Source: an uncultured bacterium
GTDB taxonomy: Bacteria > Chloroflexota > Anaerolineae > J036 > Brachytrichaceae
Length of the DNA: 35,248 nt
Direction of reading: 5' to 3'
NCBI GenBank assembly: GCA_903921365.1
Contig: CAIXPS010000119.1
Location: 1 to 35,248, forward strand
Below are positions 1 through 35,248 of the stretch, in pieces. Position numbers and translations under genes: made by a program. Numbering within the stretch: position 1 is the stretch's first letter; the number at the start of each line of letters is the position of its first letter. A model generated the notes under the pieces. The model saw only the letters and a program-made list of their open reading frames with translations. It was not told where the DNA came from and searched no databases.

Positions 1-1556
1 TCTATCAATGCATTGTTCCATAGTTTGCCCTCAATGCCAATTGGAACTGGCAATCCAAGTAAACATAAAGCGTTCAAAGTCACATCAATTAAGTCGCTCC
101 TCGGAATAGATACGCCAGGACGAATCTGGGGACCTGCTGCGATCAAAATGCCCTCATGTCGATGCCCACCGCTGGTTGGGAGTCCACGCATCATTCCTTT
201 ACTCGCAAGTTCAATCGGTTGCGGAACCCCTGATATTGCCGAATGACGAAACACGTCTGGAATTGTGGCTTCTACAATTAAATCAGGGAAGGAAGTAGTA
301 AACTCACCGTTGAATAACTCCTGCCGACGCCATACTTTTCGAATAACTGTCTCTCCGGTATCAGGATGAGTCAACTTTGGCAATTCCTGTTGAATATATT
401 GGACAATTTCATCGTATTCTCTGCCAGAGTTGACGATGCCCAATGGATCTCTATCCTTTACATTCAACCAGATATTGCCGCGCCGTTCCTCCGAAAAGGC
501 CTTGGTTTCCAACCAGTCAACGCCGTTGAAAAGCGATTCCTGACTAAGCCGGCTGCGCATCTTGCCACCGAACTTGCTTCTGAGCCATGTCAGACTTTGG
601 TAGGGCACAAATTCTGCTGCAGTTCTCAGGTTCGATATCATCCAAGCACGCAGTTGTGCAGAAGGACGTGACACTTCAGCTTTGAAACTAAGTAAGTGAT
701 GTTGTGCCAGCCAGCTATTAAGGTGAACCATCACATTGCTCTCACTGCCGGAGCCGTGGTCTGAAACGATTAAAATATTAATATCGGAAGGAAGACACGC
801 TAATAATTCACCGATGCGGCGATCTATATCCTCATAGACTTGGGAAATTGCATTTCGCAGACGCTGTGCAGCATTCGGATGATAATCGTGGTTCGATGGG
901 TCGCAGAATTTCGCAAAGAAATGATTGACGCTATCTGTTGCTGCAACAACGAACATTGAGAAGAGCCAATCCGTTGTCTTCAAAAGATCGGTTGCCACTT
1001 TAAAGCGAATGTCGATCTCTTCAAGAATCGCATCCAGTGCGTGTTCAGGTTGGCCACGTTTCATCCACATCCAGTCATTCGGGACAATCACATATGAACC
1101 ACCACTGACTGATTGGATATGCATCTTTACTTCAGGTGGGTAAGTATAAGGACTCTGATAACCCGGCACCTCACGCCCTGAGATAAAAATTCCCTTTATA
1201 TGGTCGGGCGGGTATGTCATGGGCACATTAATAATGACGGATGGAAACCCCTGCGCATTTACATATTCCCATATTGCAGGCGCCGCGCGTCGTTGGGGGA
1301 TGGGAATCTTGAATGCATAATGACTAAAATCGCGCTCCCAAAAATCAAATATACCGTGTCTGCCTGCATTTTGACCAGTGCACATAGTCGTCCAAGCCTG
1401 CGCAGTATAGGGATGCAACACCGAGCGCAAATTCGACCGGGCACCGCTCCGAATCAAATGCGCGATATTTGGCAACTTGCCTTGTTCTATCAATGGATCG
1501 ATGTAATCGAATGCAGCACCATCAAGACCAATGATCAACAGACGGTTTTGACTCAT
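1..1556 (-). CDS. AlkP-superfamily phosphodiesterase (partial, C-terminus beyond window)
   Basis: I translated this frame from the ATG at 1556 and it stays open for 518 codons to the window edge, so the stop lies outside. The start MSQNRLLIIGLDGAAFDYID is the type I phosphodiesterase/nucleotide pyrophosphatase opening, with the first metal-binding Asp in GLDG. The nucleophile region follows near residues 53-68 (TAQAWTTMCTGQNAGRHGIF). A second metal motif, IVSDHGSG, lies in the middle and GGHRHEGIL near the end supplies the last His ligands, so the active site appears complete. The fold hydrolyses phosphate mono- or diesters; the substrate cannot be told. The ATG lies two bases after the stop of the paralogous upstream gene, which implies translational coupling. 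The DNA is AT-richer than the genes beyond 5 kb. The glycosyltransferase neighbours suggest a role in surface glycan or lipid-linked intermediates, which is inference. Confidence 0.85.
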   Translation of the reverse strand, partial: MSQNRLLIIGLDGAAFDYIDPLIEQGKLPNIAHLIRSGARSNLRSVLHPYTAQAWTTMCTGQNAGRHGIFDFWERDFSHYAFKIPIPQRRAAPAIWEYVNAQGFPSVIINVPMTYPPDHIKGIFISGREVPGYQSPYTYPPEVKMHIQSVSGGSYVIVPNDWMWMKRGQPEHALDAILEEIDIRFKVATDLLKTTDWLFSMFVVAATDSVNHFFAKFCDPSNHDYHPNAAQRLRNAISQVYEDIDRRIGELLACLPSDINILIVSDHGSGSESNVMVHLNSWLAQHHLLSFKAEVSRPSAQLRAWMISNLRTAAEFVPYQSLTWLRSKFGGKMRSRLSQESLFNGVDWLETKAFSEERRGNIWLNVKDRDPLGIVNSGREYDEIVQYIQQELPKLTHPDTGETVIRKVWRRQELFNGEFTTSFPDLIVEATIPDVFRHSAISGVPQPIELASKGMMRGLPTSGGHRHEGILIAAGPQIRPGVSIPRSDLIDVTLNALCLLGLPVPIGIEGKLWNNALI

Positions 1557-1558
1557 AT

Positions 1559-3214
1559 TCAATCCAGGTACCCCAGGTCGGCAAGGCGCTTAGCCAACAG
1601 TTCGTTATCCTTGGCTGTATCGCCCCCAATATATTCGGCCCTAATCATCTCATCGTTTGACGACAACAATGGATGTGCCTGAGTCCATTCGGGTGTTAGC
1701 GTCTCACTGATGACCTGTCCATCCATATAGGCAGGAACAGGTTCATCAAGCAAATAGAGCAGTGTTGGCGCAATATCCGCTATCTCCGATTGGATATTTT
1801 TGATTGTCTTAACGCCTTTCCCAAAGATCAAGATTATTCCTTCCGGTGCATGGCATCCCGCACCTGGGTCAAGTGGAGGGCGAAAATAACTGCCCTGTTC
1901 ACCACGAAAAGCAGCTGCAGAATCAATACCTGTGTTAAATTCGAGGATAAGATCAGGGGCGTCAACAAGGTCATCGCCGCTATAAGCATCAAACTTGCTC
2001 TTGATATCTATTAAAACAGGTCTTCCTATGTTATCGCGTTCTTGACGCAGCCCAGCAATGATTTCCGCCATAAGCACACCGCTCTTTGATTCTCCTGCTA
2101 TGTGTGCGCCACTTTCAAATGCTATGGAGGAATTGGGTGCGTGAATATATATCGAGTTTTCAGAGGCTTCACCAGAGTAGGCAACCGTGTGATCCCAATC
2201 CACAGATTTCACGACAGAATTATTAACTGTGTTTAATGTGTCGCGTAAATTGCCGAACAGACCAGAAGCCTCTACAAACCGAAGAAATCCTTTTTTAAGC
2301 CAATTCTTCCAAGGCAGCCTTCTGTAACTATTAGTCGTAGTGCCATTTAACACCAGATATCCATGGTCAAGCAACCAGCGATTAACAAGAAATTCCTGAT
2401 CAAGCTTTTGAAATCCGTGATCAGATACAATCACCACTTGATCGGGTGAAACGACTTGAATCCATTGCCCAATCGCATCGTCTAAAGCTTTATAGCAATC
2501 AATAACACATCGATCCAGTTCTGTGAGGTCACTCTGACCAGCTATAAGCCGCTCAAGCACATCCCACATGTAATGCTGTATCCTATCTGGTGATTCATAC
2601 ACAATCACTGTCAAAGCTCCGACGCCATTTTCCAGCGCAACCTTCGTGCAGAGTCGCGTTCGTGTGACTACCAGATCGGCTAGATCACGCGCCAACCGAA
2701 TGCGACCTTTATCTGTTTTGTAGTCACGACCACGCCGTTTGATAAACAGATCGATCTGGTAACCGCTTCTGTCAAGTATTGCTTTTAAAGTGGCTGGATA
2801 TGTATAGCAGCTTTGATTGCTTGGCGTATCAAATCCCGCGATCAAAGTGCCGTTTACCGCACGAACCGGATAAGTCATTGGCACGTTATATATGCCGACT
2901 TTCTGTCCGCGTTTGCTCAGTATTTCCCACACTTGGGGCACTTTAATTGCCTCGGCATTGTTCAGAGGCCACCCTCGGTCAGTGTTTCGACATCGGTAGA
3001 AACCAAATACGCCATGTTTACCTGGATTAACGCCTGTGAAGCACGCTGTCCACGCTACCGGGGTAAGAGGTGGTCGTGTTGATTTTAAGGTTCCACTTGC
3101 TCCTGAGTCATAAAGGCTTTTTAAGTTAGGAAGATATCCTTGCTCCATGAACCGTTGTAAAATTGTCCAGGTAGCTCCATCCAGCCCTACTACCAAAACT
3201 CGTTTCTCTGCCAT
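1559..3214 (-). CDS. AlkP-superfamily phosphodiesterase
   Basis: A 551-residue protein starting MAEKRVLVVGLDGATW. It has the same family layout as its downstream neighbour: metal-binding GLDG at residues 10-13, nucleophile region TPVAWTACFTGVNPGKHGVF, VIVSDHGF in the middle and GCHAPEGIILIFG near the C-terminus. All metal ligands of the type I phosphodiesterase family therefore seem present. An in-frame start 15 codons upstream exists, but the core begins right after MAEKR and a GGAA lies about eight bases before the ATG at 3214, so I chose 3214. Its stop is two bases from the next start, so the pair is probably one transcript. The two are paralogs, not copies of one gene. Substrate unknown; surface-polymer or phosphonate/phosphodiester processing is possible from context only. 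Confidence 0.85.
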   Translation of the reverse strand: MAEKRVLVVGLDGATWTILQRFMEQGYLPNLKSLYDSGASGTLKSTRPPLTPVAWTACFTGVNPGKHGVFGFYRCRNTDRGWPLNNAEAIKVPQVWEILSKRGQKVGIYNVPMTYPVRAVNGTLIAGFDTPSNQSCYTYPATLKAILDRSGYQIDLFIKRRGRDYKTDKGRIRLARDLADLVVTRTRLCTKVALENGVGALTVIVYESPDRIQHYMWDVLERLIAGQSDLTELDRCVIDCYKALDDAIGQWIQVVSPDQVVIVSDHGFQKLDQEFLVNRWLLDHGYLVLNGTTTNSYRRLPWKNWLKKGFLRFVEASGLFGNLRDTLNTVNNSVVKSVDWDHTVAYSGEASENSIYIHAPNSSIAFESGAHIAGESKSGVLMAEIIAGLRQERDNIGRPVLIDIKSKFDAYSGDDLVDAPDLILEFNTGIDSAAAFRGEQGSYFRPPLDPGAGCHAPEGIILIFGKGVKTIKNIQSEIADIAPTLLYLLDEPVPAYMDGQVISETLTPEWTQAHPLLSSNDEMIRAEYIGGDTAKDNELLAKRLADLGYLD

Positions 3215-4081
3215 ATGATTTCCGTACTTATCTGCAGTCGCGATGGGAATTACGCCCAATTAAAACAGAATATATTAATGACCTGCGGAGTGCCCGTTGA
3301 GGTTGTAGCGTATGATAACAGCCGTGATCGACTTGGAATCTGCGCCGTATACAATCAGCTTCTTAGTAAATGTGCCGGCGAAATCTGCTGTTTCGCGCAC
3401 GATGACATTCTTTTTTTGAAATCGGGATGGGGCAAGGAACTAACTAATGTACTCGCACAGCCATCAGTTGGTCTAGTGGGTGTGGCAGGATGTGACCTGA
3501 TTAGCAGAACGGCTGTTCCATGGTGGGTTGTCGGACGCAAGTTTACTTTCATGAGCGTCGTTTCCTCATTTGATCGCACCGGAAAACCAAGACAAAAGGC
3601 AAACCATAGAAAGTCGGGACTCTACCCAGCAGTCATACTTGATGGTGTTTTCCTCGCGGCAAGACATGAGGTGTTTAGGACACTTTCATTTGATGAAACC
3701 TCGTTTCCTGGGTTTCACTTCTATGATCTCGATTTATCGATGCAGATCAGCAAGAAAGCTGCACTAATCATTGATTGCAACATACCCATTTATCACGCAT
3801 CGGAAGGAAAATATGATCTGTCATGGCAAAATGACTTACAATCATTTCTCGTTAAGTGGAAAACTGTATTGCCTGCGTGTGTTTCATTCAGAAAAGCATA
3901 TGAAGTTGCTTCAGCTTTAGAAATGTGCGAAGGGGTTTATCACGCGACCAATCGCAACTTATGTGAGTCCACACGATACTTTCTAAGAGCTATGCTACGA
4001 GACCCACTCCAACTTCCGCTGTATCACACAATTAAGAAGCTCTTTTTCAACTCCCTTCTGTTCCCTTCAACGTCCGACTGA
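3215..4081 (+). CDS. Glycosyltransferase family 2, StrF-like
   Basis: A 288-residue cytosolic-looking protein with the short N-terminus MISVLICSRDGNYAQL typical of StrF-related family 2 glycosyltransferases. Residues 61-64 (AHDD) are the nucleotide-sugar/metal DxD-type motif. The region AVILDGVFLAARHEVF followed by FPGFHFYDLDLSMQ is diagnostic of this subgroup, in which the His and Asp residues line the acceptor site. It would transfer a sugar from an activated donor onto a glycan or lipid carrier. The start codon lies directly against the divergent start at 3214 (CATATG), with no ribosome-binding site upstream. The next glycosyltransferase follows after 8 bases. Donor and acceptor cannot be read from the sequence. 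Confidence 0.85.
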   Translation: MISVLICSRDGNYAQLKQNILMTCGVPVEVVAYDNSRDRLGICAVYNQLLSKCAGEICCFAHDDILFLKSGWGKELTNVLAQPSVGLVGVAGCDLISRTAVPWWVVGRKFTFMSVVSSFDRTGKPRQKANHRKSGLYPAVILDGVFLAARHEVFRTLSFDETSFPGFHFYDLDLSMQISKKAALIIDCNIPIYHASEGKYDLSWQNDLQSFLVKWKTVLPACVSFRKAYEVASALEMCEGVYHATNRNLCESTRYFLRAMLRDPLQLPLYHTIKKLFFNSLLFPSTSD

Positions 4082-4089
4082 TAGCACCC

Positions 4090-4992
4090 ATGATCATTAC
4101 CCACAATCCAACCCGGTTAGCTGTTATTATCATCAACTGGAATCAGGCACATCTCACCTGTACATGCGTGCAACGGATCATTAATAATATCCAAACCGCT
4201 AAAACCAATATTGTTTATCAAATTATCGTTGTAGATAACGGCTCGACAGACAACTCCGCCACGATGATCAGCGAGCAATTCCCCTCCATCATTCTCATCG
4301 GCTTGTCTCACAATCAAGGTTTTGCCAAAGGTGTAAACTGCGCATTAAGGCATCCTGCTTGTAATGACACTGACTTGTGCCTCTTTATTAACAATGACGC
4401 TTATCTAGCCGAGAATGCACTTGACAGACTGCTTGACAGCATCACGAATGATTCGTCAGACATAGTGTCACCAATCATATATACCGATATGTCAAGCGGT
4501 CATTTATGGTCAGCAGGCAGCATGATAGGGAAACACACACTTCGCAATATAAATAATCGGCCTTCTTCCAGAGCAATGAAGTCTGCTATTACATGCGATA
4601 TGGTTACTTTCTGTATTGTTCTAGTTCCCTATGCAGTTTTCATGCAGGTTGGGATGCTAGACGAATCTTTCTTCATGTATTATGAAGATTGGGATTTCTG
4701 CTTACGTTCCAAACAGTATGGTATCCGCTTACAAGTCAATCCCAATGCGGTCGGTTATCATGCCGTTGCGGCATCCACTGGTGGGCGATGGAGCAGCGCC
4801 GAAAGATTCCTCAACGGCAAAAGCCTGATTCACTTCTACAGAAAAAACATGCGTTTCGCATCGCCCTTTTTTGCAAGCGTATATTTAATTGTCTATGTCG
4901 TTGCATACTGTGTGCGTATGATGCTCAGCAAAAAACTCAGCGCCACACGAGCATTTTTACTTGGCATATGGCAAGGGATAACAGAAACCTAA
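4090..4992 (+). CDS. Glycosyltransferase family 2, WbbL/rhamnosyltransferase-like
   Basis: A 300-residue GT-A enzyme. Residues 11-19 (AVIIINWNQ) form the first strand, VVDNGSTDNS at 47-56 is the nucleotide-binding signature, NQGFAKGVN at 75-83 is typical of the WbbL-like branch, and FINNDAYL near 99-106 is the DxD-equivalent. MYYEDWDFCLRSK near 196-208 carries the ED general-base motif, followed by a His-containing loop (GYHAVAASTGG). A hydrophobic stretch near residues 258-278 could anchor it to the membrane. This branch includes rhamnosyltransferases of O-antigen and exopolysaccharide synthesis. It lies 8 bases after the StrF-like enzyme and is probably cotranscribed. No clear Shine-Dalgarno precedes the ATG. 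The sugar specificity is unknown. Confidence 0.88.
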   Translation: MIITHNPTRLAVIIINWNQAHLTCTCVQRIINNIQTAKTNIVYQIIVVDNGSTDNSATMISEQFPSIILIGLSHNQGFAKGVNCALRHPACNDTDLCLFINNDAYLAENALDRLLDSITNDSSDIVSPIIYTDMSSGHLWSAGSMIGKHTLRNINNRPSSRAMKSAITCDMVTFCIVLVPYAVFMQVGMLDESFFMYYEDWDFCLRSKQYGIRLQVNPNAVGYHAVAASTGGRWSSAERFLNGKSLIHFYRKNMRFASPFFASVYLIVYVVAYCVRMMLSKKLSATRAFLLGIWQGITET

Positions 4993-5042
4993 CAAACTGG
5001 CATAGTGACCTGTGTTGACAACCTCGGCGCCCGACTCGTTGC

Positions 5043-5084
5043 GCGCGACCACAGGTCGCCCTCTGCAGGCTGTTCTTGACGAAC
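5043..5084. terminator. Two hairpins between convergent genes
   Basis: GCGACC-ACA-GGTCGC (5043-5057) and CTGTTC-TTGAC-GAACAG (5068-5084) lie between the convergent glycosyltransferase and ABC-2 permease genes. Their place suggests a bidirectional terminator, but neither has a run of T, so this is a weak call. The base composition also changes from AT-rich to GC-rich here. Confidence 0.35.
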
Positions 5085-5109
5085 AGATTAACGGGCCCGA
5101 TATTCCTGC

Positions 5110-5913
5110 TCACGCGCCTACCGCGCTAAACGACCGCAGTCCCGCGCGCCAGATCACCCGCGCGCACAAGGCAATAATCGCAACCCAGGCCGCGCAGATC
5201 AGGATGCGCGCAAGAGCAGCTTCGGGCGAAAGGCGTCCGGTCAATACTTCGACGGGCAATGCCACCCCGGCCTGAAAGGGCAGCAGTTGCAACGTCGCCT
5301 GGAGCGCGACCGGAAACAACCCCAAGGGTATGATGTATCCGCCCAGAAAGGACTTGGCGAGCGCGAAGGCGGCATTCACCCCGTGCGCCTGCGTCATCCA
5401 GAAAGACAGGCAGCCAATGACGTATTGCGCAACGAACTCGAATGCCAGCCCGACCGCGCACGAGAGCACGAACAAGATCAGGTTGATCGGATGCAGGTCG
5501 AGATGTATTCCCGGGGTGATTAACATCCCCACCACCACGGGCACAGCCACCATTGGGATAGTCACCACCCGTGTGGCTAGCACGCGCGCCAACAGAAAGT
5601 GCATCAGGTCTATCGGCCTGAGCAGGTAAACCGACAGGTCGCCATTGCGCACCAGCAACTCGATATCACGCACGATGCTGCATCCCGTGATGCGCCGGAC
5701 GAGGATGGCAGACAGGTAGTATGCGGCAAAGTCGACCGCACTGTAGCCTTCGCGTTGCGTGCTGCCCTGCTGCGCCAGACCGATCCATATCGACATCATC
5801 ACGAGCGGGAACGCGGCATTGACCAGTGAGACGAGATAGGTCGCCCGATATACGACTGCCCGCTGTCGGTAGGCGTGCAGTAACGCCGGATAGACCCTCA
5901 GTACTCGCATCAT
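5110..5913 (-). CDS. ABC-2 family transporter permease (DUF990-like)
   Basis: A 267-residue polytopic membrane protein with about six hydrophobic segments. The N-terminus has the form Y...R...YRATYLVSLVNAAFPLVMMSIWIG, and the first loop holds DIELLVRNGDLSVYLLRPID. This arrangement (an NGDLS.YLLRP motif after the second or third helix) is typical of the DUF990/PF06182 ABC-2 permeases. Such proteins usually pair with a second permease and an ATPase encoded alongside. Neither partner is present in the window, so this copy is orphaned or works with subunits encoded elsewhere. MM at the start gives two possible ATG codons (5913 and 5910). It diverges from hypE. Exported substrate unknown. Confidence 0.8.
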   Translation of the reverse strand: MMRVLRVYPALLHAYRQRAVVYRATYLVSLVNAAFPLVMMSIWIGLAQQGSTQREGYSAVDFAAYYLSAILVRRITGCSIVRDIELLVRNGDLSVYLLRPIDLMHFLLARVLATRVVTIPMVAVPVVVGMLITPGIHLDLHPINLILFVLSCAVGLAFEFVAQYVIGCLSFWMTQAHGVNAAFALAKSFLGGYIIPLGLFPVALQATLQLLPFQAGVALPVEVLTGRLSPEAALARILICAAWVAIIALCARVIWRAGLRSFSAVGA

Positions 5914-5999
5914 GTCACAGCTATTTTACGCTGGTGTTGTTGCCTGAGCGCATGGACGCATGAATGCGGTGTTCTCTGCGCGTGTTAACATCAAAAAAT

Positions 6000-7121
6000 A
6001 TGTCAACCGATTTCACCCTCGCCTGTCCCATCCCCATCTCCGACTATCCCCAGGTGCTGCTGGCGCACGGCGGCGGGGGAAGGCTGACGAATCAACTCAT
6101 CGCGAAGATGTTCGTGCCAATGTTCAGCAATCCGGCGTTGGAAGCGCAGCACGACGGCGCGGTGTTTCGCGTCGGCGACGGCAAGGTGCGAGACGATAAA
6201 ACGGGCGACCGCAATGAGGGCGACCGCGATGAGGGCGACCGCAAGGGATCGCCCCTACTGGCGTTCAGCACGGATTCGTATGTGGTTCACCCGCTGTTTT
6301 TTCCCGGCGGCGATATCGGTTCGATGGCGGTGCACGGGACGGTGAATGATCTGGCAATGTGCGGCGCGCGCCCGCTGTATCTAAGCGCAGGCTACATCAT
6401 CGAGGAAGGCCTGCCGATGGACACGCTGTGGCGAATCGTGCAGTCAATGGCGCTGGCGGCGCAGAACGCCGGCGTGCAGATTGTCACTGGCGACACCAAG
6501 GTGGTGGATCGAGGCAAGGGCGACGGGGTGTTTATCAACACCGCCGGCATCGGCATCATCGAGCACGACCAGCATATCGCCCCGCAATCCGTGCGCCCGG
6601 GCGACGTGTTGATCGTCAACGGCGATATCGGGCGCCACGGCATCGCGATCATGGCCGTGCGCGAAGGGCTGGAGTTTGAGACCACCATCGAGAGCGACTC
6701 GGCGCCAGTCGCTGGCCTGGTGTTACAACTGCTCGACGCAAAGATCAAGGTGCATTGCATGCGCGACCTGACGCGTGGCGGGATGGCATCGGCGCTGAAC
6801 GAGATCGCCGAGAGCGCACAGGTGGGCATGGCGATTGAAGAACTGCGCGTGCCTGTGCGCGACGACGTGCACGCCGCCTGCGAAATCCTGGGCTTCGACC
6901 CGCTCTATGTGGCGTGCGAGGGACGGTTTGTGGCGTTTGTGGCGCCACAGGATGCAGAGCGCGCACTGGAGATCATGCGCCGGCATCCGCTAGGCGCAGA
7001 CGCCGCGATCATCGGGACGGTGAAGGCTGATCATCCGGGCATTGTGATGATGAAGAGCCGCATCGGCGCCAGCCGGATCGTAGATATGATCAGCGGGGAG
7101 CAGTTGCCAAGAATCTGCTGA
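6000..7121 (+). CDS. hypE: Hydrogenase maturation protein HypE (carbamoyl dehydratase)
   Basis: A 373-residue HypE. The AIR-synthase-like N-half contains [13 protein letters not shown] (residues 22-34), [19 protein letters not shown] (89-107) and the ATP-binding [12 protein letters not shown] (112-123). The protein ends in PRIC, the C-terminal Cys that HypF carbamoylates and HypE then dehydrates to thiocyanate, the source of the cyanide ligand of [NiFe] hydrogenases. I place the start at 6000 ([15 protein letters not shown]) because the 12 codons before it are not family-like, but no Shine-Dalgarno is visible. An unusual charged insertion at residues 60-85 ([15 protein letters not shown]) is encoded by a tandem repeat and palindrome. 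No other hyp or hydrogenase gene is in the window, so the partners must be elsewhere. Confidence 0.93.
6203..6254. repeat. Tandem 15-bp repeat ending in palindrome inside hypE
   Basis: Two 15-bp units (GGGCGACCGCAATGA, then the same with CGATGA) lead into a third copy that extends into a palindrome, GGGCGA...TCGCCC (6233-6254). It is translated in frame as a polar insert ([15 protein letters not shown]). The palindromic part resembles dispersed GC-rich elements that I recall from some Chloroflexota genomes. Confidence 0.75.
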
Positions 7122-7124
7122 CCT

Positions 7125-7640
7125 TCAACCACGCCTCCTAATCTCATCAAAACTAGCGCGTAGCTGACGAGGGTCGTCGCTTCCCTTAATAACGACATTC
7201 ATGTACTGCTCCAGATTGGCGAGTGCGATATGTCCATTTCGAATCAGGAACAGCACGTCCTCAAGATCTGATCTTGTCCCGCGTTCCAGCTTTGATAAAG
7301 CAATACTGTATAGATCGAAGATATACGCTGTCAGTTGACCCGAGCGGAAAATGATGCGGTGGCGCAAGGCAGCATCGGGCGGCAAGGGCATGAACTCGGA
7401 AGGAACGGATTCCTCCAGATCGAGAGCCATTTCATCCGATAGATTCTTGATCGTCTGCCGTAACTAGTCAATGTTGCTGGTTGGTGCGCCTAGAGTGTAG
7501 TCGACATCAATAGTGAAACGTGAGCTGCCCAACAAAATAAGCGCGCTGCCACCAAAGATATAAATCTCAGCGGGATAATCACAACGTCGTCCGAGTTCCT
7601 CGAGAAAGGACTGGATAACATCACGAGTGGGTGTGCGCAT
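7125..7640 (-). pseudogene. Nucleotidyltransferase (MNT/AbiEii-like) interrupted by an in-frame stop
   Basis: Reading from the ATG at 7640 gives MRTPTRDVIQSFLEELGRRC and then IFGGSALILLGSSRFTIDVD, the GGS and DxD signature of a DNA-polymerase-beta-like nucleotidyltransferase (residues 30-32 and 45-47). A TAG at 7464-7466 ends the frame after 58 residues. The same frame is open on the far side for 112 more codons to the stop at 7125, including LERGTRSDLEDVLFLIRNGHI, which fits the C-terminal half of this family. A single substitution therefore probably inactivated a 171-residue protein, although readthrough or reinitiation at the ATG at 7430 is possible. It overlaps the upstream partner gene by 20 bases, the organisation of a two-gene toxin-antitoxin-like unit. 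It is convergent with hypE, with only 3 bases between. Confidence 0.8.
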
Positions 7641-8172
7641 GTTCTCGCCTTTCGCGATTCAACAATCGGAAAAACAGTGCGATATGCTGGCGGTACGACC
7701 GTCCCCAGCTACAGTTCCATCCTGAGCGCTGCTTGTGAATCTCACCAAGTGAGTCTAAGGCGGCCTGACATGAGGCGCCCACTGGAAGGGTCTCAACTGG
7801 CGGCGTGTTCAGTTCCTGCGAAAACAGATCCTGCAGATCATTTTGATCACCCAAGAGGCCGTGCAGCTGGGGCTGCATTTCGCGTTGTAGATACGTTGCT
7901 GCCTGGTAATACAACTTCAGCGTATCTGCTGCAGTTTGGGAAACCTTTGCGAGCGCATCTGGAACCGCATCGCTCAATTCAGGGTGACGCAGGAAAAGAA
8001 GAATCAGCGAACTGTTTAGCCGGGCGGATGAACTCTCAGCCAACCCGGCGATGAGTTCGGACGGACTGAGCGACTCAGATGATTGGACTGGCGAATACCA
8101 TAGATGCGTGATGCCGAGACGGTACAACTCGGCAATCAGTAGCTCATCGCGATCCATGGTGGGTTCACTCAT
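7621..8172 (-). CDS. Unknown protein, partner of the nucleotidyltransferase
   Basis: A 183-residue soluble protein of no family I can name. It is rich in Leu, Ser and Gln and predicted mostly helical. A central stretch, SARLNSSLILLFLRHPEL (about residues 48-65), looks like the conserved core of a small protein family found beside GGS/DxD nucleotidyltransferases. No catalytic motif, signal peptide or membrane segment is visible. It starts 5 bases after the zinc-ribbon membrane gene and overlaps the nucleotidyltransferase start by 20 bases, so the two were probably made together. A role as cognate partner (antitoxin- or adaptor-like) is inference from linkage. With the partner gene broken, its present function is uncertain. 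Confidence 0.6.
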   Translation of the reverse strand: MSEPTMDRDELLIAELYRLGITHLWYSPVQSSESLSPSELIAGLAESSSARLNSSLILLFLRHPELSDAVPDALAKVSQTAADTLKLYYQAATYLQREMQPQLHGLLGDQNDLQDLFSQELNTPPVETLPVGASCQAALDSLGEIHKQRSGWNCSWGRSYRQHIALFFRLLNRERREHAHTHS

Positions 8173-8177
8173 CCCGT

Positions 8178-8807
8178 TTAGATCCTCATCCGCGCGATCA
8201 TCGTGCTGACCGCCAGCCCCACCCCGACGACCGGGATGAGCGCAAAGAGCGCGCTGGGCGACACGACAAGAAACAACACCAGAACGGGTAAAACGGTGAA
8301 GTAGGCCGCGCCGACCACAAAGGCAATCGCCGCCGTTAACCAGAAATACTGGCCGCGCACCTTGCCCAGCACGCGCCGGATGGCCTCAGCCACGAGCCCG
8401 CCCATAGCAGGCCCGGCAAAGAGCGTGATGATGATGGCGAACAAGCCGATGTTCCCGATCAGCCGCAACACAACCCCTCCGACGACGCCCAGCGCCAGCG
8501 CCACCAGTGCAACGATGACGTACTGCTCCGGTTTGGCAGTGTAAAACGTGGCGACGCGCGCTTTGACGTAGTAAGGACAGACGTATCCGGTGGGAGTGCG
8601 GCGCGCGTCCTTGGTCATCAGTGGGCGGTTGCACTTGGAGCAGCGCAACGTGGTTGGGGCGGTCGCGACGTATTGGCACTCGATGTCGTACGGACTCGGC
8701 GAAACGCCGGTTGCGGCAGGAATGCCGGTTGCGGCAGGAATGCCGGTTGCGGCAGGAATGCCGGTTGCACCGGACTGCGCGGGAGGTGTGGAGTTCTGCG
8801 TGCTCAT
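8178..8807 (-). CDS. Zinc-ribbon membrane protein of unknown function
   Basis: A 209-residue protein in three parts. The N-terminal region (residues 1-40) has a Pro/Ala/Thr-rich tandem repeat (TGIPAA three times). A likely zinc ribbon follows (LRCSKCNRPLM...YVCPYY, about residues 52-78; only three Cys are seen, so the metal site may be incomplete). The C-terminal half is hydrophobic with four or five transmembrane helices from about residue 95 on. The family is not one I can name; similar ribbon-plus-helices proteins are common and uncharacterised. Its start overlaps the stop of the inositol-phosphatase-like gene in ATGA, which implies coupled translation. Confidence 0.65.
   Translation of the reverse strand: MSTQNSTPPAQSGATGIPAATGIPAATGIPAATGVSPSPYDIECQYVATAPTTLRCSKCNRPLMTKDARRTPTGYVCPYYVKARVATFYTAKPEQYVIVALVALALGVVGGVVLRLIGNIGLFAIIITLFAGPAMGGLVAEAIRRVLGKVRGQYFWLTAAIAFVVGAAYFTVLPVLVLFLVVSPSALFALIPVVGVGLAVSTMIARMRI
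8706..8769. repeat. 18-bp tandem repeat, 3.5 copies, in coding sequence
   Basis: Three identical units of GCCGGTTGCGGCAGGAAT (8706-8759) and a partial fourth. They encode TGIPAA repeats near the N-terminus of the zinc-ribbon membrane protein. Perfect identity suggests recent slippage, and the copy number probably differs between strains. Confidence 0.85.
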
Positions 8808-9670
8808 AATTGTGACTTCTTCAACACGTCAAGCATGGCATTGTGAAGCAACCCGTTGCTGCCCACAATCCTGCCCGACGTCAACATCGTATCCCCACCC
8901 TCATAATCCGTAACGGCGCCGCCGGCTTCGCGGATCAGGACAATCCCCGCCGCAATGTCGTGCGGTTTGATCTTGCTCTCCCAATAGCCGTCCATCTGAC
9001 CCGCCGCCACATAGCACATATCGAGCGCCGCCGAGCCGATGCGGCGGGTGGCCTGCGCTGTGCGCTGAAAGCCGAGGAACTCAGGGACGTTGCTGTCGCT
9101 GGTGTGCGAGTCATACGGGAAACCCGTAATCAGCAGCGAGCGCTTCAAGGTCGCGATGGGTGAGACGCGGATGGGCGCCCCATTGCGCGTGGCGCCATGG
9201 CCGCGCGCCGCTGCAAACATCTCGTCGATGATCGGGCTGTAGACCACGCCGACGGATGGCACGCCGTCGATGAGCAACCCCATGGAAACACAGAAGATGG
9301 AAAACCCGTGCGCGAAGTTGACCGTGCCGTCCAGCGGGTCGATATGCCACTGGTAGGCGGCGGTCGACGTCCGGCTCTTAACCACTTCGTACGCGCCGCC
9401 TTCCTCGCCCACAATGCGATGCTCCGGGAAGTATTTGTTCAACTCACCCACGATGTACTTCTCGGAACGAACATCGTACTCGGTGACCGGGTCGATCTCA
9501 CTGGTTTTGAACTGCAAGGCGGCGCCGCGATTGGCCGCGATGGTGACAACCCCTTCGCGCAGGATCGCGCCGGCGCCGCGCGCAATCGTGATCGCAACGC
9601 TCAGAATGTCGGTGAGCGAGCCATCGACCTCGGACGCCGCTGCAAGGCCTTTATCCGTGATGTTAGTCAT
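8804..9670 (-). CDS. suhB: Inositol-monophosphatase family protein
   Basis: A 288-residue member of the inositol monophosphatase / fructose-1,6-bisphosphatase-like / CysQ superfamily. Motifs in order are GEEGG (residues 88-92), WHIDPLDGTVNFAHG (108-122, Mg2+ ligands D111 and D114) and, near the end, SKIKPHDIAAGIVLIREAGG with the third Asp. All ligands of the lithium-sensitive phosphatase site are therefore present. It probably removes phosphate from inositol-1-phosphate or a related sugar phosphate. I chose the ATG at 9670 because an upstream GTG at 9691 adds only seven non-conserved residues. It is the first gene of a minus-strand unit and diverges from the MFS gene. The gene symbol is by family only. 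Confidence 0.88.
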   Translation of the reverse strand: MTNITDKGLAAASEVDGSLTDILSVAITIARGAGAILREGVVTIAANRGAALQFKTSEIDPVTEYDVRSEKYIVGELNKYFPEHRIVGEEGGAYEVVKSRTSTAAYQWHIDPLDGTVNFAHGFSIFCVSMGLLIDGVPSVGVVYSPIIDEMFAAARGHGATRNGAPIRVSPIATLKRSLLITGFPYDSHTSDSNVPEFLGFQRTAQATRRIGSAALDMCYVAAGQMDGYWESKIKPHDIAAGIVLIREAGGAVTDYEGGDTMLTSGRIVGSNGLLHNAMLDVLKKSQL

Positions 9671-9697
9671 AGAGTCTATTCTACACCGCACAAACCA

Positions 9698-9725
9698 TTG
9701 ACAATATGAGTAATGTTTGTATAAT
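9698..9725 (+). promoter_or_regulatory. Sigma-70 promoter of the MFS gene
   Basis: TTGACA (9698-9703), 16 bases, then TATAAT (9720-9725), both perfect consensus hexamers. Transcription would start near 9732, after the in-frame ATG at 9706, which rules that start out. A 10-base direct repeat, GAGTAATGTT, at 9709-9718 and 9730-9739 (21 bases apart, two helical turns) flanks the -10 box and could be an operator. Confidence 0.8.
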
Positions 9726-9762
9726 GTTGAGTAATGTTAGCGGGTTGTGTGGAGATATAGCA

Positions 9763-11085
9763 ATGGAAAATAACGTCAGTGAGAACAAAGAGCCGATGAT
9801 GGAACGGGTGCATCATAAGATGCACCAGGGAGCCAAGCCGGCGGGCAAGGGGGCGATCGGGTTTATCTTCGCCGCCGTGTTTCTGGATCTGCTCGGCGCC
9901 GGCATCCTGATCCCGGTGCTGCCCTATCTGGTGCGCCAGTACAGCGCCGACGCGTTGACTCTCGGGCTGCTGGCGTTGTCGTTCTCAGCAGCGCAATTCA
10001 TCGCCGCGCCGATTCTAGGCGCGCTCTCAGATCGCTATGGGCGCCGCCCGTTGCTGGTGTTCAGCGTGCTGGGTTCCGGCTTGGCCTATTTCATGTTCGG
10101 GTTGGGCGGGTCGCTGCTCGTGCTCTTCATCGCGCGCATCATCGACGGCCTGACTGGCGGCAATATCTCAATCGCGCAAGCCTACATCGCCGACGTCACG
10201 CCGCCCAAGGATCGCGCCAAGAACTTCGGCTTGATCGGCGCCGCGTTCGGGATGGGCTTTATCTTCGGCCCCGCCCTCGGCGGCGTGCTGAGCAACATCA
10301 GCCTGCAGGCGCCGGCATACGCGGCGGGCATCTTGTCGCTCGTTACCGCCGCATTCGGGTTCTTCGTCCTGCCGGAGTCACTGCCCGTGGCGCAACGCAA
10401 GAGCGGTGTGTTCTCACTGTCCGAGATCAACCCGGTCAAGCAACTGGGCGAGGCGTTCAAGCGCCCCAGCATCCGCATCATCCTGCTGGCGATCTTCGCG
10501 CAGAACTTCGCCTTCAGCGGTTTGCAGACCAACTTTTCGCTGTTCTCACTGGCGCGCTTTAACATGGGCCCGCAGGAAAATGCGCTCGTCTTCACCTTCA
10601 TCGGCGTGGTGGGCGTGATCATGCAGGGCTTCGTCGTGCGCAAGATCGTGAATAAGGTCAGCGACAACATGCTCGCTATTGTGGGATTGACCATCATGGC
10701 CGCCGGTTTCGCACTGACCGCGTTCGCCCCGGCGATCTGGGTGCTATTCCCTGCGCTCGCTGGCGTCTCCATCGGCAGCGCGCTATCCACCCCGACGCTG
10801 ACAAACCTGGTATCGAAACAGGTTTCAGGCCGCGAGCAAGGTTCGATCCTTGGAACAACGCAGTCGGTGAATGCGCTCACCCGCGTGTTTGGGCCGGTCT
10901 GGGCAGGCGCAACCTTCGACACGATGGGCGCGGCTTCACCATACTGGACCGGCGCGCTTTGGCTCGTCGCCGCGGCGGTGATCGTACTGACGGTTAAAAC
11001 GACCAGGACGCCGGCGCGCGAACAGGCGCCCACGATGGGCAGTGGGCAGCCCGAGAGGGTGAGTTCGGCAGTGTCGGGGAAGTAG
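9763..11085 (+). CDS. MFS transporter, TetA-like multidrug/tetracycline efflux family
   Basis: A 440-residue, 12-helix major facilitator. After a 50-residue charged cytoplasmic N-terminus, helix 1 holds FLDLLGAGILIPVLPYLVRQY. The motif A loop GALSDRYGRRPLL is at about residues 86-98 and FIARIIDGLTGGNISIAQAYIADVTPP follows in helices 4-5, a TetA-branch signature. It would export a small hydrophobic compound in exchange for protons; sequence alone does not distinguish tetracycline from other substrates. The ATG at 9763 has GGAGA 8 bases upstream and lies downstream of the expected transcript start, so it is preferred over the ATG at 9706. The direct repeat around the -10 box suggests repression by a regulator not encoded here. 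The C-terminal tail is poorly conserved. Confidence 0.9.
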   Translation: MENNVSENKEPMMERVHHKMHQGAKPAGKGAIGFIFAAVFLDLLGAGILIPVLPYLVRQYSADALTLGLLALSFSAAQFIAAPILGALSDRYGRRPLLVFSVLGSGLAYFMFGLGGSLLVLFIARIIDGLTGGNISIAQAYIADVTPPKDRAKNFGLIGAAFGMGFIFGPALGGVLSNISLQAPAYAAGILSLVTAAFGFFVLPESLPVAQRKSGVFSLSEINPVKQLGEAFKRPSIRIILLAIFAQNFAFSGLQTNFSLFSLARFNMGPQENALVFTFIGVVGVIMQGFVVRKIVNKVSDNMLAIVGLTIMAAGFALTAFAPAIWVLFPALAGVSIGSALSTPTLTNLVSKQVSGREQGSILGTTQSVNALTRVFGPVWAGATFDTMGAASPYWTGALWLVAAAVIVLTVKTTRTPAREQAPTMGSGQPERVSSAVSGK

Positions 11086-11156
11086 CTGATTTGCGCTAAT
11101 ATCCATCCAATGACACAGATCGCGCGCACCCTTGCCTCCCATTTTGAGGCGATAGG

Positions 11157-11603
11157 ATGAAAATCATCGCCCAGCGCGTCACACGCGCGTCCGTCACCGT
11201 CGAAGGTCGCGTAACCGGCGCCATCGATCATGGCTTGTTGCTGCTCGTCGGCGTGACACACACCGACACGCGCGCCAACGCCGACTGGCTGGCGCGCAAG
11301 ATCGCCTCGCTGCGGGTGTTCCGCGCGCTTGACGGCCCCTCACACTTCGACCGGTCGGTCATAGAGATCGGCGGCGCGATCCTAGTCGTATCGCAATTCA
11401 CGCTGTACGGCGACAGTCGCAAGGGTCGCCGCCCCGACTTCACCCAGGCCGCCAAACCCGACCTGGCAGCCCCGCTGATCGACTACTTCTGCGACCAACT
11501 GCGCGCCCAAGGCATCCGCGTCGAGACCGGCGTCTTCGGCGCCGACATGCTGGTGGATTTGGAGAATGACGGGCCGGTGACGCTGGTGTTGGAGAGGGCG
11601 TAG
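11157..11603 (+). CDS. dtd: D-aminoacyl-tRNA deacylase
   Basis: A 148-residue protein of the usual Dtd length. It starts [17 protein letters not shown], has the catalytic-region motif [17 protein letters not shown] at residues 79-95, and has the Gly-cis-Pro chiral-selection motif in NDGPVTL (137-143). It hydrolyses D-amino acids mischarged onto tRNA (and glycine from tRNA-Ala), recycling the tRNA in the cytosol. AGG precedes the ATG within TTGAGGCGATAGGATG. It follows the MFS gene after 71 bases and may have its own promoter. This is an ordinary housekeeping gene with nothing unusual. Confidence 0.96.
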
Positions 11604-11664
11604 GGGAGAGGAGGAGAGGAGAGAATACCATGTAATTTTGGCTATGGTGGGAAAATTTGCAAGG

Positions 11665-11680
11665 TATAATCAGCTTCATG
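11665..11680 (+). promoter_or_regulatory. -10 box placed for leaderless transcription of the ATPase gene
   Basis: TATAAT (11665-11670) lies 7 bases before the ATG at 11678, exactly where transcription would begin. No Shine-Dalgarno sequence is present. No good -35 box is seen. Confidence 0.5.
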
Positions 11681-12823
11681 ATATCGCGTGACCGTCTCCA
11701 GCAGCAAATTGCGAATGCGTTGGAACGCAGTCGTGTGGTGGCGCTCATCGGCCCGCGCCAATGTGGCAAGACCACCCTGGCGCGTCAGTTTGTCCCGGCG
11801 AATTCAATCAACTACTTCGACCTTGAAGACCCGCGCGCAGAAGCCCGCCTGAGTGAGCCGATGTCGGCACTGGAAGAGTTGACGGGACTGATCGTGATCG
11901 ACGAAGTACAGCGTAAGCCCGATTTATTTCCCGTGTTGCGCGTGTTGGCGGATCGCGTGCCATTGCCTGCGCGCTTTCTGGTGCTGGGCAGCGCCACGCT
12001 GAATTGGTTGCAACAATCCTCAGAGTCGCTGGCAGGGCGGTTGGAAGTCATTGAGATGGGCGGCTTTGGCCTGAATGAAGTGGGCTCTTCTGCGCTTTCG
12101 ACGCTCTGGCTGCGCGGCGGGTTGCCGCCCTCATTTCTGGCTGCCAGTGATGGCGATAGCATGGTTTGGCGCAATCAGTTTGTCAACGCGGTAGTGGAGC
12201 GGGATCTGCCCATGCTGGGCGTTGGCGCTCCTGCTGCTCTGCTGCGCCGGTTCTGGAACATGCTGGCGCATTATCACGGGCAGACGTGGAATGCCACAGA
12301 GATATCGACGGCATTGCAGATCGGGCAGAAAGCCACGCGCCATTACCTCGACGCGCTTGAGGGCGTGCACATGGTGCGCCAGTTGCAACCCTGGTTCGAG
12401 AACCTGGGCAAGCGCCAGTTGAAGTCGCCCAAAATCTACATCCGTGACAGCGGTCTATATCATGCGCTGATGGCTATCGGCACGGAATTCGAATTGTTGA
12501 ACCATCCCAAATCAGGCGCTTCGTGGGAAGGATATGCGATGGAAGAGGTGATTCGCGCGTTATCTCTGCGACAGGTATATTACTGGGGCACAAGCGGCGG
12601 CGCGGAACTGGACCTTTTCGCGTTACACGAGGGTAAACGAATCGGCATCGAGTTCAAGCGCGTGGACGCACCCCGCCTGACGCCCTCGATGCGCAGCGCG
12701 TTGAGCGACCTCAAGCTCGATAAGTTGCTCGTCATCTATCCCGGCTCTTTGCGCTATCCGATCGCCGAGCGCGTTGAGGCCGTGCCGCTCACCCTGCTGG
12801 CATCCCCGGATTTCGCGCACTGA
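11678..12823 (+). CDS. AAA ATPase with DUF4143 C-terminal domain
   Basis: A 381-residue protein. The P-loop GPRQCGKT (residues 25-32) and Walker B LIVIDEVQ (71-78) belong to the AAA_14 domain that starts by convention with a short helix (ISRDRLQQQIANALE). A middle winged-helix-like region follows, and the C-terminal DUF4143 holds GGAELDLF...GIEFKRV, resembling the E/D...ExK core of a PD-(D/E)XK nuclease fold. These proteins are widespread, highly variable and of unsettled function; some behave as mobile accessory genes. The first in-frame start (TTG at 11657) lies before the -10 box, so I prefer the ATG at 11678. It stands alone, with a toxin-antitoxin pair downstream. Confidence 0.85.
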   Translation: MISRDRLQQQIANALERSRVVALIGPRQCGKTTLARQFVPANSINYFDLEDPRAEARLSEPMSALEELTGLIVIDEVQRKPDLFPVLRVLADRVPLPARFLVLGSATLNWLQQSSESLAGRLEVIEMGGFGLNEVGSSALSTLWLRGGLPPSFLAASDGDSMVWRNQFVNAVVERDLPMLGVGAPAALLRRFWNMLAHYHGQTWNATEISTALQIGQKATRHYLDALEGVHMVRQLQPWFENLGKRQLKSPKIYIRDSGLYHALMAIGTEFELLNHPKSGASWEGYAMEEVIRALSLRQVYYWGTSGGAELDLFALHEGKRIGIEFKRVDAPRLTPSMRSALSDLKLDKLLVIYPGSLRYPIAERVEAVPLTLLASPDFAH

Positions 12824-12923
12824 TCGCGTTTTTATTTTGTTACAGTCGCGGATGCTCCGACACTCGGCGTCTATGCAGATCATTGAGGGTGTAACACTTA
12901 CAGAAATCTGGGAGAATAGACCG

Positions 12924-13157
12924 ATGGTTGATTGGAACGAACATATCGTAATCGATCCGGCAATCCTGGTAGGCAAGCCGGTGATAAAAGGGACGCGCCT
13001 GGCGGTGGAGTTTATCATTAGCTTACTCGCACAAGGGTGGACGGAGTCAGAAATACTGCGAAATTACCCTGGCCTTACGCATGATGAGGTATTGGCTTGT
13101 CTGGGTTACGCGGGCGCCATACTGGGCGCAGAGAAAGTCTATCCCATTCCAGCTTAA
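12924..13157 (+). CDS. DUF433 antitoxin
   Basis: A 77-residue protein with the DUF433 signature GKPVIKGTRLAVEFII (residues 17-32) followed by a helix-turn-helix-like ESEILRNYPGLTHDEVLACL. DUF433 proteins are small DNA-binding antitoxins, typically encoded directly before a DUF5615 PIN-like toxin, as here. GGGAG at 12910-12914 lies 9 bases before the ATG and decides this start against longer upstream readings. The toxin gene follows after 17 bases. It would neutralise the toxin and probably repress its own operon. Confidence 0.9.
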   Translation: MVDWNEHIVIDPAILVGKPVIKGTRLAVEFIISLLAQGWTESEILRNYPGLTHDEVLACLGYAGAILGAEKVYPIPA

Positions 13158-13174
13158 CACTTGTCTGAGGAGCC

Positions 13175-13528
13175 ATGCGATTTCTTGCCAACGAGAATTT
13201 TCCGCTTGATGCCGTAGAAGCGCTACGAACACTTGGTCACGATGTCGCGTGGATACGCACAGAAGCGCCCGGTATTAGTGATGTGGTTGTGCTTTCCCGT
13301 GCACAACAAGATTCTCGCATCCTATTAACTTTTGACAAAGACTTCGGAGAGTTGGCTTATCGCTCGAACCTGCCCGCAACGTGCGGTATTATTCTGTTTC
13401 GCATTGCCACTCCGTCATCGATGGAAGTAGCCAGGAAAGTCGTGTCTGTTATTGAATTACGCTCCGACTGGGCAGGCGCCTTTTCGGTCGTTGAAGCGCA
13501 TCGAATTCGTACGCGACCACTCCCATAA
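13175..13528 (+). CDS. DUF5615 PIN-like toxin
   Basis: A 117-residue PIN-like nuclease. It starts MRFLANENFPLDAVEALRTL with an acidic site at E7. D36 and TFDKDFGELAY (D54, D56) give further acidic positions of the metal-binding centre. It should be an RNase restrained by the preceding DUF433 protein. GAGGAG lies 4-5 bases upstream of the ATG. The gene ends 32 bases from a truncated enolase-superfamily gene on the other strand, so arrival of this module may have removed the rest of that gene. Confidence 0.88.
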   Translation: MRFLANENFPLDAVEALRTLGHDVAWIRTEAPGISDVVVLSRAQQDSRILLTFDKDFGELAYRSNLPATCGIILFRIATPSSMEVARKVVSVIELRSDWAGAFSVVEAHRIRTRPLP

Positions 13529-13560
13529 GCCATCCTCACCTCCGTACAATGAGCATTGTC

Positions 13561-13668
13561 TTAGATGGCGCCATCGGCCTTGATCGCCCGGATTCCGCCG
13601 ACGATCCACTGGTTCTCCGGTTCGTGAATGCGGCTGAGGCACAGCATGCGGACGTCTGTTATTTTCAT
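13561..13668 (-). pseudogene. Truncated enolase-superfamily (mandelate racemase-like) N-terminus
   Basis: The frame from the ATG at 13668 reads MKITDVRMLCLSRIHEPENQ and continues to IKADGAI before a TAA, 35 residues in all. It matches the start of the capping domain of mandelate racemase/sugar-acid dehydratase proteins, which are usually about 380-400 residues; the barrel and all catalytic residues are missing. The ATG overlaps the stop of the 658-residue gene in ATGA, as in an intact operon. The deletion end abuts the toxin-antitoxin module. It suggests that the sugar cluster once included a sugar-acid dehydratase. Confidence 0.7.
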
Positions 13669-15641
13669 TTGTATGACGCCTGATTGACATAACGGCGCAT
13701 GCCCAGCGTGAGTGTGATCTCCGTTGCCGGAGGCAAGCACACCCGCACATGCTTACCGCCAATCTCCTGCGTTGCCGTCTCCGGCAATGGATCAGGCGGG
13801 TAATAAGGGCTGGCGCCATATTCGTATTTCGCTTCGGCGCCAGGATATCGGCTAGCTGGCGCGCGCCGCGTGTACTGAACCGACTCAAAGGCATGCTCGC
13901 CAAAGCTGCCAGCCTGAGCCAGCACGGTGCGGGACTCAATGGGGCTGGTGTTGACAAAAGTAACCGTGATCTGCTCAGCCGACACCTGCGTCACCAACGC
14001 GGCGACATCGGGCGGCAGCCCGGGTCGATTGCGTTCTGCATCAAAATATCGCAGCGGCGCGATGAACAGCCCACCGTTGTAAATGATCTGCGGCGCGCCG
14101 AGTGTCAACTGCAACAAAGCCTCAGTTGTGATCGGGTTATGCTCCTGCCAGTGATGAATCGACACGCGGTCGAAATCCGCAGTGTCTGCGCGAATCTGGT
14201 CCAGATGCCAATGCGCCATACCCAGCGCCGCGCGCATAGCCGCTTCTGGATAACCCGGGTTGCGTCCGGCCAGGAACTCGATCCAGGGCTGTTCGTGCCC
14301 GGCGTCCTCCTTGTCCTTGAACGCATAGATGCGTCGCCAGTCGTAACCGCTTTTATCGCGAAGATCGAGCAACGTCGACCAGTCGGCGGCAGCGCCAGTC
14401 AGTGCCCAGAGCGCAACCGGATACACCGGCGACATGGGTTGATGGTCAAACCAGCCGCCATCGCCATAGCGGTACGGCACGACAAAAGTCTCGCCGCTGG
14501 TTTCGGCAAGCGCATATTCCACGTTCAGCCAGTGCTGGCGCAGACTCATCGCCAGATCAGTAAAGCGACGTATTTCACCCAATGCCATGATGCGATCCTG
14601 TTGCCCGCGCGCCAGGTCGAGATGCTGTTGATCATTCGTCAGCAGCAGACAGGCCTGCCCGGCGCACAGCGCCGCCGCTTGCAGGTTGTAAAAACCGTGC
14701 GGCCAGTTCCAGCCGTATAACCCTCCATACCACTTGCCATCCACGTATTCCCCTACGGCGCCCGACAGCCCGACATTGTCCGGAATCAGCCCGCCATTGG
14801 CCTGCGCACGCTCGCGCCAGCCCTGCACATAGCGCAGAATCCAGCGCCGATACTTGTCATCGCCCGTGAGCAGCGCGACGTTGGCGATGAGCGTGCACAC
14901 CCCTAGATTCGCGCCTACGTCGCCCTGGCTATACGCGCGTTCCATCGCCTGACCCATGCGCCGGGCATTGGCCGGATCTTTCAGGTCCTCCACGCTGTCA
15001 ATGCCGGGCACGTTCTGGAAGGGCAACCCATAGACCGACATGCCTTTGCTCCAGCCGTAACTCGAGGGCGAGCCATCGTCATTCACGCCCCAGCGCGGGC
15101 CGCCGCTGCCGTTGTGCGGCGCGCGGATGATGTTTTTCTCCTCGTCATAATTCGGCGCCTCGGGGTCTTCATTGAGGAAGAAGCCCGCAAAGCGGCGCGC
15201 GCGTTCAACCAGCTTTGGATTATCTGGATCGGCCAGACAAAGCAGATAGAAATACAGGTAACTCTCGGACTGGTGAAACTGGTCGTATCCGCGCTCGTAC
15301 TCTTTGTAGACGTTGCCCAGGCGCGTGGTCTGGCGCGTGATCGCCTCCCATTGCTGATGCGCCAGCGGCAACAGTTCATCCGCGCCACCGAGCAGATACA
15401 GCAGCGGGAAATTGTAGAAGCTCTCGTAAAAGTCATCGGCGCCGTCGCGGCTGTTGAGCTGACTGCCCCAGATCAACTCGTGCTGGCGCTCGCCACTGGC
15501 ATGCGTGTACTTATCGAGATACGGATGCACTGCCGCCGAGAGCACGTCGAACAGCTTGCGCTGCAAAATCGCCCATGTTGGCGGATTAAGCGACGGGACA
15601 GATGCCGTGATTGTGGGGATCGGGTCAATAGCCATTGACAT
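13665..15641 (-). CDS. Large unknown protein, probable helical-barrel carbohydrate enzyme
   Basis: A 658-residue soluble protein that I cannot assign to a named family. The body (residues 30-520) is rich in repeated helices with aromatic and acidic clusters such as FYESFYNFPLLYLLGG, YDQFHQSESYLYFYLLCLAD and YGGLYGWNWPHGFYNLQ. This is the texture of an (alpha/alpha) toroid glycosidase or lyase. The last ~110 residues look like a beta-sandwich (VTVTFVNTSPIESRTVLAQ). No signal peptide is visible. It follows the GH127-like gene by 33 bases and overlaps the truncated enolase-superfamily gene, so it belongs to a sugar-degradation operon. An AAGGA lies 8 bases before the second ATG (15635), which may be the true start. 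The reaction is unknown. Confidence 0.75.
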   Translation of the reverse strand: MSMAIDPIPTITASVPSLNPPTWAILQRKLFDVLSAAVHPYLDKYTHASGERQHELIWGSQLNSRDGADDFYESFYNFPLLYLLGGADELLPLAHQQWEAITRQTTRLGNVYKEYERGYDQFHQSESYLYFYLLCLADPDNPKLVERARRFAGFFLNEDPEAPNYDEEKNIIRAPHNGSGGPRWGVNDDGSPSSYGWSKGMSVYGLPFQNVPGIDSVEDLKDPANARRMGQAMERAYSQGDVGANLGVCTLIANVALLTGDDKYRRWILRYVQGWRERAQANGGLIPDNVGLSGAVGEYVDGKWYGGLYGWNWPHGFYNLQAAALCAGQACLLLTNDQQHLDLARGQQDRIMALGEIRRFTDLAMSLRQHWLNVEYALAETSGETFVVPYRYGDGGWFDHQPMSPVYPVALWALTGAAADWSTLLDLRDKSGYDWRRIYAFKDKEDAGHEQPWIEFLAGRNPGYPEAAMRAALGMAHWHLDQIRADTADFDRVSIHHWQEHNPITTEALLQLTLGAPQIIYNGGLFIAPLRYFDAERNRPGLPPDVAALVTQVSAEQITVTFVNTSPIESRTVLAQAGSFGEHAFESVQYTRRAPASRYPGAEAKYEYGASPYYPPDPLPETATQEIGGKHVRVCLPPATEITLTLGMRRYVNQASYK

Positions 15642-15674
15642 ATTCCTTTTGCTTCTTGTTTCTGACTATTGATT

Positions 15675-17363
15675 TCACCACAGTACTGGCAGATGCACAA
15701 CCTGCCCGGAGAGCCCAACCACGGGCTGCGACTCAAGCCATTCGCGACGGCGATAGACGGGGTGGCGCACGCCGTCAGGACGCATCGTGATTACTGTATT
15801 GCCAAGCCAATCGGCCTCATAGTCTTTACCGGCAATATGATAGTTGCGTTGAACATGCGGCATTGGATACTGCAGGCTGGCGGTCTGGTCAGCGTCCAAC
15901 AATTCAAAGATCGCATACCGATCCACAATTCGCGCCGGGACTTGCTGTCCATCCACGAACATGCCGGCGTCACCCATGTTGGCGTAAGCCGGTAGACGAA
16001 TAGCAACGCGTTGCGGCTGAAGCGCTTTGACATCAATCCGACCTGCCCAGGGTTCAAAGCCGGTAACTTCGACCGTGGAGGTCGTTCGCGAAATGCCGAA
16101 GCGCACTTGCGTTTCGCCGGAGCGCACCCGCGTTGCGCCGGAGCGCGTTTCAATGGCGGCACGCCAAGCCAGATAAAGCGCCCGGATGCCGCCGCCGATG
16201 CAACATCCCTCCGCGCCAACATAGGTAAACAAGTCATTGGGATGCGCCGCACATTCGAACCCGCCGTGCAACATGGCGAGCACATCGTCCGCGATGCCTG
16301 GGAAAATACAGCGGATAGCGTCGACATCGCGATATTGATTCTCCAGCAACTGGTTGCGCGCCACGCGCTCAACATCATCCCAGTAGTCGCCGGCGCCGGA
16401 TTCGCTCAGCAGCACGGCCAGATGAATAAAGTCAGCTAATGCGCAGGTTTCGCAGGTTCCAGCCCAGAAACCTTCCATGCCAAGCCCGTCGGGCAGAAAG
16501 CCGAATTCGGGCATGTTCTCGCGGGTCCATTCATAGACCCGCTTGGCCCATTCGATCAGTTCCGGTTGGCCGAAGGCGACGCCCAACCGTGCAATTCCAA
16601 CCGTGGCCGGCAATACCCCGCCGGAATGGGTATTCGCGCGATAACGGCCGTCCGGCGGCACGTCGCCATGCCGCATATAGTAGCGCGCCAACCCCAGCGC
16701 CAGATCGATGGCGGCGGGGTCATGCGAAACTTCGGCGTAGCGCGCGAGCGCGGTCAACAACGCATAGCGATAACCCTGCCATTTCTCTGGCACATTCACC
16801 GGCGCGAACCACTCAGGCCTCATTGTCTGCGCCCAGCGGTAGGCAGGGAAGTAAGCCTCATCCCCTTCACGCACGGCAATCGACGCCAGACCGCGCACCA
16901 TCTTTTCAAGGCGCGGTCGCATCATTTCGTCGCCCAGTTGCAGCAACGTGGTCATGGCGAGCATCGGCGCGCGCTGGCAGAACAGGTCGATGTGTCGCCC
17001 GGATGTCAGCACGCCCGCCGCCGGGATATATTTGCTCATCTCCGCGTTGGCGGCAGGCTGTTCATCGTCGGAGCTATAGAACAACCCGTCAGACTCATCT
17101 TGTTGCGCCCACAGCAACCGTCGCAGCATCGACTCGGCCTCCTGGGCATCCTGCCGCCCGGTCATGATGCGCGCCAGGACAAGCCCATCGACAAAACGCC
17201 CGGCGATGTCGCACGTATCCCAGTACGAATGATGCGCCCGCGGCGGCTGTGTTTGATAATCCACCCAGAAATACGGCCGCGCGCCGCGCCCAAGATCCAG
17301 CCGCGCCAGCAGGGCATCCATCGCCCGGCTTGCGGCATCCGTCAACCAGTTCAGCGTGGTCAT
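15675..17363 (-). CDS. GH127-like (beta-L-arabinofuranosidase family) glycosidase
   Basis: A 562-residue protein with a helical-barrel N-part and a beta-sandwich C-part. GMEGFWAGTCETCALADFIH corresponds to the GH127 segment in which the Glu of ETCA is a catalytic residue and the Cys a zinc ligand. GAEGCCIGGGIRALYL corresponds to the CC motif that supplies the nucleophilic Cys and further zinc ligands. The C-terminal RIDVKALQPQRVAIRLP and DGQQVPARIVDRYAIF resemble the two beta domains of DUF1680 enzymes. Similarity is distant and the overall length is shorter than typical GH127 (about 640). It probably releases a terminal sugar; L-arabinofuranose is only the family default. No signal peptide, so cytosolic. 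GAGG 7 bases upstream supports the ATG at 17363. Confidence 0.65.
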   Translation of the reverse strand: MTTLNWLTDAASRAMDALLARLDLGRGARPYFWVDYQTQPPRAHHSYWDTCDIAGRFVDGLVLARIMTGRQDAQEAESMLRRLLWAQQDESDGLFYSSDDEQPAANAEMSKYIPAAGVLTSGRHIDLFCQRAPMLAMTTLLQLGDEMMRPRLEKMVRGLASIAVREGDEAYFPAYRWAQTMRPEWFAPVNVPEKWQGYRYALLTALARYAEVSHDPAAIDLALGLARYYMRHGDVPPDGRYRANTHSGGVLPATVGIARLGVAFGQPELIEWAKRVYEWTRENMPEFGFLPDGLGMEGFWAGTCETCALADFIHLAVLLSESGAGDYWDDVERVARNQLLENQYRDVDAIRCIFPGIADDVLAMLHGGFECAAHPNDLFTYVGAEGCCIGGGIRALYLAWRAAIETRSGATRVRSGETQVRFGISRTTSTVEVTGFEPWAGRIDVKALQPQRVAIRLPAYANMGDAGMFVDGQQVPARIVDRYAIFELLDADQTASLQYPMPHVQRNYHIAGKDYEADWLGNTVITMRPDGVRHPVYRRREWLESQPVVGLSGQVVHLPVLW

Positions 17364-17479
17364 GTGTGGGCCTCGTTGCTAATGGCAATGTGGGTAACGC
17401 CGGAGCAGCCGGCAATACGGGCTCAACCGGCGGCAGGTTCAGCGTGCGTTGATATAGTGGATACATCCCGCCGACAGGA

Positions 17480-17707
17480 TCAACCGACATCAGCGTTTCG
17501 CCACGCCAGCGGCCTGTGCAGTGCGCCGACTTGGATGTGGCGGCCGGTACCGTCGCCGCAATCCCACAAACAGTGATCGGCGCGCGGCGGATGCGCGCGC
17601 CAAGTCGCCAGAAAATACATCAAGCCATCGCGTTGCGGATCGAGCAACGCCGTCAGCGATCTGGCAGCAAGTTCTGCGCGCGCCTGGAGATCAAAAAGGT
17701 GGATCAT
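17480..17707 (-). pseudogene. Truncated paralog of the GH127-like gene's N-terminus
   Basis: From the ATG at 17707 the frame reads MIHLFDLQARAELAARSLTA and then AHPPRADHCLWDCGDGTGRH before it loses similarity and stops after about 75 residues. The corresponding part of the intact neighbour is QTQPPRAHHSYWDTCDIAGRF, so this is a fragment of a related barrel enzyme. The reading frame that continues at 17490 (MSVDPVGGMYPLYQRTLNLP) may be its frameshifted continuation. It begins 30 bases after the aldo/keto reductase gene. It is either a decayed gene or a short remnant of a deletion. Confidence 0.55.
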
Positions 17708-17736
17708 GATTCGAACATCAGGTTGATGCAGAGACG

Positions 17737-18672
17737 TCAAGCGTCCGGATCTGGGTTCCACCAGCACGGGCCCTTGTCCTTGCGCGCGGCGAGCGCTCTG
17801 TGGCGAATGTCCTCCAATTCAACCCGCGTGAGCGGCGCAAAGGCGCGCGCTGCGGCGAAGGCTTGATCCTGTTCGTTTGGAAAGCTCAGACCCAGCAACG
17901 CGACGTCCGGGTCGATGGTCATCGTGTAATGCAGGCACTCCCTTACGCTCAATCTCGGCAACACCGCCTCAGTCTCTTCGGCGCCTCCGGATGAAATCTT
18001 GCCGCGCGGGCGCAACTGCATGGGCTGGTTGTAGCCAGTCGTATCCCCCAGCAATTTTCCGGCGCCAAACGTCTTAAAGCAAATGGTTCCCACACCGGAG
18101 GCTTTTACCAGGGGCAGGATATCGTCGATGTAACGTTGATCCACGAACGGGCCAATCGGGAACATGACGATATCGCACAGACCCGCCGTGATGGCTGCCC
18201 GGAGCACGTCAGGATTGTGGGACGAGATGCCGCGCAGCCGCGTCTTTCCGGTGGTCATGCAGCCTCTCAGTTGATCAAACCCGCCGCCGGGTTGTGTGAG
18301 GTTGTGATAGATATCCATCGACGAAAGACCGTGAAAGACAAAAGCGTCTGTGTGGTCGAGTTGCAGGCGTTGCAGCGATGCGTCGATCTGCGGGGCGACT
18401 GGTTCCGCCAGGCGGTCAATCTTGTCGATGACGAATAAGCGCTCGCGGGCGCCCTTTATCGCCTCGCCCACGATCTGTTCGGAATACCCATCCTCATAGC
18501 CGGGCGCCGTGTCGATCACATTCAGTCCGGCATCAATGGCGCGGCGGATCGTGGCCACGCAGGCATCGAGGGAAACATTCCTGTCGGCCAGGTCGCCAAT
18601 GCCCAGGGCCGTTGCCATAAAACCGGTGCGCCCCAATTCACGGCGCGGTTGAAATCGATGTTGATCGCTCAT
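17737..18672 (-). CDS. Aldo/keto reductase
   Basis: A 311-residue NADPH-dependent oxidoreductase of the AKR family with a TIM barrel. It starts RRELGRTGFMATALGIGDL (residues 10-28). The catalytic tetrad can be placed at D54 and Y59 (DTAPGYEDGYSE), K84 (VIDKID) and H114 (FVFHGLSS). The C-terminal segment LLGLSFPNEQDQAF fits the cofactor-binding end of the YccK/Tas-like branch. It probably interconverts a sugar aldehyde/ketone and its alcohol in the cluster that includes the glycosidase-like genes. GAGGAG lies 9 bases before the ATG. It is the first gene of the minus-strand unit. Substrate unknown. Confidence 0.9.
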   Translation of the reverse strand: MSDQHRFQPRRELGRTGFMATALGIGDLADRNVSLDACVATIRRAIDAGLNVIDTAPGYEDGYSEQIVGEAIKGARERLFVIDKIDRLAEPVAPQIDASLQRLQLDHTDAFVFHGLSSMDIYHNLTQPGGGFDQLRGCMTTGKTRLRGISSHNPDVLRAAITAGLCDIVMFPIGPFVDQRYIDDILPLVKASGVGTICFKTFGAGKLLGDTTGYNQPMQLRPRGKISSGGAEETEAVLPRLSVRECLHYTMTIDPDVALLGLSFPNEQDQAFAAARAFAPLTRVELEDIRHRALAARKDKGPCWWNPDPDA

Positions 18673-18732
18673 ATGCTGATGCTCCTCAATGTAATTCTAC
18701 AGAGTTCACACAATCTGACGGCAGGGGCGGAT

Positions 18733-18877
18733 GAGGAAGGTCACCTGAGGTCACGGATTTAACGGATTTTGGGATTGCACGGATTACAGAGGGCGAGCGC
18801 TGGGTAAATCCGTGACCGCAGGTGATGTGTCTGTGTCGATGTCGTGGCGTAAACGCCATTTCGGGCGGAGATTCAGC
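18733..18877. repeat. Direct repeat A, copy 1
   Basis: About 145 bases starting GAGGAAGGTCACC and ending GGAGATTCAGC, repeated almost perfectly at 19587-19728 (few substitutions and a 3-base length difference near the left end). It contains the palindrome-like GGCGTAAACGCC. No coding capacity is evident. Confidence 0.9.
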
Positions 18878-18922
18878 AGGGGCGAAAGCATTGCCTATCG
18901 AAACCATGTTTACCGTGACTGC

Positions 18923-19091
18923 CATGGCAATGTGGCTCTGCACGCCCGGCCGATATCGACGCGAAAACGCCATTTCGGGCAAACCTTCGGCAGGTTGTCG
19001 TTACGGCTTATGACGTCCAGGATAACAGGTTTGTGACCATCGTCGTTTTGTGGTTGGCAACATTCGGGGTGTGCAGAGCCACATTGCCATG
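18923..19091. repeat. Inverted repeat with 21-base perfect arms
   Basis: The 21-base sequence at 18923-18943 (begins CATGGCAATGTGG) is the exact reverse complement of 19071-19091 (begins GTGCAGAGCCAC). The arms are 127 bases apart. A partial third copy (GCAGAGCCACA) lies near 19323. This could be the ends of a small non-autonomous element, but no target duplication was identified. Confidence 0.7.
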
Positions 19092-19210
19092 ACATCATGG
19101 ACAGGCTTCGGTACGTTGGGCAATGCTATCACCCCTACCAAGAAATATGCGCGACCAACATAACACCATCGCCTGATACGCTTCCAGCGCCGCACGCAAG
19201 CGTCACCGAC

Positions 19211-19276
19211 TCATCCGCAAGCTAGTGCAAACGCTGCGAGGATATGGCTGAAATCGTCCTCGGCCAGCAACAGCAT
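19211..19276 (-). pseudogene. Repeated small-ORF start, decayed copy
   Basis: A 21-codon frame, MLLLAEDDFSHILAAFALAC plus one residue, that matches the first half of the MPLLTEDEFRHILEAF frame at 20348 and lies in repeat B. It ends early in TGA, so it is a broken copy of an unidentified short gene. Confidence 0.45.
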
Positions 19277-19372
19277 CGATTCGCGCCGGGGGACGCCACC
19301 GATTGGAAATCGGCGTCTGGCATGCAGAGCCACAAAACCGGCTGAAAGCCGGTTAAGAGATGACACCGTCAC
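19237..19372. repeat. Direct repeat B, copy 1, with two stem-loops
   Basis: About 135 bases matching 20309-20441. It carries the imperfect hairpin GACGCC...GGCGTC (19292-19317, loop GGA) and the perfect hairpin AACCGGCTGAAAGCCGGTT (19336-19354). Both hairpins are conserved in the second copy. Confidence 0.85.
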
Positions 19373-19432
19373 GCCTTCTTGAACGCGCCTATGATTATTG
19401 AGAAAATAGGCCGTACAGACGCATCGCTACTG

Positions 19433-19498
19433 AGGGCGGACACGCAGGTCCGCGCCCTACGTCTTGCATATACGTAGTGGCCGACCTGTGTGTCGGCC
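19433..19498. repeat. Two GC-rich palindromes
   Basis: AGGGCGGAC-N6-GTCCGCGCCCT (19433-19458) and GGCCGAC-N6-GTCGGCC (19479-19498) stand close together. They look like dispersed intergenic palindromes. Confidence 0.6.
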
Positions 19499-19586
19499 TT
19501 CTGTGTACGGTTCTATTAGTTAATCTTCATCAGCGCGTTTGGGCAGTGGTATCAGCTGCGATTTCCATACGCACTGATGGTTGGAC

Positions 19587-19728
19587 GAGGAAGGTCTGAG
19601 GTCACGGATTTAACGGATTTTAGGATTGCACGGATTACAGAGGGCGAGCGCTGGGTGAATCCGTGACCGCAGGTGATGTGTCTGTGTCGATGGCGTGGCG
19701 TAAGCGCCATTACGGGCGGAGATTCAGC
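19587..19728. repeat. Direct repeat A, copy 2
   Basis: Second copy of the element at 18733-18877, in the same orientation. Downstream of both, a shorter block is shared again: TGACCATCGTCGTTT near 19034 and 19771. Confidence 0.9.
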
Positions 19729-19860
19729 CGGTTGGTGTTGCTGGGTACGACGTTCTGGGCAGCGGGTTTATGACCATCGTCGTTTCATTGATACATTGCT
19801 AAAGGCGATGTATACTATGTGCATATCCCCCGGTAGTAACCTAACCGGTGAACCCGGTGC

Positions 19861-19884
19861 GAAGCCGCTCGAAAGAGCGGCTTC
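19861..19884. terminator. Perfect 10-bp hairpin with GAAA loop
   Basis: GAAGCCGCTC-GAAA-GAGCGGCTTC is a stable stem with a GNRA tetraloop. No T-tract follows (CTGCTTTGT), so it may be a structural RNA element and not a terminator. Confidence 0.4.
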
Positions 19885-19912
19885 TGCTTTGTATCGAGGT
19901 GTGCATTGAAGG

Positions 19913-20143
19913 TCAACCAACCGTATCAGATACTTCACGGCATTGGTGGAACCGCGCCCACAGAACCCTGAGCAGTTGAACCGCCAGAGGACGTTTATCA
20001 GAGCGCTGCTGACCATTCCCAATCTCTCGGTTCATTATGGCCACTTCCTGTCCCATGTGGTCACTATGCATCTGGCTCCCCCACAAAACGGATTCGCCAA
20101 GGTCATCAAAACCGAAGAGAAGGGTTCTGACGTGAACCTTGCT
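19913..20143 (+). pseudogene. NYN-domain (PIN-like) ribonuclease remnant
   Basis: The frame from 19913 reads NRIRYFTALVEPRPQNPEQL, then RALLTIPNLSVHYGHFLSHV and VIKTEEKGSDVNLA. This is the middle of an NYN/DUF88 domain protein: the first strand with its catalytic Asp (the usual FNLY region) is missing, and everything after GSDVNLA, including the VVSNDSDL motif, is replaced by unrelated sequence. An intact protein is about 200 residues, so this is an internal fragment cut at both ends. It shows that an NYN nuclease gene once lay next to the BREX locus. It has no functional start. Confidence 0.7.
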
Positions 20144-20348
20144 CAGTCCGCACAAGCAATTTCCCAGCGTCACGCTGAGAAACACCGCTACCTTTTTCAA
20201 ATCGATCAGAGAAGCGACGCTTCGCAAATGCCAATTCCCTGCGACACTCACAGATAGTCACGGTGCATTCAGCAAGCCATCTACCTGGTAAATCCAGCGA
20301 GAACGCCTCGAGAATGTGGCGGAATTCGTCTTCGGTCAGCAACGGCAT
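20106..20348 (-). CDS. Small hypothetical frame, doubtful
   Basis: An 80-residue frame that starts MPLLTEDEFRHILEAFSLDL. It overlaps the end of the NYN remnant and its 5' part lies in repeat B. The repeated copy at 19276 is broken, so a family of short genes may have existed, but the C-terminal half has no recognisable character. Treat it as uncertain; it may be a remnant like its neighbour. Confidence 0.25.
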   Translation of the reverse strand: MPLLTEDEFRHILEAFSLDLPGRWLAECTVTICECRRELAFAKRRFSDRFEKGSGVSQRDAGKLLVRTEQGSRQNPSLRF

Positions 20349-20441
20349 CGATTCGCGCCGCCGGACGCCACCGATTGGAAATCGGCGTCTGGCTCAAGCC
20401 AAAAACCGGCTGAAAGCCGGTTGAGAGATGGCACCGTCGCG
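20309..20441. repeat. Direct repeat B, copy 2
   Basis: Second copy of the element at 19237-19372. The same two hairpins lie at 20364-20389 and 20404-20422 (AACCGGCTGAAAGCCGGTT, identical to copy 1). Confidence 0.85.
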
Positions 20442-20468
20442 CGTTTTGGCTCGCGGTCGACGTGTCAG

Positions 20469-20486
20469 CCGCGATTTCAATCGCGG
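20469..20486. terminator. Palindrome just after brxA
   Basis: CCGCGATTTCAATCGCGG forms an 8-bp stem 6 bases after the brxA stop codon. Its position suits a transcript end for the BREX operon, although no T-tract follows on the minus strand. Confidence 0.45.
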
Positions 20487-20492
20487 AGAGGA

Positions 20493-21278
20493 TTACACGA
20501 TCGCGACCATGTCTTCATCCAACCCGTGGCGCATGAATTCAAGCCGGTGATTGCCAGTGCGCGAGCCGTTCTCCGGCAGGGACAGTTCAAAGGGAAACAG
20601 CGCGGGGGAGCGGACGACGGAGCGCACCTGGCTGGATCCCGCTGTGAACGCGTGTAAATATGCCTCGGTGAGCCAAAGCGCATAAGCGCCCTGCGCGCGG
20701 CGCGGTTTCGCGGGCTCATAACCACCCACGTGATTGGGTTGCTTTGACAACAATCCCCACTGGGTGATGCTTTGCACCACGCGTTGGGCTGAACGTGTGA
20801 TCGTTTGGCGTTCGCCAAACGTCTCGTAAACGCGCCGCAGGAGTTGCGGCATGTTGAATTCACCCTGCAAGGTCGCCAGCCGCCCGACCGATTCCGCCAC
20901 GGATGCAAAGAATGGATAGACGGCCATCGACATGCCCCAGTGCAACGCCAGACGCTCATCAGCCGCGCCCTGATGCCACAGCAGCAGGCCTTCGTCGCGC
21001 ATGGCGCGCAGGCGCTCAGGCGGCGCCACCCATACATTGACAAGAATGGAAATGACCTTGTCACGGGTGCTGCGCACAGCCTCTGTACCCACGGATACGC
21101 GATCCTTCAATAGGTCTGTGAGCGCAACCTGTGCGGCTGTTTTGTCAAGACCTTGTTGTGCAAGGCCGGCGGCCGCGTCGATCCAGCCAAACTCAACATA
21201 TTGGCTGAACCCTGCCTGCTGGCTGCGGGCGCGTCCATGAAAACGCGGCGCATCACCGCTATCTACTCGTGTGGTCAT
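20493..21278 (-). CDS. brxA: BrxA-like protein of a BREX type 3 operon (DUF1819-like)
   Basis: A 261-residue soluble protein, last gene of the BREX operon. Motif evidence is modest: a helical body with LLWHQGAADERLALHWGMSM and YPFFASVAESVGRLATLQGEF, then ITQWGLLSKQ (winged-helix-like) and YALWLTEAYLHAF. Position and length fit the small BrxA protein that closes type 3 BREX loci after pglZ. BrxA of other types is a DNA-binding protein needed for methylation and defence. I chose the ATG at 21278 because it overlaps the pglZ stop in ATGA; the longer frame runs inside pglZ. The assignment is mainly by context. Confidence 0.7.
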   Translation of the reverse strand: MTTRVDSGDAPRFHGRARSQQAGFSQYVEFGWIDAAAGLAQQGLDKTAAQVALTDLLKDRVSVGTEAVRSTRDKVISILVNVWVAPPERLRAMRDEGLLLWHQGAADERLALHWGMSMAVYPFFASVAESVGRLATLQGEFNMPQLLRRVYETFGERQTITRSAQRVVQSITQWGLLSKQPNHVGGYEPAKPRRAQGAYALWLTEAYLHAFTAGSSQVRSVVRSPALFPFELSLPENGSRTGNHRLEFMRHGLDEDMVAIV

Positions 21279-23440
21279 CCTGGTAATCCTTTTGCGTGTC
21301 TGCCGATGAACACGTACGGCACCACCATTTCTTCCAGCGCAACGCCGCCATGTGTGACAAACGTTTGCCCCACGGGCGCAAACGCTTTCCGCCCGGGCGC
21401 CAATAGCGCGAAGTAATCCGGGGGCAGGCCGATCTGCGGCCACGCCAGGCGGATCGCATCCGGGAAACGCTCACGCGCCCGGCTGCGCAGTGCGGCGCTG
21501 GGATATACGCGCACGCGCTTGTCGCGCAACTCGGTCACGGCGTTATCAGTGAAAAGCCCGATGCCCTGCGCCTCGATATTGCCATGATCCGCCGTAAGCA
21601 CAACGTCAAAGTCGTTTTCCAGCAGCAGATCGAGCGCGCGCGCCAGTATGCCGCGCTCCGCCCATAAGCGCACCTGGCTGCGCATGCCGGCCATCCCCAG
21701 CGGCGTGCCGTGCATGATCTCATCCACCGTATCGAACACCACGCCCAACGCGCGCACGGAGGGATCACGCGCCAGGCGGTTTAATCGGGGCAAATCGTCG
21801 TCGCTGCGCAACGCGCCCACATACCCGACCTGGTCGGGGCGCAATCCCTGCTCTGCCCAGAACCTGCCCCACGCTTTCTCGTCACCGCCGGAGGTATTGA
21901 TGCGGTCGGGGAAGAGCGCAGGAGGCTGGCCCGCAAATAGCGCCTGGCGCGATACCGGCGTCACGGTGGGCGCCCACGCGAACAGTGCGCCATCCTGAAT
22001 ACTGAGCAACGCCCGTTGCTGCAACAACACCTCGCGCAAAATGCGCCACTGGTCAAGCGCCAGACCGTCAATCACCACAAGCGCACACCTGTGCTGCGGG
22101 TTGGCGCGCAGTTGGCGCGCAAGCGCGCGCGGGATGTGATGCACCATCGCCGGTGTGAGCGGCGAAAGGTTGTGCAGCCCGGCGTATCCTGCCAGCATCC
22201 ATTGGCCAAACGCCTCGTCGATGCGCTGCTGTAGCGTCATGAATTGTTGTGTCAGGTTCGGGCTATGCCGGTCGCTCGCGGTCACGGCCTGATCATGCCA
22301 GGACGACATTGCCTCGGCCCAGCGCAGGGCAAACGCAATCCATTCTGTGTGACGCGCGTCGGCGCCAGGTATGTCTTTGGAGAGTGTTTCGAGCAACCGA
22401 GCCAGCCGCTTGAGCCGCCCGGCTACTGCGTCCACACGAATCCCGACGTTCAACAGTGCATCAGTGAAAAGCTGTCGCAGCGCGCCGGCGGGCGCATCGT
22501 CGGACGGCGCCACATCAATCGGGCGCAACCGCCCATCCAGGAACAACGTGTCGATATAAGGGCGCACCTGCGCATGATCAAATGGGAGCACGGACGGACC
22601 GGGATAGGCGAAGAGCACGCCCTGCGCCTCGCCGAACAGGGCTAAACCGTTTACCTCCTTGATATGGGAACGCACAAACGCCGGCCAGCGCTCTTGCAGA
22701 AAGGCATAGGTCGCTTCGGCGCTCGTGAGCAGCCTCTCCAGCGGCCATTCGGCCAGCAGCGCATGGCTTTGCATTCCCTGCCACAAGACCGCGACCCGGT
22801 TGGCAAAATCGCCCGGCAGCGCGGACATCCCGCGCCGCGTCTCGTGCAGGCGCAATAGCGCGACGAGCGCATCACTCTCGGAAGGGGCGCGCTGCATGTC
22901 CAACCCGAAGACGCGCCCCAGGATAAAGTCCGTGCTGGCGTCTTTGCCCAGCATCTGCGGCCCAAAATCCATGCCCATAGCCGACTGTTCGTGATACAGC
23001 GCGTCGAGGTCGGCGCGCGCGAGCATGGTCACGGCGCCGGTGTGCAGGTTGGGGAAAAGATCGGCCAGCCCGAAGCGCAGTTGCTGGCCGCCCGATCGCG
23101 CCGCGCTGAGCAAATCCCACGGCAGGCGTTGCAACGCCTCCGCATCGCCGTTCACCAGAATGACCAACGCCCGCTCTACCCCGCTGTCGCCCGGCGCCTC
23201 TGCTGTATCGGCATCTTCCCGGGCGAGCCGGAACTCGCTCTCATACTGGTAACGCAACGCCATCAGGTCGCTGCTGTTCGGGTCATAAGTGAGCACGCCG
23301 CAACCCCTTTGCCGCAATTGACCGAGCACCCGTTCATCGTCGACCAGGCCATCCGGGTCCGCGACCAGTGTGACGCGCGCGCCCGGCGTGAATGCGTCGA
23401 GTATGCGGTCGCTGAGCGAGTAATCCAGCGGCGATGTCAT
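21275..23440 (-). CDS. pglZ: BREX phosphatase-like protein PglZ
   Basis: A 721-residue protein. The C-terminal third is an alkaline-phosphatase-superfamily domain: ALVVIDGLALDQW near residue 450 carries the first metal-binding Asp, VVLTADHGNIEAQG near 615 the Asp-His pair, and FVTHGGVALEEMVVPYV near 700 the last His. The N-terminal two thirds (LVADPDGLVDDERV..., then helical) match the PglZ proteins of BREX. PglZ is a core defence component that associates with PglX and nucleic acid; a phosphatase or nuclease activity is supported in some systems only. It starts 12 bases after the pglX stop with no helicase gene between, and overlaps brxA by 4 bases. Confidence 0.88.
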   Translation of the reverse strand: MTSPLDYSLSDRILDAFTPGARVTLVADPDGLVDDERVLGQLRQRGCGVLTYDPNSSDLMALRYQYESEFRLAREDADTAEAPGDSGVERALVILVNGDAEALQRLPWDLLSAARSGGQQLRFGLADLFPNLHTGAVTMLARADLDALYHEQSAMGMDFGPQMLGKDASTDFILGRVFGLDMQRAPSESDALVALLRLHETRRGMSALPGDFANRVAVLWQGMQSHALLAEWPLERLLTSAEATYAFLQERWPAFVRSHIKEVNGLALFGEAQGVLFAYPGPSVLPFDHAQVRPYIDTLFLDGRLRPIDVAPSDDAPAGALRQLFTDALLNVGIRVDAVAGRLKRLARLLETLSKDIPGADARHTEWIAFALRWAEAMSSWHDQAVTASDRHSPNLTQQFMTLQQRIDEAFGQWMLAGYAGLHNLSPLTPAMVHHIPRALARQLRANPQHRCALVVIDGLALDQWRILREVLLQQRALLSIQDGALFAWAPTVTPVSRQALFAGQPPALFPDRINTSGGDEKAWGRFWAEQGLRPDQVGYVGALRSDDDLPRLNRLARDPSVRALGVVFDTVDEIMHGTPLGMAGMRSQVRLWAERGILARALDLLLENDFDVVLTADHGNIEAQGIGLFTDNAVTELRDKRVRVYPSAALRSRARERFPDAIRLAWPQIGLPPDYFALLAPGRKAFAPVGQTFVTHGGVALEEMVVPYVFIGRHAKGLPG

Positions 23441-23452
23441 GACCAGTTACGC

Positions 23453-26400
23453 TTAACCGCCCAGGCGCGCCTGCGCCTGGCCGTACCACAGCAACAGCCT
23501 GGGGTCTTCGTTGACCACATCCTCGGGCAGCCGCTTGCCGATCTCCACGATGGTCTGAAAGTCGCGCGATTGCCAGGCGCGCTTGAAGCCGGCGCGCAAC
23601 GCTTCCAGGCGGAACTCGCGCAACCGCCGCGGTGCGCCCGTCCCTTTGCGCTTCTTTGTGGCGGGCTCGCCGATCAACAACGGTGTTGTGTCACCCAGGA
23701 TCACCGCCAGGTACCCGTCGAACTCGCGCAGCAGTTGCGTTTCGCGGATGCGCTCCAGGTCGCCGGCCTTGTTGGGATCGGGCACGTACCAGCGCCCGTT
23801 GGCCTTGGCGCGCAGAGCGGGGTCGTCCTTGGGCAGGTTGCGGCACTCCTTGAAGTTGGTCGAGAGATAGCCGTGGATCTGGTTAGGCACATCGGCGGCG
23901 CCCTCGTAGCGCAGGAAGTTGAGCGCCAGCAGGTCCTGCAATTCTGGCCGCACTTCGTACTTCTTCCACCCGGCGTTGAGTTGTTGCATGAACTCAGGGA
24001 GCAGGTCTTGCGTGGTGCTGGGTCGCGCGCCGAGGGTGTTGCGCAGCCAGTCGATGGCGCTACGCTCGTCCTGCACGAAGAGCGCCTGCTGCCCCAGCTC
24101 CCCCGCGCGCAGGCGGCGCCGGTCGTATTCGGCCGCCTGGTCGCTGAGGAAAGCCATGTTGTCGCGCATGATGAAACGCTCGGCCAGGCCGGTCTGGAAG
24201 TCGATGGAGGACAACGGCACCGGGAAACCATGCCGCACGAAGTAGGCCACCACGCGGTCGTACAGGATGCGCGGGTCGCGCTCGATCACCACCTCCAGGC
24301 GGTTTCCTTTCATGCGCGTGACGGGCAGATAATGCAGGTGCGCGCGCACGAAGTCCCATGTCGAGGCTTCGCCGCCGCCGGCGCGGGTGAAGCGCTCCTC
24401 CAACCCGCCATTGGGTTTGTACGCGCTGATGACCAGGTCCTGCTTGACCGCCGTGGTTGTGGTGACGGCTTTGAAGCTGCCGCGCTGCTTATCCAGCACC
24501 GAGACGTTGGCCACGACGAAACCGGCTTCCTGTAATGCGGTCTGAATGGCGTTCCACACGCTGGCCTGCGTGTTGCTAAACTCTACGGTCATCCAGCGAC
24601 CCGGCTTGAGGATACGGAACGCCTCTGCAAAGCAGCGCGTCATCAAGACGCGGTATTGGTCAAGTCCTTTGTTCTGGGTCTTGCTTTGGACAGCTTCCGG
24701 CTTGTTATTTGTGATATCCCTGAGCCAGGCTTCCCATAGGAAGTTCAGGTCAGAGTACATAAGATTATCGCCAAACGGCGGATCGATAAACAGGTAATCT
24801 GCGCTTTCATCAGGCATTGAGATGCGTTCTGCGCTCTGGGTCGCGATAACCGTATTTCTGATGCGCTGTTGAGAAAAGGCGCGCTTCAAGCGTTTGAGCT
24901 TTTCTGTAAAAGCATAGTCCGGTGATACCTCAGAAATCTGTGAGCCAAAGTAAAGCGTGCCCGCAAGATTGCGATTATTTTGTGAGAAATGATGCGGCGA
25001 GTACCGGTTTAGCCTTGAGAAACCAATGATCCACTGTTCAAACAAGAAGCGGCAGAACGAGCCCACCCTCCTATCTTTTACCTCGTTGGCTTTGTAAAGT
25101 AAAGCCGAGAGTATCCATTTACTTCGCTGAACATAGTAATGATGCACATGCGTGACACCGGTGCGATCGTTCCGTCGCGCTTCATCTCCCTCGGGCATTC
25201 GATCAGCGGGAAACCAATATGGACTATCCAATTTGTCAACATGAGAAAGGATAGCTTTATCGAAAACGTCTGCTGATTTCTCATAGTGACGCTTGCCGAT
25301 AGAGTAATTTAGCAATACTGGTGTTTGACGAGTTTGGCGAATAGTCCTATTCAGTGTACGGTCATAGTAGCTGGACCATGCATGGGCCAGCGCACGTTTA
25401 GTAACTTCAACGTTGCAATGCGGACAGAAAAAAGCTTCGCGCACCATGCCAGACTCGTGATCAACAGCGGCATCCCAGAACACGATCTCGCCATTGCATT
25501 GTGGGCACACAAACACATCGCTCCACACCGTGTAATTGATGCGGCCCATCTTGTCTTTGTGGGCGGCGATCAAGGCGCGCGCATCGTCGGCGCTATGGCA
25601 GGCGCGCAACTGATCGGCCAGCGCTCCCCTCTCCCCTGCCCCTCTCCCAGAGGGAGAGGGGTTAGGGGAGAGGGTGGCATACATCCAGCCGCACTCGGCC
25701 TCAACCTCAGCCAGGATGCGTTTGGCCTCGCGCTCGAAGGCGTCTACATCCACCGGCGTGTTGTAGTTGTAGGCGATAAAAGTGGCAGCGGGTGACAGGT
25801 CATTCAGAATGGCGCGGCGGGCGCCCAGGCGCGTGAACGGTTTCCACACCTGCTTGACGACGCCCGCCTCATCCTGCGCCTCTTCCTGTCGCAGGACAGT
25901 GCCATCATCGTCCACGCGATAGCCCAGTGACTCCACGGCCTTGCGGTCGCCGCACAGTTGGGCGGCTACGCCGGTCATACCCGTGCCGCAGAAGCCGTCA
26001 AAAACCACGTCGCCCGGCTCGGTGTAGTGCAAAATGTAGCGCATGATGGCTTTGTGCGGCACTTTGGTGTGGTAGCTGTGCGCGTTGTAGATCGGGTCGT
26101 TCTTGCCTTCGCTCACGTCGGCGGCGAATGGTTCGCGGCTGTAGGGCGGCTGGGGATCAGTCGCTTCGGGCGAGGAGTTCTGCCAGTGTTGCAGGAAATC
26201 CGGGATGAACGGGTTGGGACAGGCGGTGTAATAAGGCGGGTCGGACAAGGCCAGGATGTCGTCATCGCTGCCGATGGGAAAACCCTCGATCCGGCGGAAA
26301 GCGGGGTCTTGCAGTTTCGCGCGCAGCTTTGCGGTGAAGTAGGCGCGGCGTTCCGCGTCACTGTCGAACGTTAGACCCAGGCAGGCGACCGGCGTGGATT

Positions 26401-26479
26401 CGCCGGCCTGACCGGTCGTGTAGAGCGAAGGCGTCTCCAGCAGGCGCGCCTGGTGGTGAGTGGCGTAAGTGTCAATCAT
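23453..26479 (-). CDS. pglX: BREX type 3 DNA methyltransferase PglX (PglXI)
   Basis: A 1008-residue amino-methyltransferase. Catalytic motif IV appears as LSDPPYYTACPNPF at residues 78-91 and SAM-binding motif I as FDGFCGTGMTG at 160-170, so the motifs are permuted. A zinc ribbon (Cys 325, 328, 352, 355) follows, and a second DPPFGDNLMYSD lies near 565. It should methylate a short host DNA motif that marks self against phage. Between residues 269 and 285 it has an in-frame insert (SPNPSPSGRGAGERG) encoded by a palindromic repeat. The segment around 24.7-25.5 kb has clearly lower GC than its flanks. Its start overlaps the brxC stop by 8 bases. Confidence 0.88.
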   Translation of the reverse strand: MIDTYATHHQARLLETPSLYTTGQAGESTPVACLGLTFDSDAERRAYFTAKLRAKLQDPAFRRIEGFPIGSDDDILALSDPPYYTACPNPFIPDFLQHWQNSSPEATDPQPPYSREPFAADVSEGKNDPIYNAHSYHTKVPHKAIMRYILHYTEPGDVVFDGFCGTGMTGVAAQLCGDRKAVESLGYRVDDDGTVLRQEEAQDEAGVVKQVWKPFTRLGARRAILNDLSPAATFIAYNYNTPVDVDAFEREAKRILAEVEAECGWMYATLSPNPSPSGRGAGERGALADQLRACHSADDARALIAAHKDKMGRINYTVWSDVFVCPQCNGEIVFWDAAVDHESGMVREAFFCPHCNVEVTKRALAHAWSSYYDRTLNRTIRQTRQTPVLLNYSIGKRHYEKSADVFDKAILSHVDKLDSPYWFPADRMPEGDEARRNDRTGVTHVHHYYVQRSKWILSALLYKANEVKDRRVGSFCRFLFEQWIIGFSRLNRYSPHHFSQNNRNLAGTLYFGSQISEVSPDYAFTEKLKRLKRAFSQQRIRNTVIATQSAERISMPDESADYLFIDPPFGDNLMYSDLNFLWEAWLRDITNNKPEAVQSKTQNKGLDQYRVLMTRCFAEAFRILKPGRWMTVEFSNTQASVWNAIQTALQEAGFVVANVSVLDKQRGSFKAVTTTTAVKQDLVISAYKPNGGLEERFTRAGGGEASTWDFVRAHLHYLPVTRMKGNRLEVVIERDPRILYDRVVAYFVRHGFPVPLSSIDFQTGLAERFIMRDNMAFLSDQAAEYDRRRLRAGELGQQALFVQDERSAIDWLRNTLGARPSTTQDLLPEFMQQLNAGWKKYEVRPELQDLLALNFLRYEGAADVPNQIHGYLSTNFKECRNLPKDDPALRAKANGRWYVPDPNKAGDLERIRETQLLREFDGYLAVILGDTTPLLIGEPATKKRKGTGAPRRLREFRLEALRAGFKRAWQSRDFQTIVEIGKRLPEDVVNEDPRLLLWYGQAQARLGG
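25627..25674. repeat. Palindromic repeat inserted in frame within pglX
   Basis: A 48-base imperfect palindrome of pyrimidine-rich CCCTCTCCCC and purine-rich GGGGAGAGGG arms. It belongs to a recognisable class of dispersed bacterial repeats that translate as SPNPSPSGRG, and here it is in frame. Confidence 0.8.
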
Positions 26480-29400
26480 AGAGAGTAATCAGCGCAACGC
26501 GCACCTTGGCCGGGTCTTTGCCATGCGCCAGGCTATCGACGTAGCGCTCGAAGCGTTGCTTGATTTCATCGGGTGTGGCAGGCAGGCCGCCAGCAGACAA
26601 GCACGCTTGCACATCCGCCTGTTTCATAAACACCTGTTGCAGCCCGGATAGCGCTTCCTTCACCGCTTCGACAAACTCCTCGGAGAGCGGCTCGGGCAGC
26701 TTCTGACCACGGATGAACAGCGCGATGCGATCCCGGTCGGCCTCCTGCATCGCGGCGATGCTGGGCTGGGTAACCTGCGCCTGCAGTTCCTCCAGCAACG
26801 TGCGCGTGAAGTCGGCCAACAGGCGATCCTGTTCGGCGTCAAACTGCTTGAGTTGTTCGCCGACGGGCTGCGGGGCGCTCTCGCGCGCCGGGTTAAAGCT
26901 GCACTGCGGGCAGATGGCGGCATTTTGCAGATCAGCCTGCGTCAACGTGAAGCACGACTGCAAATTGCCCAGCCTGGCCTGATAGGTGACCAGTTGGGTG
27001 TGCCACAGCGGGTTGATCCGGCCAAGCTGCCGCAGCTTGATCAACCGGGGATCGCGCATCAAGGCCACTTTACGATGATCCTGCTCGGCCGTCAGGCGCG
27101 CGCGCCCATGCAAGGCCAGGTAGGCGCCGGCATAGTCCTGTTTGAGCGCGGTCAGTTTCTGCAACGCCTGCTGCCTGAATCCAGGCTTGGCGCGTTGCGC
27201 CGGGGCCGCCAGTTGCGTCGCCAGTTCGTCGCGCAATGCCTTGGCGCGCTCCAGCCAGGGGTATTCGGGCGGCAAGACCAGCTCCGCCTGCGCCAGATAG
27301 CCAGTGAATGGTTGCAATTCGGCCAGCAGATCAAACAGCGCCTGCAACGCGTTGAGCGTGTCGAGCGCCGGTTGCTGCGCCTTCACGGAAGAGACATCGT
27401 GTTGGAAGTTCTTCAACTGAGCGGCAGTGCGGTAATTCTGAACGCCGTCAAAGAACGTCTTTGCCGCATCCAGGTCGCGTTGATAGCCCGCCAGTTCCTG
27501 ATCGGCCAGGATGCCCTTGCCCCAGAAAGCCGGGACGGATTGCAGGCGGTGCCGCATCGTCGCAATCTGCCGGGCGCGCTCCTCGACGGCGGTTTGCAGT
27601 TGTTTGAAGGAGGCCTCCTGTCCCTGCGCGATCATGTCCGCTGAGCCGGGCGGCAGCCCCACCAGTTCGAACAGCGCCCGCAACGCGGCGATATTCCATT
27701 CTTTGGGCGGTTCGATATGCTTGAAGTTGGCCAGTTCCTGCACCGGCTTCGCAACCAGCCGGTCGAAATTGGCAGCGTCAAACTTCTCGCCCGGCAGCAC
27801 CAGCACCGCATCGCCGTTATAGACCAGCGCGCCAAGCAACACGGCCACCCACTCAGGCTCCAGGCGGTAGCGTCGCGCCGCCATGTATTCCACGCCCTGG
27901 ACGTTCTCGATCAACTCGTTGCGGTTGAGCACCTGGCCAGCCGGCTTCTGGCGCAATAGCTGGATGATGTAAGCCGCATACCGCGAGTGTGTCACGTTGA
28001 CGCGCTCGCCGTCCAGCAACTCCAGCGCGTCCAGCACCGCCGTGCCCTGTTGCGTGCGCGCCAGACCGCGCAGGAAGCGCAAAGCGTCCTGACCGGCCTG
28101 GGCGCGGTTGCTGGATGTAATCAGCGTCGCAAACTTCGGGTACTCCGGCGCGGCGTTCTCGAAGTGCGGCGCAAGGCAGGCCGATGCGACGGCGTTGACC
28201 ATGTCGCGCACGTTCGTGAGCTTTGCGCCCGCGGCAGCGGGGCGGTTGGTCAACCATTCCATCATCTTGCGCGTTTTGCCCTGGCAGGTGACAGTGACTG
28301 ATGCCGCCATGTTGCCTTGCAGCCAGCGCACCAGTTCGCGCAGATAGCCATAGGCTTTGGTTTCGTACACACTCTTGGCCTGGCCGGATGATTCCTGGAA
28401 CAGAATGCTCGCCGCGGCATACTTGGTGAGCGCCAGGCTGAACGCGTCGTCGGTCTCTTTGAGCTTGAAGAATACATCGTTGGACAGCTTCTCGTCGCGG
28501 AAGCGCGCGGACGACTTGTGTGGCATGAAATAGATGTAAAAGTCGCGCGGCGGCGCTGCCGTCGAGCGCTCGTTGGGCGTGCCAAAGAACAGGTAGCCCA
28601 GGCGCGTGGCGCGGCGCTCCTGCCATTCCAACTCGTGCTCCCAGATTCGGTAGCCGGTGACGTAGGTCTGGTCCACGCATTCCATGACGCGTTTGAGCGC
28701 CTCAAAATAGTAGCGATCCAGTTCATCTTCGCTCAAGGCTTCGGCGCGCTTATCCAACTGCGCGTCATAGTCCACAACTTTGCGCGCGTCCAGGTAAAAC
28801 TGTCCGCTGGGCGTGCCTCGCGCATCCCGTTCGGTGGAGGACAGGAACTGCCCATTCACCACGCGCGAGATCGTGATTAACGCCACCTCAACCTCGCCGC
28901 GCAAATCATCGGCGGGGTCGCCGCCCATCTCGGCGACCAGCGGGTCATACAGGCATAGCATGTCGCGCAGATTCGGGGCGGTCAGACCCACGGCTGTGTC
29001 GATGTTGCCTGTGGAGAGCCGGTGCACGCTCAGGCCATGAATGATGCGGCGCGCGAACGCCTTGTTCCTGCCCTTCGGATATTGCGTATCAATCAGGCTT
29101 TCAAGCTTGTTGCTGCAATCGATCACCTCGCGCACGTCCGGGATGGTGCGGAAGGCGGGATTCTGGCGCAATGTTTCCCAGTACGCGTCGAATGACAGTA
29201 TGCCGGGTTGGTCTTCCGGCAAGTCGCTGTCGAGCATGCGCTCCATGGCGCGCGAGAGCGTCCGCAGAACTTCGCGCCGTTCGACGACCACCAGGCGGTC
29301 GAATACTTCGACATAGTCGGGGTGGATAGGGAACATACTCACGAACTCTTCCATCCGCCCCGCCATGCCCTCATAGTATTTGGCGAAACCGCTCAAGCGC

Positions 29401-30215
29401 TCCTCCACCGCGGCGCGTTGTTGGGGCGTTTTCTTCAACAGGCGTTGGGCAACCACATACTTCACGTCTTTGCGCGCGATCAACACCTGCTCAAAACGGT
29501 CGCGCACGCGCAGCACTGTGCCAGCGACGAACGAGAACCGCGCGTTGTCAAAGAGCGTCTCCTGCAAGCCGCCGATGAAGCGAAATCTTAGGTCCTTGCA
29601 GACCTCGCCCACCTCACGCAGAAACTGGAGGTCCTGGATCAATTCCTGGTCCTTGCGCGTTCGCAGGAAATCCAGCAGTTCATCCACGGCCAGCAGGACG
29701 CCCATACCGGGGTGCTTTAGTTCGAAGGCGGCCATCATGTCCTCAAAGGACGCTTTGCTGTTGATGACCTGGGTTGCGGGCGGGAAGCGATAGGCGACGC
29801 CAAGCGATTCCAGGAATTCTTCCAGGACTGCGACGACAATGTCGCGCAACGACATCTGTGTAGAGCCAATTTCCGCGCGCGCGACCTTGAATCGCCCTGC
29901 AATCTGAGCGGCGCTTTTGCGCGCGGCGTCGTGTTCTAATTTGCCCAGCAGTTCCGCGTGCTCGGCGACGGCGGTGATCACTGACATGAGATGCGATTTA
30001 CCGGTGCCGTAGTTGCCCACAATCAACAAACCACGGTTATCCGCCGGGTGGTCAAACTGCAACTGGGGAATAACGATGGATAGCAGGCGCTCGGCCATCT
30101 CTTCTGAGATCACGAACGTGGAGACCAACTGGGTGGCGCGGCTCAAGTCGTCCGCGTCGCGCAATTGCACCACCGTTTCGATTGGATCGAACTGGATGAG
30201 ATCACGGTACTTCAT
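26472..30215 (-). CDS. brxC: BREX type 3 P-loop ATPase BrxC (DUF6079)
   Basis: A 1247-residue ATPase. Walker A is GNYGTGKS (residues 67-74) and Walker B VLLAVDE (173-179). The AAA-like core runs through about residue 450. It is followed by a long helical body and, near residue 1100, a Cys pair (ICPQC). The length and the start MKYRDLIQFDPIETVVQL match the DUF6079-type BrxC of type 3 BREX. BrxC proteins are required for both methylation and phage exclusion and probably form nucleotide-dependent assemblies on DNA. The ATG overlaps the brxF stop in ATGA and the gene end overlaps pglX by 8 bases, so the operon is tightly coupled. Confidence 0.88.
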   Translation of the reverse strand: MKYRDLIQFDPIETVVQLRDADDLSRATQLVSTFVISEEMAERLLSIVIPQLQFDHPADNRGLLIVGNYGTGKSHLMSVITAVAEHAELLGKLEHDAARKSAAQIAGRFKVARAEIGSTQMSLRDIVVAVLEEFLESLGVAYRFPPATQVINSKASFEDMMAAFELKHPGMGVLLAVDELLDFLRTRKDQELIQDLQFLREVGEVCKDLRFRFIGGLQETLFDNARFSFVAGTVLRVRDRFEQVLIARKDVKYVVAQRLLKKTPQQRAAVEERLSGFAKYYEGMAGRMEEFVSMFPIHPDYVEVFDRLVVVERREVLRTLSRAMERMLDSDLPEDQPGILSFDAYWETLRQNPAFRTIPDVREVIDCSNKLESLIDTQYPKGRNKAFARRIIHGLSVHRLSTGNIDTAVGLTAPNLRDMLCLYDPLVAEMGGDPADDLRGEVEVALITISRVVNGQFLSSTERDARGTPSGQFYLDARKVVDYDAQLDKRAEALSEDELDRYYFEALKRVMECVDQTYVTGYRIWEHELEWQERRATRLGYLFFGTPNERSTAAPPRDFYIYFMPHKSSARFRDEKLSNDVFFKLKETDDAFSLALTKYAAASILFQESSGQAKSVYETKAYGYLRELVRWLQGNMAASVTVTCQGKTRKMMEWLTNRPAAAGAKLTNVRDMVNAVASACLAPHFENAAPEYPKFATLITSSNRAQAGQDALRFLRGLARTQQGTAVLDALELLDGERVNVTHSRYAAYIIQLLRQKPAGQVLNRNELIENVQGVEYMAARRYRLEPEWVAVLLGALVYNGDAVLVLPGEKFDAANFDRLVAKPVQELANFKHIEPPKEWNIAALRALFELVGLPPGSADMIAQGQEASFKQLQTAVEERARQIATMRHRLQSVPAFWGKGILADQELAGYQRDLDAAKTFFDGVQNYRTAAQLKNFQHDVSSVKAQQPALDTLNALQALFDLLAELQPFTGYLAQAELVLPPEYPWLERAKALRDELATQLAAPAQRAKPGFRQQALQKLTALKQDYAGAYLALHGRARLTAEQDHRKVALMRDPRLIKLRQLGRINPLWHTQLVTYQARLGNLQSCFTLTQADLQNAAICPQCSFNPARESAPQPVGEQLKQFDAEQDRLLADFTRTLLEELQAQVTQPSIAAMQEADRDRIALFIRGQKLPEPLSEEFVEAVKEALSGLQQVFMKQADVQACLSAGGLPATPDEIKQRFERYVDSLAHGKDPAKVRVALITLYD

Positions 30216-30742
30216 TGATATTGACGATCTTCCTTAAGAATGACTTCCACCCCATTATGACGTAGTTCGGCCTGAGCATAATGGCGATATTCCACATGGC
30301 CGGGTTGCGCATAACTCAAGTTCCCACCGTCGGCGGCGCCGGGCCACATCACCACGAGCCGAGTGTTGCGGGCGACATTTGCAAGCAAACCAAGCGGGTC
30401 CTGGCGGAGTTGCTGATCGAAAAGAACTTCGATGGTATCGAGCACGACGCCGCCGCTTTTTTGCGCCTCGACGATTTGCCGCACGGCCACCAGCACTTCG
30501 GCTGGCCGGCGACGCGGTAACACCTCAATTAATCGACGACTCAGCGCCAGCCCCAACCGAACCAGCGGATATTCAAGCGCCTGCGCCAGATACCCGGATG
30601 CCGCTCGGCTCTTATCTCTATCAGGCAAAACGACGACGATAAGTTGACGCCCCGCTAGCAGCGCCGACTGTACTTTCAGCTCGATGCCTGTATCAAAGTG
30701 GGGAAGTTCCATGAGTTCCGTCAATTCTATAGACAATCGCAT
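30212..30742 (-). CDS. brxF: BREX type 3 protein BrxF with degenerate P-loop
   Basis: A 176-residue protein, first gene of the BREX operon. The conserved C-terminal block GGVVLDTIEVLFDQQLRQDP, then LVVMWPGA and LSYAQPGHVEYRHY, is the recognisable BrxF signature of type 3 systems. The Walker A position reads VVLPDRDKS: the Lys-Ser is kept but the glycines are lost, so nucleotide binding is doubtful. The frame is open upstream to a TTG at 30781, which lies inside the intergenic palindrome, so I favour the ATG at 30742. An ATG at 30712 (MELPHFDTG) is a possible alternative. A weak minus-strand promoter (TTGTAG-N18-TTATAC) overlaps the divergent operator. Confidence 0.8.
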   Translation of the reverse strand: MRLSIELTELMELPHFDTGIELKVQSALLAGRQLIVVVLPDRDKSRAASGYLAQALEYPLVRLGLALSRRLIEVLPRRRPAEVLVAVRQIVEAQKSGGVVLDTIEVLFDQQLRQDPLGLLANVARNTRLVVMWPGAADGGNLSYAQPGHVEYRHYAQAELRHNGVEVILKEDRQYQ

Positions 30743-30762
30743 CCCCTGCAAGGGGACGGCTG

Positions 30763-30796
30763 TATAATCTTTGTAGCGCAATACGCTACAAAGGAG
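30763..30796. promoter_or_regulatory. -10 box, palindromic operator and RBS of the Phd/PIN operon
   Basis: On the plus strand: TATAAT (30763-30768), then a perfect inverted repeat TTTGTAGCG-N5-CGCTACAAA (30770-30792), then AGGAG (30792-30796) 5 bases before the antitoxin ATG. The palindrome covers the likely transcript start, the usual place for an autoregulatory antitoxin operator. It also lies just upstream of brxF on the other strand. No good -35 box is seen. Confidence 0.75.
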
Positions 30797-30801
30797 CTGA
30801 A

Positions 30802-31155
30802 ATGGAGTTTATACCCTATCGAGTCTTACGAAATGAACCTGCTGCCCTGCGCAAGAAGCTGCAAGACGAGGGCGAAGTGGTGGTAACGGTGGATGGCAAA
30901 CCTTTTGCGGTGATGATCGACCTGGCCGGCAGCGAGGATATGGATGATATTTTGCTCATGGTTTCACGCCTGCGGGCGCAAATGGCGGCGCGCGCGATTC
31001 GCAGCCAGTCCCGGCGCGATGGGCTGGATCACCTGAGCGAAGAACAAGTGGATGCGCTTATCCAGAAAACACGCGCGGAGCGCAAAAACGGCTCGGCGTC
31101 CCTCGCGGATGGCTCTGCATCCCCTGCGGATTGCTCGGCCTCCATTGGGGAATGA
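30802..31155 (+). CDS. Phd/YefM-family antitoxin
   Basis: A 117-residue antitoxin. The N-terminal Phd/YefM DNA-binding fold reads FIPYRVLRNEPAALRKKLQD followed by GEVVVTVDGKPFAVMIDLAG (about residues 24-43), with the characteristic G-P/F-AVMI strand. The C-terminal part would wrap the PIN toxin. The last ~21 residues are a Ser/Ala repeat (GSASLAD, GSASPAD, CSASIGE) from a 21-base tandem repeat, unusual for an antitoxin tail. AGGAG lies 5 bases before the ATG. The stop overlaps the toxin start in ATGA. It probably represses its own promoter through the palindrome, and perhaps also the divergent BREX operon. Confidence 0.88.
   Translation: MEFIPYRVLRNEPAALRKKLQDEGEVVVTVDGKPFAVMIDLAGSEDMDDILLMVSRLRAQMAARAIRSQSRRDGLDHLSEEQVDALIQKTRAERKNGSASLADGSASPADCSASIGE
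31090..31152. repeat. 21-base tandem repeat, 3 copies, at the end of the antitoxin gene
   Basis: Three imperfect 21-base units (31090-31110, 31111-31131, 31132-31152) encode GSASLAD, GSASPAD and CSASIGE. The last unit also holds the toxin's ribosome-binding region (GGGGA). The number of units may alter toxin translation. Confidence 0.7.
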
Positions 31156-31571
31156 TGTTGGTAGTTTTGGATACAAACGTCTTGGTCAGTGGGCTAATGA
31201 GCACAACAGGCAAGCCTGCGATGATCATTGACCTGGTCCTTGAAAATCGTTTTCAGGTCGCGTACGATAACCGGATTCTGGGTGAATATGAAGATGTGCT
31301 GGCGCGACCCGAACTGCGTATTCAACCGGCGCGCGCCAAGGCAGTGATTGCGTATATTGAACTGACCGGGCGTGAAATTGAGCCCGGCGTCCTGCTTCCA
31401 GATGGGTTTCAAGACCTTGATGATCTGCCGTTTGCAGAGGTGTTCATCACAGCCAATGCTCAGGCTTTGGTGACTGGCAACCTGCGTCATTTTTCCGCAT
31501 TAGTTGCAAAAGGATTGGCAGTGTTTTCTCCATCTCAGTTTCTTGAACGGTGTTTCCCGCGGAGCGAATGA
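31152..31571 (+). CDS. PIN-domain toxin (TIGR00305 type)
   Basis: A 139-residue PIN-domain RNase. MLVVLDTNVLVSGL gives the first catalytic Asp, EYEDVLARPEL the conserved Glu, DLDDLPFAEVF the second Asp cluster, and VTGNLRHF the last metal-side motif. The acidic active site is therefore intact. The family is the toxin half of Phd- or VapB-type modules and cleaves RNA when free. MM at the start gives two overlapping options (31152 and 31155), both within the antitoxin end; GGGGA upstream serves as ribosome-binding site. The longer reading from a TTG at 31131 is unlikely. It ends 28 bases from the convergent M23-like gene. Confidence 0.9.
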   Translation: MMLVVLDTNVLVSGLMSTTGKPAMIIDLVLENRFQVAYDNRILGEYEDVLARPELRIQPARAKAVIAYIELTGREIEPGVLLPDGFQDLDDLPFAEVFITANAQALVTGNLRHFSALVAKGLAVFSPSQFLERCFPRSE

Positions 31572-31599
31572 TCGTTCATCCGCGCGACGCCTGCTACCC

Positions 31600-33189
31600 T
31601 CACCACTGCACCCCATTCGTATACAGTTCCTTGCACTCGCATGGTGTCCGTGTGAGCCGGCCGTTCGTGATCGCCCCGTCATACTCCATCTCTCCCTCCG
31701 AAGCCACCCACCCGCCGATCACAAACGGCGTCGCGCCCACGGCGTTCAGCCATTCGCCGTTGTACTTGCGCGCCAGGTGGACGTGCGAGCCGTTGGTGAC
31801 GCCTCCTTCGCACGAGGGATGGCCGATGGGATCGCCAATGGTCACGCGATCGCCCACTTTGACCCGGCCGTCCGAGCGGATGTGCATGTAGAGAATGCTC
31901 CAGCCGGTGTGCTCGTCACCGCTGGGGTCGAGCGACTCCACGACCTCGCCGTTGAAGCTGCGCGCGATCGTGCCAGTGATCATCGCCGTGACCCAGTCGT
32001 TCAGTTCGTTACAGCCGTACCCGCTCATCGAGGTGAAGTCGAGCGCGCCCCACGGCGACCCGGCGCCCCAGGTGCTGTGCGGCCCGCCGGTGAACAGCCA
32101 CGTCTCGCCCTTCGTCCACGGTAAAGTCAGCGTGGGCTGTTTGAGATCATCCGGCACGAGTTGACCAAGATCATATTGCCACGGATCGCCGAACAGGCGC
32201 TTGTAGGTCTGGATGAACCCGTTAGTCCCGTTGCCCAGCACATTCAGCCAGACCGGCTGCGTACTGACAGCCGCGAGGTAGTTCTGCACCCCGGCTGTGC
32301 CGGCGTTGATCCCGTTGCCCATGAAGGCCCTCTGGCCGTCGTCGAGGCGCACCCACAGCCGGGTCGCCAGCCGCCAGCCGTAGTACCCTTCGTTCAAGCG
32401 CATGGCCGCCCAGTTCAACTGCACGTTCAGGTTGTCGCCCTTCGTGCGCACATACCCCAGTGGGAACTTCAATCGGTCTCCCGTCGGCGCCGGGTCGTCC
32501 AGCCAGCCGCCCTTGTATTCGAGCAGCGCCAGCAGGAGGCGCGGATGCACGCTGTATTGCTCTGCGACGCGCGCGACAAGATGTGCGCCGGTCATTTCCA
32601 CACCCTCGACCGTCTCGGTATAAGTGTTCAGATAGCCCTGCGGGTGCGCCGCCATGTACGCGTCGATGTTGAACTGAATGGCGGTCGGGCTGTTGACCAA
32701 CTCGCTATCGGGGATCAGCTTGATCGATGGGGCGTGCCCCTCAATCAGCAGATGGATGTCGATGATCTGCCCGGCCTTGAGCATGTCAGCATCAGTCAGG
32801 TTATTCATCTGCAACAACTCGGAGATGGTGGCGCCAGTCGCGACCGCGATCCCGCTCAACGTATCGCCGCTGCGGACGATGTAGGTCGAAGTAATCACGC
32901 CATGTATGGGGATATTCCGCAATGGATCGAGCGTCGGCGTCGCGCGAGCGGGCGCATCGGTTACGGTGGGCGCCATCGCAGGGCCGCTGCGGGGGGCTAT
33001 AGAAGCCTGCCCCTGGACAGTCGCGGTTGCCGTGGTAGGGGTGCCCGCCGATTCATCGGTGGGCGGCATGTTCGTCGATGCCGGTGCGGTGCTGCATGCA
33101 ATCAAAGCGACGCTGGCGACCAGCGCAAGACATAATTCTATTGTTCTACTGCGTCTCACCGCTCCAATTCTAACCAAACGGCGTGACAA
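31600..33189 (-). CDS. LysM plus M23-like peptidase lipoprotein
   Basis: A 529-residue exported protein. A basic N-terminus and a hydrophobic stretch end in the lipobox LIAC (C32), so it should be a lipoprotein. A Pro/Thr-rich linker follows and one LysM domain is at residues 102-147 (TYIVRSGDTLSGIA). The middle region (LLALLEYKGGWLDDP) is shared with the neighbouring paralog. The C-terminal M23-type domain has GGPHSTWGAGSPWGALDF near 366 (metal-side His and Asp) and GSHVHLARKYNGEW near 465 (HxH). It would bind and cut peptidoglycan or another glycan-peptide at the cell surface. The start is uncertain: the first codon is TTG and a GTG at 33159 has GGAG only two bases away. Confidence 0.85.
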   Translation of the reverse strand: MSRRLVRIGAVRRSRTIELCLALVASVALIACSTAPASTNMPPTDESAGTPTTATATVQGQASIAPRSGPAMAPTVTDAPARATPTLDPLRNIPIHGVITSTYIVRSGDTLSGIAVATGATISELLQMNNLTDADMLKAGQIIDIHLLIEGHAPSIKLIPDSELVNSPTAIQFNIDAYMAAHPQGYLNTYTETVEGVEMTGAHLVARVAEQYSVHPRLLLALLEYKGGWLDDPAPTGDRLKFPLGYVRTKGDNLNVQLNWAAMRLNEGYYGWRLATRLWVRLDDGQRAFMGNGINAGTAGVQNYLAAVSTQPVWLNVLGNGTNGFIQTYKRLFGDPWQYDLGQLVPDDLKQPTLTLPWTKGETWLFTGGPHSTWGAGSPWGALDFTSMSGYGCNELNDWVTAMITGTIARSFNGEVVESLDPSGDEHTGWSILYMHIRSDGRVKVGDRVTIGDPIGHPSCEGGVTNGSHVHLARKYNGEWLNAVGATPFVIGGWVASEGEMEYDGAITNGRLTRTPCECKELYTNGVQW

Positions 33190-33284
33190 CTACATGACCG
33201 CCGGGCTAAGGAGCCCACCGATCGGCATACGAAGAGCAGGAAGCAGGGGCCATGCAATCTCTAATCCCAAATCTCCACTCTCTC

Positions 33285-34826
33285 TTACTGCGCAATCCCG
33301 TTCGTCTCCAAATCCTTACACTGGCACGGTTGCCGCGTCAGTGTCCCGTTCGAGATGGCGCCGTCGTACTCCTGCGGCCCCTCGGACACCGTCCAGCCGC
33401 TCATCGTGAAGGGGATTTCGCCCGTGGTGAGCCATTCGCCGTTGTACTTGCGCGCCAGATGCAGGTGCGAGCCAGTCGATGCGCCACCCTCGCACGATGG
33501 ATGCCCGATGTGCGAGCCAGCGACTACGCGATCCCCAACCTTGACGCGGTCGGGCGTGCCCATGTGCATGTAGAAGATGCTCCAGCCGATGCGCTCGTCG
33601 CCGCTGGGGTCGAGGGATTCGACCACCTCGCCATAGACGCTGCGCGTAATGATGCCGGGGGCCAGTGCGGTCACAAACGGCGGCAACGATCCGCAGCCGG
33701 AGGATCCGGAGGGCACAAAGTCAACGGCGCCCCACGGCGATCCAATGCCCCAGGTGGCGTGCGGCCCGCCGGTGATCAGCCATGTCTCGCCCTTCGCCCA
33801 CGGTAATGCCAATTCGATCTGCTCCAACCCGTCCGGGACCAGTTGGCCCACGCCAGATGCGAGCTGCCACGGGTCGCCAAACAGGCGCTTGTAGGTCTGG
33901 ATGAAGCCATTCTCACCCATCGCAGCGAGGTATGTGCCATGCGTGCTGACGGCGGCGAGGTAATTCTGCAACCCGGCGGTGCCGGCATTGATGCCGTCGC
34001 CCATGTAGGCCTTCCCGCCATCATTGAACTTGACCCACAGGCGCGTGGCCAACCGCCAGCCGTAGTAGCCTTCGTTCAGCCGCGCCCCTGCCCAGTACAG
34101 TTGCTTGGCGAACGTCCTGCGATCCGTGGTGGTGACACCGAGCGGATACGACAGGCGCGACCCCGCCGGGGATGGATTGTCCACCCAGCCGCCCTCATAT
34201 TCCAACAATGCCAGCAACAGGCGCGGATGCACGCTGAGTTGCTCGGCCACCCGCTGCACGATTTGCGCGCCGGGCATGTCTTTGCCGTCAAACTTTTCGC
34301 TGTAGCGGTTGAGATAGCCTTTGTGCCCCGCCATGAACGCGGCGACATCGAACTGCGCCGCCGTGGGGCTGTTGACCATCTCGCTATCCGGGATCAATTT
34401 GAGCGCGGGCGCGTGATCCTTGATCGGCAGGCGGAACTTGAGCGTCTGCCCTATCTGGAGATTGGTCGAACCCGCCGGCATGCCGTTCATGCGCTGCAGG
34501 TCCGCGACAGTCATGCCCAGGGCGGCAGCAATGCCCCCCAGCGTCTCGCCCGCGCGCACGGTGTAGGTGGCGGTGACCGTGCCGCTGGACGATACACTTC
34601 GCAAGGGATCAAAGTCTGGCGTGGGTCGAAGCCCCGTTACGCTGTTCGCTCCTGCACCCGCATCGGCAGGTGGAGTGACCGCTGTGTTGCCGGTGGAATT
34701 CGCATTGGTAGTCGCTTGCGCCGGCGCGTCAACACGAGTCACAGCGATGTTCCCGGATGCGCGCGTGCAGGCGGCGAGCGCGCCAAGCGCGCCACAAAGG
34801 AGTAGTGTGACGCAAAACCGCGTCAT
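33285..34826 (-). CDS. LysM plus M23-like peptidase lipoprotein (tandem paralog)
   Basis: A 513-residue paralog of the downstream neighbour, roughly 60-65% identical over the shared parts. The signal peptide ends in lipobox LAAC (C20). LysM lies at 87-133 (TYTVRAGETLGGIA). The shared middle is LSVHPRLLLALLEYEGGW. The M23-type domain has GGPHATWGIGSPWGAVDF and GSHLHLARKYNGEW. All expected catalytic and metal residues are visible. AAAGG lies about 8 bases before the ATG at 34826, so I prefer it to the earlier ATG at 34850. The pair probably arose by tandem duplication. It lies next to the origin-like region. Confidence 0.88.
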   Translation of the reverse strand: MTRFCVTLLLCGALGALAACTRASGNIAVTRVDAPAQATTNANSTGNTAVTPPADAGAGANSVTGLRPTPDFDPLRSVSSSGTVTATYTVRAGETLGGIAAALGMTVADLQRMNGMPAGSTNLQIGQTLKFRLPIKDHAPALKLIPDSEMVNSPTAAQFDVAAFMAGHKGYLNRYSEKFDGKDMPGAQIVQRVAEQLSVHPRLLLALLEYEGGWVDNPSPAGSRLSYPLGVTTTDRRTFAKQLYWAGARLNEGYYGWRLATRLWVKFNDGGKAYMGDGINAGTAGLQNYLAAVSTHGTYLAAMGENGFIQTYKRLFGDPWQLASGVGQLVPDGLEQIELALPWAKGETWLITGGPHATWGIGSPWGAVDFVPSGSSGCGSLPPFVTALAPGIITRSVYGEVVESLDPSGDERIGWSIFYMHMGTPDRVKVGDRVVAGSHIGHPSCEGGASTGSHLHLARKYNGEWLTTGEIPFTMSGWTVSEGPQEYDGAISNGTLTRQPCQCKDLETNGIAQ

Positions 34827-34879
34827 TGGAGTGCCTTTCACGTCAGGCATTTTAGCATCTGGAGGTCATTGGCCCAGTT

Positions 34880-35248
34880 TTCAACAGGGATTCCGGCCTT
34901 ATCCACAACCGTGTGGATAGGCAATGTGGATTCAGTCGGTGAAAAATCAGCGCTGCCGCCAGATATGTGCAGCATGCTCACTTATCCACATATCCACACG
35001 AGCGGTTATAAACAGGATGTCAATCCTGTGGGGTAGGCTGAGCACTAGTGGCTACATGTACGGTCTGCGATTCAGGCGGGTGTTTTTGGGATAAACACTA
35101 TCCCACATGGGATAAACAAGCCGGTCGTTGCGAAATGAGAGTATTGGCCTACCTGTGGCGCGCGCAATATCCAAACCGCCACAGGTAGGTTAAGACGAGA
35201 TTATCCCCAATTTCAACACCCCTACTACTAAATCCTAAAGAATAATAA
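34880..35248. other. oriC: Probable chromosomal replication origin (oriC), runs to window end
   Basis: This 370-base non-coding stretch has two perfect DnaA boxes, TTATCCACA (34899-34907 and 34982-34990). One-mismatch boxes are CTATCCACA (34912-34920, reverse strand), ATATCCACA (34990-34998) and TTATCCCCA (35201-35209). A palindrome TATCCCA-CA-TGGGATA (35099-35114) overlaps two direct repeats of GGGATAAACA (35088-35097, 35109-35118; 21 bases apart). The last 50 bases (CCCCTACTACTAAATCC...) are AT-rich and could be the unwinding element. dnaA or dnaN would be expected just beyond the edge. No coding region is seen here. Confidence 0.72.
35148..35189. repeat. 13-bp perfect inverted repeat in the origin-like region
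   Basis: CCTACCTGTGGCG (35148-35160) and CGCCACAGGTAGG (35177-35189), 16 bases apart. It could form a stable hairpin or be a protein site beside the DnaA boxes. Confidence 0.85.

Follow-up and report, generated by a model that had tools for sequence, protein, structure and literature searches.

Can a type 3 BREX operon work without the helicase gene that it usually carries? The mechanism by which BREX stops phages is still debated; apart from PglZ, attention centres on its motor or helicase parts (BrxL, BrxHI and BrxHII). Canonical type 3 BREX has the order brxF-brxC-pglXI-brxHII-pglZ-brxA, as in Limnohabitans sp. Jir72 (L016/L146) and on the Leisingera thetidis plasmid pBMJM1_5 (L122). We analysed a DNA window of 35,248 nucleotides, which is an entire contig (C119); the draft genome that it belongs to totals 6.88 Mb in 603 contigs, with 96.9% completeness and 2.9% contamination. 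On the minus strand, from 30742 to 20493, the window carries brxF-brxC-pglXI-pglZ-brxA as a single, tightly coupled and co-directional block. The features are as follows.

30212..30781, minus strand: brxF, encoding an inactive STAND-type NTPase, the BrxB counterpart (PADLOC PDLC02497, 107 bits, 2e-31).
26472..30215, minus strand: brxC, encoding a DUF6079 ATPase of 1247 aa (PADLOC PDLC02482, 1648 bits; Pfam PF19557, 1517 bits).
23453..26479, minus strand: pglXI/brxXI, encoding an N6-adenine DNA methyltransferase of 1008 aa (PADLOC PDLC02541, 1349 bits; Pfam PF01555).
23441..23452, minus strand: the 12-base pglX-pglZ spacer, at the canonical type 3 position of brxHII, with no BrxHII remnant.
21275..23440, minus strand: pglZ, encoding a protein of 721 aa (PADLOC PDLC02558, 640 bits; Pfam PF08665).
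20493..21278, minus strand: brxA, encoding a DNA-binding protein of 261 aa (PADLOC PDLC02444, 236 bits, 1.4e-70).
30802..31571, plus strand: a Phd/YefM antitoxin and PIN toxin pair (Pfam PF02604, below cutoff, and PF13470).

A sequence-only reading of the window had recognised the five-gene order as type 3 BREX, and all five genes do match PADLOC type 3 models, with Pfam in agreement for the three families known to it (DUF6079, N6_N4_Mtase and PglZ). The spacing it gave was confirmed on the minus strand, with overlaps of 4 bases for brxF/brxC, 8 for brxC/pglX and 4 for pglZ/brxA, and 12 bases between pglX and pglZ. A sole coordinate needed correction: 30742, taken as the start of brxF, is an in-frame internal ATG, while the frame can open at TTG 30781. 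The brxA start was placed by its ATGA overlap. A sigma-70 promoter and terminator scan gave a result no better than chance.

The divergent Phd/YefM and PIN pair upstream of brxF is probably a separate module. The remaining window genes examined (phosphodiesterases, glycosyltransferases, transporters, a tRNA deacylase, the antitoxin/PIN pair and two LysM-M23 peptidases) are unrelated to BREX; the two peptidase genes (31600-34850, upstream of the operon) are adjacent and similar, probably through duplication. Directly after brxA, the non-coding stretch 18600-20494 contains direct repeats that have diverged (136, 103, 98 and 54 bases long) together with short hairpins. One of these, ACCGGCTGAAAGCCGGT, is present at 10 exact sites genome-wide (reversed control, 0). 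This element looks like a REP-type intergenic repeat. Within pglX, at 25627-25674, lies an inverted repeat, CCCTCTCCCC...GGGGAGAGGG, which is in frame and translated as LSPNPSPSGRGAGERG; it is apparently a dispersed repeat inserted into pglX that leaves the gene unbroken.

Each of the five proteins points to type 3. BrxC is the DUF6079 ATPase of the type 3 clade (PDLC02482, PF19557), and the methyltransferase is PglXI (BrxXI), not a type I/II PglX (PDLC02541, motifs intact). PglZ matches the type 3 model PDLC02558, has its catalytic residues, and is placed among type 3 loci in the PglZ tree, and both BrxF and BrxA are present in the order brxF-brxC-pglXI-pglZ-brxA. The usual sixth gene, brxHII, is absent from the operon, the window and the assembled genome. 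The survey by Rakesh and Krishnan 2026 (PMC12839542) gives BrxHII for 702 taxa, or 77% of type 3 systems, and calls it well conserved. By implication, about 23% of the systems that it classes as type 3 are missing BrxHII, and so its absence does not exclude membership. The passages found contain no discussion of that absence, and part of the BrxHII-lacking remainder may be incomplete loci. The window locus is thus a BREX type 3 operon without the usual helicase gene. It shares with canonical type 3 the five common genes, their order, the protein families and the close coupling, and differs in that BrxHII, an SNF2 helicase of ~950 aa, is missing and that 12 bases lead from pglX to pglZ. We also considered a DUF499-centred BREX-related (BR) system, which would have a related ATPase and methyltransferase and, in type 3 BR, also PglZ and an iSTAND partner. 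This was rejected, as those systems have a DUF499 ATPase and retain a helicase, whereas the ATPase here is DUF6079 (1517 bits) and the locus has no helicase.

To place the operon among its relatives, we took BrxC relatives from named genomes, same-class and same-phylum relatives and plasmids, fetched these loci with their surroundings and annotated them. Counting only loci with a readable pglX-pglZ interval or a helicase, 21 (the window included) are without an intact BrxHII and 14 have one, in a sample built around the window's class that gives no population estimate. When the 19 other helicase-less genomes were scanned throughout, none yielded a BrxHII (top score 388 bits). Close relatives of the window operon were not found, the nearest PglZ being 45% identical. 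The exact five-gene order without a helicase recurs in L105, a locus from the window's class that also has the 12-base pglX-pglZ gap, and on the closed Enterococcus faecium plasmid pP47-180 (NZ_CP091103.1; L123), where the gap is 8 bases and the locus is annotated BREX-3 by NCBI; both are distant from the window in sequence, and PglZ of the E. faecium plasmid has only 488 aa. That pglZ copy is uninterrupted, whereas on another E. faecium plasmid, pZA2-1_01 (L152; CP063640.1, 10010-12819), an IS256-type transposase interrupts pglZ in the same five-gene operon. With 20 other helicase-less loci found, this closed plasmid among them, the sequence-only reading of the operon as a new minimal variant is not supported, and the 77% given in the survey already implies such absence. 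It is an ordinary type 3 variant of a kind already known.

The helicase-less loci differ in what else they carry. An Atribacteria MAG (L024) has the same five genes with the positions of pglX and brxC swapped; in Sporomusa ovata DSM 2662 (L020/L139), a pair of other genes occupies the helicase position. This pair (L020:16677-19644) encodes a 635-aa AAA/OLD-like ATPase (NsnB-like by PADLOC) and a protein of 360 aa with no family assigned, possibly an embedded second defence module. Accessory genes vary (PD-(D/E)XK nuclease, Schlafen/AlbA_2, AAA/OLD-like ATPase, IS200 transposase and AbiEi-like), with no common substitute gene present in all helicase-less loci and no such gene in the window. In Bacterium BMS3Abin06 (L135:13321-13692), a 113-aa N-terminal BrxHII stub, 81% identical to the BrxHII of L134, sits directly before an intact pglZ, showing BrxHII loss by deletion, caught in progress. 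In two further loci of the window's class (L106 and L110), what stands before PglZ and BrxA is one protein of ~1660-1710 aa that matches neither BrxC nor PglX, possibly another BREX-related arrangement.

The history of the helicase was read from trees of PglZ and PglX. In the PglZ tree of 35 rows the helicase state needs ten changes, or nine when the three longest branches are removed, and a single clade of all helicase-less loci was rejected (p-AU 3e-53). The PglX tree agrees, with seven changes, at least six of which are forced by well-supported branches. The roughly nine to ten changes in the PglZ trees mark BrxHII as an often-lost part. The window pairs with the helicase-bearing L096 in the PglZ tree (98/95), and its own loss was therefore probably a separate one. 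One clade (100/100), whose nine loci come from several families, has no helicase in any member and keeps every checked PglZ catalytic residue, a pattern that speaks for BrxHII-free loci being maintained in the long term. Mildly new here is the evidence for repeated absence of BrxHII and for at least one lineage that has stably done without it.

Might the helicase instead be hidden, misplaced or replaced? With ten BrxHII proteins as tblastn queries, no trace of a hidden or diverged BrxHII was seen in the operon or the rest of the window, and Pfam detected no helicase gene there, in line with the sequence-only reading. That reading had held open two further places for it, a sequencing gap at 23441-23452 and another site in the genome. 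Loss of the helicase in assembly or binning, either at the pglX-pglZ junction or with a missing contig, is conceivable for a draft of 603 contigs from which ~3% may be missing; the window, however, has 0 ambiguous N bases and hence no marked gap at 23441-23452, and the junction is clean (stop codon, 12 bases, start codon). Similar junctions occur in the closed plasmid L123 (8-base gap) and in L105 (12-base gap), and operon-like spacing is improbable from a random join, so that we regard an artefact as the least probable of the alternatives, with very little in its favour. Elsewhere in the assembled draft genome, one protein query and one profile found no BrxHII, the best SNF2 match reaching 344 bits compared with 1404-1574 bits for true type 3 BrxHII of helicase-bearing genomes. 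Contigs C74, C256, C355, C460 and C525 do encode further SNF2-type defence helicases (Hma-, DISARM- and Dpd/Zorya-like), showing that the genome is rich in defence systems, and several of these are RapA/DrmD-like (for example on C74, C256, C460 and C355), so one of Hma or DISARM type could in principle replace BrxHII in trans. These candidates, however, reach just 174-344 bits on the BrxHII model and are better explained as Hma, DISARM DrmD and Dpd/Zorya proteins, and where partners are seen they adjoin their own (HmaB on C460, DrmMI on C355). Several other helicase-less genomes have no such SNF2 match above the 1e-100 limit, meaning that no substitute is consistently coinherited, and replacement in trans is accordingly very unlikely.

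The main rival is a modification-only remnant, in which host DNA methylation persists and phage exclusion has been lost together with BrxHII. For this speaks type I BREX of E. coli and Acinetobacter, in which BrxL is dispensable for methylation and required for restriction (PMC11341690; PMC13326643). PglZ is a nuclease, and in type I its nuclease activity is not required for methylation (PMC12205998), so loss of the nuclease residues is what one would predict for a relic that does nothing but methylate; these are retained in every helicase-less locus compared, the nine-locus clade included. The sequence-only reading had described the motifs of all five genes as intact, which held when conserved columns were counted against 19 to 34 relatives and catalytic residues checked singly. 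The window copy keeps 69/73 strongly conserved columns in PglZ, 246/249 in PglX and 240/255 in BrxC. The PglZ metal-site and nucleophile residues (D458, T494, D573, H577, D618, H619 and H697) are intact and identical in all 35 rows compared, and the PglZ domain aligns with its PorX-type counterpart of solved structure (8ted, 8p6f). PglXI has its SDPPY and DPPF motifs and four Zn-type cysteines, and BrxC its Walker A (G67..G72-K73-S74) and Walker B (D178-E179). With conserved columns and catalytic motifs retained, the operon is not visibly broken, and we consider a remnant unlikely, if less so than an artefact or a helicase in trans.

The reading that we prefer, with a probability of about 0.7, is that this is a type 3 BREX operon that has lost its accessory SNF2-type BrxHII and most likely still works. 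The parallels for helicase-free function are drawn from type I BREX, which has different proteins. Methylation and restriction both proceed without brxL in the Salmonella type I system (PMC11341690), a published parallel to the helicase-free phage exclusion that had been thought to be without description. The D23580 system with brxL deleted resembles the window locus in being a BREX core without a motor protein, with function on the window's side presumed; it differs in its order (brxA-brxB-brxC-pglX-pglZ), in having BrxB and in another methyltransferase class, and type I BrxL is an AAA+ protein whereas type 3 BrxHII is of the SNF2 family. For helicase-less type 3 systems themselves, our literature search found no published phage or methylation data. 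PglZ has been proposed as the primary effector (PMC12839542).

In such a five-gene system, BrxF, BrxC, PglXI and PglZ would form a complex that methylates host adenine at N6 and scans DNA, with BrxA contributing DNA contact. On meeting unmethylated phage DNA, the complex would switch to restriction and PglZ would nick or cut the DNA, with the BrxC ATPase as sole motor. On this view BrxHII would boost the system by unwinding or remodelling the target and could be spared with some hosts and phages, in the way that Salmonella type I BREX can spare BrxL. More broadly, we lean slightly towards BrxHII-independent type 3 BREX being a stable functional class that has arisen many times, in which BrxHII is an optional booster and BrxF-BrxC-PglXI-PglZ-BrxA the minimal restriction machine, with PglZ as the nuclease. 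What is observed of this class is that BrxHII is repeatedly absent and that one clade has no helicase throughout; its activity is predicted.

The window locus alone adds little to this picture. Taken together with its counterparts, it shows natural type 3 operons that are repeatedly without BrxHII and keep the catalytic residues of PglZ, which points to PglZ and BrxC as the core of the system, and the five-gene operon is a small system suited to testing that core.

Follow-up and report, generated by a model that had tools for sequence, protein, structure and literature searches.

A putative chromosomal replication origin away from dnaA in an uncultured member of the Anaerolineae

Introduction

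Does the right end of a contig that carries a cluster of DnaA boxes, and that leads to a translin-like gene, contain the chromosomal origin of replication (oriC) of its host? The window analysed here, the whole stretch of 35,248 bp, is the entire contig C119 of a 6.88-Mb draft genome in 603 contigs (G000). The host is an uncultured member of the class Anaerolineae, from the family containing 'Candidatus Roseilinea'. Origins of the Chloroflexota are hardly described. In the open-licence literature, no title on origins was found among papers mentioning both oriC and Anaerolineae, the combinations of oriC with Roseilinea, Chloroflexi with DnaA box and Dehalococcoides with oriC gave no match on the subject, and no paper linking translin with a replication origin was found.

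The right end of the contig is very probably the chromosomal oriC of this bacterium, displaced from dnaA. This reading, which bears out the preliminary description of an origin-like region, has a computed basis: the sequence elements, a basal unwinding system (BUS) with a single occurrence in the genome, conservation ahead of the translin-like gene within the family and a GC skew switch in a relative (G023). DnaA binding and unwinding at the candidate, and any role of two accessory elements, we infer from the sequence.

The contig end and its neighbouring genes

The candidate is intergenic and lies between a LysM/M23 gene and the translin-like gene, which is reached through an overlap with a second contig, C187:

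34878..35248, no strand: putative chromosomal origin (oriC), recognised by its boxes, unique BUS, family conservation and the skew in relative G023
33285..34850, minus strand: gene for a LysM and peptidase M23 protein, transcribed away from the origin
35108..35248, no strand: 141 bp identical to the end of C187 (L032), the overlap leading to the translin-like gene

The last 141 bp of the window are the reverse complement of the end of C187 (3,548 bp), an exact length that suggests a k-mer overlap where the assembly graph branches. The join is supported because the M23 homologue, the origin region and the translin-like gene are all found on one contig in G003 and G004, which belong to the same genus. 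Past the join, a translin/Trax-like protein of 217 residues begins a few bases beyond the window end, followed on C187 by a repeat protein and a family-4 glycosidase; no replication protein was detected among the three C187 proteins scanned. The profile of the translin-like family matches the archaeal Trax structure 3zc1 (AFTRAX) with an E-value of 4.5e-30, and Pfam Translin is matched weakly, by all 12 members with an E-value of at most 0.1 (best 0.0001). The family also matches NCBIfam models named 'haloacid dehalogenase superfamily protein', with the window's member below the cut-offs.

The suggestion that dnaA would follow directly beyond the right edge had to be abandoned: C187 carries the translin-like gene at this place, and dnaA is located on contig C292, next to a gene which, judged from its sequence, we take to be sigma-factor-like. 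No box with at most one mismatch was present in the ~770 bp upstream of the dnaA start or in the ~1.6 kb past the gene.

Elsewhere in the window, two adjacent LysM and M23-type paralogues with 59% identity occupy 31600-34850 (minus strand). A BREX-type island, in which PglZ, a PglX/PglXI methyltransferase, a BrxC/PglY ATPase and BrxF stand in a row (PADLOC matches), spans 21275-30781 on the minus strand. Beside it, at 30802-31571 (plus strand), are two small overlapping open reading frames, which by eye resemble an antitoxin/PIN-toxin pair; this pair had no PADLOC match.

DnaA boxes and the unwinding module

The candidate contains the following sites:

34899..34907, plus strand: DnaA box TTATCCACA, perfect (box scan)
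34912..34920, minus strand: DnaA box CTATCCACA, one mismatch (box scan)
34982..34990, plus strand: DnaA box TTATCCACA, perfect (box scan)
34990..34998, plus strand: DnaA box ATATCCACA, one mismatch, overlapping the preceding box by one base
35006..35014, plus strand: weak DnaA-like site TTATAAACA, two mismatches (box scan)
35201..35209, plus strand: BUS DnaA box TTATCCCCA, one mismatch (box scan, pattern search)
35210..35218, plus strand: second, weak BUS box ATTTCAACA, three mismatches (criteria of PMC8287927)
35222..35230, plus strand: DnaA-trios CTACTACTA, three times 3'-GAT-5' on the lower strand (pattern search)
35231..35248, no strand: AT-rich start of the presumed unwinding region, running on into C187

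Five boxes within 311 bp, two perfect and three with one mismatch, agree base for base with the preliminary description. If up to one mismatch is allowed, the whole window holds 12 boxes, of which the seven outside the cluster are scattered. Exact copies of TTATCCACA occur 43 times in the 6.88-Mb genome; two of them lie here, 83 bp apart. Among these 43 exact sites of the whole genome, pairs less than 100 bp apart exist only here and on contig C217 (8085/8096, upstream of ftsZ), with ~0.03 such pairs expected by chance (arithmetic from the 43 sites). The cluster is therefore rare elsewhere, if five boxes in 311 bp are set beside a genome-wide count of exact boxes.

Two other box groups were observed. 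On C217 (L251, 8085-8104, in G000), two exact boxes stand 11 bp apart just upstream of ftsZ, and DnaA control of division is possible there. At the dnaA loci L083, L085, L089, L090, L092, L109 and L110, from several Anaerolineae families, a three-box array with a spacing of ~20-22 bp was found.

The arrangement of box, spacer and trios at 35201-35230 had been absent from the preliminary description. It begins at 35201 with TTATCCCCA, followed by ATTTCAACA, CCC, CTACTACTA and then AT-rich DNA. According to PMC8287927, a BUS has at least three trios of the pattern 3'-NAN-5', most commonly 3'-GAT-5', and a spacer that peaks at 10-13 bp and measures at most 16 bp. In the window, CTACTACTA reads 3'-GATGATGAT-5' and provides three trios, the minimum number. 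The first box, for which up to two mismatches and up to 16 bp to the trios are allowed, has one mismatch and a spacer of 12; the second, for which up to four mismatches next to the first box are allowed, has three mismatches and a gap of 0.

The pattern TTATCCMCA-N9..17-CTACTA has a single genomic site in G000, the second listing being the copy of the 141-bp overlap on C187, and the reversed-pattern control of this search gave 0 matches. The pattern is present in 12 of the 60 genomes searched, G000 included, and a stricter version in 21 of 249 class members. In most of these matches, the spacer is C-rich and a second box is present (TTATCCACAtTATCCACAGCCCCTACTA is an example).

A box cluster could also belong to a region for DnaA titration or to a DnaA-regulated promoter (datA/DARS-like, or autoregulation of the M23 or translin-like gene) instead of an origin. 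Clusters outside origins do exist, as the ftsZ-proximal pair of the same genome illustrates, and the three boxes following dnaA in several relatives may be regulatory. However, a DnaA-trio module with the correct spacing is found only once in the genome, and the skew of G023 switches at this locus (see below), so that we consider a titration or promoter region very improbable.

Conservation and location in relatives

The translin-like gene was found in 53 of the 60 genomes. The family is represented by 28 genomes, and 22 of its translin loci were scanned for boxes. At 14 of the 22 loci, a box with at most one mismatch lies within 450 bp upstream of the gene, and seven have no boxes directly upstream; at one of these seven (G008), a BUS is located ~2.6 kb upstream. 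At the remaining locus (G003), where the gene is split, the box region is present on the other contig. In other families, the same upstream scan gave no box at any of eight loci. Most members of the family with a translin-like gene thus also have the box region ahead of it. In G001, from the same genus (L033 16200-16755 and L034 1-1340), at least three tandem origin units were observed upstream of the translin-like gene; they are offset by ~536 bp, 90.6% identical and each equipped with its own BUS. This genome has four BUS matches altogether, but one copy, seen on two contigs, may have been counted twice.

Other relatives have their candidate elsewhere. An aminotransferase and a methyltransferase gene flank the BUS of G011, a phospholipase-D/lamin-tail protein and a methyltransferase flank the large box cluster with BUS of G017, and the BUS and boxes of G030 adjoin dnaA; the neighbourhood of the candidate origin therefore differs between genera. 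In a DnaA tree, built to order the origin moves, the deep branches are not separated, and no order is claimed.

The region might alternatively be the origin of an integrated or extrachromosomal element, such as a plasmid, that was binned with the chromosome. The contig end is an assembly branch point, and the window contains the BREX island; BREX defence islands are typical of mobile neighbourhoods. Several genera nevertheless share this arrangement ahead of the translin-like gene, G023 has it within its one contig of 4.67 Mb, and an unsystematic look at the flanks showed no plasmid replication gene; an element-borne origin is thus scarcely credible.

GC skew

G023 is the sole single-contig family member among the 60 genomes (4.67 Mb), and its skew was sampled in 40 stretches of 20 kb. 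The origin interval of the best two-arm fit is 3.15-3.17 Mb (r = 0.67), and 1 of 2000 permutations did as well. When the two stretches chosen at the gene were left out, the best interval was 3.11-3.26 Mb (r = 0.656), with the next one, 3.26-3.39 Mb, almost as good (r = 0.654). The translin-like gene is located at 3.163 Mb and dnaA at 4.021 Mb. The sampled skew of G023 thus puts the origin within ~10 kb of the translin-like gene and 0.86 Mb from dnaA.

In the window itself, the cumulative G-C has its minimum at 34.5 kb, beside the origin region, a value that applies at contig scale only in a draft of 603 contigs. The 3.4 kb to the right of the window have a skew near zero (+0.0016), and the right-hand contig of G001 is slightly negative. 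In G053, the skew fit is significant (7 of 5000 permutations), but the best interval is 0.99-1.21 Mb, and the one with the BUS (0.505 Mb) ranks third. For G056, the BUS falls into the best interval of a fit that lacks significance (851 of 5000 permutations).

The preliminary description had held that the lack of adjacent replication genes, together with the lack of a skew inversion, would speak against an origin. Among the three C187 proteins scanned there is indeed no replication protein; however, the comparative data show this part of the test to be too strict here.

Two accessory elements

Besides boxes and trios, the candidate contains two conserved elements, which are probable sites with a putative function:

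34959..34970, no strand: CCAGATATGTGC, match to CCNNATATNNGG at -242 from the BUS box (offset converted to window coordinates)
35052..35063, no strand: CTACATGTACGG, match to CCNNATATNNGG at -149 (offset converted)
35088..35097, plus strand: first copy of GGGATAAACA, at -113 relative to the BUS box, as in G003 and G008
35099..35105, minus strand: TATCCCA, in inverted orientation between the two copies, forming the left half of TATCCCACATGGGATA (35099-35114)
35109..35118, plus strand: second copy of GGGATAAACA, at -92 relative to the BUS box, as in G003 and G008
35147..35158, no strand: palindrome GCCTACCTGTGG, left arm of the inverted repeat, at -54 from the BUS box
35178..35189, no strand: palindrome GCCACAGGTAGG, right arm of the inverted repeat, at -23 from the BUS box

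The 13-bp inverted repeat noticed earlier is real and part of a wider paired-palindrome element. Its arms (35141-35160 and 35177-35196) are 85% complementary over 20 nt, with a perfect core of 13 nt (35148-35160 and 35177-35189); the AT-rich end follows CTACTACTA (35222-35230). The pair consists of degenerate CCNNATATNNGG palindromes at 35147 and 35178, 31 bp apart, with modest scores of 7.3 and 6.8. The motif was obtained from 19 training origins with masked DnaA boxes, in which the strongest leftover words were of the ATATATGG type (16 of 19) and expectation maximisation (EM) yielded CCNNATATNNGG.

The training origins contain 53 matches to the palindrome, compared to 5.3 in shuffles. Fifteen held-out origins of class members have 35 matches, compared to 3.95 in composition-keeping shuffles, and those outside family f27 have 20, compared to ~2.6. 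Four of 19 untrained places had been dropped from the held-out set for want of a further DnaA box, and none of the four has a match (0.3 to 0.5 expected each). The best training offsets are -23 and -54, occupied within 2 bp in 16 and 14 of the 19 origins (mean elsewhere 7%). In the held-out set, -23 is again the top offset, and -23 and -54 are found in six and five of 15 (mean 6%); single other offsets also reach five of 15 (0.333), partly from family f27. Pairs 28-34 bp apart number 17 in training (4.2 expected), 10 in the held-out set of 16 with G008 added (2.4 expected; 0 of 2000) and five outside f27 (1.3 expected; 12 of 2000). Paired copies ~31 bp apart thus recur in held-out Anaerolineae origins at other loci.

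In an earlier test, 10 held-out box regions beside dnaA had 10 matches, compared to 2.7 in shuffles (maximum 7), and five of the regions were empty; this result is weaker than that of the later test, perhaps because some of these regions are not origins. As a general mark of dnaA promoters, the palindrome was rejected (12 matches, 18.9 expected, over 42 dnaA loci). A copy of CCATATATGG was noted ~340 bp (-341) upstream of dnaA in G053 and G192, which belong to one genus (L087 2651 and L323 1501). At eight BUS-pattern loci of Chloroflexota outside the Anaerolineae, the palindrome was detected only in G428 and G275, neither with another box; the other six had no match.

The second element is the repeat GGGATAAACA, for which a distance of two helical turns had been described; this spacing holds, with 21 bp from start to start. 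In both G000 and G003, the GGRATAAACA pair occupies -113/-92, and G008 has it at this offset too, in the form GCGATAAACA/TGGATAAACA; the similarity includes the stretch that separates the copies (TCCC[AC]CAC-like). The pair thus keeps its offset in three species of two genera; G004 and G011 have a single copy at -93 that is one base off. In the 28 family genomes, RATAMACA-N13-RATAMACA occurs at five places, three of which are these origins and two of which lie elsewhere, one of them in G000 itself (C272); the reversed control gave one match. A variant DnaA site is conceivable because TTATCCC, which the terminal box also has, can be read on the lower strand of GGRATAAACA; the box frame, however, does not include the conserved ACA end. 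GGRATAAACA may thus be a variant DnaA site or the site of another protein.

Neither accessory element was described in the open-licence literature searched, and to our knowledge CCNNATATNNGG and GGRATAAACA match none of the consensus sites of SeqA, CtrA, Fis and IHF. In one interpretation of the motifs, on which we are evenly divided, CCNNATATNNGG would form an undescribed two-site element of Anaerolineae origins, three turns apart and often at -54/-23, independent of the gene neighbourhood and bound by a dimeric origin regulator, and the GGRATAAACA pair (-113/-92) would add, within part of one family, either another site or a DnaA site of variant form. Both pairs could instead be by-products of shared ancestry or composition and no protein sites at all. 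Related genomes are not independent, five held-out origins share family f27 with one training genome, the palindrome is degenerate with weak copies in the window, and some other held-out offsets reach the same fraction. Against this stand the excess of matches and of spaced pairs over the shuffles, which persists outside f27, and a GGRATAAACA pair that holds its position despite diverged flanks. By-products are therefore unlikely, though a good deal less so than the rivals of the origin itself.

Proposed course of initiation

In the proposed mechanism, DnaA would load at two places, the upstream group of boxes (34899-34998) and the terminal pair (35201-35218); from there, a DnaA filament would extend onto the DnaA-trios (35222-35230). 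The filament on the trios would open the AT-rich DNA ending at the translin-like gene on the next contig. The palindromes at -54/-23 and the GGRATAAACA sites at -113/-92 probably recruit accessory proteins or extra DnaA. The data provide an oriC map of a whole class, the Anaerolineae, that can be put to the test. Among the genera of one family, the candidate origin changes its gene neighbourhood but retains the unwinding module, and one or more of its conserved sites suggest a binding protein as yet unassigned.

Comparison with known origins

The mechanism is ordinary, with a standard unwinding core; the placement is unusual, and two conserved accessory elements are added. With the BUS-type oriC described for Bacillus subtilis and by survey in PMC8287927 and PMC6669920, the candidate shares the box pair, the GC-rich spacer, three 3'-GAT-5' trios, AT-rich DNA and further boxes upstream. 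It differs in its position away from dnaA, in the terminal box TTATCCCCA and in having a GGRATAAACA pair and a paired palindrome, both at fixed offsets. Origins apart from dnaA are known, for example in the gidA-mioC interval of Escherichia coli and Yersinia (PMC10225481); in contrast to these, the neighbour here is a translin/Trax-like gene, and other BUS-type candidates of the Anaerolineae are found at yet other loci. PMC10225481 also lists origins with sites for the accessory proteins SeqA, CtrA, Fis and IHF, which the candidate resembles in having putative non-DnaA sites at fixed positions inside the origin.
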